IMG/VR virus record: IMGVR_UViG_3300028800_002454 | Coordinates: 1-47,909 of that record | DNA: 47,909 nt | Strand: one strand, 5' to 3' | Origin: a virus | Shown: piece by piece, positions 1 to 47,909 of the stretch | Layout of the letters: every line of letters begins with the position of its first letter | How positions within the stretch are numbered: the stretch's first letter is position 1 | The notes under the pieces: generated by a model | The model's input: only the letters and a program-made list of their open reading frames with translations | Databases searched by the model: none | What the model was told of the DNA's origin: nothing | Made by a program: the position numbers and the translations under genes

Positions 1-3000
1 ATGGCCAAGACCACCACCAAGCCCTGGCACCAGGTCGTGCAGTTGCGCGACGACATCACCAATCAGGAACTGTCACAAAAGCAATTTGCCGCGGATCTGT
101 ATGACGTGGTGATGGGCAGTAACCCGGGCGTGTATCACGACGCCACGGAATTCTTCGCGCTCACCTATCCTACGGTGAAACTGCGCGACTTGGCGCGGGA
201 CGTCACCCACCGCCTGGCGGGTAAGTCCGAAAAGGCGGTGCGCCAACTGCACATGACCTTCGGTGGCGGTAAGACGCACTCCCTGATCACCCTCGTGCAC
301 TTGGTGCGCAATCCCGCGACGCTGCCCGATATCCCGGCGGTGCAACAATTCAAGGCGCACTGCGCGCTTGAAGGCGGGCTGCCCAAGGCGCATGTGGCCT
401 CGGTCGTGTTTGATCGGCTGGACGCCGAAAAGGGTATGGAAGTCACCGCCCCTGACGGCAGCGTGGCGACGGTGAAGATGCCCTGGAGCGCGATCGCTTG
501 GCAGCTTGCCGGCCCGGTCGGCATGAGGCTGCTGAAGAGCGATGGTACGGAGCGCAACACGCCTCCGGCCACTGGCGTGATGGAAGACCTGCTCAAGGTC
601 GCACGGACGGACGGGGCCGGTGTCCTAATCCTCTTCGACGAAGTACTCTGGTTCGTGCGTGTGATGGCCGACACGGATCCGGCGTGGATCGGCCGCATGC
701 GCGAGTTCATGCACAGCTTGACCCAAGCCGTCGCCAAGGTGCCACAGTGCTGCTTGGTCGCGTCTCTGCTGGCGTCAGACCCTGGCAAGATGGACGAGCT
801 TGGCAAGCAGATCAGCAAGGAGCTCTACGACGAATTCAAGCGCGTGGCCGACGAGGGCATCCAGCCGGTCGAAAGCCAGGATGTACCAGAGATCCTGCGG
901 AGACGCCTGCTCAAGCTGGAAAGCTATACCAACAGTTCGCAGTGGCCTAGCCAGGTCTTCGGCGCGCTCAACGGCGTGCAGGGGATCGACGACTACACCG
1001 CGAAGAACCGCGCGGCAGAAGAGAAGCGTTATACGGACGCCTACCCCTTCCACCCGGCGCTGATCGAAACCCTTTATCAGAAGTGGACGCAGCTTGAGGG
1101 CTTTCAACAGACGCGGGGTATCCTCAAGATCCTAGCCTCCGCGCTGCGTGACGCGGTCAAGTGGGACCAGCAACCAATCATTGGCGCGCAGATCTTCTTG
1201 GTAGCCCCGACCGCTGATGGCCTGAGCGTCGCTGCGCGCGAGCTCGCGAATGTAGCTCAACTGGAGCAATACGAAGGCCGCCGGCAGAACTGGACGGCCA
1301 TCTTGGAGGCGGAGCTGGTGCATGCCCGCAAGGCCCAAGACGGCTTGCTCGGCGTGCAACAACGGGAGATCGAGCAAGCCGTGATGGCGACGTTCCTGCA
1401 TTCGCAGCCCATCGGCCAGCGCGCGACCACGCGTGAACTCAAGGTGCTGATCGGCGTGGGTTCGCCTGACCGGATTGAGCTGGACAAGGGCATGTCACGC
1501 TGGTCCGACGCGTCTTGGTACCTCGACGACACGTTTACGAGTGACCGAGAGGGGGGGCTGCCGAAGGTGTGGCGCCTTGGTTCTAAACCGAACCTGAAGC
1601 AGATGCACCACGATGCTCGCCAGAACGTCAGCGTCACTGTGGTCGATGAAGTATTGGAAAAGGAAATCCGCGGCGCGGGCAAGCTGACTGAAGGCGCGCG
1701 CGGCGCCGGTGCGAAGGTACACGTGCTGCCGACGCGCCCTGCGGACATCGAGGATGATGGCGAATTTCACTATGCGGTCTTGGGTCCTAAGGCAGCGAGT
1801 AACGGAAAGCCTAGTGCTGAAGCCAAGCGCTTCATCGATGAGACCACCGGGCCTGAGAAGCCGCGCGCGCAGAACCGCAATGCAGTGGTGCTTGCGGTGC
1901 CGTCCAAGGAGGGCATCGATGTGGCGCGCGAGAAGGTGCGCGACCTGCTTGGCTGGGAGAAGGTCCGTGAGATGCTCAAGGAACGGAGCGATATCGACAC
2001 TGCCGCGACGACCCGACTGGAGGGCAATGTTCGCGCCGGGCGTGGAGAGATGGTGTCGCAAATCGTCATGGCGTACTGCATCGCCGTGACGGTCAATGAC
2101 AGCAACGATGTGGCCGCCTACCGTATCAATGTCGACAACGATCCCTTGTTCCCCAAGATGGTTGCGGATAAGCGCCTTCGTATCGAGAGTACGGCCGTGA
2201 ACGCCGAGGCTTTGCTGCCCGGCGGCCCTTTCGACCTCTGGAGCGCAGGCGACAGGGCACGATTTGTGAAGGACCTTGTCGGCGCCTTTGCCGCCACTGC
2301 CAAGCTGCCGAAGATGCTGAATCGTGCGGCCATTCTGGAGACGCTGCTTCAGGGCTGTGAAGGGGGTGAATTCGTCTTGCGAGTTACGCGCGCCGACAAA
2401 TCGTCTCGGACTTTCTGGAACTACCGCCCCGACGCTAACGCCATCCAAGACACAAGCTTGGAGGTCGTTCTCTCGGATGCTGCTGTTCTCTCCGAGCTGG
2501 ACCCACAGTTGCTCGCGCCCGGTAAGCTGCCTAGACTGTGGGACGAGGAGCCAGTGACTCTTGCCGATCTGTCCGCGTACTTCTCCGGTAAGCACTTCGT
2601 CGAAGTGGACAAAGGAGGCTATACCGAGAACCTGCTGATTCCCGCGGCAACGCCGCAGGCGATCACTGATGCGGTCACCGGTGCCGTCAAAACTGGTCGA
2701 GTCTGGCTGGTCAACGGGACGGTCAGTGTGCTGGCCGAGGAAGTTCCGGCTGGCTTCGTCAACGACACGGTCCAGCTCTTCTCGCCGCCACTACCACTTA
2801 CCAGCGTCGACGTGCTACCGGCGCAATTGCCTTCAGCGTGGCAAGGTGACGCGACCAACGCGCATTTCATTCATGCCGCGTTGTCTTCGAAGGCTAGCAA
2901 GGTGCTGCCTTGGACCCGCGTTGTCAGCGCTCTCGATGAAGCCTTCAGACTCGGACTAATCGAGCGCACGTTCGATTCCGGCGCTTGGCCATGCGACCTC

Positions 3001-3282
3001 GGCGGTGCCGCGGCGGTCAAGATTGTGATCCGTAAGAATGAAGCCAAGGAGCCGACTCCGCCCAAGGACTATGGATCAAAGGCTGCGAGCGCCGATCTCC
3101 AGACTCACGAGGTTCAGGATCTCGCCGACAACATCGACGCCCTCCGTGAGGCAACCGCTGGGCATCCATTGCGCATCCGTGTAACGGTGGAAATCGGTGA
3201 CGGCAGCCAAGTTGATCAATCCGTCTTGGACAAAGTGAACGCTGTCCTTGCACAGATCAAAGAAGGTTGGAAGGCTGAGTAA
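1..3282 (+). CDS. DUF499-family P-loop ATPase of an anti-phage/modification cluster
   Basis: A 1093-residue protein that reads from an ATG at the first base of the window. The N-terminus (about residues 8-110) has the DUF499 pattern: PWHQVVQLRDD, FAADLYDVV, FFALTYPT and a Walker A-like FGGGKTH at 87-93, where the family shows GGGKTH rather than a textbook GxxxxGKT. A Walker B-like strand, LILFDEVLW, lies near 209-217. DUF499 proteins are large ATPases related to the BrxC/PglY type. They usually lie in clusters with a DNA methyltransferase (often DUF1156), a phospholipase-D nuclease and a helicase, where they are thought to couple ATP hydrolysis to DNA recognition. Here the partner gene just downstream is cut by the prophage, so the system may be inactive or altered. 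Family call is firm; role in this cell is inferred. Confidence 0.88.
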   Translation: MAKTTTKPWHQVVQLRDDITNQELSQKQFAADLYDVVMGSNPGVYHDATEFFALTYPTVKLRDLARDVTHRLAGKSEKAVRQLHMTFGGGKTHSLITLVHLVRNPATLPDIPAVQQFKAHCALEGGLPKAHVASVVFDRLDAEKGMEVTAPDGSVATVKMPWSAIAWQLAGPVGMRLLKSDGTERNTPPATGVMEDLLKVARTDGAGVLILFDEVLWFVRVMADTDPAWIGRMREFMHSLTQAVAKVPQCCLVASLLASDPGKMDELGKQISKELYDEFKRVADEGIQPVESQDVPEILRRRLLKLESYTNSSQWPSQVFGALNGVQGIDDYTAKNRAAEEKRYTDAYPFHPALIETLYQKWTQLEGFQQTRGILKILASALRDAVKWDQQPIIGAQIFLVAPTADGLSVAARELANVAQLEQYEGRRQNWTAILEAELVHARKAQDGLLGVQQREIEQAVMATFLHSQPIGQRATTRELKVLIGVGSPDRIELDKGMSRWSDASWYLDDTFTSDREGGLPKVWRLGSKPNLKQMHHDARQNVSVTVVDEVLEKEIRGAGKLTEGARGAGAKVHVLPTRPADIEDDGEFHYAVLGPKAASNGKPSAEAKRFIDETTGPEKPRAQNRNAVVLAVPSKEGIDVAREKVRDLLGWEKVREMLKERSDIDTAATTRLEGNVRAGRGEMVSQIVMAYCIAVTVNDSNDVAAYRINVDNDPLFPKMVADKRLRIESTAVNAEALLPGGPFDLWSAGDRARFVKDLVGAFAATAKLPKMLNRAAILETLLQGCEGGEFVLRVTRADKSSRTFWNYRPDANAIQDTSLEVVLSDAAVLSELDPQLLAPGKLPRLWDEEPVTLADLSAYFSGKHFVEVDKGGYTENLLIPAATPQAITDAVTGAVKTGRVWLVNGTVSVLAEEVPAGFVNDTVQLFSPPLPLTSVDVLPAQLPSAWQGDATNAHFIHAALSSKASKVLPWTRVVSALDEAFRLGLIERTFDSGAWPCDLGGAAAVKIVIRKNEAKEPTPPKDYGSKAASADLQTHEVQDLADNIDALREATAGHPLRIRVTVEIGDGSQVDQSVLDKVNAVLAQIKEGWKAE

Positions 3283-3299
3283 CACGCACGCAGGAACAG

Positions 3300-3407
3300 A
3301 AGGATATTCGTTTCACGGCGGGCCCGCTCAACAAGCAGTTGCTCGAGAACCTACTCGCCGAGGTCATCGAGCCCTGCACGCGCGTGCGGACCGCCGTCGC
3401 CTACGCC
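3300..3407 (+). pseudogene. 5' fragment of a PLD-type nuclease gene, truncated by the prophage
   Basis: Just after the DUF499 stop, a second frame reads ...RFTAGPLNKQLLENLL and then AEVIEPCTRVRTAVAYA before running into the 3' end of the first prophage gene. The pattern of a leucine-rich helix followed by V-x-x-AVAYA resembles the start of phospholipase-D-superfamily nucleases that accompany DUF499 ATPases. The start codon is not clear: no ATG or GTG is in frame after the preceding stop at 3276-3278, a TTG is at 3339, and AGGA is at 3292-3295. The fragment ends at about 3407, four bases before the stop complement of the prophage lipoprotein gene. No continuation is visible at the right end of the prophage. 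Truncation is well supported; the family is inferred from a short stretch. Confidence 0.6.
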
Positions 3408-3408
3408 A

Positions 3409-3873
3409 TTACAGCGCCGCGGCAACTGACGCCCATGAACCCGGCGCCAGAGCAGTTGGCACTGTCGTCAGCGCCACCGATAACGCCGCCTGGAACACGA
3501 TCAGTCCCGCCTGCACCGCGAGTCGAGTCTTATCATCGAGCGGTAGATCATTGACGATAGCAAGCACGGCCGGAATCGACATGTTAACGAGGGACTGCAC
3601 CGACGCGGTATCGACGTCGGCGGCGGCATGGCAGGCGGCGGCATTGTCAGTCGCCAGCGCAGTCAGCACGGATGCCTGCGAGGCAAGCAGCGCGTTGCCG
3701 TTCGAGGCCAGCATAGCCAGACTGTTCAATTCCGGCTGGACCACGGCACAGGCCTGTTCGACGCGGGTCCGAAATGTGTTCGCAACCGTCGTTGCCGTCT
3801 GCTGTTGCGCCGTCGTGCAGGCACCGATTGCAATTGGCGTGACAAGACCCGCCGCGAGAAGCAGCTTCTTCAT
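3409..3873 (-). CDS. Phage-encoded lipoprotein, end of the lysis cassette
   Basis: A protein of about 154 residues starting MKKLLLAAGLVTPIAIGAC, a short basic n-region, hydrophobic core and lipobox (IGAC), so it is probably lipidated and sent to the envelope. The ATG at 3873 is chosen over the upstream in-frame GTG (3882) because AAGG lies about eight bases before it. The mature part is alanine- and threonine-rich with no domain I recognise. Its place after the endolysin and a small membrane protein suggests a spanin-like or superinfection-related envelope role, but it is longer than a typical Rz1 and is not embedded in another lysis gene. Its stop codon sits at the prophage-host junction. 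Confidence 0.6.
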   Translation of the reverse strand: MKKLLLAAGLVTPIAIGACTTAQQQTATTVANTFRTRVEQACAVVQPELNSLAMLASNGNALLASQASVLTALATDNAAACHAAADVDTASVQSLVNMSIPAVLAIVNDLPLDDKTRLAVQAGLIVFQAALSVALTTVPTALAPGSWASVAAAL

Positions 3874-3929
3874 GATGGACACCTTCGTGGAGATTGCCGC
3901 GAATGCGGCGGGAGGAGAACAGCGCGGAA

Positions 3930-4202
3930 TTAGACCTGCGGGGCGGCCGGGGTCGGGGCAGCAGCCGGAGCCGGATCAGTGGCAGACTCTACAGGTGCGG
4001 TCGCATCGGACTTCGCAGCCTGGCGGCTCACCCACCAGTTCCCGATCGCATGTGCGCCGGTCACGAAAAGCGCCGCGACCAGATACGGCAGGCTATCCGG
4101 AACGGGCAACGGGCATCCGGCCAGCAGCCACTGGAGCATGGGTGCGAGCGTGGCGGCCGTGATGGTCGTGCCGCCGGTGACGAGGGACGAGACTTGACTC
4201 AT
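3930..4202 (-). CDS. Small two-helix membrane protein of the lysis region
   Basis: A 90-residue protein with a strong ribosome site (AAGGAG) seven bases before its ATG. Two hydrophobic segments are visible, at about residues 14-30 and 39-60 (LPYLVAALFVTGAHAIG). A hydrophilic alanine/proline-rich tail follows. Size, topology and place next to the endolysin fit a second holin, an antiholin or an accessory membrane protein. No specific family is recognised. Confidence 0.55.
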   Translation of the reverse strand: MSQVSSLVTGGTTITAATLAPMLQWLLAGCPLPVPDSLPYLVAALFVTGAHAIGNWWVSRQAAKSDATAPVESATDPAPAAAPTPAAPQV

Positions 4203-4241
4203 TGTCGACTCCTTGGTCGTAGTGGAAAAAAGGCGGATGGT

Positions 4242-4745
4242 TCATGCGAGACTGGTTGTCACGGACACCAGCGTGCCACCCGCGTTGACGTACGCGGTCT
4301 GCAATGTGGTGATCGTGTTGACAGGCTGCCCGTAGTCGTTGCCGGGGAGGCTCGCCCAGACGCCGGAGCACAGTTGCACTGCCTTCACGAAGCCGCCAGC
4401 ATCGATGAATGGCAACGCTCCCTTCTCGCGAATCTGCTGCAGCGCGATCCGGTCTTGCGAGAGCGGCGAGAAATCCGGCAATTTCAACTGCTGCCGATAT
4501 GCGAGCCAGTAGCGATAGAGCAACTGATACCGGCCGGCGGCGGTCGAATTGAACGTGGAGTTGAGGATGTCGGGGTGCGTCGCGTAGCTGGAAAACGTCA
4601 GCGGCTTGTCCGGCGTCGCGCCGACGAGCACACGATAGCCGTCGTCGGATTCGGGGATGCGCGATGTTCCTTCGCTCCACGCAATCATGTCGAGAAACGC
4701 GGTCCGGTTGGGGCCACCGGCCTGCTGTGCGGTGATGACGGGCAT
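4242..4745 (-). CDS. Lambda R-like endolysin (lytic transglycosylase, GH104)
   Basis: A 167-residue protein closely matching the layout of the lambda R endolysin: AFLDMIAWSEGT at about 16-27 with the catalytic glutamate at 25, STAAGRYQLLYRYW, LKLPDFSPLSQDRIALQQI, KGALPFIDAGG and CSGVWASLPGNDYGQ in the same order. This family cleaves the MurNAc-GlcNAc bond of peptidoglycan without water, leaving a 1,6-anhydro end. There is no signal peptide, so release needs a holin, which fits the small membrane genes on both sides. The start at 4745 was chosen because it lies two bases after the holin stop and matches the family N-terminus; the longer reading upstream is in the wrong frame for the holin gene. 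Confidence 0.88.
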   Translation of the reverse strand: MPVITAQQAGGPNRTAFLDMIAWSEGTSRIPESDDGYRVLVGATPDKPLTFSSYATHPDILNSTFNSTAAGRYQLLYRYWLAYRQQLKLPDFSPLSQDRIALQQIREKGALPFIDAGGFVKAVQLCSGVWASLPGNDYGQPVNTITTLQTAYVNAGGTLVSVTTSLA

Positions 4746-4747
4746 GG

Positions 4748-4954
4748 TCAATCCTCTGTGCTTGTGCGGCGGCGAAAGACCTTGTCGCGCGCCACGATAA
4801 AAATCTGCAGTACCGTGTAGACGAGCGTGGCGGATAGCACCACATTCGAGAGCGTCAGGTACGCCTCGACCTTGCCCAGCAGCGTGCCGATCAGGCCGCC
4901 AACCCATGCGATCGACACCTTGACCGATTCGACTACGTGATCATTGCTTTCCAC
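4748..4954 (-). CDS. Probable holin
   Basis: A 68-residue protein starting at GTG 4954 (MESNDHVVESVKVS). It has two hydrophobic segments (about residues 13-28 and 33-54, including LVYTVLQIFIVARD) and a basic tail KVFRRR. This is the layout of short phage holins, which form inner-membrane holes that let the cytoplasmic endolysin reach the wall. The stop lies two bases before the endolysin start, so the two are probably co-translated. A terminator just upstream separates it from the tail genes. Confidence 0.65.
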   Translation of the reverse strand: MESNDHVVESVKVSIAWVGGLIGTLLGKVEAYLTLSNVVLSATLVYTVLQIFIVARDKVFRRRTSTED

Positions 4955-4972
4955 GGGCGTGCCCCAGAAATG

Positions 4973-4993
4973 AAAAACCGCCCCGGAGGGCGG
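4973..4993 (-). terminator. Rho-independent terminator between tail fibre and lysis genes
   Basis: Read on the minus strand, a perfect six-base GC stem (CCGCCC / GGGCGG, plus-strand arms 4978-4983 and 4988-4993) with a four-base loop is followed by TTTTT. It would end late-operon transcripts just before the holin gene. The sequence after it (CATTTCTGGGGC) resembles that after the hairpin upstream of the capsid gene. Confidence 0.75.
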
Positions 4994-5022
4994 CGACGGA
5001 TGTCTGCGTGTCCACGTTCAAC

Positions 5023-6405
5023 CTAAGGGCCGGAGTAGTAGGAAAAGACAGCTAACGCGAGATCGGGCGCTGCCTGCGGCTGGAATGCGTAGAACCCGCA
5101 CGAATCGGGCGTGAGAAATGAGTTGATCGTTTCGCTGAAAAGCGTTTGCCACGATGAACCGTCGCCGGACACTTCGTAATACCAGTTCGCTGCGTCGCTA
5201 CGGATTCGCATCCATTCCGGAACGGCGCCGAGGTTCGTAGAAAACTGGTTGCCGCCCCACGACGAGAAATTGCTGAAGTTGCCGACCCAGTAGCCAAGCT
5301 GGTTCTGATACGCGAGCTCAAAGAGTTTTAGCTTTCCGCTCGCGCTGTCGTACAGGCACGGGCCAACGCACCCGTAGTTGGCATTCAGCGGCGCCGCGCG
5401 CAAGCGCATCGTTACCTGAAATGCGCCCGATGGAATCGGCTGCGTGAGGACAAATGCCTGAGCGCTGCTTGAATGCGGTGCGACAACGCCAATGCCCCAC
5501 GGATATTGCGTGGCGATGGCGCCCGTTGCCCCCTGATTACGCGGTGTGAAGCCGGACAATTGCGGCACCGTGTCCGTCACGCCATGCGATGAATTCGGCG
5601 TGATCGTCGCGCCTGAACCTGCCGCCGTCACATTCGCGTTCGTGAAATTCAGCGATCCCGGCACCACGGCCTTTATGATGCCGCCCTGTTCAACCACGCT
5701 GAGCGTACCGACAAGAGACAATCCTGCGCCGAGCTTGCCGCCTTCGATCAGCTGCAGGTTCGCGCCGCCCGAAAACGACTTGAAGACGAGTGATTGCGTG
5801 GACGAATTCGCCGTGTCGAGAATCGGAGCACCACTGCCTTCATTCGATGCCCCGGTGACCGTGCCACCGGGACAGGTCAGCACCAGACTTCCTGCACCGT
5901 TGTCCGTGATCGAGAAATTCCCACCTGCGGCCAGCGTCTTCACGACGAGACTCGCGGCCGTGGATGACGATGTATCGATCAGGCCGGCGCCAGCCCCTTC
6001 ATTCACGGCAGCGCGCAGCGATCCGCTGATTGCGTTCGGCTGGTAACTGCGCATGTCGGTGTAGCTCGACGCCGTCAATGTGCCGGTCACGACCTGATAC
6101 AGCGGGAACGAGGTAGCCGAAAAGCCTGACGTGTTGGTGCTGACCGCGCCCGTCACTGGGTCCGCAAAGATGTAGTTCGTCGCACTCGCGGCAAGCGTCA
6201 GGGTTCCGTCGGGTACCGATTGCATGACGCCCGCCGGATTCGTATAGTTGCCGCCGTAGTAGCCCCAGACAAGACCGCCCGTCGTTGCCGCGCGCCGGCC
6301 CCACAGCAGCAGTGGGCTGGCGGCATCGAACAGTGCATTGAGCGTCGCCTCCTTCGCGGAGGAAGTCGCGGATAGCGTATCGAGCAGGCTAGAGCTGTTC
6401 GACAT
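5023..6405 (-). CDS. Tail fibre-like protein, paralogue 2
   Basis: A 460-residue protein whose N-terminus (MSNSSSLLDTL, NALFDAASP, WGRRAATTGG, VWGYYGGNY) and C-terminus (FLTPDSCGFY) match the next gene upstream (6409-7797). The middle holds glycine/serine-rich repeats with NEGAGAGLIDT / NEGSGAPILDT units about 50 residues apart, each followed by a SLV-K-F/L strand and an ITDNG-like turn. This looks like a beta-rich trimeric stalk with a C-terminal concanavalin-like tip. It starts three bases after the stop of its paralogue. Probable role: host receptor binding or tail-tip decoration. The function is inferred from position and repeat architecture. Confidence 0.65.
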   Translation of the reverse strand: MSNSSSLLDTLSATSSAKEATLNALFDAASPLLLWGRRAATTGGLVWGYYGGNYTNPAGVMQSVPDGTLTLAASATNYIFADPVTGAVSTNTSGFSATSFPLYQVVTGTLTASSYTDMRSYQPNAISGSLRAAVNEGAGAGLIDTSSSTAASLVVKTLAAGGNFSITDNGAGSLVLTCPGGTVTGASNEGSGAPILDTANSSTQSLVFKSFSGGANLQLIEGGKLGAGLSLVGTLSVVEQGGIIKAVVPGSLNFTNANVTAAGSGATITPNSSHGVTDTVPQLSGFTPRNQGATGAIATQYPWGIGVVAPHSSSAQAFVLTQPIPSGAFQVTMRLRAAPLNANYGCVGPCLYDSASGKLKLFELAYQNQLGYWVGNFSNFSSWGGNQFSTNLGAVPEWMRIRSDAANWYYEVSGDGSSWQTLFSETINSFLTPDSCGFYAFQPQAAPDLALAVFSYYSGP

Positions 6406-6408
6406 GCC

Positions 6409-7797
6409 TTATGCTCCGGCATACCACGAGAACAGCGAGAGGCCGACGGCTTGCCCGTTCGGATCAGCGAAGCATCCCACTTGGTCCGGCGTGAGAAACG
6501 TCGTGCGCGAAAACGAATACATGTTGACCCACGTGACACCATCCGGCGACACGTCGTAATACCGGTTCGTACCGTCGTCACGGATCCGGTGCCAGTCCGG
6601 CCAGAAGGTCATCGCGTACTGCGAGCCCTGAAATCCGCTCCACGAGGTCGGGCTGTTGAAGTTGCCGATGCCGTACTGGAAACCGCTCTGATACAGGAGG
6701 CCAGCGACCTGCAGCAGACCGCTTGAACTGTTGCGCCAGAGGAGCCCGCACTTCATGTAGCTCGAGCTGGCCGGAAACGCGCGCATGCGGGCGACGACCT
6801 GATAGGGCGTCGAAGGCGCGGCCACGGCGAGGCATGTGCAGTTCTCGCCGCCGGCCTTGGGTGTGGACAGGCTGATGCCCCAGGGTTCCTGCAGCGCGGT
6901 GGCGCTGCCCTGGTTGACCCAGGCGAAATTCGACAGGTTCGGTGGTTGATCGGGCGCGCCGAATCCCGAGAAAAGCGCGATCTGCGCTTGCGATCCACCC
7001 GGATTCGTGACTTGCGCCCCGAGGAAATTGAGCTGCGTCGCCGCATTGACGACCGTAGTCCCGTTCTGCTGGATCGCCGGCGCAACGGCAGCGGCCGCGT
7101 TCGCATCGATAGCAATACCGGCGGATCCATTGTCGGTGATCGTGATGCCGCTGCCGGCGACCAGTGTTTTGAATGCGAGGTTGCTCGACGTCGTGGAGGC
7201 AGTGTCGAGCACGCCGACTCCACTGCCTTCGTTGCTGCCGCCCGTGACGGTGCCGCTCGTACCGCTCGTGCTGATCGTGAGCCCGTTCGATCCACCGTCC
7301 GTGACGGTGACACCGGCGCCGCCGATCAGCGACTTGAAAGCGAGCGTCTGCGCCGTCGAATTCGCCGCATCCAGTACGGGGATTCCGCTGCCTTCGCTCG
7401 TTGCGCTGCGGACGGTGCCCGCGATCGCGCTGGGCTGGTAGCTTCGGCAGTCCGTGTAGCTGGAGATGCCGGTCGAACTGGTCACAATCTGGTAGAGCGG
7501 AATCGACCCGGCGGGGAAACCCGTGGTGTTCACCGACACGGCACCGGTCGTGGCGCTCGCATACACGTAGTTGGTCGAGCTCGCGGTGAGCGTGACGGTG
7601 CCGTTCGCGATCGCATTGGCGGTGGTGCCGACCATATACGTGCCGCCATAGTAGCCCCACGTCAGGCCACTCGTCGTGCTCGCGCGCCGGCCCCAGATCA
7701 TCGCGGGACTGGCCGCATCGAACAGGGCATTGGCGATCACTTCCTTGGCCGCCTGATTCGTCGCGATGGTGTCGAGCAGCGTCGTGCTGTTGGACAT
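6409..7797 (-). CDS. Tail fibre-like protein, paralogue 1
   Basis: 462 residues from ATG 7797, with a GAGGTAA ribosome site overlapping the stop of the tail hub gene. The longer open frame upstream lies inside the hub gene and is ignored. The N-terminal block of about 110 residues (MSNSTTLLDTI, NALFDAASPAMIWGRRAS, LTWGYYGGTY, SYTDCRSYQP) is shared with the downstream paralogue. Two central repeat units carry SEGSGIPVLD / NEGSGVGVLD followed by AFKSL / AFKTL and VTDGGS / ITDNGS. The C-terminus contains FLTPDQVGCF. Tandem duplication with divergent middles suggests two receptor-binding or stalk proteins. Confidence 0.65.
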   Translation of the reverse strand: MSNSTTLLDTIATNQAAKEVIANALFDAASPAMIWGRRASTTSGLTWGYYGGTYMVGTTANAIANGTVTLTASSTNYVYASATTGAVSVNTTGFPAGSIPLYQIVTSSTGISSYTDCRSYQPSAIAGTVRSATSEGSGIPVLDAANSTAQTLAFKSLIGGAGVTVTDGGSNGLTISTSGTSGTVTGGSNEGSGVGVLDTASTTSSNLAFKTLVAGSGITITDNGSAGIAIDANAAAAVAPAIQQNGTTVVNAATQLNFLGAQVTNPGGSQAQIALFSGFGAPDQPPNLSNFAWVNQGSATALQEPWGISLSTPKAGGENCTCLAVAAPSTPYQVVARMRAFPASSSYMKCGLLWRNSSSGLLQVAGLLYQSGFQYGIGNFNSPTSWSGFQGSQYAMTFWPDWHRIRDDGTNRYYDVSPDGVTWVNMYSFSRTTFLTPDQVGCFADPNGQAVGLSLFSWYAGA

Positions 7798-7801
7798 CGT
7801 G

Positions 7802-10800
7802 TTACCTCGTGATGGTCGTCGTGGCAGAGGCGCCCAGCACGCCCTGATCGCTGTTCTGCTGCACGCGGAAGGTGATCGTCGCGCCCGTCGAGAAGCCGTC
7901 TGCCGTGATATTGGCGGCGGTGAACGTCCAGGTGCTGCCCGCACCATTGCCGGCAACCGTGACGGTCCGAACTGTGGTCGAGCCGTTCAGGATCGTGAGC
8001 GTGTAGTTTTCCGCCGACTCGTCGAGCGGGACATCGGCGCCATCGAGCCACTGGGTGCGGACGCGGGCACGCCGGATCCACGACAGCGAGATGTCGGAGG
8101 TGCTCGACGCGCTGCCGTGCGCGGCCATGAAATACACGGGCGAGAGCGGCATAACCCGGCCGTTCTTCGGCATGAGGCTCACCTGCGCGCCGGGCGAACC
8201 CGAGAACAGATTGCGCAGAAATGTCTCGAAATACAGGGTTGAGCCGAAATCGGTCGCCTGGATCGGCATCGACAGGACCGCGGCAGGATCGAGCAGCACG
8301 AACCGCTCGCCAGCGGCGTGGGTCGTCATGGCGGCTTCCGTGCCACCGCGCCCCCGCAGCAGACCCGAAAGGGTCCAGGTGCTGGCTGCCGTCTGCGTCG
8401 CGTTGCGGAAAAACAGGATTTCGCCGCCCAGCCACGCCGCATTCGCGCCGGCGAGGAAATCCGCATAGCTGCACGAGGCGAGCGCCCCTTCGTAGAGCAC
8501 AATGCTGACCGTATTGATTTCGTCCGGGAGATTGCCGCCGCCGAACGACGAAAGGGCATTCGCCGCGTAGCCCATGACGGACGCTTGGGTGATCTGCGCG
8601 AACTGTGTGAACGTCACGTCATCGCGCGACAGGTCGATCGCCGCACCGGGCCACGACGAAGCCATCCCGCACGCGGCAATGTAGACGCCCGGCGTGCTGT
8701 CAGCATCGCGCAGCGGCGGAATGTCCAGCACTGACAGGATGGTCGGCCCGCTGTAATCGACCTGCTGGCTCGCAAAGCCAAGCGCTGCGCCGCCCTGCGT
8801 CGTGTAGGAGCGGCCTGGATAGATATCGGGTCCCTCGAGCGCGGCGGTCCAGAGGAGCGACCCCTGGCCGTCATACTGGCAACGCGTGATGCGCACCGTC
8901 CAGCTCTCACCGTTCGCGCCCTGCAACGTCATCACGTCGCCCGGCTCGTACTGCAGGTAAGCGAGGCCTGTCGTGAACTGGAAAGTCTTGCGGCCGACCC
9001 ATGCCGACCACAGCATGGCCTGGGTACGCGCGAGCGCATCGGAACCCGCGAGCACGATCGGTGCCTGCATGACGGTGTCGCGGTTCGATTTCGTGTAAGC
9101 GCGCATCGCGCGCTGTGTGTTCGGGTTGTAGTCGTCGCCCAGTTCCGGGTAAGTCAGCTGCATCGAGCGCGGCAGATCGACTTCCTGCGCGATCGTCTCG
9201 GTGATCGGCGTCGTGTTCGCCGTGTCACCCAGGTTCGGCGAGGCACCGAGATCGGCGTAGAGGAAGGTCCCGACCGGTTGTGCACCGCGCTTCACGAACC
9301 GGATCACGCCGCCCGAATCGCACGCATCGAAGAAAAAAGCCGACATGAGCGGCGCAAGGTTTGAACGCGGCGCCGAGTGGTTCGTTACGCTGTAGCCGTT
9401 TAGCGTGTCCGTGAGTTGCGATACGTCATACTGCGCTGCTGTGAGTTCCGCACGGTTGCAGATATCCGCTACTGCTTCGGCAACAGTTACATTCGTTCCC
9501 GCCGTGTCGAGCGCGAGATAACCAAGGGTCGCGCTGCCGAGATTGCCGCCCGTCGTGGCTGCTGCAACAATTAGACTGGAGCTAACCCCGGCAAGCGATG
9601 TCGGTGCAAACGTGAAATAACCGAGGTTCGCGCTTATCCCGGTTGCCGGATCGAATAGCCAAAGCCCCGAGCCGTAAAGTAAATAAACGTGGTTTTCGTC
9701 AACGACATATCCAATGCTTGCGCCTTGCACGCCAGCGACGCCGCTCCACGATTGCACAACCGTGAGCGTCTCCCGAACCATCTGATAAAGCGTATTGTAG
9801 TAACCCGCGTATACGTAATCTGCCGAAGCGCCGTAATAGCTGTTTATTTGAACCGTGGTAGTCGCCTCAACCGCGCCGCCCGCCCTTATGCTGCAACGGT
9901 AAAGCGGGCTGCCGCCTCCCCAGTAGGACATTAAAAAGAGGTCGTCCCCAGAGCGCCCGAATATGACTTCAATAGCGTCAAATCCGACTTGCGGAGTATT
10001 GGGAAGCAGATCATAAGTCCCGTCTGGGTTGAGCCAGATATTGCCAAAATAAGCGCCTGGCACATCGCTGTTACCCGCTACCGTCCCCGCAAGGGACCAT
10101 CCTGCCGGAACCGTGCCGCCAGTGATGGTCTGATGGAGAACGGATTGATTGCAGGCGCCGTAAGCGGTCAGATTCGCCACAGTGACGCCCGCCGACGAAT
10201 TGCCGTTCGTCATCATCGCGATTGCGCCCTGTGCCGTTACGCACGGGGCCATGCTGAAATACCAGCTTCCGCCACCTGGCAACGTGTAAGTCGTTTGCGT
10301 ATAAGCGCCGTAAGAGTTTGCGCCAGAAACGACAACCTCAAACGAGAACGACGGGAGATAGTTCCCCCATTGCGATAGGTCGAGGTCGTTAAAGACGACA
10401 TACGCGAGGCCGCGAAACGCGGGCGTCAGGTTGACGCCTTTTTCCGCCTGTATCGTCGGGTCCGGCTGTTGGTTCTCGTCACCCGGATAGACGGTGAAGT
10501 TCTGCACCATCGTTGCGGACCCGCTGAGAGCCTGAAAATTCGACGGGTCCGATACGTCGTAAATCAGTTTGCCGTTTGCCCATATGCGGCGAACCGACGT
10601 GATCGGCCCCGCGCACAAGGCAATCGCAAACGACATGGATACCTTGTCCTGCTGAGGACCCTTGCCGCCCTTGCCCGCGTTCGACACATACGGTTGCCCT
10701 GTCCAAATGATGTTACCGGCGACGCGATACATTCCATAGACGAGCGGAACTGGCTTTCCGTATGCGCTGTCCTGAATGCGGATATCGGACGGGTTCGGCC

Positions 10801-10939
10801 CCTTCTGGCGAAAGAGTAGAGCGCCCGCAATACCGCCAAGTTGAAACCCGATTTCCGCGCCTAAAACGGGATTGCCGAGAAAGGTTCCCGCGACCGCGCC
10901 AACCGCCGCGCCCGCTGCGGATAGAACTAACTGACCCAT
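7802..10939 (-). CDS. Tail hub / tip attachment protein (lambda J-like, Phage-tail_3)
   Basis: 1045 residues from ATG 10939, which overlaps the NlpC/P60 stop as TAATG; the longer open frame upstream is a shadow of that gene. The N-terminus has a glycine/alanine-rich segment (AGTFLGNPVLGAEIGF) and a YGKPVPLVYG motif typical of siphovirus tail-tip proteins. The C-terminal half has the baseplate-hub domain (around LPRSMQLTYPELGDDYNPNT and YEPGDVMTLQ) and ends in a fibronectin-like beta domain. Residues about 208-485 form an unusual beta-rich insertion that splits the hub domains; its DNA is visibly less GC-rich than the neighbouring genes. Expected role: central tail-tip hub joining the tube to the fibres and helping host recognition. 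Confidence 0.8.
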   Translation of the reverse strand: MGQLVLSAAGAAVGAVAGTFLGNPVLGAEIGFQLGGIAGALLFRQKGPNPSDIRIQDSAYGKPVPLVYGMYRVAGNIIWTGQPYVSNAGKGGKGPQQDKVSMSFAIALCAGPITSVRRIWANGKLIYDVSDPSNFQALSGSATMVQNFTVYPGDENQQPDPTIQAEKGVNLTPAFRGLAYVVFNDLDLSQWGNYLPSFSFEVVVSGANSYGAYTQTTYTLPGGGSWYFSMAPCVTAQGAIAMMTNGNSSAGVTVANLTAYGACNQSVLHQTITGGTVPAGWSLAGTVAGNSDVPGAYFGNIWLNPDGTYDLLPNTPQVGFDAIEVIFGRSGDDLFLMSYWGGGSPLYRCSIRAGGAVEATTTVQINSYYGASADYVYAGYYNTLYQMVRETLTVVQSWSGVAGVQGASIGYVVDENHVYLLYGSGLWLFDPATGISANLGYFTFAPTSLAGVSSSLIVAAATTGGNLGSATLGYLALDTAGTNVTVAEAVADICNRAELTAAQYDVSQLTDTLNGYSVTNHSAPRSNLAPLMSAFFFDACDSGGVIRFVKRGAQPVGTFLYADLGASPNLGDTANTTPITETIAQEVDLPRSMQLTYPELGDDYNPNTQRAMRAYTKSNRDTVMQAPIVLAGSDALARTQAMLWSAWVGRKTFQFTTGLAYLQYEPGDVMTLQGANGESWTVRITRCQYDGQGSLLWTAALEGPDIYPGRSYTTQGGAALGFASQQVDYSGPTILSVLDIPPLRDADSTPGVYIAACGMASSWPGAAIDLSRDDVTFTQFAQITQASVMGYAANALSSFGGGNLPDEINTVSIVLYEGALASCSYADFLAGANAAWLGGEILFFRNATQTAASTWTLSGLLRGRGGTEAAMTTHAAGERFVLLDPAAVLSMPIQATDFGSTLYFETFLRNLFSGSPGAQVSLMPKNGRVMPLSPVYFMAAHGSASSTSDISLSWIRRARVRTQWLDGADVPLDESAENYTLTILNGSTTVRTVTVAGNGAGSTWTFTAANITADGFSTGATITFRVQQNSDQGVLGASATTTITR

Positions 10940-11352
10940 TAGACAATTCCCGGTACGGTATAGGCCGCGACGAGATAGCGCCACGTCTTGTCGTCCAGTC
11001 GCTGGAGAACGACGCGGCGGTTTGGCAAATACGCGTGTAATACATGGTCGGCATCGGTGAGAATGCCGACATGTACGGGAACGGATTGCCACGCGAATAG
11101 GACAACGTCGCCGCCTCGCGCCTTCGCAAGCGGAACGGGAACAAGGTTTGCGTCGAGGCCCGCGCGCAACGTGCCGTCGGGGCGCTTCCCGTATGCGGGG
11201 ATTTCGGGAACATGGAGCCCGACGCCGCGCGCCGTCCCGATAACAAGGCCGATGCAATCGCACGCAACGCCCCTTAGGCGCCCTTGATGCTGATACGGCG
11301 TATCAATCCACGTCAACGCCTCGCCAACGAACGCGGCCCGCGTAACGCCCAT
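10939..11352 (-). CDS. NlpC/P60 family tail-tip peptidoglycan hydrolase
   Basis: 137 residues with the papain-like signature: the catalytic cysteine in ACDCIGLV (C33) and the histidine in VPVHVGILTD (H94). In phages with DUF2460/DUF2163 tails this small enzyme sits in the tail tip and cuts peptide stems of peptidoglycan during DNA entry. Its stop overlaps the start of the hub gene (TAATG), and its ATG follows directly on the stop of the DUF2163 gene, so the three are co-translated. Confidence 0.85.
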   Translation of the reverse strand: MGVTRAAFVGEALTWIDTPYQHQGRLRGVACDCIGLVIGTARGVGLHVPEIPAYGKRPDGTLRAGLDANLVPVPLAKARGGDVVLFAWQSVPVHVGILTDADHVLHAYLPNRRVVLQRLDDKTWRYLVAAYTVPGIV

Positions 11353-12435
11353 TTACCCCCCCTGCGGAGAGAGAAGAATATCCGGGCCGGGAATGTACGG
11401 TTCGCCCCGGAAATGCACGACGTTGTTAAAGCGCGTGTAACACGTCCCGATTTGCTTGTCGCATCCCGCCGTTATCGTGTACGTATCGCCGACCGCAACA
11501 GGAAAGGGCATCGCCATTGCGAGCGACACGACGCCCGGAGAAAACGCCTTGATTTCCATGATGAACCCAGCATTCTGGCCGCTCGTCCATTGGGCCTTAC
11601 CGAACGAGAAGTAACCAACCGCGTAGTCGAAGCTAATGAAAATCTCGCCGCCCGCCTGTGCGCTGTTGAACGTGTAGAGGCCGGAAGCATTGACCGTGTA
11701 CTGCCCGGACCCGGTGCCGATGCCATACGTGGTGCCATACGAATCGACGACCGAGATCGTCGAAACGAACGCACCGCTATTCGGTGGCACGACCTGGACC
11801 GTGAACGGCGAGCGTGTCGGGATCTTGTGGCCAGTCGTATCGGTATAGGCGACGACCGGTCCGGTCTGCGTGAGGCCGGGATCGTTCCAGGTGGTCGCGC
11901 CGTTCACGCTCGCGACCGTCCCGTTGAAGGTGAGCGACGTCAGATCGACCGTGCATTTCGCGTCGCCCAGCTGCGCACGGCAGGTCGGGCTGTATACGTC
12001 GCCCTGTTCCTGCTGCATCAGCTGAGCCACGCCGCGCATTTCGACCTGATACGCGCCATTCGTGATCGTCACCTGACCGAGCGTGCCGCTCGCCAGTGTC
12101 ACGGCACCCGCCGACGGGTTTGTGTAGTCGACCAGCATGCAGGTCACCTGCGCGAAATCCCACTGTCCGGACTCGAGCGAGGCCTGCGTGATGGCCGAAC
12201 TATCGAACACTGCCTGTACCTCGAGGTTCGAGGTGGAGAGGTCGCTCGTGCTGTCGATCTGCGAGTGGGTGTAGCCGCCTGCCGACTGATACGTCAGGCC
12301 ACCGTATGTGACAGGCTGGTCGAGGTCGGTGAAAGCGAAGACCTGTCCATCTGTGCGGGCGATCTTCCAGAGCGAGCAGACGGTCTGGACCTCGCTCTGG
12401 AGTGTGGCGAGGAGGGCCGCAGGAATCGTGCGCAT
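11353..12435 (-). CDS. DUF2163 tail-tip protein
   Basis: 360 residues, starting MRTIPAALLATLQSEVQTVC. The N-terminal part follows the DUF2163 pattern seen in gene-transfer-agent and related siphovirus tail tips, including FTDLDQPVTYGGLTY and a cysteine in CRAQLGDAKCTVDL. The C-terminal part has the short domain seen in phage BR0599-type proteins, with CDKQIGTCYTRFNN and FRGEPYIPGPD. It lies between DUF2460 and NlpC/P60 as usual. Role: distal tail or hub assembly. The family is clear; its biochemical job is not established. Confidence 0.82.
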   Translation of the reverse strand: MRTIPAALLATLQSEVQTVCSLWKIARTDGQVFAFTDLDQPVTYGGLTYQSAGGYTHSQIDSTSDLSTSNLEVQAVFDSSAITQASLESGQWDFAQVTCMLVDYTNPSAGAVTLASGTLGQVTITNGAYQVEMRGVAQLMQQEQGDVYSPTCRAQLGDAKCTVDLTSLTFNGTVASVNGATTWNDPGLTQTGPVVAYTDTTGHKIPTRSPFTVQVVPPNSGAFVSTISVVDSYGTTYGIGTGSGQYTVNASGLYTFNSAQAGGEIFISFDYAVGYFSFGKAQWTSGQNAGFIMEIKAFSPGVVSLAMAMPFPVAVGDTYTITAGCDKQIGTCYTRFNNVVHFRGEPYIPGPDILLSPQGG

Positions 12436-12449
12436 GAAGAGATGGCGAA

Positions 12450-13073
12450 TTACGGGCGAATCTCGATCAAGGGGATTGATCCCCAGTCGACCAGCAGATC
12501 GCCAACTGCACCATTGCGGTCCATGATCTGTTTTTTCATCTGGTCTACGTCAAACCGCACAGGCACATCGAACTGCCCGGTCCACGTGAGCGTGGGGGAG
12601 CCCGTCGGCGCCGGCGTAATCGTCACAAGGCCCGTGGTCGTGTCGAGCGTGACGCCCGTCGTGAGGGGCGCGCCGGATTTGATAATCTGCACGCTATCCG
12701 CCACCGGCTTCTGGATCAGCCGCGATTCACTGAGCGCGCCGTTCGCATACAGCTTCGTCATCTGGTAGACGCCACTCGTTGCGGTCGCAATCAGTATGCC
12801 GGCGTCGCCGTCGGAGTAATCGGTCCAGTCCTTGATACGAAAACCATATGCGCGTCCCTTGACCGTGCGAAAGAAGGCATCGATCGTTGCGGTGTCGGCG
12901 GCGTTCATCGCCCGGCGCCCGACCTCGAACTGGATACGCGACTGCGTCCAGGCCGGAATGCGCGCGTCGCGCCCGCTGTAGACCTGGTTGACCACGGTCA
13001 GATAGGTGGGGCCGACGGTGGCACCGAACGCGATGTTGTCCGGGAAGCGGGGCGATTCGAGAAAGGTGGTCAT
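12450..13073 (-). CDS. DUF2460 distal tail protein
   Basis: 207 residues, starting MTTFLESPRFPDNIAFGATV and containing RIQFEVGRRAMN and FRIKDWTDYS, which is the DUF2460 signature. These proteins act as distal tail adaptors that connect the tube end to the hub. The gene sits 11 bases after the tape measure stop. No strong ribosome site is visible before the start, which suggests coupling to the upstream gene. Confidence 0.85.
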   Translation of the reverse strand: MTTFLESPRFPDNIAFGATVGPTYLTVVNQVYSGRDARIPAWTQSRIQFEVGRRAMNAADTATIDAFFRTVKGRAYGFRIKDWTDYSDGDAGILIATATSGVYQMTKLYANGALSESRLIQKPVADSVQIIKSGAPLTTGVTLDTTTGLVTITPAPTGSPTLTWTGQFDVPVRFDVDQMKKQIMDRNGAVGDLLVDWGSIPLIEIRP

Positions 13074-13084
13074 CTATGGGAGAT

Positions 13085-15901
13085 TCAACCGTTGCGGGCC
13101 ATTGCGATATTCGCCTGCCGCATAATGGCCTGCGCTTGCTGCTGCGCGCTCTGCCGGGTCGTGCCGGGCGGCACCGCAATATTCAGGTTGAACGTGTGGC
13201 CACCGCGTGCGGGACCGGAAGAACCACCCGGGGTAACCGTACCGCCCTGGTTGCCCATCATGAGGAACGTGCGGTTCGCGACGGTCAGCAGCTCCGGTCC
13301 TTTCTCGTTGACCTCGTACAGGCCACCGGGCGACGTATCGCCGCCGGATGCCATATGAAACGGGTAGGTCAGCATGCTGCCGACATCGTCCGCCCCGACA
13401 CTGAAATCGGGCGTCAATCCCATCAGGCCGGACGGCATGACATCGGTCGACAAAGACATCGCACTGCCACCCGTCAGCCCGAGCAGACCCATGCCCCAGC
13501 TGAACAGCTGCCCCAGCCACCCACCCGAACTGCTGCCGGAACCGGAGCCCGAGCCAATCCCGAATAACTGGTTCGTCAGATCCTGCGCAATGATCCTCGT
13601 GATCGCCTGCTCAATGCTGTTGGCCATATCGAGGAATTCCTGCCGCAGCGTCTTCGTGCGGGTGATCGTGTTGTCGAGCATGTTCGCGAACGAATGGGCG
13701 AAGACATCGGAGATAGACTTGCCGAGCACGTTGCTCGAGGCGGAAAGTTGCTGGACTTGCAGGCCGAACTGCTGCGCCTGAAGATCGAGTTGCGGCAGGC
13801 CCGAGTTCGATGCGATGCCCTGCATCTGCTGCTGGATCTGAGCAAGCTGCTGCGCGGCCTGCTGGCGAAGCTGGCCGAGTTCGACCATGCCGGCAACGGC
13901 ACCTTTCTCGCCTGTCTCCTGCGCGACGGCCAGTTCCTTCTCCGCAAGGGTGAGTCGTTGGGTGATCTGCTCGGCTTCCTGCTTCAGCGAATTCATCTGC
14001 GCCTGCGCGACGGCAGCATTGCGTGCCTGTGCAAGCGTGGCGAGCGTGTCTGTGTCGCCATCGAGCGTCGCCTGACGCTGCAGGTGGCCATGCTCGCGAT
14101 CGAAGTCCGCGCCCGCCGTGCGGCCCGGATCACGGTCCAGCTTGCCGAGTTCCGAGTTCAGCTTCTCAACCTCGTCCCGGTACTTGCGCGTATCTTCGGT
14201 CTGCTTCTCGGTCAGTTCGGACAATCGCTCCGACGACTGCAGTAGCGCCTGCTGTTCGTCGTTGCGCAGCGCATTCGCCCGGTTCGTCAGCGCGATGCGG
14301 GTCCGGGCATCGGCCGTGCGTTTCGCAGCGCTCTCAACGATGGCGATCTGCTGGTCGTAGAGCGCTCGGATCTGCGCGTTGTACTGCTCAATCGCCGCCT
14401 TCGACTGGTCGTAGTACGTCTGGTCGCTGAGGTGGTCATCGCGGTACGCGAGTTCCAGCTGTTTCTGCCGATTCTGCAGTAGCCGGGCCTGCGCGGTGAT
14501 CTGCTCCTGGATCGGCTGGGTCTGCGCGTCGAGATTCACGCGATCGAGTCCCGCGCCACTCCCATGGCTATATTCCTTTCGGATCCGCGCCTTCAGCGCA
14601 GCGATGTCGGTGGGCGAGGCACCGGCCTGCTGGCCGACACGCGCGGCTTCGTCCAGTTCTTCCTTCAGGCGTTCCGCGCCGACCTTGTGCGCCTTCGCGA
14701 GCTCGTCCCAGCGGGCTTTCGCCGCGACGACTATCTCATCGGTATGCGCCTTGTAGGCCGCCAGTGACGCTGTATCCTGCTGGCGACGCGCGAGTGATGT
14801 GGCCGCCGACTGCTGGCGAGTCAGGTCGTCGTAACTCCCGCCCGCTTCAAGTCCGCCGAGCCCCTCGCCAACGCCAAGTGCATAGGATGTGTCGGTCCGC
14901 CCCGAGCGCTTCGCGGCGAGCGTGCGATTGATGCGCGCCGCCGTTTCCGCTGCCGTCTCGGCGCGACCGACTGACATGAGCGCGTCGGCGGCATCGCTGA
15001 TCGCGGCTTTCACCCCGCGCCAGGCGCGCTCGATGTACCCGAGGTTCTCCGTCGCGACGTTGCCGAGGTGCTGGTAGAGCGCAGTCGATGCGACTTCCAT
15101 CGCCTGTTCCTGCTGCCCGGCCTGCTCGATCGCTTTGATGTGGTCGTACAGCGCGCCGTCGACGAAGCGGTACTGCCTGTTCGCCTCGAGTGCCCATTTC
15201 AGTACGCCGTCCGACATACCGGCGAACTGACGGACAATCTCTTCCGCGCTCTGGCCGGTCACGACCTGCAGCCGGGTGGCAGCCAGTGCCACGGATTCGA
15301 GCGCGCCGGCACTGATGCGCCCCGACGAAACCAATGCCTGCGTGATCTCGCGCGCATTGCCAATCGTGGCGCCGGTGGCATCCGCCACACTGCGCGACAG
15401 CCGGTTGTAGCTCGCCTCGGTCTGGCCCGCGTAGTTGCTGGTCAGCGTGATCGAGCGGGCAAACTCGGCCGACTCCATCGCTCCCTTGATCGCCAGTGCC
15501 GCGAAGCCGGCCACGGCAGCGGCCAGAGCCGCGATCGCGATTCCGGCTGGGGAGGCCAGTTTCGACATGATGTCGATGCGCTCGCCCAGCACCATCAGGG
15601 AGCCCACCGCGCGCTTGAAGTTGCCGGTGGCCAGTTCATGGGCGAGCACCAGCATCTCGCGCCGCGCACCGACCGATGCGTGGCCGACCCGTTCGATGCT
15701 GGCTGCGGCTTCCTCGGCGCCCTGTACGCGCTGGATCGCACGCCCAACCGTGGCGACGCCCTGGATGTTGTCGGATGTCCGGGATGCTGCCGCATCGATG
15801 CGGCGCATCGCAGACTCAACGATTTGCTGCAGGCGCCCCATGTCTTCCTGCGTGCGGGCGACATTCCCCTGCAGTTCGAGAACGAGGGAGCCGAGCGACA
15901 T
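13085..15901 (-). CDS. Tail tape measure protein (lambda H-like)
   Basis: 938 residues, the longest tail gene after the hub. The N-terminal 140 residues include long amphipathic helices and the hydrophobic run GIAIAALAAAVAGFAALAI. TMP-type sequence follows (ESAEFARSITLTSNYAGQT, SYNRLSRSVADATGATIG). Residues of about 350-770 are rich in glutamine and charge, as expected of a long coiled coil. The C-terminus (GHTFNLNIAVPPGTTRQSA, QAIMRQANIAMARNG) resembles the C-terminal domain of lambda H. It sets tail length and is ejected ahead of DNA. The neighbours fit exactly: the tail chaperones lie upstream and DUF2460 downstream. Confidence 0.88.
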   Translation of the reverse strand: MSLGSLVLELQGNVARTQEDMGRLQQIVESAMRRIDAAASRTSDNIQGVATVGRAIQRVQGAEEAAASIERVGHASVGARREMLVLAHELATGNFKRAVGSLMVLGERIDIMSKLASPAGIAIAALAAAVAGFAALAIKGAMESAEFARSITLTSNYAGQTEASYNRLSRSVADATGATIGNAREITQALVSSGRISAGALESVALAATRLQVVTGQSAEEIVRQFAGMSDGVLKWALEANRQYRFVDGALYDHIKAIEQAGQQEQAMEVASTALYQHLGNVATENLGYIERAWRGVKAAISDAADALMSVGRAETAAETAARINRTLAAKRSGRTDTSYALGVGEGLGGLEAGGSYDDLTRQQSAATSLARRQQDTASLAAYKAHTDEIVVAAKARWDELAKAHKVGAERLKEELDEAARVGQQAGASPTDIAALKARIRKEYSHGSGAGLDRVNLDAQTQPIQEQITAQARLLQNRQKQLELAYRDDHLSDQTYYDQSKAAIEQYNAQIRALYDQQIAIVESAAKRTADARTRIALTNRANALRNDEQQALLQSSERLSELTEKQTEDTRKYRDEVEKLNSELGKLDRDPGRTAGADFDREHGHLQRQATLDGDTDTLATLAQARNAAVAQAQMNSLKQEAEQITQRLTLAEKELAVAQETGEKGAVAGMVELGQLRQQAAQQLAQIQQQMQGIASNSGLPQLDLQAQQFGLQVQQLSASSNVLGKSISDVFAHSFANMLDNTITRTKTLRQEFLDMANSIEQAITRIIAQDLTNQLFGIGSGSGSGSSSGGWLGQLFSWGMGLLGLTGGSAMSLSTDVMPSGLMGLTPDFSVGADDVGSMLTYPFHMASGGDTSPGGLYEVNEKGPELLTVANRTFLMMGNQGGTVTPGGSSGPARGGHTFNLNIAVPPGTTRQSAQQQAQAIMRQANIAMARNG

Positions 15902-15908
15902 AGATCGA

Positions 15909-16187
15909 TTATGTGCGGTTGAAAACCAGCTTCAGGATCGTGGCGGACTGCTGCTCGGGGTCGTCGAAAAAGATCGGTTTCTCTTCGACGCGCGGCAGGT
16001 AGGGCATGAAGTCACTCGCCCGATAGGGCTTGGGCAGCGTACGATTGCCGTGATTGCCGACGGCCGCAGCGATGATGCCGGTACGCAGATCGGCTCGTGC
16101 CTCACCAATCGCCTCGATGCGCTCGAAGGCCATCCATTCGGTCAGTTCACTGCTGTCGAGATTGGTCAGCAGTTGCCGGACCGTCAT
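15909..16187 (-). CDS. Tail assembly chaperone T domain, expressed as a G-T frameshift fusion
   Basis: An ATG at 16187 opens a 92-residue frame (MTVRQLLTNLDSSELTEWMAF), the pattern of the lambda gpT / DUF4035 group. This frame continues open upstream of the ATG into the G gene, where the minus-1 reading gives FRLAAALG just before MTVRQ, as family members normally begin. With the slippery heptamer in the G gene it is probably made mainly as the C-terminal part of a G-T fusion of about 231 residues. In lambda, G binds the tape measure and T recruits tail tube subunits. Separate initiation at 16187 is less likely. Confidence 0.8.
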   Translation of the reverse strand: MTVRQLLTNLDSSELTEWMAFERIEAIGEARADLRTGIIAAAVGNHGNRTLPKPYRASDFMPYLPRVEEKPIFFDDPEQQSATILKLVFNRT

Positions 16188-16603
16188 GCCGAGGGCTGCG
16201 GCGAGCCGGAAGCAGAAGCGTCGGGCTGGCCGCTCACGGAGTTTTTTTCCGCGTCCGCCACGGCGTCCTTCGACAGGCCGTTGATGCGCTGCGCGGCGAC
16301 GAACAGGCGCTCGATCACGGCCGCATTCTTGCCCGCAAGCGCTGGCAGGTCATCCGGTGTGAAGAGCGGCGTGCCGGTTTCATCGACCGCCGTGAAGATC
16401 ACGAGCTTCGCGCGCATGTTCTCGGTATCGATCGTGTACCGACCCGAGGCATCCTTCGTCATCAGGCTGGTTTCATAGGCGTCGCGTTGCGCGCCCGTCA
16501 TCGAACGGATGATGACGGCGCCGCCCCATTCGGGCACGTCGACGGTTTCGGTGGCGAGGTCATTGGCCGCAAGGATGGCGGCACGATTCAGGATCGTGGA
16601 CAT
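16184..16603 (-). CDS. Tail assembly chaperone G
   Basis: 139 residues from ATG 16603 (MSTILNRAAILAANDLATET). It sits between the tail tube gene and the tape measure, the invariant place for the siphovirus tail chaperone. The N-terminal domain has VPEWGGAVIIRSMTGAQRD, common in these chaperones. The stop overlaps the T frame as ATGA. An AAAAAAC heptamer in the correct frame near the 3' end marks a programmed -1 frameshift. The longer open frame upstream is a shadow of the tail tube gene. Confidence 0.85.
   Translation of the reverse strand: MSTILNRAAILAANDLATETVDVPEWGGAVIIRSMTGAQRDAYETSLMTKDASGRYTIDTENMRAKLVIFTAVDETGTPLFTPDDLPALAGKNAAVIERLFVAAQRINGLSKDAVADAEKNSVSGQPDASASGSPQPSA
16241..16247 (-). 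other. Programmed -1 ribosomal frameshift site (A AAA AAC)
   Basis: On the minus strand the G gene reads GAA AAA AAC, so the heptamer A_AAA_AAC sits in the zero frame and fits X_XXY_YYZ exactly. Slipping back one base continues in the open T frame with LRERPARRFCFRLAAALG before MTVRQ. The frame arithmetic agrees: the G start at 16603 and the T start at 16187 differ by 416 bases, which is -1 modulo 3. The seven-A run is at 16242-16248. Confidence 0.85.
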
Positions 16604-16641
16604 GGCAGTTCCGTGGTGAGTTGACAGGAAGCAACCGGAGA

Positions 16642-17277
16642 TCAGGCAATCGTGATCGGCCCGGTGATGATCAGGTTGATAGTGGCGGTCAGCAGCTTGT
16701 CCACACCGCCATCCCAGGGGAACGATTCGACGAACGCGGTAAAGGTCGCGGCGTGGCCGTTGGGCAGCGTGAGCCGGTAATTCGCGAGCGCGCTGCTCGC
16801 CTTGCGCGTCTGTAGCGCAAGCTGGCCGGCATCGGCGAGGTCGATATCGACGTCGAAGCTGAAATTGCCCGGATCCTGCAGACCCGCGCGGTATTCCTTT
16901 GCGAGCGACGCCAGGTTCGTCGCGTCGAGCTTTGAGGTCTTGCCGTCGAATCCCTTGATGGTCTTGAAGTTGCCGATCGGCGTCCAGGTAACGGGTGTGG
17001 CCGTGCCCCCTGAGGTCCACGATGCACCGCCCGTCGAGTTGTAGTTGACGGCGAACGTATTTGGCGTCACGTTGGTCACGACGAATGACTGGCCGTTGAG
17101 GCCCGTCTCGCCGCCGACGCCGGCGAACGACACCACGTCGCCGTTCGTGAACCCGTGCGCGGTCGCCTCGATGATGGTGGGGTAGCCGAGAATGATTCCG
17201 GTGATACTGACGGCGGCGCCGGTGCCACCCGACACGGCAAACGACGAGCCCTGCGACGAAATGGCAGTCGAGGTCAT
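16642..17277 (-). CDS. Major tail tube protein with an inserted FCCH-like domain
   Basis: 211 residues in the tail tube position. The C-terminal half (FKTIKGFDGKTSKLDATNL, FSFDVDIDLADAGQ, ANYRLTLPNGHAATFTAFV) is the phage tail tube fold that polymerises into the tail shaft. Residues of about 30-95 form an insert with HGFTNGDVVSFAGVGGETGL, NGQSFVVTNVTPNTFAV, the pattern annotated in many phage structural proteins as an E1_FCCH-like beta domain; it probably protrudes from the tube surface. The gene is flanked by DUF3168 upstream and the tail chaperones downstream. Confidence 0.82.
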   Translation of the reverse strand: MTSTAISSQGSSFAVSGGTGAAVSITGIILGYPTIIEATAHGFTNGDVVSFAGVGGETGLNGQSFVVTNVTPNTFAVNYNSTGGASWTSGGTATPVTWTPIGNFKTIKGFDGKTSKLDATNLASLAKEYRAGLQDPGNFSFDVDIDLADAGQLALQTRKASSALANYRLTLPNGHAATFTAFVESFPWDGGVDKLLTATINLIITGPITIA

Positions 17278-17321
17278 GGATGTGACTCCAGAGGGAAAGA
17301 AACCGGGAAAGCGGAAGCAGG

Positions 17322-17675
17322 TCAGTCGTGCCAGACGGAAAACGTCTGCACGACACGGAAAGCCTTGACGTCGGATTCGTACAGGTCCTGCTCATGCTGC
17401 AGGACGTTCTGGATGCTCCACGACTGGAACGCAGCGGCCACGGCCGAAGCGGTCGCCACGGCATCGGCGTACGTGTAGCCCCAGGACGAGATCTCGAAGA
17501 GCGTGTTGTTGATCGGGGGCGAGCCGTTGCCGGAAAGCGTGTTGCAGACCGGACTCGCGAGGCGCCGGTAGACGATGTACGGGTAGGTGTTGTCCTGCAG
17601 TTGCACCTGGGGTGAGGCTCCACCGGCGGCCAGCGACTGCAGGAGTGTGGCGACCTGCTCCTGGATCGTAGTCAT
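17322..17675 (-). CDS. DUF3168 tail terminator/completion protein
   Basis: 117 residues (MTTIQEQVATLLQSLAAGGA, YPYIVYRRLASP, FRVVQTFSVWHD). Size, DUF3168-like pattern and place just before the tail tube gene match phage gp17-type tail completion proteins, which cap the tail tube at the head-proximal end. Its start overlaps the stop of the HK97 gp10-like gene by ATGA, and its own stop is 44 bases from the tube gene. Confidence 0.8.
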   Translation of the reverse strand: MTTIQEQVATLLQSLAAGGASPQVQLQDNTYPYIVYRRLASPVCNTLSGNGSPPINNTLFEISSWGYTYADAVATASAVAAAFQSWSIQNVLQHEQDLYESDVKAFRVVQTFSVWHD

Positions 17676-18232
17676 TTCATCGGTAGCCCGAGGTTGGCCG
17701 CTTCCTTTGGAAGGCGGGCTGCAAGGTAATCGATCATGGCCTGGATCGCCTGATCCTTCGCAATCGCAAATGCCGGCCGCATAAACGAGCGTGGGTCAAC
17801 CCAGATCGCGGTGGGCATCGCCTTGACCGCCGCGCGATGTGCCTTCAGCGACATACCCTTCGGACGCGGCGGGACATAAGCGTGGCCGAATTCCAGCCAC
17901 GTCCAGTAGTAGGCGTCGAGATTTGTGACCCGGCCGCGCACGACCTTGACCTGGTTCTTCCGGCCGCGCCGTACGCCGACGTAGAACACCTGCAGCAGTT
18001 CGTTCGAGCGCTCGGGGATCTGCTTCTGGTAGATCGCGCGCCGGATGCGTCCAGGATCCTGGCGCGGGTCGTCGCCCTCGTAGACCGGCGCGAACACGGC
18101 CGCTTGCTGACGCAATACGGTCGCCCCCGCGTTGACCGCGCCGCGCAGCACATTGCGTCCGATGTTGTGGGGAAGCTGCTCGAGTGCGCGGGCAAACTCG
18201 TCCAGGCCCTTGATGCAGCGCAGTTCAGCCAT
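17672..18232 (-). CDS. HK97 gp10-like head-tail joining protein
   Basis: 186 residues, starting MAELRCIKGLDEFARALEQL. The family core is a helix of the form L-A-x-x-L-P and NVLRGAVNAGATVLRQQA, then the tail-end YYWTWLEFGHAYVPPRPK and RSFMRPAFA. These proteins join tail and head in HK97-type phages. The gene overlaps the head-closure gene by eight bases and DUF3168 by four, so translation is coupled throughout the connector block. Confidence 0.85.
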   Translation of the reverse strand: MAELRCIKGLDEFARALEQLPHNIGRNVLRGAVNAGATVLRQQAAVFAPVYEGDDPRQDPGRIRRAIYQKQIPERSNELLQVFYVGVRRGRKNQVKVVRGRVTNLDAYYWTWLEFGHAYVPPRPKGMSLKAHRAAVKAMPTAIWVDPRSFMRPAFAIAKDQAIQAMIDYLAARLPKEAANLGLPMK

Positions 18233-18578
18233 CAGTCAATCCTTCGCTTGCAAGCAGTTCGATGGTCCGGTTCGATTCATCGACGTTGAGCGCTGCGTGG
18301 ATGTCGAAGTTTCGGCTGGCGTAGACGATGCGGTATGTGGCCACGACCCGAGGATTAGCAAAGATCGCGTCGTACCGGACCGTGAAACGATGGGAGACAT
18401 CCGTTGAGATCGATTGCGCGGCGGCACGCTCGCTGCCGCTCAGCGCCTCGATGTACGCATAGACCGACTTGATGGTCGTCCACGCCTCGACCTGTTGGCC
18501 GAAGTTGTCACGGGCCGTGCTGCGCTGCTGGATGGCAACGAGGCGGTTCAGCTGCCCCGCACGCATCTGCGTGGTCAT
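18225..18578 (-). CDS. Head closure / head-tail adaptor protein (SPP1 gp16-like)
   Basis: 117 residues: MRAGQLNRLVAIQQRSTARD, GQQVEAWTTIKSVYAYIEAL and SHRFTVRYDA are the family hallmarks of the short beta-barrel stopper that closes the portal channel after DNA packaging. It overlaps the gp6-like connector by ATGA and the gp10-like gene by eight bases. Confidence 0.88.
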   Translation of the reverse strand: MTTQMRAGQLNRLVAIQQRSTARDNFGQQVEAWTTIKSVYAYIEALSGSERAAAQSISTDVSHRFTVRYDAIFANPRVVATYRIVYASRNFDIHAALNVDESNRTIELLASEGLTDG

Positions 18579-19444
18579 GGCACCGACATCCGGTAGGGAT
18601 CGAGGAGTCCAGCCACGAACGGCAGTTCCTCGACCTTGCCCCGGTTGAGGATGGCCACTTCCTCGCGGTTCTCGTACAGCGAGCCGGTGCGCAGCAGGAT
18701 CCAGTTGCGGATGCCCTCGGGCACCGGCTCCGGGCCGCTACAGAGATAGCTCGTACCGCTGCCGGTGTCCGACAGGGTGACCGGGTTGCCGCCGGAATAC
18801 TGCAGGGCATAGAGGCCTGCGTTCGCAGCCGTCACCGTGTAAGGGACGTCAACCTGCAATGGCGTCGGCAGCGCCCCGCCCGAATTGAAGAACTGGACGG
18901 TATCGCCGACATTCCACGTGACGGGGCCGCGCGCCTGGATCTGTGTCGCAGGCAAACTGCCCTGGACCGTGCAGACCGACATGTAGCCAGCGTCATACGT
19001 CACAGTGACCGAGCCGATCTGCGGCAACGGGATCGGCCAGATTTTGCCGAATCCGGGCGTGATGATCGCGGGCATGAGCGCTGCGTTGAGCACGTAATCG
19101 CCCGGATCCATCGTCTGCGGCGTGCCGTTCATGTCGAGATAGTCGATCGACACGACGTCGACGAGCGGCGCGTGCGGCAGCACGATGGCAAAAGCCGGAT
19201 AGTTGATCACGTGCTCGAACGGTGGGGGCGTCCCGATGCCGGCCATCGGGAACCGATCCAGCACGAGCCGGTAGCGCGCGTGGAGCAATTGCTGCCGCGT
19301 AATCGTCTCGGCAGCGATGCGCGCGGTGGTCACAATCGACGCGATGAGCGCATCCTCGGCATCGTCGGTCACGCGCAGGTGCAGCTTCGCCTCGGCCAGA
19401 TCGACGGGCTCGCCGACAGGCCGCTGCAGCAGGATTTCCGGCAT
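18575..19444 (-). CDS. Head-tail connector (HK97 gp6-like) with a domain insertion
   Basis: 289 residues, longer than the roughly 190-200 typical of gp6-like adaptors. The start (PVDLAEAKLHLRVTDDAEDA) and the end (VPEGIRNWILLRTGSLYENR, EEV) are canonical. After VTVTYDAGY (about residue 154) an extra 85 residues intervene before VPEGIRNW at 241. The insert (VTWNVGDTVQFFNSGGALPT, VPYTVTAANAGLYALQYSGG) resembles the FCCH-like beta domain also inserted in this phage's tail tube protein. The protein forms the ring bound to the portal. The insert presumably decorates the neck surface. Confidence 0.82.
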   Translation of the reverse strand: MPEILLQRPVGEPVDLAEAKLHLRVTDDAEDALIASIVTTARIAAETITRQQLLHARYRLVLDRFPMAGIGTPPPFEHVINYPAFAIVLPHAPLVDVVSIDYLDMNGTPQTMDPGDYVLNAALMPAIITPGFGKIWPIPLPQIGSVTVTYDAGYMSVCTVQGSLPATQIQARGPVTWNVGDTVQFFNSGGALPTPLQVDVPYTVTAANAGLYALQYSGGNPVTLSDTGSGTSYLCSGPEPVPEGIRNWILLRTGSLYENREEVAILNRGKVEELPFVAGLLDPYRMSVP

Positions 19445-19463
19445 GGGTCAGGCAGTGTGGCCG

Positions 19464-19934
19464 TCAGACGATCTGCACGACGCTCGCGTCGCCGAGATTG
19501 ACCGGAATCGACGCGGATGTGTCGACCGGCGGATCGAAGCGGCCACCGACACCGAAAAGGTACGCCGCGACGAAGGTCGCCGCCGTGCCGACCGTGAGCG
19601 AAAGCTGCACGAACGCATAGCCGTTGTTCGTGTCGACGTCGCCGCCTCTGAAATTGATGAGCGCCTGTACGTTGGCGCCGCTTGCCGCCGGGATCGTCGT
19701 GATCGCCTTGCCGGAGAGGTCTTTCGCGCCCGTACCGCTCGCATCCTGGGCCTGGCGGATCTTCGCGTCGAGCGTGGCATTCGTGCCCATCGCGCCAGTG
19801 CCGATGAGCGCGAGGAACGTGTGGAAATTCTGCACCGGCACCCAGGCCGTGGCGACCGTGCCGGCCGGCTGGTTGGCGGGATCAATCGAGGTGAGCAGCG
19901 CCTCGAAATCCGTGGGTTTCAGGCTCGGAAACAT
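19464..19934 (-). CDS. Unrecognised structural-region protein
   Basis: 156 residues from ATG 19934 with a GGGAGGAT ribosome site. It lies between the capsid and connector genes, a place often held by decoration proteins or small adaptors. The sequence (MFPSLKPTDFEALLTSIDPA, FHTFLALIGTG, NFRGGDVDTNNGYAFVQLSL) is predicted mixed alpha/beta with no membrane segment. I do not recognise a family. A virion protein is the best guess from context only. Confidence 0.55.
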   Translation of the reverse strand: MFPSLKPTDFEALLTSIDPANQPAGTVATAWVPVQNFHTFLALIGTGAMGTNATLDAKIRQAQDASGTGAKDLSGKAITTIPAASGANVQALINFRGGDVDTNNGYAFVQLSLTVGTAATFVAAYLFGVGGRFDPPVDTSASIPVNLGDASVVQIV

Positions 19935-19952
19935 AATGGGATCCTCCCGGAA

Positions 19953-21251
19953 TTAGCGCGCAGCGAGCTGGATGAACGGCGACAGGTTGTTCGCCCCGTT
20001 GGCCGGCTTGATCGGATTGCCGATGGTCGGCTGGCCATCGAGGCGGAACACGGTGCGGAACGCCATCGCATCGGCGTCGAAGTACAGGTGCATGGACGTC
20101 GCCGTCTCGATGCCCGAAGCCTTCTTGATGGTGCGGTAGTACGACATGTCGAGCAGGATCACGTCGCCCTGCGACGAGAAACTTTTCGCGTGCTGCGACA
20201 CGAACACCGGGCGGCCAAGCAGCATCCCGTACGGCGATTCCTGCGCACCGGCCGAGATCGGCAGGTAGATCGGATAGTTACCGAGCGTGAGCGTGAAGAG
20301 CGCGGGCAGTACGTCGTTGTTCACGAGCCAGATTGCGCGGCCGAAAGATCCCGGCGGCAGACGCGAGATCATCTTCGAGAGGTTCGAGATGGTGAGCGTC
20401 TGTGTGGCCTGGCCCGAGTCCTTGGCGACCACGATCGCGGCATTGCCTTGCAACGCGCCGATCGGCATCCCGTTGCCGACGCCGAACAGTAGCGAATCGT
20501 TGGTCTTCCAGCGGATCGAGTCGCCGATCTTGCGGTTCAAATACTGGCCGAGGGCCGGGCCGTCCGCGATGAGTTCATCGGTCAGCGGCACGAGCGCCAT
20601 CATCTTGTGCAGGAACTGCGTGGTGGCCGACAGCTTGGGCTTGGTCGCCGTGCCGGTATTGGCCTCGGCCTGCCAGTACGCGCGGATCCCGTCGGTGCCC
20701 CACGGCGTGGTCTCGTCTTTCGGGAAGACCATCGAGTTACCCTCGATGTCGTAGTCGTCGGTGTACGGCAGCAGTGCATCCTCGCCCAGCGACAGCGTGA
20801 AGATGTCGCGCGAAAACTCGGGCGGAATCAGAAAGCCGCCATCCGGGCCCGAGCCTTCGCCGCCGTAGGTGGTCGGTGCGACCGCGCCAATGCCACCGAA
20901 TCGAAGCCGGTCGTCGGCACGCATCGGGTTGACGGTGGCCATGTGCACCGAGCGGGCGAATTCGCCGAGCGTCTGGAAGCCGCGTTTCGGGTCCCGCTCG
21001 ACGTTCTCCGACACGCTGATCCGCGCCCCCTCGGGAATCGTCACACCCGCGGTGCGTTCGGCCTCGATCAGCGCTTCCTCGCGCTCGATCTGGCGCTGCG
21101 TGGACTGGATCGATGCCATCAGCGTGTCGTACTGCGCCGCTTCGGCTTCGTTCAGGTCACGATCTTCAGCGTGGGCGGCATCGACCAGCTTGCGCGCGTC
21201 GGCCACCAACGCCGCCTTGCGCTGCTGCAGGGTGCGGAGGGTTTTGCTCAT
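19953..21251 (-). CDS. Major capsid protein, HK97 fold, with N-terminal delta domain
   Basis: 432 residues from ATG 21251, preceded by CTGGAG. The first 100 or so residues (LQQRKAALVADARKLVDAA, EAAQYDTLMASIQSTQRQIE) form a charged coiled coil, the delta-type scaffold removed by the prohead protease. The rest follows the HK97 coat: GGFLIPPEFSRDIF, PLTDELIADGPALGQYLNRK, a TNDSLLFGVG loop and YYRTIKKASGIE. It polymerises into the icosahedral head. The open frame extends upstream of 21251, but that part crosses a terminator-like hairpin and lacks family similarity. Confidence 0.92.
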   Translation of the reverse strand: MSKTLRTLQQRKAALVADARKLVDAAHAEDRDLNEAEAAQYDTLMASIQSTQRQIEREEALIEAERTAGVTIPEGARISVSENVERDPKRGFQTLGEFARSVHMATVNPMRADDRLRFGGIGAVAPTTYGGEGSGPDGGFLIPPEFSRDIFTLSLGEDALLPYTDDYDIEGNSMVFPKDETTPWGTDGIRAYWQAEANTGTATKPKLSATTQFLHKMMALVPLTDELIADGPALGQYLNRKIGDSIRWKTNDSLLFGVGNGMPIGALQGNAAIVVAKDSGQATQTLTISNLSKMISRLPPGSFGRAIWLVNNDVLPALFTLTLGNYPIYLPISAGAQESPYGMLLGRPVFVSQHAKSFSSQGDVILLDMSYYRTIKKASGIETATSMHLYFDADAMAFRTVFRLDGQPTIGNPIKPANGANNLSPFIQLAAR

Positions 21252-21268
21252 ATCAGGCTCCAGAAATG

Positions 21269-21303
21269 AAAAAACCTCACTGCAAAGAGATCTGCAGCGA
21301 GGT
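21269..21303 (-). terminator. Terminator-like hairpin just upstream of the capsid gene
   Basis: On the minus strand an 11-base stem with one G-U pair (plus-strand arms 21274-21284 and 21293-21303) and an eight-base loop is followed by six T residues, ending 18 bases before the capsid start. It looks like a rho-independent terminator but lies inside the head operon, so it may be a partial terminator, an RNA-processing site or a 5' stabiliser for capsid mRNA. Confidence 0.6.
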
Positions 21304-21325
21304 CGAGAGATGAGACGGGTCGGGA

Positions 21326-22309
21326 TTACGTGCCGATCAGATCGAGGAGACGCCGCCGGCACGCGATGCGTCCTATGCCCTCGGTGACTGCGGGCTGGGC
21401 CTGAGGAGCCGCCGGAAAATCTGCTGCCTTTGCCTTCGCAGACTGGCGCAGGTTTTTTGACATGCGCCGGATCACGTCGTCAAAGGTGGCAATGTCATCG
21501 ACCATGCCGGCGTCTTTTGCGGCCTGTGCGCCGAGCACGCGTCCCTGACCCATGCCATCGCGCACGGTGGCGATGGACACGCCTCGGTTCCTGGCCACCG
21601 CTTTCGTGAAGGCACTGTAGTAATCGTCGACCCGGCTCTGCATGAACGATTGAGCGTCGGCGGACAGCGGCTCGTACGGGTTGCCCTCGGTCTTGTATTT
21701 GCCGGCCGAGATGATTGTCGTGGTGACGCCGGCCTCGGCGAGCGCCTTCGACCAGTCCTCGTGCGCCGACCACACGCCAATCGAGCCGACCTCGCCACCG
21801 GGCGTGACATAGAATTCGCTCGCCGCACTGCCGAGCCAGTACGCGGCGCTGGCCGCGAGACTGTTCCCGATCGCGACCACCGGCTTCTGGCCACGTGCCT
21901 GATAGATCTCGTCGGCCAGTTCCTGCACGCCGTAGACGCTACCACCGGGCGAGTCGATGTCGATGAGAACGGCGTTGACCGAGTCGTCCGCGAGGGCCGA
22001 GCGCAGGGCCTGCGCGAACAGCTGCGTGCTCATCGAACCAGGACCGGAAATGTCGTCAGCCATATTGCCGCGCTGTGTGACAACGCCGTACATCGGGAGT
22101 ACCGCGATCGAGCCGTTGCCGGCGCGTGCGCTTACACCACGTCGTGCTGCGATGGCGGTCGCGTCACCCTGGACCCTCGCCATCGTTTCAGTATCGGCAG
22201 GGACACCGAGCGACCAGCGCGTAGTCACCCCGGCGAAGGCCGATAGCCGCTCGGGCATCAATGCCCACGGCGTCGAGAGAAATTCAGAGATCAGGAGCGC
22301 GTGTTTCAT
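21326..22309 (-). CDS. Prohead (capsid maturation) protease, S49/SppA-like
   Basis: 327 residues. Peptidase S49 features appear in order: the IDIDSPGGSV oxyanion segment (about 117-125), the nucleophile serine in GNSLAASAAYW (S154), EVGSIGV (about 173-179) and the lysine segment SAGKYKTEGNPYEP (about 201-214). Such enzymes cleave the scaffold/delta domain during head maturation, as lambda C does. Its start overlaps the portal stop (ATGA). No separate scaffold gene follows; the capsid's own N-terminal domain probably serves. Confidence 0.87.
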   Translation of the reverse strand: MKHALLISEFLSTPWALMPERLSAFAGVTTRWSLGVPADTETMARVQGDATAIAARRGVSARAGNGSIAVLPMYGVVTQRGNMADDISGPGSMSTQLFAQALRSALADDSVNAVLIDIDSPGGSVYGVQELADEIYQARGQKPVVAIGNSLAASAAYWLGSAASEFYVTPGGEVGSIGVWSAHEDWSKALAEAGVTTTIISAGKYKTEGNPYEPLSADAQSFMQSRVDDYYSAFTKAVARNRGVSIATVRDGMGQGRVLGAQAAKDAGMVDDIATFDDVIRRMSKNLRQSAKAKAADFPAAPQAQPAVTEGIGRIACRRRLLDLIGT

Positions 22310-23568
22310 TCAGTGTCCCTGTCATCGGATGCGTCATCGGGATCGTCGTCCGGGTCTGCAGATGGCACTTGCGTGGTAGAGGATGGGCTGCTGGCATCGC
22401 TTTCTTCGACCATATTGAGCGGTCGCAGGGGTTCGTCGAGGCCATCGATCGGATTCAGCGATTCCATGCGGCGCGCCTCGTTACGCGTCAGCCAGCCGTC
22501 CAGAATGCCGTTGTGGTAGTACATCGCCCGGGCTTGCGCGTCGCCGCGCAACAGCGCTGTGACGGGGAATTCGACGTTCAGACCGCCGTCTTCGGCGAGA
22601 AAGTGATAACGGATCGCTTCTTCCCAACGCACCAGCCATGGCCGCAGCGTGTGGATTACGAACTCGAGCGACTGCTGTTCGATATTCGAGAAGGTCGCCT
22701 TGTCGAGATCCCCGATCATGTGCGGCGGAATCCGGAAGAGGCGCGCGATCTCGGAGACGGAGAACTTGCGCGTCTCGATGAACTGGATGTCCTCGTTTTT
22801 GAGGCCCAGCTCATGATATTTCATGCCGAACTCAAGGATCGCCGTCTTGTGGCGATTCCGGCCGGTCTGCTGACGCTGCCAGGCCTCGCGGAATTCGCGC
22901 CGCTTCTCGTCGGATGGGAACGCGTTGGGCATTTCGATCCAGCCGCCCGGCGTCGCGTCGTTCATAAAAAAACGCATTCCGTAATCCTGCGCGGCCAGGC
23001 CACCGGCGATCGCCTCACGCGCAGCCGTGATCGGGTTGTAACCGACGATGCCATCGGGCGACAGGCCGCGTAGGTGGAAGACCTCGCTTCGGGCAAGCAC
23101 CGTTTCGCTGCCATCGCGCCGCGTATAGCGGTAGCGCCACTGCGTGTCGGAGAGCAACTCGATCGTGACGCGGTCCGGGTGCAGCGGCAGCAGATCCGTC
23201 ACTTCGCCCCGGCTGTTCGAGACGATCTGCGCGAATGCATTGCCGCGCAGCGTGCAGTGGCCCTGCAGCATCTCGCGGAATTCCAGTGGATTCTGGAAAT
23301 CATTCGGTCGCACGGCCAGCAGCCGGTACAGCCAGTGATTGCGCAGTGGCGTCTTCCGGCCATCATTGCGCTCGCGATACAAGACGAACGGCAGCGTCGA
23401 GACAGATTCGGCGAGCACGCGCACGCAGGCATAGACAGCCGTCAGCCGCATTGCCGCATCGGCGTTGACCGAGTGCGGGGTGCCACGGAACGGCACCGGC
23501 GAGAACCAGAAGTCGCCCCATGGTGACCGGTCACCGGTGTCCGCGTTCAGGCGCATCGATAGCAGCAC
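22306..23568 (-). CDS. HK97-family portal protein
   Basis: 420 residues. The start is taken as GTG 23568 because AGGAAG lies just upstream; ATG 23556 is the alternative. Family features: TAVYACVRVLAESVSTLPF, HTLRPWLVRWEEAIRYHFL, FSVSEIARLFRIPPHMIGDL and LTRNEARRMESLNPIDGLDE. The dodecameric portal is the DNA entry and exit channel and docks the terminase. The acidic serine-rich tail (DPDDDPDDASDDRD) overlaps the start of the protease gene. Confidence 0.92.
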   Translation of the reverse strand: MLLSMRLNADTGDRSPWGDFWFSPVPFRGTPHSVNADAAMRLTAVYACVRVLAESVSTLPFVLYRERNDGRKTPLRNHWLYRLLAVRPNDFQNPLEFREMLQGHCTLRGNAFAQIVSNSRGEVTDLLPLHPDRVTIELLSDTQWRYRYTRRDGSETVLARSEVFHLRGLSPDGIVGYNPITAAREAIAGGLAAQDYGMRFFMNDATPGGWIEMPNAFPSDEKRREFREAWQRQQTGRNRHKTAILEFGMKYHELGLKNEDIQFIETRKFSVSEIARLFRIPPHMIGDLDKATFSNIEQQSLEFVIHTLRPWLVRWEEAIRYHFLAEDGGLNVEFPVTALLRGDAQARAMYYHNGILDGWLTRNEARRMESLNPIDGLDEPLRPLNMVEESDASSPSSTTQVPSADPDDDPDDASDDRDTE

Positions 23569-23571
23569 GGA

Positions 23572-23724
23572 TCACTTCCTCGTGATGAGCGCGCCGAACA
23601 CCGTGAACGCCAAGATCAAGGCACCGACGACCACCAGTGCGGCCGGCACACTGACGAGCGCCAGACCCGCGCCGATGAGTCCGATACCGATCAGCAGCGA
23701 AGCGTTGTAGGTTAGCGGGTTCAT
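23572..23724 (-). CDS. Small membrane protein between terminase and portal
   Basis: A 50-residue protein (MNPLTYNASLLIGIGLIGAG...). It has two hydrophobic stretches, at about 9-27 and 29-46, and a short basic end TRK. The ATG at 23724 overlaps the terminase stop as ATGA and its stop is only three bases before the portal start, so it is translated within the packaging operon. Function unknown. Small hydrophobic proteins at this place occur in other HK97-type phages. Confidence 0.6.
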   Translation of the reverse strand: MNPLTYNASLLIGIGLIGAGLALVSVPAALVVVGALILAFTVFGALITRK

Positions 23725-25433
23725 ATAATCATGAGGGTATAGTTGTCCGGCATCTTCAGCGTCCCATCCCCGACCAGTGCGCGAGACAGCGCCATGATCA
23801 GCGCCACAATCCCGTCGATCTTGTTCTCGGGGCGCTCTTTGCGCGGGTAGATGTTGTCCTTTGCATCGAGGTGGGCGACCACGTTGCTCGCCATCCAACC
23901 GAGCACCGGATCGCCGTCGTGGATGAGCTTGCGCTGCAGCACGAGCGCCTCCAGCGCCTTCATCGGTTCCGAGAAATTCAGCACGGTCGGCCGCACCTCG
24001 ATCATCGGCAGGCCTTCCGCCAGCATCCGCGTCGACAGCTGCGTCGCCTGGAACGGATCGAACGCCACGCCCTGCACCTGAAAGCGACTGACCAGCTCAA
24101 GCAGATCGGCCTCGATCCAGCCGAAATCGATCACATTGCCCGGTGTGACTGTCAGTCGCCCGGTGCGCATCCAGCCCGCGTACTGGCTGTTGCCGGTCGC
24201 CATCACGGTGTCCTCTGGCAGGTAGTAGCGCCCGAAGACTGCGTATCCGCCTTCGATCTCGGGATGCTCGAACAGCAGCATCAGCGCGGCGATATCTGTC
24301 TTGCTTGCAAGGTCGAGTCCAATCCAGCAGGGCTGTCCGGCAAACGTATCGAGATCGAGCGCGGCATCGGCGCATCGGTCCCACGCCCGCATGTCCATCC
24401 ACGCGGTGTCGGCGTTGACCCATTCGTCGAGGTGCTTGGTCTTGAAGTTGTTGACGGCGCTGGGCAACTGCATCGCCTTCGCCTGCAACGGCACCAGGAC
24501 ATCGGGCTGGACTGAGATGCCCCAGTTGGGATTTGCCTTGATCAGCGCTTCTTCGGTGGTCCAGTCGTCGCCGTCATCAAGGCCGTACACGATGCCGAAC
24601 TGGCTGTCGTCCTCGAACACGCCATCAAGCAGCCTGGTGACGAAGGTGCGGATCTCATAGCAGATGCCCGCCCGGTTGCTGCCCGCCGTCGTGATCACCC
24701 ACAGCAGGGAGTTGTTTCGTTTGCCGGTACCGGTCTCGACCACGTCATAGACGGTGCGCGTCTTGTGCGCGTGCAGCTCATCGACACAGCCGAAGTGAAT
24801 GTTCAGACCGTCGAGCGTCGAACCCTCTGCGGACAGGGCTTCAAATTTCGAGCCGGACGCCAGCACGTTCATATTGTGGGCGCCGACCGCGACGCCAAAG
24901 CGGGAGCGGAAGCCACTTGAGCGCCGGGCCATCGTCTGGGCGTCGCCGAACACGATCCGCGCCTGATCGCGCGTGGTCGCCAGCGAATACACCTCGGCGC
25001 CGCCTTCGCCATCGGCGGCCAGCATATAGAGGCCAACCGCCGACGACAGCGTCGATTTGGCGTTGCCGCGCGGTACCTCGATATACGCGCGCCGGAAGCG
25101 CCGCTTGCCATCTGCCTGGACCCAGCCGAACACGGTGGTCAGAATGAACACCTGCCATGGCTCGAGCGTGATCGGTTCACCGGCAAGCGGTCCCTTCACG
25201 TGCGGCAGGCGCTCGATAAAGGCGCACAGGTTGTCGGCCGGCGCGAACGCCTTGCCGGTTCGATCCGTCAGTTTCGGATTGAAGCGGTACGGGCTGCTCT
25301 TGCCCTTGAAGCGGGCGAGATCGTTCAGCTGCCGCTGGCAGGCCAGCTTAACCCACCGACAGGCGGGTACGTCACCTGCGATGACCGATTCCGCGTAGAG
25401 CTTCGCGGTGACCGCGTAGGTGCTGACAGCCAT
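23721..25433 (-). CDS. Terminase large subunit (HK97-type, Terminase_1)
   Basis: About 570 residues from ATG 25433, whose first base is the last base of the small-subunit stop (TGATG). The ATPase domain has the Walker A variant EVPRGNAKST (about 119-128) after the adenine-binding EPWQ motif (91-94), and VYSLATTRDQARIVF further on. The C-terminal RNase H-like nuclease begins around WIGLDLASKTDIAALM, where D and D are metal ligands. The enzyme cuts concatemeric DNA and pumps it into proheads through the portal. Confidence 0.92.
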   Translation of the reverse strand: MAVSTYAVTAKLYAESVIAGDVPACRWVKLACQRQLNDLARFKGKSSPYRFNPKLTDRTGKAFAPADNLCAFIERLPHVKGPLAGEPITLEPWQVFILTTVFGWVQADGKRRFRRAYIEVPRGNAKSTLSSAVGLYMLAADGEGGAEVYSLATTRDQARIVFGDAQTMARRSSGFRSRFGVAVGAHNMNVLASGSKFEALSAEGSTLDGLNIHFGCVDELHAHKTRTVYDVVETGTGKRNNSLLWVITTAGSNRAGICYEIRTFVTRLLDGVFEDDSQFGIVYGLDDGDDWTTEEALIKANPNWGISVQPDVLVPLQAKAMQLPSAVNNFKTKHLDEWVNADTAWMDMRAWDRCADAALDLDTFAGQPCWIGLDLASKTDIAALMLLFEHPEIEGGYAVFGRYYLPEDTVMATGNSQYAGWMRTGRLTVTPGNVIDFGWIEADLLELVSRFQVQGVAFDPFQATQLSTRMLAEGLPMIEVRPTVLNFSEPMKALEALVLQRKLIHDGDPVLGWMASNVVAHLDAKDNIYPRKERPENKIDGIVALIMALSRALVGDGTLKMPDNYTLMII

Positions 25434-25891
25434 CAGCCCGCAATCTCCGACCACGGATCGAGATCGTCGGCAGCCTCGACCGGCAGCATGACGCGCGAGC
25501 GCGACGCCGGGGTGAAGCCCATCTCGGTTGCCGCCTTCGTCATGATCTGTGCCTGCTTGTTGGCGATCGCGAGGTATGGTGACTGCATCGGCACGCCCGT
25601 ATTCGGTGCCTTGATCAACAACCCTGTCTTCGCGAGGCCTGCCTGGGCCTTGCGATACAGGTCAGCGGCACATGCCCAGACCTCGAGCACGGACATATCA
25701 AGCCGCTTGAGAAGATGGGCTGGCGCGTTGTCGATCGCGTAACGCCACGCATCCTTCGCCCCTTCGCTCATGTACTCAGGCGGGTCGACCAGATCCCCGG
25801 CTGGCTGCGGCTCGCGCGGATTGGTGCGGCATTTCTGCAGCGTGCCCTTGATCTTCTTGACTGTGGTCGGAAGGGGTTTTCGTCCTGCCAT
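25433..25891 (-). CDS. Terminase small subunit, P27 family
   Basis: 152 residues. The start MAGRKPLPTTVKKIKGTLQK and the segment PQPAGDLVDPPEYMSEGAKD are diagnostic of P27-type small terminases; AWRYAIDNAPAHLLKRLDMS and LYRKAQAGLAKTGLLI complete the fold. The protein binds the packaging site and feeds DNA to the large subunit. It lies immediately next to a gene-free palindromic stretch and an HNH nuclease, the usual cos-region layout. Confidence 0.9.
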   Translation of the reverse strand: MAGRKPLPTTVKKIKGTLQKCRTNPREPQPAGDLVDPPEYMSEGAKDAWRYAIDNAPAHLLKRLDMSVLEVWACAADLYRKAQAGLAKTGLLIKAPNTGVPMQSPYLAIANKQAQIMTKAATEMGFTPASRSRVMLPVEAADDLDPWSEIAG

Positions 25892-26104
25892 TGGGTGTAT
25901 TGAGGGGGAGTCCCCCCTGTTTCATTCTGCACGCGCAAAAATCCTGGCACGCGCACGATCCCGGCGCCGACGGCCGCAGAGATTCGATCCCCCATGGGGG
26001 GCAATGGATGCCACTGCGGGCGCCCACGTGGCAACGGTTTGCGCCCAGTCGCGTTTGCCAGGCAGTTTTACTCTCTAACCCGACGAGGCGCACACGGCGC
26101 GTTA
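25892..26104. other. Gene-free candidate packaging (cos) region
   Basis: 213 bases between the small terminase and HNH genes without a convincing reading frame. Two G/C-block palindromes stand out: GGGGGAGTCCCCC at 25904-25916 and CCCCCATGGGGG at 25989-26000, 73 bases apart. In HK97-type phages with P27 small terminase and an HNH nuclease, the cos site lies beside these genes, so this is the likely terminase-binding and cleavage region. The exact nick sites cannot be read from the sequence. Confidence 0.5.
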
Positions 26105-26491
26105 TCAGCGAGCGCGGGGATCGCGCCTGCGACGCAGCGCGGTCTCGGTCGCCGTCTTGCGGTTGTGGCACGGTACGCACAGCGACTGCAAGTTGGACCA
26201 ATCGAAGCGCGCACCGCCATCCTTGATCGGCACCATGTGGTCGACCACAACGGCCGCGATGGTCATCCCTCGTGCCCGGCACGTGACACACACCGGGTGC
26301 GCGCGCAGATACGCCGCGCGACATTGCTGCCAGGCCATCGACTTGTAGAAGCTGAGCTCCGCATCGAACGTGCGCCGGGCGCGACCGTAATCGCGATGCG
26401 TCCATCGACGATGTGTGGCGCAGAAGCCGGGCGTCGCGAGCACAGCCGCGCATCCTGGGAAGCGGCACGGCGTCGGCGCTCCACGTGGCAT
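26105..26491 (-). CDS. HNH endonuclease (packaging-associated)
   Basis: 128 residues. The HNH core is CVTCRARG, VVVDHMVPIKDGG, WSNLQSLCVPCHNRK: two zinc CxxC pairs around a DH motif. An additional N-terminal cysteine/histidine cluster is visible (CRFPGCAAV, FCATHRR). HNH proteins next to the terminase stimulate cos cleavage in HK97-type phages by nicking DNA together with the large terminase. It is transcribed divergently from the DUF3489 gene. Confidence 0.87.
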   Translation of the reverse strand: MPRGAPTPCRFPGCAAVLATPGFCATHRRWTHRDYGRARRTFDAELSFYKSMAWQQCRAAYLRAHPVCVTCRARGMTIAAVVVDHMVPIKDGGARFDWSNLQSLCVPCHNRKTATETALRRRRDPRAR

Positions 26492-26517
26492 CAGATCTTC
26501 CGCTTGGCTTCATGATT

Positions 26518-26530
26518 GAACAGCGTGTTC
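26518..26530. promoter_or_regulatory. Palindrome in the HNH/DUF3489 divergent promoter region
   Basis: GAACA-GCG-TGTTC, a perfect five-base inverted repeat with a three-base spacer, centred in the 74-base gap between two divergent genes. It resembles a dimeric repressor half-site pair, including the GAAC/GTTC type of LexA box used outside gamma/betaproteobacteria. The binding protein is unknown. Confidence 0.35.
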
Positions 26531-26565
26531 ATGGAGTCGTTATCCACCACGAGAGGAGTACGACC

Positions 26566-27078
26566 ATGAGCACCATCGAACTGACGCCCACTCAACACGC
26601 GATCCTGGCCTACGCGATCAACCACACGTGCGGCAAGATCGACTGGTTTCCCGACAACATCAAAGGCGCCGCACGCAAGAAGGTGATCGACGGCCTGTCG
26701 AACCGCGCCCTGATTACCACCGTCGGTGCTGACTGGTTTGTGGCCGCCGAGGGTTACGATGCGCTGGGTGTACCGCGCCCTGGACTGGTCGCGCCCGTCG
26801 ATCCGGCCGATCCCGAGATGGAGGCCGCAGTTGAAACCGCCGAAGCGAACCTCGGGATCAAGGCACCACGCCGCACGCGCGAAAACAGCAAGCAATCGCA
26901 GGTGATCGCGATGCTGCGGCGACCGGAAGGCGCGACGATTGCACAGATCTGTGAGGCGACCAATTGGCAAGCCCACACGGTGCGCGGCACGCTGGCCGGC
27001 GCCTTCAAGAAGAAACTCGGCCTTACGCTCGCCTCTGAAAAGGTTGAGGGCGGCGAGCGTGTCTACCGGATCGTATGA
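26566..27078 (+). CDS. DUF3489 protein (winged-helix-like)
   Basis: 170 residues from ATG 26566 with a GAGAGGAG ribosome site. The N-terminal half (LTPTQHAILAYAINHTCGKI, GAARKKVIDGLSNRALI) and the C-terminal block (RENSKQSQVIAMLRRPEGAT, CEATNWQAHTVRGTLAGAFK) are typical of DUF3489, whose C-terminal part looks like a winged helix. The family commonly neighbours DUF2924 proteins and serine recombinases; here those lie 13.5 kb away in the same prophage. It is the only plus-strand gene in the element and ends in a strong stem-loop. Regulatory or DNA-binding role inferred. Confidence 0.82.
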   Translation: MSTIELTPTQHAILAYAINHTCGKIDWFPDNIKGAARKKVIDGLSNRALITTVGADWFVAAEGYDALGVPRPGLVAPVDPADPEMEAAVETAEANLGIKAPRRTRENSKQSQVIAMLRRPEGATIAQICEATNWQAHTVRGTLAGAFKKKLGLTLASEKVEGGERVYRIV

Positions 27079-27082
27079 GAGG

Positions 27083-27110
27083 AATGAGCCCCTGCTTTGA
27101 GGGGCTCATT
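27083..27110. terminator. Stem-loop terminator between converging genes
   Basis: A perfect 11-base inverted repeat (arms 27083-27093 and 27100-27110, AATGAGCCCCT and its complement) with a six-base loop. It lies between the 3' ends of the plus-strand DUF3489 gene and the minus-strand gene at 27116-27613, so it can end transcription from both sides. The A/T ends of the stem provide a short U tract in each direction. Confidence 0.75.
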
Positions 27111-27115
27111 CACTA

Positions 27116-27613
27116 TTACCGCATCGTGCGAAGGAGTTGCTTGTCGAAGTAGTCTCCACCCATAACATCACGCAGGCGACTGTATAACGCGCCTGCTTGT
27201 CGAATGGGTATGTCATCAATGCCGACATCGGCGAGCAAATCCAAGAAAATTTCTACGGGTTCCTCATCGTCTTGAATAGCCGGCTCCATATTCCGAACGG
27301 TCTGGAGATAAGTGTTGCCATTGATCCGATCTCCATCAGGACCGTAGAGCCGCATTTCCAAACCGCGGGCATCGATGTCTGTCGAAAGCAGCGTTCTGGC
27401 ATCCGCCAGTAGGTCGGACACACGATCGGTGCCATTCAGTTGCTCAACGTTGGTCCGATTGACTGCTTTGCGTTTAACACTGAAGTCAGAACGAACTCGC
27501 CTGCCATCACTCCGCCGGTAGAGGCGGAGTTCCGTGCCCTTGGGGAGACCACGAATACGAACGATCCGCTTCGAAAAATCGGACCACTCACTTGATTTGA
27601 TCTTTGCCGTCAT
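27116..27613 (-). CDS. Unknown small protein, autonomously transcribed (moron-like)
   Basis: 165 residues, soluble and highly charged, with no family I recognise. The N-terminal part is strongly basic (ELRLYRRSDGRRVRSDFSVK, RKAVNR); the C-terminal half is acidic (DDEEPVEIFLDLLADVGIDD). The segments ELRLYRRSDG and EMRLYGPDGD look like two copies of a short strand-turn unit about 60 residues apart. The gene has its own near-consensus promoter, is bounded by terminators on both sides and is less GC-rich than its neighbours. This is the usual layout of a prophage cargo gene expressed in the lysogen. Possible roles are superinfection exclusion, anti-defence or host modulation; none can be chosen from sequence. 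Confidence 0.7.
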   Translation of the reverse strand: MTAKIKSSEWSDFSKRIVRIRGLPKGTELRLYRRSDGRRVRSDFSVKRKAVNRTNVEQLNGTDRVSDLLADARTLLSTDIDARGLEMRLYGPDGDRINGNTYLQTVRNMEPAIQDDEEPVEIFLDLLADVGIDDIPIRQAGALYSRLRDVMGGDYFDKQLLRTMR

Positions 27614-27642
27614 TGAAGCCTACCCAGAAAGATGACGAACAA

Positions 27643-27671
27643 ATCTTAAACCCACCCCAGTTTATTGTCAA
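27643..27671 (-). promoter_or_regulatory. Sigma70-type promoter for the 27116-27613 gene
   Basis: On the minus strand: TTGACA (27671-27666), a 17-base spacer, then TAAGAT (27648-27643), about 30 bases before the ATG at 27613. The -35 box is a perfect consensus and the -10 box matches four of six. The promoter lies inside the hairpin that ends the methyltransferase operon, so terminator and promoter are interleaved. Confidence 0.65.
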
Positions 27672-27688
27672 CAAACGGGGGCGGGTTT
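27648..27688. terminator. Stem-loop after the methyltransferase genes
   Basis: A 16-base imperfect inverted repeat (arms 27648-27663 and 27673-27688, 14 of 16 paired) lies just after the stop of the ParB-methyltransferase gene. The plus-strand side is followed by a TTTATTTTATT tract; the minus-strand side has only a short T tract, so its efficiency for the methyltransferase transcript is uncertain. Confidence 0.5.
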
Positions 27689-27691
27689 ATT

Positions 27692-28945
27692 TTATTGATG
27701 AGGTGTCTGTGCGTCGAAGACTAAGCCATCCGCCGCATGGATGGCCTGCTTGCCGCTCCAGTCCTGCCAGCGGCGAACGATAACATCGACGTATTTTGGA
27801 TCGAGCTCGATGAGCCGTGCGCGCCTGCCCGCCTTCTCGCAGGCGATCAGCGTCGAGCCCGAACCGCCGAACGGATCGAGCACGATGTCACGCGTCTTGC
27901 TGCTGTTGCGCACCGCTCGCTCGACGAGTTCGACCGGCTTCATCGTCGGATGTAGATCGTTCTTCGTAGGCTTCTTGATCTGCCACACATCCCCTTGATC
28001 GCGCGCGCCACACCAGAAATGATCCGCCCCGTCGCGCCAACCATAGAGGATCGGCTCGTATTGGCGTTGGTAGTCGGCCCGGCCGAGCGTGAACGTATTC
28101 TTAGCCCAGATGATGAACGTCGACCAGCGGCCGCCCGCTGCACGGAATGCCGACTGCAGCGTGTCCAGTTCGCTCGACGACATGGCGATGTAGACCGAAC
28201 CGTCCGTGACCGCGAGCAGATTGCGGCAGGCATCGGTCAGGAACGTCTCGAAGCCGTCGCCGAGATTGTCGTTCAGGATCGGGCGATTCTTGCCACGCAG
28301 CTTGTCTTTCGCGCTGTTGGCGTAGTTGACGTTATACGGCGGATCGGTGAACACCATGCTGGTCCGTTCATCGCCAAGCAGTGCACGATAGGACTCCGGC
28401 TTCGTCGCGTCGCCGCACAGCAAGCGGTGCTCACCGAGCAGCCAGACGTCGCCTGCACGCGACACCGGCGTTTCCTCAACCTCAGGCACTGAGTCATCGT
28501 CCGTATGCCCAGATCCAGTCGCCGACTCGCCCGCGATCAACGCGTCCCATTCGTCGGCAGTAAAACCCGTAATCGAGAGATCGACGCCGGCATCCTTCAA
28601 TGCCGTCAGCTCGATACCCAACAGCTCATCGTCCCATGAGGCATTCTCGCCGATCTTGTTGTCAGCCAGAATCAGGGCGCGTCGCTGGATGTCGGTCAGA
28701 TGCGCCATTGGTACCACCGGAACATCGACAATACCGAGCTTTCGTGCCGCGAGCAGACGACCATGACCCGCGATTACGTTATTTTGGCCATCGACCAGAA
28801 TCGGTGCCCCCCAGCCGAATTCACGGATGCTGGCTGCGATCTGCGCGACCTGCGCATCGGTATGCCGCTTCGCGTTGTTTGCATACGGGATCAACGCATC
28901 GATCGGCCGCATCTCGACCCTGATGTCGGCAACCGGTTCACGCAT
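27692..28945 (-). CDS. ParB-domain DNA methyltransferase, DPPY type
   Basis: 417 residues from ATG 28945, overlapping the previous methyltransferase stop by eight bases. The N-terminus is a ParB/Srx-like domain (VDGQNNVIAGHGRLLAARKL at about 52-71). The C-terminal part is an N6_N4 methyltransferase with DPPYNVNYAN at about 201 (catalytic motif IV), the SAM-binding DPFGGSGSTL near the end, and HPTMKPVELVERAV. The order (motif IV before the FGGSG motif) is the beta class. Solitary phage methyltransferases of this type protect phage DNA from host restriction. No cognate endonuclease is nearby, so it is likely an orphan. Confidence 0.87.
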   Translation of the reverse strand: MREPVADIRVEMRPIDALIPYANNAKRHTDAQVAQIAASIREFGWGAPILVDGQNNVIAGHGRLLAARKLGIVDVPVVPMAHLTDIQRRALILADNKIGENASWDDELLGIELTALKDAGVDLSITGFTADEWDALIAGESATGSGHTDDDSVPEVEETPVSRAGDVWLLGEHRLLCGDATKPESYRALLGDERTSMVFTDPPYNVNYANSAKDKLRGKNRPILNDNLGDGFETFLTDACRNLLAVTDGSVYIAMSSSELDTLQSAFRAAGGRWSTFIIWAKNTFTLGRADYQRQYEPILYGWRDGADHFWCGARDQGDVWQIKKPTKNDLHPTMKPVELVERAVRNSSKTRDIVLDPFGGSGSTLIACEKAGRRARLIELDPKYVDVIVRRWQDWSGKQAIHAADGLVFDAQTPHQ

Positions 28946-30323
28946 GGTCGGCCTCGGGAATCGTGACGCGTTCGGCCTCCACTTCCTCAAAGCTCAGGCC
29001 GGAACGCGCGAGCGTGATGGATGCGTCGGGATAGTGCTGCATGAAGCGGCGGATCGCGACATCGACATACTCCGGTGCAATTTCCACAGCCCTGCACTGA
29101 CGGCCCGTGCGTTCGGCCGCGATGAGCGACGTGCCGGAACCGTTGAACGGCTCGAACACGATGTCACCCGCATCCGAGTACGCGAGCATGATGTGCTCGG
29201 GCAGCGCGACCGGGAACACGGCCGGATGATCAATGCTGTCGCCGATCGGCCCCTTGTGCCGCATGATGCGAATCACCGAATCAGGAATGCGCGTGTCCTG
29301 CGTGGGCTTGCCGGCATGCGACCAGCCACCGACCTCGCCGTCCTTCCTGCGCATCGCCGTCGACGAGCCATCTGCGCGCAGATGCGAATCCTGGCCAGCA
29401 TGCGTGCATGGCACGATCTTGTTCGGACGACGTGCAGTGCGATTGAAGTGGAACACGAACTCAAAGCTCGGTGCGAGTCTGCCGTTCCAGTCGCCTGGCA
29501 TCCCTGGCCCCTGATCCCAGACGTACCAGCCGAAGCGTCGCCAGCCACTGGTCTGTATCCATTGGAGCCAGCCGTCCCAGTACGGCACGACTTCGTTGTC
29601 GCGGTGGATGAGGCCGAGATTGACGAGTATCTGGCCGTCAGCGGACATCGGTAACGCAGCGAACACGCCGCGCATCAGCGCGTCCCAGTTACCGATGTCC
29701 CCGGTATAGTCGCGCTGGTTACCGTAGGGCGGTGACGTGAAGCACAACGTGGCCTGCTGGCCGCCCATGACACGGGCCACGACGGATGCATCGGTGGCAT
29801 CGCCGCAGATCAGCCGATGCCGGCCGATGAGCCAGACGTCACCTCTGCGCGTGACAGGCACCACGGGCGGCTCCGACACATCGTCGGCTGGTTCGTCGTT
29901 TTGCGGTCCAGCCTCGCTGTCCTCGTCGAGCAGCTTTGCGATCGCTGCGTCATCGAAGCCGGTCAGTTCGAGGTCGAAGCCCGCTGCCTGCAGATCGGCC
30001 AGTTCCAGCGACAGCAGTTCGTCGTCCCAGCCTCCCCGTTCGGTCAGCCGGTTCTCGGCCAGGATGAACGCACGCTTCTGTGTATTCGAGAGGTGCGACA
30101 GCTCGATCACCGGCAGTTCCGTCATGCCAAGCTGGCGAGCCGCAAGGATGCGACCGTGACCGGCAATGACGCCATGCTGGCCATCAACCAGTACCGGATT
30201 GTTGAAGCCGAACTCGCGGATGCTCGCCGCGATCTGGACCACCTGCTCAGAGCTGTGCGTGCGCGCATTGCGGGCATACGGGATCAGCGACTCGATCGGA
30301 CGATAGTCGATGTGCAGATTCAT
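28938..30323 (-). CDS. ParB-domain DNA methyltransferase, TSPPY type
   Basis: 461 residues, paralogous in layout to the next gene: the ParB/Srx-like domain (VDGQHGVIAGHGRILAARQL at about 47-66), then a methyltransferase with TSPPYGNQRDY at about 196 and the SAM motif EPFNGSGTSL. TSPPY is the motif IV form most often seen in N4-cytosine enzymes, whereas its partner has DPPY, so the two may modify different bases or sites. The start at 30323 is chosen because the upstream MSCLVGFFFLP codons lie in a hairpin and T tract; no good ribosome site is visible there. Confidence 0.85.
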   Translation of the reverse strand: MNLHIDYRPIESLIPYARNARTHSSEQVVQIAASIREFGFNNPVLVDGQHGVIAGHGRILAARQLGMTELPVIELSHLSNTQKRAFILAENRLTERGGWDDELLSLELADLQAAGFDLELTGFDDAAIAKLLDEDSEAGPQNDEPADDVSEPPVVPVTRRGDVWLIGRHRLICGDATDASVVARVMGGQQATLCFTSPPYGNQRDYTGDIGNWDALMRGVFAALPMSADGQILVNLGLIHRDNEVVPYWDGWLQWIQTSGWRRFGWYVWDQGPGMPGDWNGRLAPSFEFVFHFNRTARRPNKIVPCTHAGQDSHLRADGSSTAMRRKDGEVGGWSHAGKPTQDTRIPDSVIRIMRHKGPIGDSIDHPAVFPVALPEHIMLAYSDAGDIVFEPFNGSGTSLIAAERTGRQCRAVEIAPEYVDVAIRRFMQHYPDASITLARSGLSFEEVEAERVTIPEADHA

Positions 30324-30329
30324 GGGCAG

Positions 30330-30366
30330 AAAAAAGAAACCCACCAGGCATGACACCGGGCGGGTT
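30330..30366 (-). terminator. Hairpin plus T tract directly before a methyltransferase start
   Basis: On the minus strand an imperfect GC-rich stem (around AACCCGCCCGG / CCTGGTGGGTT) is followed by TTTCTTTTTT, ending about seven bases before the ATG at 30323. It resembles a rho-independent terminator at the end of the early operon, with the methyltransferase gene immediately after it. Read-through or antitermination could control methyltransferase expression. The surrounding gap (30324-30568) has no gene. Confidence 0.55.
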
Positions 30367-30520
30367 CAAGGGGATCAACGAGAAGGCAGGCGCACTGATG
30401 CAGCAAACTGGACAGGCCGTCTCGCTGTGCTCACACGACTGTCCAGAAGATAGCTGAAATCCTACGCGAAAACGCCCGAAGTGTTGCAGGGCCCAAAATC
30501 GCACTATCCCCCACATAACC

Positions 30521-30560
30521 GCTCGAACCCGCTGGAACGCGCTCAAACGCGTCAAATCAC
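30521..30560. repeat. Four tandem imperfect 10-bp repeats
   Basis: Exactly in 10-base register: GCTCGAACCC, GCTGGAACGC, GCTCAAACGC, GTCAAATCAC. The first three differ from one another at one to three positions; the last is more diverged. They lie in the non-coding gap after the DUF6362 stop. Helical phasing is what a cooperative DNA-binding protein would need; the role is unknown. Confidence 0.4.
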
Positions 30561-30568
30561 GATCACGT

Positions 30569-30949
30569 TCACGGCAGGTCATTAAGCTGGTCAGCAACCT
30601 GCAGCATACAGCTGCGCCAACGTCGCCATGCTGTTGACCGGCAACAGCCAAAACGCCGACTGATGTCGGACCACTCGTACTGTTTCGCCCGCATCCACAC
30701 GAGGTGGCGCTGTTCAATATCAAGCCACTGCACCCACTTCATCGTTTCGAGCATTCGATCAATCGCCGACGGAGAAGGAGGCAGAGGGCGATACTCACGA
30801 TCCTCATTCGCAAGCGCCTCCCATTCGCGGCGTGCGAATGCCGGCCAGACGTTGAAATAGCCCTGCACGCCAACACGTGGCAGTCGCCGGCTTGTCTCGG
30901 CCGCTTCGGCAAACCGGGCGGCCACGGCATCGATGTCCCACTCAGCCAT
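30569..30949 (-). CDS. DUF6362-like phage protein with HTH
   Basis: 126 residues from ATG 30949 with a GGAGGTC ribosome site three bases away; the longer frame upstream belongs to the overlapping gene. It begins MAEWDIDAVAARFAEAAETS. The C-terminal part (YEWSDISRRFGCCRSTAWRR) is a helix-turn-helix of sigma/transposase type. Similar small proteins end the early region in many Burkholderia and related phages. It may act as a late-gene regulator, given its position before the methyltransferase and packaging genes; this is inference. Confidence 0.7.
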   Translation of the reverse strand: MAEWDIDAVAARFAEAAETSRRLPRVGVQGYFNVWPAFARREWEALANEDREYRPLPPSPSAIDRMLETMKWVQWLDIEQRHLVWMRAKQYEWSDISRRFGCCRSTAWRRWRSCMLQVADQLNDLP

Positions 30950-31151
30950 GGCGACCTCCGGACGCACCGTAGAGCCGGTTGCCGATACGCCGCACGAACT
31001 CACGCTCAACGAAATCCAACCGATCGTCCTGCTCGGCGATAACGAGGATACGCTGACGCTGCCAGCCGTCACGTTTCACGGCATCGACATCCATCGTCAC
31101 CGGCTGGTGACGTGCAAGCGACGACGGAGAGGATGGAATCGGGATCTTCAT
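30942..31151 (-). CDS. Small conserved-looking early phage protein
   Basis: 69 residues (MKIPIPSSPSSLARHQPVTM, KRDGWQRQRILVIAEQDDRL, FVEREFVRRIGNRLYG). Its ATG overlaps the stop of the RuvC-like gene (ATGA) and its stop overlaps the DUF6362 start by eight bases, so the reading frame is wedged between two coupled genes and is probably real. No domain is recognised; a basic helix and a short strand are visible. Confidence 0.6.
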   Translation of the reverse strand: MKIPIPSSPSSLARHQPVTMDVDAVKRDGWQRQRILVIAEQDDRLDFVEREFVRRIGNRLYGASGGRHG

Positions 31152-31612
31152 GCCAGATCCTCCTGCATGTCGATGGCCCAGTGCAGCAGCGCGAGTGCGT
31201 CGGCCTCGTTGTCATCGGCGACCGCATGACCGAGCGCCACCATCGCAGCGATGACCGCTTCCTTGCCCGCATTGCCCTTGCCGGTCGCATGCTTCTTGAT
31301 CGTGCCCACCGGCACACCCTGGTACGGAATGCTGTGGTGCTCGCACCAGGCCGAGAGCGTGGCGAGAAATCCGCCGTATGCGTGTGCGGCGTCGACACCC
31401 GCATGCCGGCGGACCTCCTCGAAGTACACCGCGTGAATATCGCCAGCACCGCCGTGCAATTCAGAGAGCCAGCGGCGAAAACGCAGGAAGCGCATGCCAC
31501 CGCCCTCAAAGCGCTGGGGCCGAAAGAATTCGCTGCCGCTGATGATGTGGCCGTCACGGCCGCTCAGCGCCCAGCCGGTCGTAGTGCCCAGATCAAGGGC
31601 AAGGATCGTCAT
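31148..31612 (-). CDS. RuvC-like Holliday junction resolvase
   Basis: 154 residues from ATG 31612. RNase H-fold acidic residues appear in the RuvC order: ILALDLGTTTGWAL (D7), AVYFEEVRRHAG (E-E pair after strand 4), PVGTIKKHATGKGNAGKEAV and DDNEADALALLHWA (the C-terminal D/D). Phage enzymes of this type cleave branched replication intermediates before packaging. It follows the primase-helicase gene, separated by the inverted-repeat region described at 31641-31741. The longer upstream frame runs through that repeat and is rejected. Confidence 0.82.
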   Translation of the reverse strand: MTILALDLGTTTGWALSGRDGHIISGSEFFRPQRFEGGGMRFLRFRRWLSELHGGAGDIHAVYFEEVRRHAGVDAAHAYGGFLATLSAWCEHHSIPYQGVPVGTIKKHATGKGNAGKEAVIAAMVALGHAVADDNEADALALLHWAIDMQEDLA

Positions 31613-31640
31613 GGTCACGGTTACAGTCCTGTTCGGTTTG

Positions 31641-31741
31641 GACTGACACATCGGACGCAGTCCATCGAAACACTCCATGTGTGCGCGTATACGCGCGCAC
31701 GCGTAAGAGACTTATGTTTCACTGCGCCCGATGCGTCAGTC
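31641..31741. repeat. Large nested inverted repeat, candidate replication origin
   Basis: Two 21-base arms (31641-31661 and 31721-31741; GACTGACACATCGGACGCAGT against a complement differing at two positions, 19 of 21) flank a 59-base spacer. A perfect 14-base palindrome, GCGCGTATACGCGC (31683-31696), lies almost exactly at the centre. The whole structure sits in the gene-free gap between the primase-helicase and resolvase genes. It fits a replication origin, a cruciform recognised by the resolvase, or a strong RNA attenuator; the sequence alone does not decide. Confidence 0.55.
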
Positions 31742-31750
31742 GGGTGTCAG

Positions 31751-34039
31751 TCAGTTGTCGGCATAAGGTGTGTACGCGGGCATGGGCGGCTGCACGAGCG
31801 CGACGCCACGAAATCCACGCACCCCCATGCTGTTGCGCCATTTCTCCATCCCGCGCGTGATGAGCAGGTCGGAGAAGCGCCGTTGTGTGCCGACAAATTC
31901 ACCTGCGGAATCGGCCCACAGTTTCCAGTCACTGAACAGTTCGGCAGTCAGCGATTTCGCATTGACCTCGCGCACGCAGCGCTCCTCGATCCATCGACCC
32001 AGTGCATCCTCGGCCTCGAAATATTCTTCGGTTGCCGCCCGCACCTGTTGCGGCGGATCGAGCCGTCCGAGACGTTGCCAGGCCAGACACCCCTGAACCG
32101 CCCACGCGAGAATCCCGTCACGCTCGGCGAGCAGCTTCTGCTGGAGCAACTTGTCGCGGCGCTCGGGTGGCACGGTGATCGTGAACGGGATCAGGTGCAG
32201 CCGCCGCTTCATCGCTTCATCGATGTTGCGGATCGCGGGCTTGTGGTTACCGGCGACGAACAACTTGAACTGCGGGAGAAACTCGAAAAAGTCCTGCCGC
32301 ATGAAGCGCGCAGAAATCCTGTCACCACCCGTGAGATTCTTGACTTTCGACTCGGCCCAGCGCCGCCCCTGCTCCGTTTCGATCGCAGCAACGAATCGCG
32401 CGCCGCGCAGGCCCGCCATATCCGTCGGATGCCGGTCGGTACGCGTTTCCATGAAAGTGTCCATCGGTGCATTAGCCGCGTAGTCGCCCAGGATCGTGGC
32501 CAGCGTGTTGACGAACACCGACTTGCCGTTGGCACCGGTGCCGTACAGGAAGAACAGCGCATGTTCCTGCGTGGACCCGGTCAGGGCATAGCCGGCCATC
32601 CGCTGCAGATAGGCCTGCAGCTCGACATCGTTCCCCGTCACTTCGGCGAGAAACTGCTGCCAGATGGGACAGGCTGCGCCATGCACGGGTGTTGCCGTGG
32701 TAATCCGGGTCATCCGGTCGGCACGCTCATGCGCTCGCTGTCCGCCGGTGCGCAGATTGATCACGCCACCCGGCGTGTTGAGCAGCCACAGATCGGCATC
32801 CCATTCGTCAGTACTGGCCGCATGACGGCGATCGGTACGTGCAAGTCGCTCGACACCGGCAACCGTGCCGGCGCTGGCCAGCTTCGCGGCGATCTTCGGA
32901 TTGTCAGCATGAACCGCCGCATGCCGGCAGACACTGCGGATCAGATCAATCGCCGCGAGGGTATCCTCGGTGCGCCAGCGCTGACCGTCCCACACGAGCC
33001 AGCGCCCCCATGCCGCGACGTAACGCCAGTCGCGGTGATAGCGTCGGGTGAACGCCAGGGCCAGCGCATCATCCGTGCCCCACACCGACTCATCACTACT
33101 GACCACGGGCTCAGTCGCATCGGCAATGTCGTGCATCTGCATGCGCGGCCCCTGCGCGATGAATGCCGGAACGTCGAAACCTTCGGCCACTGCATCAGCC
33201 GCATCCCATCCATCGGCGGCATCCTCGGGTGGGTACAGGATGTGGCAGGACTTCGCCCCTGCCGTGAGGATGGCCTGTGCCGCCTGCGTGGCGTACTCCC
33301 AGCCGGGTTTGTCACGGTCAGGCCAGACGAGCACAGTCTTGCCTGCGAGTGGCGACCAGTCGGTTTTTTCCACAGGAGCGTTCGCACCATGCATCGCCGT
33401 GGTCGCGACGAAGCCTGTGTCGATCAGCGCCTGCGCGCATTTCTCGCCTTCGACCAGGATGACCTGCGCGGCACCGATCATGCCCGGCTGGTTGTAGAGC
33501 GGACGCAGCGTTGGCGGTGCCATCTTGCGACGCTTCGCATCCCACGGCCGGAATTCCTTCTTCCGGCCTGGCGGGTCATAGCGGTAGACGACGGCGATTA
33601 GCTGGCTGCTGGCATCGAGGTAGTCCCATTTCGCCGTGGCTGGACCGAGGTCATCGACGGGCGCTTCCTTCTTCGTGCGGCGCCTGGGCATGGACGCACT
33701 CTGCCCGACCAGATCACGGGCCTGCTGCAGCACGCGCGGAAAATCCCCGTGCGTATCGATGCCACGCCATGCCGCGATCAGATTGAAGATGTCGCCGCCG
33801 TCGCCCGTCGCGCGGTCGGTCCACAGGCCGGCCTTGTCGCCTTCGAGCACGACTTCGAGGCTGTCGCCCGGGCTTCCCATGACATCGCCCACGAGGAACC
33901 TGCCCCGGCGTCGTCTGCCTGCCGGGAACATGACGGTCAGTACGGATTCGAGTCGGGCGAGCAGCGCCCCATGGATTTCGTCACGCCCGCCATCCGGCTG
34001 CGAAGTGGGAGACACGTGTGTCTCGTTAAAGTCCAGCAT
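31751..34039 (-). CDS. Phage primase-helicase (Toprim plus D5/P4-type SF3 helicase)
   Basis: 762 residues from ATG 34039. The N-terminal primase part contains the Toprim motifs VILVEGEK (E198) and VWPDRDKPG (D241, D243). The C-terminal part is a D5/DUF5906-type superfamily 3 helicase: Walker A LYGTGANGKSVF (about 498-509), a Walker B region ARFVAAIETEQGRRWAES, and sensor FVAGNHKPAIRNIDEAMKRR, followed by a D5 C-terminal winged segment. It would prime and unwind phage DNA. The expected CHC2-type zinc finger is absent, so the N-terminal 100 residues may form a different template-binding domain. Confidence 0.87.
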   Translation of the reverse strand: MLDFNETHVSPTSQPDGGRDEIHGALLARLESVLTVMFPAGRRRRGRFLVGDVMGSPGDSLEVVLEGDKAGLWTDRATGDGGDIFNLIAAWRGIDTHGDFPRVLQQARDLVGQSASMPRRRTKKEAPVDDLGPATAKWDYLDASSQLIAVVYRYDPPGRKKEFRPWDAKRRKMAPPTLRPLYNQPGMIGAAQVILVEGEKCAQALIDTGFVATTAMHGANAPVEKTDWSPLAGKTVLVWPDRDKPGWEYATQAAQAILTAGAKSCHILYPPEDAADGWDAADAVAEGFDVPAFIAQGPRMQMHDIADATEPVVSSDESVWGTDDALALAFTRRYHRDWRYVAAWGRWLVWDGQRWRTEDTLAAIDLIRSVCRHAAVHADNPKIAAKLASAGTVAGVERLARTDRRHAASTDEWDADLWLLNTPGGVINLRTGGQRAHERADRMTRITTATPVHGAACPIWQQFLAEVTGNDVELQAYLQRMAGYALTGSTQEHALFFLYGTGANGKSVFVNTLATILGDYAANAPMDTFMETRTDRHPTDMAGLRGARFVAAIETEQGRRWAESKVKNLTGGDRISARFMRQDFFEFLPQFKLFVAGNHKPAIRNIDEAMKRRLHLIPFTITVPPERRDKLLQQKLLAERDGILAWAVQGCLAWQRLGRLDPPQQVRAATEEYFEAEDALGRWIEERCVREVNAKSLTAELFSDWKLWADSAGEFVGTQRRFSDLLITRGMEKWRNSMGVRGFRGVALVQPPMPAYTPYADN

Positions 34040-34283
34040 CGATGCCCTCCTCACCCGCTGCCTGATTGATGATGGCTTGCCGTGCTTCGGCCCATGCGAC
34101 CAGCTCATCGAGCCTGAAACGCAGGAGCTTGCCGACCCGGTAATGCGGCAACTTCAGGCGTTCGCGCTCGCAGGCATGCGTGAGCCAGTACATCGGCAGA
34201 TTCAGACTGACGGCCGCTTCGCGTGCCGTGATCAGACGCTCGCCGAGCATGGCGGCAAGCGGCGTGGAATACAGATGGTTCAT
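34026..34283 (-). CDS. Small helix-turn-helix (excisionase-like) protein
   Basis: 85 residues from ATG 34283 with GGAGGA upstream. The sequence ERLITAREAAVSLNLPMYWL, ERLKLPHYRVGKLLRFRLDE is the MerR/excisionase-type HTH in which a helix pair is followed by a beta wing (YRVGKLLRF). It could be a recombination directionality factor or an early regulator. It overlaps the primase start by 14 bases and the nuclease stop by four. Confidence 0.65.
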   Translation of the reverse strand: MNHLYSTPLAAMLGERLITAREAAVSLNLPMYWLTHACERERLKLPHYRVGKLLRFRLDELVAWAEARQAIINQAAGEEGIDAGL

Positions 34284-35017
34284 GCCTGCGTCCTCCAACA
34301 GCGGTCCTGCCACGCGCACATCCGGCATTCGAAGTGAGTGGGGTCATTGAATCCGCGCGGCAGTCGCTCGCCGGCATCGCTTGCGCCGATCACGGTTACG
34401 GCACGGTCGGACATGCGCTGGGCGAGCACCGCATCGAACGGAACCAGCTCGATGTACAGGTCCATCGTGTCGGCGTTGATTGCCGTGAACACGGCGGGAT
34501 GCACGTGCAGACCGAGATAGGCCTGGTAGAGCGCGACCTGTGCGGCATAGATGGGTTTGGCGACGGCGAGCCGGTGCTTGAGCAATTCGCGCCACGACTT
34601 GCCGCCGAGGCACTTGTTTTCCCAGAGCGCCGGATAGCTGACGTCGTCGGGGCCGCCTACGAGCACACCATCGATGTGCCCCTGCAGCCGGCCGTCGAGT
34701 GCCGAGAATCCGAACTGCTCGCCATCGGCCTTGCGAGTGCGCAGATCGAATCCGGCATCACGCAGCCACGCGACCATGCAGTCCTCCATCACATGGCCAC
34801 GCTCGAAGATGCGCAGCATGCGGCCCGGAAAATCGCGCCCGTGATCGACAGCAGTGCGTTCGTACTCGTACTGCAATGCACGTTCGCACGCGGCTCCCAG
34901 ACGCGAGGCACCGAGATATGTGCGACTGCCTTCACGCTTGCTCGTGCGCTGCATGCCGGCATCGATCAACGTGGTAATCCGTTCCGACAGCGTGGACGAA
35001 GAATTGAAATCCATCAT
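34280..35017 (-). CDS. PD-(D/E)XK nuclease (Cas4/RecB-like)
   Basis: 245 residues from ATG 35017 (a second ATG follows at once), with GGGAGGT upstream. Motifs: YLGASRLGAACERALQYEYE at the N-terminus with a cysteine, LQGHIDGVLVGG with the catalytic D, YPALWENKCLGGKSW with E-x-K, and a C-terminal cluster FECRMCAWQDRCW. An N-terminal cysteine with three C-terminal ones is the iron-sulphur layout of Cas4/AddB-type nucleases. Likely role: exonuclease for recombination or host-DNA breakdown, paired with the ssDNA-binding and RecA-like genes upstream. Confidence 0.78.
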   Translation of the reverse strand: MMDFNSSSTLSERITTLIDAGMQRTSKREGSRTYLGASRLGAACERALQYEYERTAVDHGRDFPGRMLRIFERGHVMEDCMVAWLRDAGFDLRTRKADGEQFGFSALDGRLQGHIDGVLVGGPDDVSYPALWENKCLGGKSWRELLKHRLAVAKPIYAAQVALYQAYLGLHVHPAVFTAINADTMDLYIELVPFDAVLAQRMSDRAVTVIGASDAGERLPRGFNDPTHFECRMCAWQDRCWRTQA

Positions 35018-35478
35018 TGCGCGACCTCCCACGGCAGGTCGTCTGCCATATCAGCAAACGGATCGCGCGGTGGCGTCGTTCCGCGCACGGTGGACTGGCG
35101 CGTTGTTTCGTGGTGCGCGACCAGCTGTTCCGTCCAGCAGGTGACGATCGCGTCAATCACGCGCAGGGCTTCTTCTACGGCATACGCGCCGAGGGGCTTG
35201 TCGAAACCAATCTCGCCAGCGGCTTCGCCGAAGGCCTTGAGGCACCGTTTCATTGCGGCGCGTTCAACTTCAGTCGGATCAATCATCGTGTTCTCCGCAA
35301 GGGTTGCGCCGCCGTCCAGGGCACGAAGCCTGGTGCCGTACAGCGCATGGAAAGCGTCCTGGCAGCGTCGCGAGCAGAACGCCCAGTCAATCGGGTAGCG
35401 CCGGGGATTGCCGATACCGTGACGGGTATCGGCATGCGCGAGTCCCCGGGCCTGACGGGTGCAGACCCAGCATTTCAT
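35014..35478 (-). CDS. DUF6511-like zinc-binding phage protein
   Basis: 154 residues from ATG 35478 (MKCWVCTRQARGLAHADTRH). The first 45 residues have CWVC and FCSRRCQDAF, a likely four-cysteine zinc site. The rest is helical (AAMKRCLKAFGEAAGEI, AVEEALRVIDAIVTCWTEQL) and ends ADDLPWEV, a motif of the type D-D-L-P-W that is common at the end of phage ssDNA-binding and related proteins. Function unknown; it sits in the recombination block. Confidence 0.65.
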   Translation of the reverse strand: MKCWVCTRQARGLAHADTRHGIGNPRRYPIDWAFCSRRCQDAFHALYGTRLRALDGGATLAENTMIDPTEVERAAMKRCLKAFGEAAGEIGFDKPLGAYAVEEALRVIDAIVTCWTEQLVAHHETTRQSTVRGTTPPRDPFADMADDLPWEVAQ

Positions 35479-35492
35479 TGGGGATCTTCTCG

Positions 35493-36119
35493 TCAGGCCC
35501 ATGCAGGTTTGCCCGCCGGTGCCGGTCGGGTCGTGGTCGGCGCGGGACGGAAAGTTGGCGCGGTCTGTGCCGGAGCACCCGACTGGCCGCCGGAGCCCGA
35601 GGGCTTTGAGGCCGCGGCCATGAACGCGGCGTAGTCGGCGTGATCCGGTTCGACCGCCATGCGCACGACGTTGCGGTCATCGCCGCGCCCATCCTTCTCG
35701 ATGTCCACGCGCACGATGAAGTCGATGCCATCGAGATCGGCGAAACTCTCGATGCGGCGGGCAGCCGATGCCTGCGGACTGTTGTCCTGCGGATGGACGT
35801 GACGAGCGCTGTTGAGAATTGCGCGGATGAAGCTGCGCCCCATCTGCCCCCAGGTCGGTCCCTTGCGGGAGTGGAGGCCGATGTTCGTCCACATCTTGCG
35901 TTTGGCATACGGGCCGTCGGTCACGACAAATTCACAGGCCAGATAGACCGAGCCCGTCTCGAACGATTCGGTCGCGTACCCGCCAGTCCAGCCCTGCTCG
36001 GGATCGTCATGGCCACCGGGTTTGATGGTCATGCGAACCGGTACGACGGTGCCCTTCGGGATCAGCTCAAAACCAGCGTGCTGTGCATCGGCATCGTTGA
36101 AGTCGTTCCATTGGGACAT
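35493..36119 (-). CDS. Possible ssDNA-binding / recombination accessory protein
   Basis: 208 residues from ATG 36119 (MSQWNDFNDADAQHAGFELI). The N-terminal two-thirds is beta-rich with PKGTVVPVRMTIKPGG, YLACEFVVTDGPYAKRKMWT and FIVRVDIEKDG, an OB-fold-like pattern seen in phage DUF669-type proteins. The tail is a flexible proline/alanine/threonine-rich linker, as in ssDNA-binding proteins. It lies between the RecA-like ATPase and the nuclease. The ssDNA-binding role is inferred from layout, not from a firm family match. Confidence 0.5.
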   Translation of the reverse strand: MSQWNDFNDADAQHAGFELIPKGTVVPVRMTIKPGGHDDPEQGWTGGYATESFETGSVYLACEFVVTDGPYAKRKMWTNIGLHSRKGPTWGQMGRSFIRAILNSARHVHPQDNSPQASAARRIESFADLDGIDFIVRVDIEKDGRGDDRNVVRMAVEPDHADYAAFMAAASKPSGSGGQSGAPAQTAPTFRPAPTTTRPAPAGKPAWA

Positions 36120-36121
36120 GA

Positions 36122-36943
36122 TCAGTTCCTCGTCGTCGGGGATTGGGTCGCTGCGGCTGCGCATTTGCGGATCAGCGCGTGGAGATCGGGCGGCTCGAGC
36201 AGGTCGAGCTGACCAGAGCGATCCTTGGCCGGATAGCCGTAGGGGTTGAGCGTGTGGGTGACGAACGCGCGGTAGGAGGTGCCGTCGTCGGCCTTGATCT
36301 CGGCGAGCGTGACGACCTCGTCAACGATGCCGGGCAGCTCGGCGGCAGTCTTCGAGCCTTCGATCTGCGGGGTGAACACCTTGCGGTTGAAATCGTCGAC
36401 GCGCTCGTCGAGAATCGCGACGAACACGACGTTCTTGCCGCGCGCATGCTGCAGGTGGGTCAGTGCCGCGAGCATTTCGGTGCCGAGCAAGCCATAGGCA
36501 CCACGCATGTCGGGCTTGCCCGTGCGATCGGACACGGCCTGCGGCTGGGTTCTGGCCCAGATCAGTGCCAGGCGTGCGAGCACCGTGATGCTGTCGACGA
36601 AGTACGTGTCGTAACGGGTCAACTGCGCCGGATCGCCGAAGCGATCGCATACGTGGCGGAAATGCGCATCCGAGAACGGTACCTCCGGCGGCAGGGCCGG
36701 GTTGGAGCCCGCGAGGAACACGACGAGGTCGCGGAATTCAGGCCAGGTAGCCGGGCGCATGCAGTCGCCCTGCCAGTCGCGCACAGAGAGGTCGCCAGCC
36801 TCGAGATCGACGAACAGCGTCGAGGCCTCGGGCAGAGTTCTCAGCAGGCTGGTCTTGCCGATGCCGCTCTTGCCAAGCACGGCGATCTTGACGCCCTGGC
36901 GCTCGGCTAGTCGCTGGTCAGCGGTGATGATGGGAAGCGCCAT
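36122..36943 (-). CDS. RecA-like AAA_24 phage ATPase
   Basis: 273 residues from ATG 36943 with GGAGG before it and TAATG coupling to the antirepressor gene. Walker A is VLGKSGIGKTSLL (about 22-34); Walker B is DTYFVDSITVLARLAL (about 124-139). This AAA_24 family in phages is a RecA/Sak4-type ATPase used with an ssDNA-binding protein for single-strand annealing. The gene order (ATPase, beta-rich protein, zinc protein, PD-(D/E)XK nuclease) supports a phage recombination system. Confidence 0.8.
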   Translation of the reverse strand: MALPIITADQRLAERQGVKIAVLGKSGIGKTSLLRTLPEASTLFVDLEAGDLSVRDWQGDCMRPATWPEFRDLVVFLAGSNPALPPEVPFSDAHFRHVCDRFGDPAQLTRYDTYFVDSITVLARLALIWARTQPQAVSDRTGKPDMRGAYGLLGTEMLAALTHLQHARGKNVVFVAILDERVDDFNRKVFTPQIEGSKTAAELPGIVDEVVTLAEIKADDGTSYRAFVTHTLNPYGYPAKDRSGQLDLLEPPDLHALIRKCAAAATQSPTTRN

Positions 36944-37692
36944 TACGCGGCCTCCTTCAGCAGATCCGCAACCGCCGGATTCCAGAGAATCTGGTAGCCC
37001 GAGTGACCGTTGCGCGAGTAGGGCATAGCCTCGGCCCAGGCCTCGCCTGCCTCGGTCAGCTCCCACTCGTCGCGGTCATTGCGCGCCTGCAGACCGTGAC
37101 GCGCAAGGCGCAGGTTGGCCGCTTTCGCCGAGATGCTCAGAAGCTGGCCAACCTGCGTGGCGTTGAGCGAGCAGATGGGCGCATCCGCAGCGGGCAACGC
37201 GCGGCGCAGCGTTTCGACGGCGATGCCGGTGTTCTCGTGGATGCAGGTCAGCGTTGCAGCCATCGCAATGCCGGCCTTGACGCCAGGTACCTTCGCCACG
37301 GCCTCGCCGATCAGCAGGATCGACGACACGCGGTCCTGGGTCGGTGCGGGCAGGCTGGCGACGGCGTTGTAGCTGCCGGTATTGCGGATCGCAGGCAGCA
37401 CCTCGCTCGTGACCCAGCGCTTGAAGCGCTTCGCGGCGTCCTTGGTGCAGCCGAGGATCAGGGCATACAGTCCCGATTCGTTTACGTGGTTCTGGCGCTG
37501 ACGGCCGCCAGGCGTAAGGGTGTCCAATTTCTGGACATCCTCGTCATCGACATGCGATTCGACGGCCTGGCGCGAATTACCGAACTCGAGCACAGTGCAC
37601 ACGTCATTGGCGTTGAACCAAGGCTGGCCAGCGTCATCGACATGGACGCGCACTGCGTGGGCTTCGAATTCGAACGGAAGGATATTCGTCAT
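36943..37692 (-). CDS. BRO-N domain antirepressor
   Basis: 249 residues. The N-terminal BRO-N domain is clear: PFEFEAHAVRVHVDDAGQPW, FNANDVCTVLEFGNSRQAVE, VNESGLYALILGCTKDAAKR and FKRWVTSEVLPAIRNTGSYN. The C-terminal half has a winged-helix-like end (LNATQVGQLLSISAKAANLR, DEWELTEAGEAWAEA). BRO-N proteins bind DNA and often relieve phage repression. Its expected target, a CI-type repressor, is not found within the element. Confidence 0.85.
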   Translation of the reverse strand: MTNILPFEFEAHAVRVHVDDAGQPWFNANDVCTVLEFGNSRQAVESHVDDEDVQKLDTLTPGGRQRQNHVNESGLYALILGCTKDAAKRFKRWVTSEVLPAIRNTGSYNAVASLPAPTQDRVSSILLIGEAVAKVPGVKAGIAMAATLTCIHENTGIAVETLRRALPAADAPICSLNATQVGQLLSISAKAANLRLARHGLQARNDRDEWELTEAGEAWAEAMPYSRNGHSGYQILWNPAVADLLKEAA

Positions 37693-37694
37693 GG

Positions 37695-38180
37695 TCAGGC
37701 TCCCATGTCGTTGAGGAGGGCCAGCCGGAAAGTCGGCTTACCGGGTTTGGTGGTACGAGCCGACGCAAACTGCTCGCGCAATGCCGGCGGCCAGTTCGAG
37801 AAGCGTGATTCGGGAATCGACAGCTCAACGTCGACGTAGTCCTCGGCTCGCTCATCGGCAGCCGTGATGCGTGCGGCCATTTCGGAGAGGCGCGCCTGAT
37901 CCCAGGACACGCGGCGCGGCAGTTCGAACGTGATGCGCAGCGCGCCGTCGGACACGTGCGTGGTGCCGAAGTCGCGACCGGAGTCACGCAGGGCTGCGCG
38001 AGCCTGTTCGCCGTATGCGGCATCGAGCGCCGCGTCGAACTTCGCGCGGGCCGACTTCAGCCACTCGGCGGCATCGGTGAGGTTGCGGTGGATCTCGGCT
38101 TTCTGGGCCGCAGGAAGCGCGGCCAGCTGGGCCACGGTCATCGCCGCTAGGTCGGCGGGGAAGATCGTCATATCGGTCAT
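37695..38180 (-). CDS. Unknown early phage protein
   Basis: 161 residues from ATG 38180, chosen over 38192 because GGAG lies ten bases before it. The first half is helical and alanine-rich (FPADLAAMTVAQLAALPAAQ, DAAEWLKSARAKFDAALDAA); the second half has beta character (HVSDGALRITFELPRRVSWD, YVDVELSIPESRFSNWPPAL). No family is recognised with confidence. Its place at the start of the early operon, before the antirepressor, suggests a replication or regulatory accessory. Confidence 0.55.
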   Translation of the reverse strand: MTDMTIFPADLAAMTVAQLAALPAAQKAEIHRNLTDAAEWLKSARAKFDAALDAAYGEQARAALRDSGRDFGTTHVSDGALRITFELPRRVSWDQARLSEMAARITAADERAEDYVDVELSIPESRFSNWPPALREQFASARTTKPGKPTFRLALLNDMGA

Positions 38181-38191
38181 GGCGATCTCCA

Positions 38192-38449
38192 TCAGCGAAC
38201 CGAGCGCTCGGAGGTCGAGTCGTGCAGTGCGCCACGCTCGAACTCGAGGATCGCATCGAGCGGATAGCTCACGCGCTTGGAAAGCTTCAGGTACTTCGGT
38301 CCGCGCCCTTCGCTGCGCCAGCGTTGCAGCGTCTTGGGGCTGATGCCCCAGCGCTGCGCGAGCTCGTTCTCGCTGAGCACGCGGCGATCACCGGGGGAAA
38401 AGATCGCCTCGTGGTGCGACCGGGTAACACCGTCTGTCATCGTCGTCAT
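38192..38449 (-). CDS. Helix-turn-helix regulator (AlpA/excisionase-like), first early gene
   Basis: 85 residues from ATG 38449 with AGGAG nine bases upstream. The core VLSENELAQRWGISPKTLQR, WRSEGRGPKYLKLSKRVSYP is the MerR/AlpA-type HTH plus wing. As the first gene of the early operon, directly below a repeat array (38501-38563), it may autoregulate this promoter or act as excision factor for the recombinase. Confidence 0.75.
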   Translation of the reverse strand: MTTMTDGVTRSHHEAIFSPGDRRVLSENELAQRWGISPKTLQRWRSEGRGPKYLKLSKRVSYPLDAILEFERGALHDSTSERSVR

Positions 38450-38500
38450 CAAAGTCTCCTGTGACGCTGTTGAGGAACAGGTGTCATTTCAGGATTTCGA

Positions 38501-38563
38501 TGGCGAACCTTTAAGGGAGCCATTGGCGAACCACGCAGAAACTTCTGGTTCGCCAATTCGCCA
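38501..38563. promoter_or_regulatory. Operator-like repeat array upstream of the early operon
   Basis: The nine-base unit TGGCGAACC occurs directly at 38501-38509 and 38524-38532 and inverted (GGTTCGCCA) at 38547-38555, with a further partial TTCGCCA copy at 38557-38563. The pair TTGGCGAACC...GGTTCGCCAA is a perfect ten-base palindrome with a 14-base spacer. The array fills the gap between the integration-module terminator and the early HTH gene, the place for a lysogeny operator. Confidence 0.6.
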
Positions 38564-38567
38564 GGTC

Positions 38568-38594
38568 AAAAAAATGGCGAGCACTGCGCTCGCC
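38568..38594 (-). terminator. Rho-independent terminator of the integration module
   Basis: On the minus strand a perfect seven-base stem (GGCGAGC / GCTCGCC, plus-strand arms 38576-38582 and 38588-38594) with a five-base loop is followed one base later by seven T residues. It lies 25 bases after the stop of the last integration-module gene and insulates the early operon. Confidence 0.8.
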
Positions 38595-38618
38595 GTCGGG
38601 AAAAATGGTGCTGGGAAT

Positions 38619-39110
38619 TCAGACTGGACGTTCGGGGAATCCGAGCAGCCGGCGCTGCTCGGCCCAGTCTCGGGGTAGCAATGCTGCGCGGCCGCGCAGC
38701 GCGTGAAGATCCAGTTGCCGCGGTTGCCGTCCGTCGAAAATCGCCTCAATGATGTCGGGCGCAAGCAGCGTCAGGCGCAGCACCTCGGCCACCCAGCCGG
38801 GCTCGAGCTTCAACGTCCGCGCCAGCTCCGTGGCCGTCGCATAATGGCCCTGCTCGATCTGCCGCTTCCAGTAGAAAGCCTTGCCGAGCATGCGAATCAT
38901 CGGCAGGTCGATTCCGCCGCCCGTTATCGCGGAGTGCTCACCCGGTGGTGGGATCAGCAGCTTGCGGTTGTGCCGTCGTTTCACGGACAGCGCTACGGTC
39001 GTGACGCGCTGCGTGCCGTCGTAATAGCTGCGAGAACCGCCGGCCACCTCGACGCGGATCGTGCGCGGATCCGGCGGCAGACACTTCGCGCCCGAGGTGT
39101 CGCGCTTCAT
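38619..39110 (-). CDS. HTH (KorB/ParB-like) protein coupled to the recombinase
   Basis: 163 residues whose ATG overlaps the recombinase stop (ATGA). The middle contains ATATELARTLKLEPGWVAEV, LRLTLLAPDIIEAIFDGRQP, the ParB/KorB-type HTH in which a helix pair is followed by L-A-P-x-I-x-E-A-I-x-x-G-x-Q-P. Proteins of this shape commonly follow serine recombinases in DUF2924-type mobile modules. It probably binds DNA at the att site or the module promoter. The exact role is unknown. Confidence 0.68.
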   Translation of the reverse strand: MKRDTSGAKCLPPDPRTIRVEVAGGSRSYYDGTQRVTTVALSVKRRHNRKLLIPPPGEHSAITGGGIDLPMIRMLGKAFYWKRQIEQGHYATATELARTLKLEPGWVAEVLRLTLLAPDIIEAIFDGRQPRQLDLHALRGRAALLPRDWAEQRRLLGFPERPV

Positions 39111-40525
39111 CGCGCCACCTCCATCGCGTCCGGGCGAGATTCCTCGACGAGCGGGTGCGCGCTGATGTCCTGACCGAGGCCGAGCCAGCCATCCTCACGC
39201 CAGTGGATGTCGAGTCCCTGCGCATGCAGCTGGACTCGTTCGATCAGGAGTCGCGCGAGCCGCTGCTGCTCCACCGGAAACAGCTGCTCCCACACCGCGC
39301 CGATGCGCTGCATGGCCACGACCACCTGTGGTTCATCGAGCGCCGCGCCGGCGGGATGCCGTTGGCATGACCGCCATGCGCCGATCAGCACCTCGGGCGC
39401 GCTCAAGGCCGCATGAATCTGGACCAGCACGGCCTGCTCGATCTCGGCTGCGGGCAGATGGCCCGTGCCGGGGATCTCCGGAGCGAGCGTCGCGCCGGCA
39501 TGTCGGCGCTTATGCAGGTAGGGCACGTAGTACCGGTAGATCCGGCCGCTTTTCTTGCGCACGAACGTGTGTAGCATGCGCTGGCCATCCGGTGCAAAGA
39601 GCAGCCCGGCGAGCAGTGCCGAGTGCTTTGAGCGCCGCTCGCGTGGGCCCTGCTGGCGTCGTTCAATGAATGCGTGCGCAGCGTTCCACAGTTCCTGCGG
39701 CACTATGGGCTCATGCTGCCCGGCGAAATACTGGCCCTTGTGGTGGATCTCGCCGAGATACACGCGGCTGCGCAGTACATGGAAAATGAACTGCTGGTCG
39801 ATCGGACGACCAGTACGGTGACGCCCGTCTTGCGTGACCCATGCCTTGGTGGTGCGACCTTCGATGGCGAACTCGCGCACGAGACGCGCCGCCGATCCGT
39901 GTTCGCCATACCGCCGGAAGATATCCCGCACGAGCATGGCCTCCGGCTCATTGACGACCAGTCGCCGATCGACGACGTCGTAGCCGAGCGGCGGCATGCC
40001 ACCCATCCACATGCCACGCGCCTTGCTCGCGGCAAACTTGTCGCGGATGCGCTCGCCCGTCACCTCGCGCTCGAACTGCGCGAACGACAGCAGAATGTTC
40101 AGCGTCAGTCGCCCCATCGAGGTCGTCGTGTTGAACTGCTGCGTGACGGCGACAAAAGAGACACCGCACCGGTCGAACACGTCGACGAGTCGAGCAAAAT
40201 CCGGGAGACTGCGCGTGAGCCGGTCGATCTTGTAGACCACCACGATGTCGATCGTGCCAGCCTCGATATCGGCAAGCAGTCGCTGCAATGATGGCCGATC
40301 GAGATTGCCGCCGGAATATCCGCCGTCGTCGTACCCGTCGTTCACCGCGATCCAGCCCTCGTGACGCTGGCTTGCGATGTAGGCGAGACCCGCATCGCGC
40401 TGTGCTTCGAGGCTGTTGTATTCTTGATCGAGGCCTTCGTCGCTGGACTTCCGCGTGTACACGGCACAGCGTTTTTTCGGGGTGACCGTAGCAGGCATGG
40501 GCGCGATGTTGCGTGTCCCCTTCAT
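39107..40525 (-). CDS. Serine recombinase (prophage integrase)
   Basis: 472 residues from ATG 40525, which overlaps the DUF2924 stop. The resolvase domain has CAVYTRKSSDEG with the nucleophile serine at about 27, VVYKIDRLTRSLPDFARLVD, and LTLNILLSFAQFEREVTGER leading into the long E helix. The recombinase domain follows (GGMPPLGYDVVDRRLVVNEP). Where large serine integrases usually have a zinc ribbon, this protein reads LLAGLLFAPDGQRMLHTFV without the cysteines. Mid-length for the group. It would integrate and excise the prophage without host factors. Confidence 0.9.
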   Translation of the reverse strand: MKGTRNIAPMPATVTPKKRCAVYTRKSSDEGLDQEYNSLEAQRDAGLAYIASQRHEGWIAVNDGYDDGGYSGGNLDRPSLQRLLADIEAGTIDIVVVYKIDRLTRSLPDFARLVDVFDRCGVSFVAVTQQFNTTTSMGRLTLNILLSFAQFEREVTGERIRDKFAASKARGMWMGGMPPLGYDVVDRRLVVNEPEAMLVRDIFRRYGEHGSAARLVREFAIEGRTTKAWVTQDGRHRTGRPIDQQFIFHVLRSRVYLGEIHHKGQYFAGQHEPIVPQELWNAAHAFIERRQQGPRERRSKHSALLAGLLFAPDGQRMLHTFVRKKSGRIYRYYVPYLHKRRHAGATLAPEIPGTGHLPAAEIEQAVLVQIHAALSAPEVLIGAWRSCQRHPAGAALDEPQVVVAMQRIGAVWEQLFPVEQQRLARLLIERVQLHAQGLDIHWREDGWLGLGQDISAHPLVEESRPDAMEVAR

Positions 40526-40995
40526 GCGACCTCCGCTTTCCGGCGACCGGATTTCAGGCCAAAGAAAGCAGGTCCCGACCAGTTACTGCCGGTGATCTCG
40601 CGCGCGATCGCTGTGAGGCTACGGAAGCGGATGCCCTGGTACTCGAAGTCGTTGATGCCGCGCACGAGCACGCGATGATCGATGTCGTTGTAGTTGCGGG
40701 TGATAACCGTGCCGGGAAGTAGGCGTTCACCGGCGCGATGCACTTGTCGCGGCATGATGCCAGTTTCGCCTATCTCTTCGAGCTTGCGGCGAAGCGATGC
40801 ACGCAGTCCGCCGAACGCTCGTTCCTGCATCCGGTAAGCAAGCCGGGTTTCAATCCAGATGCGATTGTGATGGTTCGGGCGCTCGTCGAAATACTCGTCC
40901 CACAGTGCCCACAGGCTGCCGATCGGCAGATGGGGAAGCTGGGCAATGCGTGCCGTGATGGTCGGGGCGCCAGGCTGACCTGCGTGTGTCGTCAT
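40522..40995 (-). CDS. DUF2924 protein of the recombinase module
   Basis: 157 residues. The DUF2924 pattern is clear: ARIAQLPHLPIGSLWALWDE, RIWIETRLAYRMQERAFGGL, ERLLPGTVITRNYNDIDHRV, DFEYQGIRFRSLTAIAREIT and GSNWSGPAFFGLK. It overlaps both neighbours by ATGA. The family regularly lies directly upstream of serine recombinases, so an accessory DNA-binding role in recombination is likely but not established. Confidence 0.88.
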   Translation of the reverse strand: MTTHAGQPGAPTITARIAQLPHLPIGSLWALWDEYFDERPNHHNRIWIETRLAYRMQERAFGGLRASLRRKLEEIGETGIMPRQVHRAGERLLPGTVITRNYNDIDHRVLVRGINDFEYQGIRFRSLTAIAREITGSNWSGPAFFGLKSGRRKAEVA

Positions 40996-41207
40996 GAACG
41001 AACTCCAGTCGGTTGAGAGGGGTTCGTATTGACGCGCTCGTGGCCGCAGAAGCCAAGGCCAACCGGTTCGCTGCGATCGTCGGCCGACCCTGCCAGACGT
41101 GCGCGAAGCCGTAGCAGCGCGACGGCCAGCAAGTCTATGATTTCCTGCTGCGGGTGCCGGGGCTTGTCGGTAAGCACCGGAATAGAGATAGGTTGGATAT
41201 CAGACAT
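40992..41207 (-). CDS. Small first gene of the recombinase module
   Basis: 71 residues (MSDIQPISIPVLTDKPRHPQ, QEIIDLLAVALLRLRARLAG). Its stop overlaps the DUF2924 start (ATGA), which supports a real gene. One amphipathic helix is visible and the C-terminal third is polar. No family is recognised; no strong ribosome site precedes the ATG. It is the outermost prophage gene on this side. Confidence 0.6.
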   Translation of the reverse strand: MSDIQPISIPVLTDKPRHPQQEIIDLLAVALLRLRARLAGSADDRSEPVGLGFCGHERVNTNPSQPTGVRS

Positions 41208-41211
41208 GGTG

Positions 41212-41247
41212 AGCGTTTCGGTGGAAAACGCTGCTCATGCTATGAGC
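41212..41247. repeat. Adjacent palindromes upstream of the integration module
   Basis: AGCGTTT (41212-41218) is inverted as AAACGCT (41226-41232), and GCTCAT (41233-41238) is inverted as ATGAGC (41242-41247) with a three-base spacer. They start four bases before the first gene of the module. They may be operator or recombinase/accessory sites and mark the most likely region of the right attachment site. The remaining gap up to 41390 shows no gene. Confidence 0.45.
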
Positions 41248-41390
41248 CGAAGATACTTCGCGTAACGTGATTTAGCGGGAGTGCGCGTGAGTTGGCAAAC
41301 GCCCGCGTGGGATGGCGACCACAGTATTGACCGCCATCCGATCCGGCGCCGTTGATTGCTTCCATGCCTTGGCTGAACCGTTGGCGTCTT

Positions 41391-43226
41391 TCAGACGTCG
41401 ATGGGCGATGTCTTCCAAACGTCCTGCACCAAGGTTATCAGCAGCGCGTGACGGGCTTCGATGGTCTTTGCATCCCAAACAGGAAATGCCTTCAGCTTTT
41501 CGTTGATTCGGGAAATGGAGGTGTTCTGACCGACGTTGGTCAGCTCAGCCAAACTGCGCGTGAGATAGTTCCCGCTCTTGCAGTACTCGGCCTGTTTCTT
41601 CGCGTAAAAATCATTGCCGGCGACAATATTGATTGGCTTTTCTAACAAAGTCAGATTACCGAGCCGGTTTTTGTAGCCATCGTAATCTGCACCGGGATTT
41701 TCCTCAGCCCACTTGGCACGCAGTTCGGGCGTTGGCGTATTGGGCAGAATATGCTCGATCTCCAGACTGGTAAACGGGCCCAAGCTACTGTGCGTTTTCA
41801 GCCCGCTGAAAGCCATATCGACATACTGCGTCAGACGTGCCAGCAAATAGCGCGTGCGGTATTGCTGCATCGAATACAGGGTGAAACGTCGCAATGCATC
41901 GACCAGTTCCTGAGATTTTCCGGCCATGCTCGTATCGAAGCGGTCAGCAATGAATGCGTTGAGCTGCGCCTTCTGCTTAAGCGGATCCGCGATGGCGGCA
42001 ATGGTGCGAATTTCATCGGCCCATTGAGAGAAGTTGCGCTCTAGATCCTTGGTCGGCGTCTTCGTGAAAATGTAGTAGAAGAGGAAGCTCTCCAACTGCG
42101 CCACGAAGTGCTCAAACAGCGGCTTGGGGAAATTGGCGGCCGCCAGCAGCAAAACGTAATGCAAGCTGAACGCGCCACCGGCCAAACGCTTGAGACTATC
42201 CATCGCCAGACTGGGTTTGCCGTCATTACCCAGTCCGTTGGCAAAGGCCAGGTAGTGCTCGACGTTACGGATCACCTTGCGAACGAACTCGAAGGGCTTG
42301 TTCGCGTAATCGCACATGGCCGCGTTGTCCTTGGCCACGAACCAGTCGTAGATTTCGTCCTCGCGCACCACCGAGTCACCACGCTCGTTCTTAATCACGT
42401 AGTTGGCCATCAGGAAATAGCGCAGGAAGCGCAGCGGCTTTTCCTTTTCTTTCTCCAGCGGCTTGGTGATTTTCTTCCACTCGTCCTTGAGCTGGGTGAA
42501 CTGCGATTGATTGACCTGCGTGAACAATAGGTTCTTCAGCAGATCCATCGGGTTCAGGCCTACGCCGCGCTCGTTGATGGTCTCGAAGATCTTCAGCGCG
42601 CTACTCACGTCGGTGGATATCTGGATGAACACCACGTTGTTGGCCAGATAGCCCCAATACTTCTTCAGCTTGGCGACGTCGTCGTAGTTATCTTTCAGAT
42701 AGTGGTACAGCGTGCTGTAGGCATTGACCAGATTTTCGAGGGAGCCGAAGCTGGCGATCCCTGAAGCCTGAATGCCCGTGCGCACAGCCTGTGGATCGGC
42801 ATCCAACTCCACCAGCTTGGCCATCACTTCGGCCGCATTCTCGTAACGAGGCTCCAGCTTCAGGTTCGTGCGGACCTCGCCGTCGCTGTCCACATAGCTG
42901 GTCGATATCAGTCCGGAAATCATTTGCCGTTGTGGCTCGCCCTGGAACAGATGCTTCAGCGCGCACAGCAGCAGGAAAAATGTGGTCAGGCGCTGCTGAC
43001 CATCGATGACCTCGTAGTGATTCTTTTGATGGGTCGGCGACACCAGTACGGTGCCAATGAAATATTCCCGCGTCGTGCCCCCATCGATCTGCTCACCGAT
43101 ATCCTCCAGTAGCTGATGCACTTCCTTGTCCGTCCAGACGTACTCGCGTTGGTAGTCCGGGACGATGTAGAAGCATTCCCTGAAGGCCTCCTCGATGCTG
43201 TATTTATGGTTTTCGATACGCGCCAT
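41391..43226 (-). CDS. DUF262/DUF1524 protein (GmrSD-like)
   Basis: 611 residues. The N-terminal DUF262 domain shows YIVPDYQREYVWTDKEVHQL (about 20-39) and YEVIDGQQRLTTFFLLLCAL (about 71-90), where DGQQR is the ParB-like NTP-binding motif. The C-terminal DUF1524 HNH-type nuclease is at about 486-520: SLEIEHILPNT, then NRLGNLTLLEKP. This fusion is the architecture of type IV, GmrSD-like enzymes that cleave modified (for example glucosylated) DNA using NTPs; related proteins occur in several defence systems. It follows the ImmA gene by 62 bases on the same strand. Confidence 0.85.
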   Translation of the reverse strand: MARIENHKYSIEEAFRECFYIVPDYQREYVWTDKEVHQLLEDIGEQIDGGTTREYFIGTVLVSPTHQKNHYEVIDGQQRLTTFFLLLCALKHLFQGEPQRQMISGLISTSYVDSDGEVRTNLKLEPRYENAAEVMAKLVELDADPQAVRTGIQASGIASFGSLENLVNAYSTLYHYLKDNYDDVAKLKKYWGYLANNVVFIQISTDVSSALKIFETINERGVGLNPMDLLKNLLFTQVNQSQFTQLKDEWKKITKPLEKEKEKPLRFLRYFLMANYVIKNERGDSVVREDEIYDWFVAKDNAAMCDYANKPFEFVRKVIRNVEHYLAFANGLGNDGKPSLAMDSLKRLAGGAFSLHYVLLLAAANFPKPLFEHFVAQLESFLFYYIFTKTPTKDLERNFSQWADEIRTIAAIADPLKQKAQLNAFIADRFDTSMAGKSQELVDALRRFTLYSMQQYRTRYLLARLTQYVDMAFSGLKTHSSLGPFTSLEIEHILPNTPTPELRAKWAEENPGADYDGYKNRLGNLTLLEKPINIVAGNDFYAKKQAEYCKSGNYLTRSLAELTNVGQNTSISRINEKLKAFPVWDAKTIEARHALLITLVQDVWKTSPIDV

Positions 43227-43288
43227 TTCTTCCCCGATCAGTTATTCAATACCATCGCTAACGCGATGAAAATCCCCGCCTTCATGTG

Positions 43289-44158
43289 TCATCTTGTGCC
43301 TGCTGCATTCCAGCGACGCGGCTCCGCATCCTCCAGCAGCAACAGCGTGAGCACGCGATCACGCGCGGCATACGTATGCTTGAATTCGTGGAGTTTCATG
43401 TACGGCGCTTCGTCTGTACACCATAGCGACGCCGGAAGCTCGACGCCGTCACGCTCCTGCAAAACACTGGTGTCTGCGGCGATGGTTCCTGGCAACGGCT
43501 CGACGGGATTGGTTAGCCGCTGAATTCGTGCTTTGCTCAGAACAGCAGATCGACTGCGCCATTCGTATTTTAAGAATCCGTTGTCCCAGTGCAGCAGGAT
43601 GGCTCGAACGTCAGTGTATTTTATGAAACGAATGCATAGTGCCTCAAAAGACACCTGAAAACGTGACGCGAGCTGACTCAGCAGATGCAGACTGATGGTC
43701 TGCCCGGCCATTGCGTCTCGCAGCATGTCACCCGGCAGCAGCAGATTGCTCGCAAAATCATCCGCCTCGCGCTCAATCACCGCCAGAGTGTCCTGTCCCG
43801 AGTACACGCTTGCCTTATCGCACTGAAAAGACATCTGGCGATCCCGGTGCAGAATAAAATGCCCAAGCTCGTGTGCAATCGTGAATCTTTGGCGCTCGGG
43901 CGTGGCGTTACCGTTATAGAAAATTCCCCACTCGGCAGCATCGTCCGGATTACGCACCAGCATACCTTCACAGCTGGCGATCGGCGAAGGCATCGGAGCC
44001 TTGATCTCGCGGACACCTTTTCCGTAAGGTGTACCCGGCAATCCTTGGCAAACCAACTCAAGGTCAAGCACATCGGATAGCCCTGACGGAAATGCGGTGC
44101 GCAACAGCCGCAGGATAGCTGTCGCCGCCGTGAATCCGTTGAGCGCCACCGCGTTCAT
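43289..44158 (-). CDS. ImmA/IrrE-family metallopeptidase
   Basis: 289 residues. The zinc site is RFTIAHELGHFILHRD (HELGH at 96-100) with the third ligand in VIEREADDFASNLLLPGDML (E131). The C-terminal 140 residues are beta-rich and unassigned (RAILLHWDNGFLKYEWRSRS). Its start overlaps the XRE gene stop (ATGA). XRE-ImmA pairs act as repressor and anti-repressor protease in ICEBs1-type elements, and as toxin-antitoxin/defence pairs such as RosmerTA. Here it may control the downstream DUF262 nuclease. Confidence 0.85.
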   Translation of the reverse strand: MNAVALNGFTAATAILRLLRTAFPSGLSDVLDLELVCQGLPGTPYGKGVREIKAPMPSPIASCEGMLVRNPDDAAEWGIFYNGNATPERQRFTIAHELGHFILHRDRQMSFQCDKASVYSGQDTLAVIEREADDFASNLLLPGDMLRDAMAGQTISLHLLSQLASRFQVSFEALCIRFIKYTDVRAILLHWDNGFLKYEWRSRSAVLSKARIQRLTNPVEPLPGTIAADTSVLQERDGVELPASLWCTDEAPYMKLHEFKHTYAARDRVLTLLLLEDAEPRRWNAAGTR

Positions 44159-44502
44159 TGCGCGTTCCCGCCATCCTTACGGGAGCCGAACATCAAAGTG
44201 AGTGCATCCCGGTAGCGCTGTTTGTCGCCATCAGTCATGCCCGCGTACTCCCGGAAAAACGCCACATCTTCTGGGGTTGCCTGCGGAACGTCCTTGGGCG
44301 CTTCGCCCATCAAATCCTCGACCGTGACGCCCAGCAGCTTGGAAAGGGCATAGACGCGTTCTGCCGTCGGTCGTTGCCCCTCCCTCATTTCCAGCTCCCA
44401 GACATAAGCCTTGGTACAGCCGATCTCGTCGGCGACCTGCTGGAGAGTCAATTTTTTTGCTTCCCGCAAACGGCGCAACCGTATGCCGAACGCCGAAGCC
44501 AT
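44155..44502 (-). CDS. XRE-family regulator
   Basis: 115 residues with an N-terminal HTH_3 domain: FGIRLRRLREAKKLTLQQVA, DEIGCTKAYVWELEMREGQR, PTAERVYALSKLLGVTVEDL. An AGGAG ribosome site precedes the ATG. A likely promoter on the minus strand has TATACT at 44550-44545 and a weak TTGCAT at 44572-44567, spacing 16. It probably represses its own operon and perhaps the divergent plus-strand pair. The C-terminal tail (ATPEDVAFFREYAGMTDGDK) may be the site recognised or cleaved by the ImmA peptidase. Confidence 0.85.
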   Translation of the reverse strand: MASAFGIRLRRLREAKKLTLQQVADEIGCTKAYVWELEMREGQRPTAERVYALSKLLGVTVEDLMGEAPKDVPQATPEDVAFFREYAGMTDGDKQRYRDALTLMFGSRKDGGNAQ

Positions 44503-44589
44503 GGCGCACTCCTGTTTTGATGGATCAAGTTCGCTAAACCCGAGAGTATAGCAACGAGATACATCAATGCAACGGATGTTTCAAATTGA

Positions 44590-44618
44590 TTGACAAGAGG
44601 AAAAGAGAGGGACAGAAT
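44590..44618 (+). promoter_or_regulatory. Sigma70-type promoter for the plus-strand pair
   Basis: TTGACA (44590-44595), a 17-base spacer, then CAGAAT (44613-44618), about 117 bases before the ATG at 44736. The -35 box is perfect; the -10 box matches four of six. The -10 box overlaps a six-base inverted repeat (GAGGGA 44607-44612, TCCCTC 44618-44623). Confidence 0.55.
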
Positions 44619-44628
44619 CCCTCGCAGT

Positions 44629-44654
44629 ATCTCAAAACTTTACTTATTTGAGAT
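44629..44654. promoter_or_regulatory. Operator-like palindrome in the divergent intergenic region
   Basis: ATCTCAAA (44629-44636) and TTTGAGAT (44647-44654) form a perfect eight-base palindrome with a ten-base spacer. The half-site GAGAT(A) also appears near 44556, so three related half-sites flank both promoters. This fits binding by the XRE protein encoded next door and joint control of both transcripts. Confidence 0.55.
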
Positions 44655-44735
44655 TCTGTTTGGCGAACTCAGTCGCCGGCTAGCGACCAGAATATCGGTC
44701 CCCAGCCTCCGACATCTCCAGGAAGAACCGAAGCA

Positions 44736-45968
44736 ATGAAAAAGACGCACGTCGATATTTTGCTCGAACTGCCGGTGGATGGAGCGCTGCGCGGTTTTCT
44801 GACGTCCCACGGACTGCCCCTACCGGCTAGCTTTGACTGGAACCAGGCGGATGCCACGTCCGACGCACTGGTAGATGCCGTTCATGAGTGGTCCGATGCC
44901 GTCGCCCGTGACCAGATGATCGGCAACCTAATGGCGAGCGTCCGGCTCGCCGACGCAACGGGCAGGCAGGCGCTGTTCGAGGCTGCGATGTGGGACAGCG
45001 CGGCACTCACAGGCCTGACGCTGTGCGGCAGCGACCTGCACCGGTCGTTCTGGTTGTATGTGCATCATCCTGACATCTTCGAACGTGCGCTCGACTTCAG
45101 CTTCTGGGAACACCACGGGCCACAAACGCAGCAGTACGATCTGGGCATCACCAGCGAACCGGATTCGTCCACGGTCGCTCTGGACGCTTTGCGCGGCGCC
45201 ATCTCCGACTTCTACCTGCGGGAGCTGCATTGCGGTGACAGCGGCGTGGCTTACCTCGTGCAACGCAGTCCAGGCGTGTTCCTCCTGACCGTCCACGTCA
45301 AGGATCTGGCCACGCTGCGCCTGGAGTTTGAGGGCTCAAATCTGAAGCGCCACGTTGGGAATCCCAATATCCAAATGGCACTGGAATACTCTCGTGCCAC
45401 GGGCGTCGTCCGCACGCTTGTACGTGGCGGCGCAAAATACCAGCAGATGCTGGTCGATGCGTTCGCAGAGCATGTTTTGGGCCTCACGGTGAGCGCTCAA
45501 CGGATCAAGTCGCCGACGCTCGATCTGTCGTCGCTGCGTACCGGTTTCGATGTGCCGGAGGTCTTCGAGGATGGCTTTGCCATCGTCCAACTCAAAGCCC
45601 TCACACTGCTCAGCCCGGACAGTGAGCTCAAGCTCGAGTGCGTCGCCATGGCCTCGAAGGAGCAGCGATCTGTTCATGAGTTGCTGCAGGAAAAGCTGCC
45701 GGCCCCGCTTGCTGATCGCTGGACCGTGACGGCGGCACAAATCAACCTCTACTATCCGCCCGAGCCTGGCAGACGCGCCAAGGTAGTTTCCGTCGAAGTG
45801 ACCAGCAAGGGAAGGCTGAACCTGCATCAGTTCGACGCCCGCTTGCAAGCTCAGCTGGAAGGCTATCTGGTCAAGGTCGGCATCCTCCAGAAAGGACAGG
45901 TCCTCAACGCTCAAGAAATGCCACCCGGGGCTGACGCGGTCGGATCGTCGCCGGAATCGGTGAATTAA
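44736..45968 (+). CDS. Unrecognised 410-residue protein, first gene of a pair
   Basis: 410 residues from ATG 44736 with AGGAAG upstream (MKKTHVDILLELPVDGALRG). No signal peptide, membrane segment or nucleotide-binding motif is visible. Residues of about 60-130 are helical with aromatic clusters (DLHRSFWLYVHHPDIFERAL, DFSFWEHHGPQTQQYDLGI). Residues 180-260 contain FLLTVHVKDLATLRLEFEGS and YSRATGVVRTLVRGGAKYQQ. The last third is beta-rich (INLYYPPEPGRRAKVVSVEV). I do not recognise a family. It lies three bases before the zinc-ribbon gene and next to XRE-ImmA-DUF262 genes, so a defence role is plausible but unproven. Confidence 0.75.
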   Translation: MKKTHVDILLELPVDGALRGFLTSHGLPLPASFDWNQADATSDALVDAVHEWSDAVARDQMIGNLMASVRLADATGRQALFEAAMWDSAALTGLTLCGSDLHRSFWLYVHHPDIFERALDFSFWEHHGPQTQQYDLGITSEPDSSTVALDALRGAISDFYLRELHCGDSGVAYLVQRSPGVFLLTVHVKDLATLRLEFEGSNLKRHVGNPNIQMALEYSRATGVVRTLVRGGAKYQQMLVDAFAEHVLGLTVSAQRIKSPTLDLSSLRTGFDVPEVFEDGFAIVQLKALTLLSPDSELKLECVAMASKEQRSVHELLQEKLPAPLADRWTVTAAQINLYYPPEPGRRAKVVSVEVTSKGRLNLHQFDARLQAQLEGYLVKVGILQKGQVLNAQEMPPGADAVGSSPESVN

Positions 45969-45971
45969 TCG

Positions 45972-46934
45972 ATGTCCTCGCCCGAATCCTGGTTACTGAT
46001 CTGCCGGCTTTTTGCCATTGGCGCGCCGATACCGTGCACCGCGCTGTCGTCGCGCGAGATCAATGTCCTGCCTGCCGTCGGCCACGCAGTCAAGCAGGCG
46101 ATGCTGGACCGGGATTTCGTGCTTTGTCCGCACTGCCAGCAGCATCGGGCACAGGTATGGGGCGACGGGCACGGCGGTCGGACGTGCCGCTGCCCGGACT
46201 GTGGGCCGGTCACAGTTGATCGGGACGATGGTGCGTCGCTGGCGCTGGACGAAGACTGGCTACGCCGGAAATTGCGCACCGCCCTCGATATCAACAGCCG
46301 TGATGGCATCGACGATCTGGGGAATGGCGTCTGGCGTCTGGGCAATGCCCGCAGCATTCCAGTACTGCTTGCCCGCGACCCGATGCGCATCTGGCATGAG
46401 CCTGCTCTGCTCGATCGAGTCCGCGTTGACGGGCAAGTCATCCGGCTGATCACGCCTCGCTCGCAGCTACATGCTCCGCCCGGTGCTGGAGTGGAATGGC
46501 TCGCGATCGAGGAGCGTTTCGCACTCTACGGTGACACGCTTTCGTTCATCGACCCGGGCTCGCAAGCCACTAAGGCGGTCACAGCCGATCCAGCCATACC
46601 GGTGAACGGTCCATTCTCGGCTGACTTCCGCTGGGTCACGCTACCAAATGGCAACGGCTCGCCAATCCACTGCACCGAAGCTCAGGCCAAGGTATTCAAT
46701 GCCCTGTGGTCGTTCAATGGCCAGGAGGTCACCGCCGATCGGATCATGCAGCGGGCGGGGCTCGCCAGTGACAAACCAATCGACGTGTTCAAGGTAAAAA
46801 CCCGCGATAAGGGCAAACCGGAATACGAACAGCCGTTGGCAGCCTATCGAGCACTCGTCATCACTCAACGGCGCCAAGGGCTGTATTCACTCGCTTGTGC
46901 CCCTACGGCCATGCACGCATCTTTCACGCAATAG
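45972..46934 (+). CDS. Unrecognised zinc-ribbon protein, second gene of a pair
   Basis: 320 residues from ATG 45972, three bases after the upstream stop. A zinc ribbon is visible: CPHC at 52-55 and CPDC at 74-77. The middle holds EDWLRRKLRTALDINSRDGI and NGVWRLGNARSIPVLLARDP. The C-terminal 90 residues (CTEAQAKVFNALWSFNGQEV, TADRIMQRAGLASDKPIDVF) read as a winged helix. A zinc ribbon joined to a winged helix suggests a nucleic-acid-binding partner of the 410-residue protein. The pair would be co-translated. No established family is recognised. Confidence 0.75.
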   Translation: MSSPESWLLICRLFAIGAPIPCTALSSREINVLPAVGHAVKQAMLDRDFVLCPHCQQHRAQVWGDGHGGRTCRCPDCGPVTVDRDDGASLALDEDWLRRKLRTALDINSRDGIDDLGNGVWRLGNARSIPVLLARDPMRIWHEPALLDRVRVDGQVIRLITPRSQLHAPPGAGVEWLAIEERFALYGDTLSFIDPGSQATKAVTADPAIPVNGPFSADFRWVTLPNGNGSPIHCTEAQAKVFNALWSFNGQEVTADRIMQRAGLASDKPIDVFKVKTRDKGKPEYEQPLAAYRALVITQRRQGLYSLACAPTAMHASFTQ

Positions 46935-46967
46935 AAGTCAGACTCACGCCCAGAAGGAACAACAACT

Positions 46968-47909
46968 ATGGCCTCAAAAATGCCCGCTGCCCGCGATGCA
47001 AATGGAAATCGCATCACCATTGAAATGGCGGAAAATGGATCATTTGAAAAACCACTGAAGTGCGAATTTTGCGATGCATCCGTTTCATTTGTGAATGGGC
47101 ATCCAAGGGAAGTGGGGGAGGATATTGTTTTTGTCGAACCCTTTTTTAGGCTGGCGCCCAAAAGCACACATCACGAAGGCTGCAATTACAACTCTGTCGG
47201 CCAACTGACTGTTATTGCTCGGGAATCAGATGGCGACGTTTTTATGGCCATTTCGAATAATCAATTTCAACTTCGATTGCTTGCCGTAAAAAAGGCACTT
47301 GACCAGCTTATTGAACTAGCCAAAACAAAAAAATCCCTCACCGACGATAAGAAATTAATCAGCCAGCAGAAGGAGTACATAGCTAGCGAAGAGAAATTGG
47401 GGGCATACATCAATAGTGCAAAACGGGTGCTTAAGGTTCGCTCCGTATGCGAGAATCATGCCGAGATAGAAAATCTTCTTACTCTCGTATTTGACGGTGT
47501 AAATGTTCCATGGTCTGATTTTTATTTTGAGGACACCGACTATTTTCGGTGCTATCGACAACTTAAAAGCTCAACCACCCAGATACCTATCGCCGTCCAC
47601 GGCACAATCAAATCAATAAAAACCGTACCCGGGAAAAAAGAAAATTTTTCGGTTGTCAATCTTGTACGCCCCATGCGAAACATGGACGAAGCAGATGCTC
47701 GGGAGGTGGCATGCACGTCGATTTGGTCTCCCGATGTTAATTTTTTCTCGGATTACCGAGAGGGGCAGACTATCATTGCATTTGGTATGTGGCAGTGGAA
47801 ACCCGAAAGCAGAATTGCCAATTCCAAAGCGAACTCACCAATCAAAACATTTGTAAATTATGAGATGCGGCTGTGGCCCGTCGCAAAATCTCAGATCTGC
47901 GCGGCTTAA
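46968..47909 (+). CDS. Zinc-finger-like protein of unknown function, AT-rich
   Basis: 313 residues from ATG 46968 with AAGGA upstream, ending with the stop at the last base of the window. The N-terminus has KCEFCDASVSFV and, about 30 residues on, FFRLAPKSTHHEGCNYNSVG: C32, C35, H68/H69 and C72 form a probable zinc site, similar in layout to CoiA-type N-terminal domains. The middle has a lysine-rich helix (LAKTKKSLTDDKKLISQQK). The rest is beta-rich. The gene is much less GC-rich than its neighbours, suggesting recent transfer. Function unknown; possibly the start of another accessory module to the right. Confidence 0.75.
   Translation: MASKMPAARDANGNRITIEMAENGSFEKPLKCEFCDASVSFVNGHPREVGEDIVFVEPFFRLAPKSTHHEGCNYNSVGQLTVIARESDGDVFMAISNNQFQLRLLAVKKALDQLIELAKTKKSLTDDKKLISQQKEYIASEEKLGAYINSAKRVLKVRSVCENHAEIENLLTLVFDGVNVPWSDFYFEDTDYFRCYRQLKSSTTQIPIAVHGTIKSIKTVPGKKENFSVVNLVRPMRNMDEADAREVACTSIWSPDVNFFSDYREGQTIIAFGMWQWKPESRIANSKANSPIKTFVNYEMRLWPVAKSQICAA

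Follow-up and report, generated by a model that had tools for sequence, protein, structure and literature searches.

We find that a 613-bp cassette in a temperate Burkholderiales-type phage, lying between the convergent genes for DNA methylase A and a DUF3489 protein, is very probably a horizontally acquired, self-contained moron set in a dispensable gap. It contains a single long ORF, P0001 (165 codons, with an ATG start and a TAA stop), along with a promoter match and two strong hairpins (Table 1). The cassette is ordinary in kind, yet well delimited. The junction that it occupies holds other small genes in other phages, several of them recognizable as restriction, Fic or toxin-antitoxin genes.

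Setting of the cassette in the phage

The window analyzed here, a virus record of 47,909 nucleotides, represents a temperate phage whose lysogeny genes include a serine recombinase and an M78/IrrE-type protease. Its host is probably a member of the Burkholderiales, judging by the closest relatives. The gene order is methylase A, P0001, DUF3489 and then the small terminase. The gene had been placed between methylases and packaging genes; a methylase does adjoin it, but its other immediate neighbor is the DUF3489 gene, and the small terminase lies beyond that. The 613 bp separate the methylase A stop codon, at 27692, from the DUF3489 stop codon, which ends at 27078. A 60-residue ORF (27253-27435) is nested in P0001 on the same strand. 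Elsewhere in the window, a GmrSD-type gene (41391-43226, minus strand; GmrSD_N/GmrSD_C) with a GC content of 0.54 and a PADLOC match to Orf5/HEC-06 has the serine recombinase on one side and the XRE/IrrE pair on the other; it probably marks a second slot for cargo, occupied by a defence gene. At the left edge lies a DUF499 ATPase-like gene (1-3282, plus strand), possibly part of flanking host DNA or of a prophage-adjacent defence locus, and a gene of GC 0.45 without a Pfam match (46968-47909, plus strand) reaches the right edge.

Table 1. Features of the cassette and of the surrounding phage genes
Feature	Position	Strand	Evidence or remark
Inserted cassette, stop codon to stop codon of convergent DUF3489 and methylase A genes	27079..27691		Locus comparison and junction sequences
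Cargo gene P0001, 165 aa, without recognized family	27116..27613	-	
Candidate ribosome-binding site, GGGTAGG, 5 nt upstream of ATG	27619..27625	-	Direct reading of sequence
Sigma-70-type promoter match TTGACA-17-TAAGAT, ~30 bp upstream of ATG	27643..27671	-	Consensus match only
Upstream hairpin, just behind methylase A stop	27647..27689	-	Fold z -5.4 (minus), -1.9 (plus)
Downstream hairpin, between convergent ends of P0001 and DUF3489	27082..27111		Perfect 12-bp stem, 6-nt loop
DUF3489 protein, flank 1 of the hotspot	26566..27078	+	Pfam PF11994, E 1.3e-34
DNA methylase A (N6_N4_Mtase, weak ParB_N), flank 2 of the hotspot	27692..28990	-	Pfam PF01555, E 1.5e-26
Two N6_N4 methylases	27692-30356		Weak ParB_N matches
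Small terminase	25433-25891		
Serine recombinase	39107-40525		
M78/IrrE-type protease	43289-44158		XRE-like gene adjoins

The methylase-DUF3489 junction across relatives

Relatives were gathered by means of the small terminase, methylase A and the DUF3489 protein, and we determined how far the stop codon of the methylase lies from that of DUF3489. In a first set of 105 distinct loci the junction is mostly empty, and the convergent genes overlap by 4-19 nt or abut. The full set comprises 207 non-redundant loci; the junction is empty (≤60 nt) in 62 and holds 201-5000 nt in 140, and the methylase was not found in the remaining 5. Overlapping stop codons occur at the junction in many further loci. 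Among close relatives, whose flanks are 82-86% identical (the prophage of Paraburkholderia eburnea, for example), the stop codons lie 15-16 nt apart in L001/L238, L086/L236, L237 and the P. eburnea prophage itself (L166), whereas inserts of 391 bp are found in L082/L235 and L085 and one of 957 bp in L089/L239. More distant relatives carry inserts of 657 bp (L011) and 552 bp (L083/L149). The closest relatives show rapid turnover at the junction. With junctions that are empty or different in these relatives, the sequences indicate that P0001, its promoter and both hairpins were gained together, or lost together in the other lineages. Among the outcomes that would speak against cargo, the original prediction named strict conservation in a structural or replication role; this is contradicted.

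The inserts fall into 16 blastn clusters, every one of which is GC-poorer than its flanks (mean difference, -0.083). By single linkage, 144 of 180 inserts form the largest cluster, which includes a conserved family of ~119 residues. This family (MTITIERTPRTL...), which has no Pfam match, is the commonest junction gene (L184:9899-10399, minus strand, and 46 further loci). Pfam identifies a varied set of other cargo: a ParD_like protein with a ParE-like toxin (L168, L079 and others), a TacA-type antitoxin with a GNAT gene (L178), ParE_toxin and RHH_1 (L156), DUF4172 plus Fic and also an HU-type DNA-binding protein (L179), DUF6998 (L149), DUF1413 (L089), a cupin (L163), an RDD protein (L159) and DUF1232 (L133). 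With PADLOC, the L149 gene is assigned as a type II methyl-directed REase (E 2.3e-43) and the L179 Fic gene as SoFic. Promoter matches of 10/12 on the cargo strand are present in L178 and L089 as well, but most other inserts have no near-consensus promoter or strong hairpins, so autonomy is not general to the junction.

Two further inserts deserve mention. A 210-residue gene without a family match (L081:8520-9152, minus strand) contains a possible PD-(D/E)XK-like stretch (VDLEYKSNGQSIRIDVKTS); this reading of the L011/L081 cargo was made by eye and was set aside, as neither Pfam nor PADLOC gave a match. The 569-bp insert of L105, which belongs to the cluster of L151, has three stems, a pair of perfect ones of 12 bp and another of 10 bp, adjoins a second, diverged DUF3489 copy and resembles a repeat or hairpin cluster.

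Promoter and hairpins

A TTGACA box, a 17-base spacer and TAAGAT are present on the P0001 strand at 27671-27643, as originally described. The whole window contains 2 sites that score at least 10/12, against 1.05 +/- 1.16 in shuffles; the count is at chance level, and the case for a promoter therefore rests on placement. Promoter and terminator overlap, since the upstream hairpin carries the -35 box in its loop, and its 3′ arm runs into the -10 box. A good fold of this hairpin is obtained for the minus strand alone, which is the strand of both methylase and cargo, as expected of a methylase terminator; we consider it a probable terminator of that kind, overlapping the cargo promoter. The downstream hairpin folds on both strands (z -6.4 on plus, -4.5 on minus) and its perfect stem is longer than any other in the window, although one of eight shuffles yielded a longer one. 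It is possibly a bidirectional terminator without a U-tract.

The gene had been described as insulated by stem-loops on both sides. Strong hairpins do flank it, but they lack a canonical U-tract and are not standard terminators: neither passes an intrinsic-terminator scan, the downstream hairpin has no T-run on either side, and the upstream hairpin has no more than an interrupted T-rich tail, on the minus strand. An Rfam search gave no match. As a mobile signature, the downstream hairpin has no exact match in IMG/VR. The upstream motif was discarded as an informative signature, since contigs of no relation also contain it as an ordinary hairpin, and a phmmer search of P0001 against contigs with a similar hairpin returned no match.

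Is P0001 a gene?

It is very unlikely that the ORF is non-functional or misread, that is, a decayed gene or a non-coding insert. Several results do lean that way. P0001 has no homologue in the collections searched; when the 613-bp insert is shuffled by dinucleotides, an ORF of this length still arises in 20 of 3000 cases (0.7%), although this also makes the ORF longer than chance would give in that stretch; the codon-model score of the sense frame (0.045 bits per codon) barely exceeds that of the antisense frame (0.035), leaving the two unseparated; and AlphaFold2, given the single sequence, produced no confident structure (pLDDT 46). These points are outweighed by the fit of the ORF, which takes up almost exactly the space from promoter to downstream hairpin, by its ATG with a plausible ribosome-binding site, and by a coding-like GC content at the three codon positions (0.61/0.41/0.55). 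The same values bear out the observation that its composition differs from that of the neighboring phage genes, which have 0.63-0.66/0.44-0.49/0.73-0.82; overall, GC is 0.53 in P0001 versus about 0.63.

That the product belongs to no recognized family holds after profile, sequence and genome searches. P0001 had no significant match in Pfam, PHROGs, NCBIfam, PADLOC or PDB sequences, nor in phage and plasmid collections. Searches of IMG/VR (with the whole protein and its two halves) and of genome contigs, in scans that reach close relatives only, found none. Eight genomes searched by locus gave negative results or weak matches only, as did some 940 genomes of Burkholderiales, and phmmer found no match among 46,929 six-frame ORFs of relatives. 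One genome match (L234, E 1.4e-5) was rejected as chance because it is Arg-rich and lies antisense inside an apparent DNA-glycosylase gene. An internal duplication (GTELRLYRRSDGRRV / GLEMRLYGPDGDRI) was likewise dropped as not significant, an equally high score being reached in 18 of 300 shuffles.

A probable moron in the lysogen

In Burkholderia prophages, morons have been recognized as extra ORFs that break synteny, carry their own control elements and deviate in GC (PMC2920897). Our assignment follows this description. P0001 is an extra gene, absent from close relatives with empty junctions; it has its own promoter, by consensus match, on its own strand; and its GC and GC3 are unlike those of the phage core genes. 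The moron layout that had been proposed is thus upheld by promoter, hairpins, GC, empty site and the other cargo found elsewhere, and weakened in that the hairpins are not canonical terminators. Like the morons of that study, the cassette lies between conserved genes, with terminator-like hairpins, and its site carries other cargo in other phages; unlike them, P0001 belongs to no known family and has no second phage carrier in the collections searched.

As for mechanism, the cassette would begin with a hairpin in which a sigma-70 promoter is embedded, continue with the single gene of 165 codons and close with the second hairpin. Host sigma-70 polymerase would transcribe P0001 leftward in the lysogen, the upstream hairpin would stop methylase transcripts and the downstream hairpin would end the P0001 message. 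With its own promoter, and with hairpins bounding the transcripts, P0001 could be active in an otherwise silent prophage. Such expression in the lysogen is likely, by analogy with phi1026b, in which RNAseq found several morons expressed and most phage genes not (PMC2920897).

Because P0001 is an orphan, any function is guesswork. Conflict or maintenance roles are placed first on account of the other cargo at the junction, much of the identifiable part of which may serve prophage or lysogen in this way; within these, defence or superinfection exclusion would come first, and host modulation or addiction second. That P0001 is an anti-phage or superinfection-exclusion protein made from the lysogen, which narrows the moron reading further, is plausible but falls short of probable. 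Cargo elsewhere at the junction includes the predicted methyl-directed REase, a Fic protein and toxin-antitoxin pairs, and prophage hotspots are known reservoirs of antiviral genes (PMC9122126). On the other hand, P0001 matched no PADLOC defence family even at E 10 and has neither a homologue nor a confident structure, and cupin, RDD, HU-type and DUF1232 cargo also occur at the junction.

It is rather doubtful that P0001 is instead a host-modulating or prophage-maintenance gene (a regulator, an addiction gene or one with a metabolic effect) with no part in defence. Toxin-antitoxin and non-defence families are among the other junction cargo, and the charge distribution of P0001 would suit a small nucleic-acid binder: its first 60 residues are basic (17 K/R, 6 D/E), so that the N-terminal third of the protein may bind nucleic acid, and its C-terminal 55 residues are acidic (6 K/R, 12 D/E). 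Charge by itself is weak evidence, however, and a cassette of one gene, without a toxin or antitoxin domain, does not have the makeup of a type II toxin-antitoxin system.

A role as partner of methylase A, either a restriction or an accessory subunit, is unlikely: P0001 does adjoin methylase A on the same strand, and the predicted methyl-directed REase of L083/L149 has the same spot and strand, but methylase A is present without such a gene in 62 loci, P0001 has its own promoter and is separated from methylase A by a hairpin, and it matches no nuclease family.

The junction as a source of cargo

P2-like phages and P4-like satellites carry prophage hotspots of antiviral systems (PMC9122126). 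We regard the methylase-DUF3489 junction as a cargo hotspot of this general type. It is similar in its fixed position and its variable small cargo, partly restriction, Fic or toxin-antitoxin genes; it differs in the phages concerned and in its flanks, methylase A and DUF3489, and any defence activity of its cargo is predicted. Our literature search found no paper on this junction, and among the papers searched DUF3489 is mentioned only in a general survey of DUF families. Among named phages, the record closest to methylase A is that of Acidithiobacillus phage AcaML1 (JX507079), at 69% identity. AcaML1 has two methylases, small genes and then the terminase in the same order, but its junction is a run of hypothetical genes; the phage collection contained no relative of P0001.

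We put forward, tentatively and as a somewhat unlikely combination, that P0001 is the first member of a new family of prophage defence or superinfection-exclusion proteins, each encoded by a single gene, and that the junction is an undescribed, minable cargo hotspot of proteobacterial prophages. If this were true, further conflict genes could be mined there, such as those encoding the 113-residue protein of L082/L085, the 210-residue protein of L011/L081 and the 339-residue protein of L210. What began as a guess on one orphan gene has become a defined locus, and of the two the junction is of greater use. The methylase and DUF3489 genes suffice to retrieve cargo from prophages of many proteobacteria, and the orphans at the junction, P0001 among them, are reasonable candidates for new functions in phage-host conflict, small enough to be tested individually.

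What the first reader, a model, noticed from the sequence alone, without database searches (positions are those of the whole stretch)
44503..46934. Unrecognised two-gene unit next to XRE-ImmA-DUF262
A 410-residue protein and a 320-residue zinc-ribbon/winged-helix protein are three bases apart, have their own promoter and share an operator-rich intergenic region with a divergent XRE regulator. Neither matches a family I know. A protein without enzymatic motif plus a nucleic-acid-binding partner, inside a defence island, is a good candidate for an undescribed defence or regulatory pair.
Basis: inference. Interest (0 to 1): 0.75.

Follow-up and report, generated by a model that had tools for sequence, protein, structure and literature searches.

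The report
Prophage induction-switch gene pair
The two unknown genes are not a stand-alone immune system but a conserved pair in a widespread family of dormant bacterial viruses, most likely the relay that turns the virus's early genes on when its repressor is destroyed, with one protein built like the DNA-clamping proteins RdgC and lambda RexA.

Summary
A410 (44736-45968) and B320 (45972-46934) are intact, three bases apart, and divergent from an XRE-ImmA (CapH/CapP-type) pair across an operator-bearing intergenic region conserved between genera. The defence reading does not hold up. The pair is a constant part of a prophage family in which g163-serine recombinase-DUF2924-[variable, often defence, cargo]-ImmA-XRE<>A410-B320 ends at tRNA/tmRNA CCA ends. 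The genes are always adjacent, and fused into one ~750-aa protein in AcaML1-like phages. B320 is a zinc ribbon plus predicted OmpR-type winged helix. A410 has no recognised family, but its model resembles RdgC and CENP-N/Chl4, folds that lambda RexA was also matched to. XRE operators occur only at xre-A410. The early operon has its own conserved array (GGCGAAC-N16-GTTCGCC plus a direct repeat) where a -35 box would be. The array persists without hth86, g165 or XRE/ImmA, is missing in the one close relative lacking A410-B320, and its half-site changes together with B320's winged helix in one clade. Best model: XRE/ImmA gates A410-B320, and B320 (with A410) activates the early genes. No experiment was done; the sign of regulation and A410's role are inferred. 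New variant of a known kind of switch, built from undescribed proteins.

The parts
44736..45968 (+). A410: first gene of the pair; helical N-terminus plus beta-rich domain resembling RdgC / CENP-N (RexA-like fold by inference)
   Evidence: ORF; family; AF2 pLDDT 85.6; Foldseek PDB and BFVD; phrog_37634
45972..46934 (+). B320: zinc ribbon (C52,C55,C74,C77), middle beta domain, C-terminal OmpR/PhoB-type winged helix; proposed activator of the early operon
   Evidence: (invariant Cys; AF2 pLDDT 87.4), (covariation with early array)
44155..44502 (-). XRE repressor (CapH-type)
   Evidence: PADLOC capH 2.8e-23; HTH_31
43289..44158 (-). ImmA/CapP-type M78 metallopeptidase (HELGH)
   Evidence: capP 2.3e-52; Peptidase_M78 1.5e-23
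44545..44562 (.). Operator-like O1 (GTATAGC...GAGATAC), overlaps the leftward xre -10 (TATACT on - strand)
44590..44618 (+). Promoter of A410-B320: TTGACA-17-CAGAAT
44625..44658 (.). Operator-like O2: CAGTATCTCAAA-N10-TTTGAGATTCTG, just downstream of the A410 -10
38501..38555 (-). Early-promoter array read leftward: (T)TGGCGAACC-N-GGTTCGCCA-N-GGTTCGCCA; palindrome 38525-38554; stands in the -35 position of hth86's promoter
38576..38594 (-). Intrinsic terminator separating the SerRec/g163 operon from the early promoter
38192..38452 (-). hth86: HTH_17 (excisionase/AlpA-like) protein, first gene of the early operon
36122..37066 (-). AAA_24 ATPase, early operon marker
   Evidence: PF13479 3e-43
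38619..39110 (-). g163, conserved gene next to the recombinase
39107..40525 (-). Serine recombinase (putative integrase)
   Evidence: (Resolvase 2.6e-36, Recombinase 5e-10)
40522..40995 (-). DUF2924 protein, beside the recombinase
   Evidence: PF11149 3.4e-42
41391..43226 (-). Cargo slot occupant in this prophage: DUF262/GmrSD (HEC-06-like) protein
   Evidence: slot varies
46968..47909 (+). C313: extra gene between B320 and the prophage end, present in this window only among the loci examined
   Evidence: (phrog_7195 3e-12)

Best explanation
A410-B320 is the output arm of a temperate phage's lysogeny switch. In the lysogen the XRE repressor holds the A410-B320 promoter shut. DNA damage activates the ImmA protease, which removes XRE, so A410 and B320 are made. 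B320 binds, through its C-terminal OmpR/PhoB-type winged helix, the repeat array that replaces the -35 box of the early promoter (hth86-g165-AAA24...) and recruits RNA polymerase as a class II activator, which starts excision and lytic genes. A410, an RdgC/RexA/Chl4-like protein, works with B320 as DNA-clamping partner (the two are one fused protein in AcaML1-like phages). Shown here: gene order, co-occurrence, fusion, operator and array positions, array specificity, presence/absence pattern, covariation in one clade. Inferred: XRE cleavage by ImmA, binding of the array by B320, positive sign of control, role of A410.
For: (1) The pair is inseparable: adjacent (gap about -32 to +9 bp) in nearly all intact copies, and fused in AcaML1 Gp6 relatives (A410 profile prob 98, E 7e-14; B320 profile collinear behind it, E 7e-5). 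(2) It lies in the SerRec-DUF2924-(XRE-ImmA) phage cassette: 31 of 32 SerRec-seeded loci with a repressor and room have A410. (3) Paired XRE half-sites GTATCTC/GAGATAC lie only in the xre-A410 intergenic in the form-1 loci checked (isolated single half-sites apart); the early promoter has none and is insulated by a terminator. A410-B320 is thus the only visible route from XRE to the early genes. (4) The early promoter has a different, fixed-geometry array; 106 of 107 distinct copies in 3.3 Mb lie at the early promoter (the other is also near hth86), against 0.005 expected per window. (5) The array stays where hth86 is missing (L109, L112-L115), where XRE/ImmA are missing (L051, L065, L087) and where g165 is missing (L191); it is absent in L160, which has SerRec, DUF2924, XRE, hth86, AAA24 and g223 but lacks A410-B320, and there XRE faces hth86 directly. 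(6) L110 B320 is 94% identical to L113 B320 up to residue 250 but only 61% in the winged helix, where it resembles the main type, and its half-site is GTTCGCC instead of GTTCCTG. (7) B320's only structural matches are OmpR-family domains, which often bind tandem repeats (own knowledge). (8) Precedents: SetCD of SXT binds near -35 as a class II activator (PMC4344509); RexA, an RdgC-fold protein of lambda, biases the switch to lysis (PMC11077077).
Against: No experiment. L160 is a single 5.3-kb contig and also lacks ImmA and g165. In form 2 the array lies within ~250 bp of B320's 3' end, so the L110 change could be one recombination tract and not selection for matching. The fold match of A410 is weak (TM at most 0.50, E ~1e-4) and there is no sequence homology to RdgC. 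The -10 hexamer of the early promoter is poor. In strongly diverged members (L175-L185) the array was not recognised. A second phage regulator encoded elsewhere could bind the array.
Confidence: 0.6

Rival explanations
1. Rex-like exclusion or other prophage-encoded defence: A410 acts like lambda RexA (RdgC-fold DNA sensor) and B320 is its partner; after derepression by ImmA they kill or block competing phages, as CapH/CapP-controlled CBASS does.
For: A410 model matches RdgC and CENP-N/Chl4, the folds that RexA was matched to (PMC11077077); neighbour regulators are CapH/CapP-type; the adjacent slot often carries defence genes.
Against: No PADLOC match and no PHROG of known function; B320 is a soluble zinc-ribbon/winged-helix protein, not a RexB-type membrane protein; the pair is a constant core part while the cargo varies; the early-array pattern is unexplained by it.
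Confidence: 0.15
2. Recombination accessory: the pair assists the serine recombinase (excision directionality or DNA-end handling) or modulates RecA like RdgC, and is linked to SerRec-DUF2924 for that reason.
For: In L034, L035, L051, L087, L091, L190 and L191 A410 is divergent directly from DUF2924/SerRec without XRE-ImmA; RdgC-like fold; in form 1 the pair abuts the attachment site.
Against: In form 2 the pair is far from att and next to the early genes, while g163/SerRec are next to the tRNA; hth86 (HTH_17) is the more usual directionality-factor type (own knowledge); does not explain array covariation with B320.
Confidence: 0.15
3. The pair binds the early array as a repressor (a second lock on lysogeny) and XRE-ImmA modulates it.
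For: Same binding evidence as the best explanation.
Against: The array ends ~12 bp upstream of the -10 and takes the place of a -35 box, typical of activation; XRE operators imply the pair is off in the lysogen, where a maintenance repressor should be on.
Confidence: 0.07

Closest known systems
SXT/R391 ICE switch: SetR repressor with SetC-SetD activator complex (PMC4344509)
   Same: A DNA-damage-gated phage-like repressor controls a two-gene activator; the activator site is near -35 of the element's other operons
   Different: SetCD is a FlhDC-type complex (own knowledge); A410/B320 match no such family. Control of int by A410-B320 was not seen; the site found is at the early operon
ICEBs1 / TnSmu1 ImmR-ImmA and CBASS CapH-CapP (PMC10233336)
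   Same: XRE repressor plus M78 protease in one operon, divergent from the controlled genes
   Different: The controlled genes here are A410-B320, with no conjugation genes and no CBASS effector
Lambda RexA and E. coli RdgC (PMC11077077)
   Same: A410 model matches RdgC and CENP-N/Chl4, as RexA does; gene sits beside the repressor
   Different: No detectable sequence homology to RdgC; partner is a zinc-ribbon/winged-helix protein instead of RexB; extra N-terminal helical region
Acidithiobacillus phage AcaML1 (JX507079; integrates at ssrA, PMC3826726)
   Same: Same recombinase, DUF2924 and early operon; Gp6 is a fused distant homologue of A410-B320
   Different: Fused, very diverged, on the SerRec strand; no GGCGAAC array found

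Membership tests
RdgC (PF04381) | Sequence profile match | tested here: not met
   No Pfam hit; profile-profile prob 0.1, E 0.45 against eight RdgC
RdgC / RexA / Chl4 fold group | Similar fold | tested here: inconclusive
   Foldseek prob 1.0, E 5e-5 to 8e-4 to CENP-N and RdgC, but TM-scores at most 0.50
RexAB exclusion system | RexB-type membrane protein partner | tested here: not met
   B320 is a globular zinc-ribbon/winged-helix protein
CapH/CapP regulator pair | XRE repressor and M78 protease with HExxH, adjacent | tested here: met
   PADLOC capH 2.8e-23, capP 2.3e-52; HELGH in the sequence
CapH/CapP regulator pair | Cleavage of the repressor after DNA damage | not testable with these tools
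   Needs experiment
CBASS | CD-NTase and effector under the regulators | tested here: not met
   Controlled genes are A410-B320, no PADLOC match
Known anti-phage defence system | Match to a described defence protein | tested here: not met
   PADLOC: no match for A410 or B320
Known anti-phage defence system | Protection against phage | not testable with these tools
   Needs plating assay
SetCD-type activator pair | FlhD/FlhC homology | tested here: not met
   No Pfam or NCBIfam match
SetCD-type activator pair | Binding site at -35 of the activated operon, pair encoded under the repressor | tested here: inconclusive
   Position and repressor sites seen; binding inferred only

The most novel reading that the evidence does not exclude
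A new class of phage lytic-switch activator: a heteromer (a single fused protein in some phages) of an RdgC/RexA-fold clamp and a zinc-ribbon/OmpR-type winged-helix protein, gated by an ImmR/ImmA-type repressor-protease pair, that inserts a relay between repressor and early operon in many Beta-/Gammaproteobacterial prophages.
Probability: 0.5. Interest if true: 0.7.

Novelty: new variant of a known kind. Interest (0 to 1): 0.6.

Why it matters
It gives a testable function to two protein families with no annotation that occur in many Beta- and Gammaproteobacterial prophages, and shows how such prophages could separate the repressor from the early genes by an activator relay. If A410 is a working RdgC/RexA relative, it supports the recent idea that RdgC-fold proteins beside phage repressors tune the lysis-lysogeny decision. 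It also warns that 'unknown pair beside XRE-ImmA-DUF262' need not be a defence system: the defence gene is a passenger in the next slot.

Tried and rejected
Defence-family searches for both proteins: nothing. PDB sequence search: nothing useful. RdgC sequence homology: rejected. A second GGCGAAC palindrome near the DUF2924 start was first taken as another binding site, then dropped: it is an overlapping reading frame plus ribosome-binding site. hth86 as the array binder: rejected because phages without hth86 keep the array. The IMG/VR pattern scan returned about 40 unrelated contigs as well, compatible with chance hits in so large a collection, so the pattern alone is not proof. XRE operators in form-2 phages could not be identified. 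Plasmid and isolated-phage collections hold no close A410.

Full report
What is there. The window is an IMG/VR virus record of 47,909 bp, cut at gene ends. It carries a tailed prophage with a large terminase and a tape-measure protein. The genes to their left, all on the minus strand, are XRE, ImmA, DUF262 (GmrSD), DUF2924 (PF11149), a serine recombinase, a 163-aa gene (g163), then an early operon: hth86 (HTH_17), g165, an AAA_24 ATPase and g223.

Homologues. One scan of GTDB genomes gave 39 loci and scans of IMG/VR many more. HMM annotation of the loci shows one conserved cassette: g163-SerRec-DUF2924-[cargo]-ImmA-XRE <> A410-B320. A410 and B320 are adjacent in nearly every intact copy. The cargo changes: GmrSD, OST-HTH (LOTUS) proteins, a DUF4011/MTES_1575 helicase-nuclease (PADLOC PDC-S37/Hhe), a type II RM pair, a PIN toxin-antitoxin-like pair in AcaML1 (sequence read), transporters and a two-component system (read from sequence). 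Of 32 recombinase-seeded loci with a repressor and at least 1.5 kb beyond it, 31 have A410; the exception is L160. Several contigs appear under more than one locus number, so locus counts are not independent.

Element ends. In form-1 genomes the element ends a few hundred bases after B320, exactly at the CCA end of a tRNA gene that faces it: tRNA-Phe or tRNA-Ala(CGC) in most, tRNA-Glu in L018, tmRNA in L029. AcaML1 is reported at ssrA with 10-bp repeats (PMC3826726). In form-2 phages (L074, L078, L086 and others) the cassette is inverted relative to the early genes: the tRNA lies beyond g163, and A410-B320 are followed by the early genes. The prophage is therefore the unit, and the pair is not a free-standing defence-island gene.

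The pair as one unit. In AcaML1-like phages a ~750-aa protein matches the A410 profile over its first half (prob 98, E 7e-14) and the B320 profile directly behind it (prob 63, E 7e-5). The second match alone is weak, but the collinear order supports a fusion. A fusion is independent support that A410 and B320 act together.

Structures. B320 (AF2 pLDDT 87) has a zinc ribbon with four invariant cysteines, a middle beta domain and a winged helix; Foldseek finds only OmpR-family DNA-binding domains, weakly (E 0.03). A410 (pLDDT 86) matches CENP-N/Chl4 and E. coli RdgC in the PDB (E 5e-5 to 8e-4, TM at most 0.50) and RdgC-annotated phage proteins in BFVD. Chl4/Iml3 and RdgC are known to be alike (PMC4080450), and lambda RexA was matched to RdgC, Iml3 and Chl4 (PMC11077077). 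There is no sequence homology to RdgC. I treat this as a fold lead, not as membership.

Repressor side. The xre-A410 intergenic region is 83% conserved between genera. It holds a TTGACA-17-CAGAAT promoter for A410 and repeats of GTATCTC/GAGATAC: one over the xre -10, one just downstream of the A410 -10. In the form-1 loci checked, the paired half-site occurs only there (isolated single half-sites occur elsewhere, e.g. inside the recombinase gene). XRE thus appears to control itself and A410-B320 only. ImmA has the M78 domain and HELGH motif; ImmA-type cleavage of the partner repressor after DNA damage is established or proposed for ICEBs1, TnSmu1 and CapH/CapP (PMC10233336) and is assumed here.

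Early promoter. A terminator precedes it, so transcription from g163/SerRec should not simply read in. Upstream of hth86 lies an array: an inverted half-site, then direct copies of GTTCGCC, ending about 12 bp before an xxAAT -10-like sequence, with no -35 hexamer. The geometry is fixed in 69 distinct arrays. Of 107 distinct exact palindromes in 3.3 Mb of family loci, 106 are at this promoter and the other is also within 270 bp of hth86; chance expectation is 0.005 per window.

Which protein reads the array. It persists without hth86 (L109, L112-L115), without XRE/ImmA (L051, L065, L087) and without g165 (L191). It is absent from L160, which keeps SerRec, DUF2924, XRE, hth86, AAA_24 and g223 but lacks A410-B320; there XRE is directly divergent from hth86. 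Of the cassette genes only A410-B320 fits. Then, in one clade, L110 and L111 have GTTCGCC/GTTCGCT half-sites while L109 and L112-L115 have GTTCCTG. Group-specific residues: 10 in B320, most of them in the winged helix; none in A410, g165 or XRE; 4 in AAA_24. L110 B320 is 94% identical to L113 B320 up to residue 250 and 61% after it, while to the window B320 it is 42% and 59%. Caution: in form 2 the array is close behind B320, so one recombination tract could have moved both.

Mechanism. Together these give an activator relay: XRE shuts A410-B320; ImmA removes XRE; B320, helped by A410, binds the array in the -35 position and turns on the early operon. In form 1 this acts in trans over ~6 kb. 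It resembles SetR/SetCD of SXT, whose activator binds near -35 (PMC4344509). Binding, sign and A410's part are inference.

Judgement. Confidence that the pair is a core phage regulatory or DNA-transaction module and not a stand-alone defence system: about 0.8. Confidence in the specific relay: about 0.6.

Noticed in passing
window 1-3282: The record starts with a DUF499 gene matching PADLOC HmaC (7e-74), so a second defence locus flanks the prophage on the left or the prophage cut includes host DNA.
   Followed up: partly
L005, L007, L015, L017, L018, L029 and others, just after B320: A serine-recombinase prophage family ends exactly at the CCA end of tRNA-Phe, tRNA-Ala(CGC), tRNA-Glu and tmRNA genes; tRNA 3' ends are usually tyrosine-recombinase targets. 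The phage end supplies a terminator-like hairpin for the tRNA.
   Followed up: partly
window 41391-43226 and the same slot in other loci: The slot between DUF2924 and ImmA is a variable cargo site, often defence genes, in dozens of prophages: a possible place to look for new defence systems (e.g. L155 MBL-fold-like + 271 aa + 290 aa; L110 460 aa; L028 324 aa).
   Followed up: partly
window 46968-47909: C313, a 313-aa protein with a Cys-His rich start (phrog_7195, 3e-12), sits between B320 and the expected prophage end only in this window.
   Followed up: no
L074, L078-L086 versus window, L015, L054: The whole cassette g163...B320 occurs in two opposite orientations relative to the early operon (form 1 and form 2), always between att and the early genes.
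   Followed up: partly
L110 9715-9745 and 9850-9879: Two palindromic arrays in tandem after B320, one replacing the usual terminator.
   Followed up: no
L196 (AcaML1, JX507079) 6139-6600 and 5562-6134: Gp8 is annotated as excisionase, but with Gp7 (PIN domain-like by eye) it reads more like a toxin-antitoxin pair in the cargo slot.
   Followed up: no
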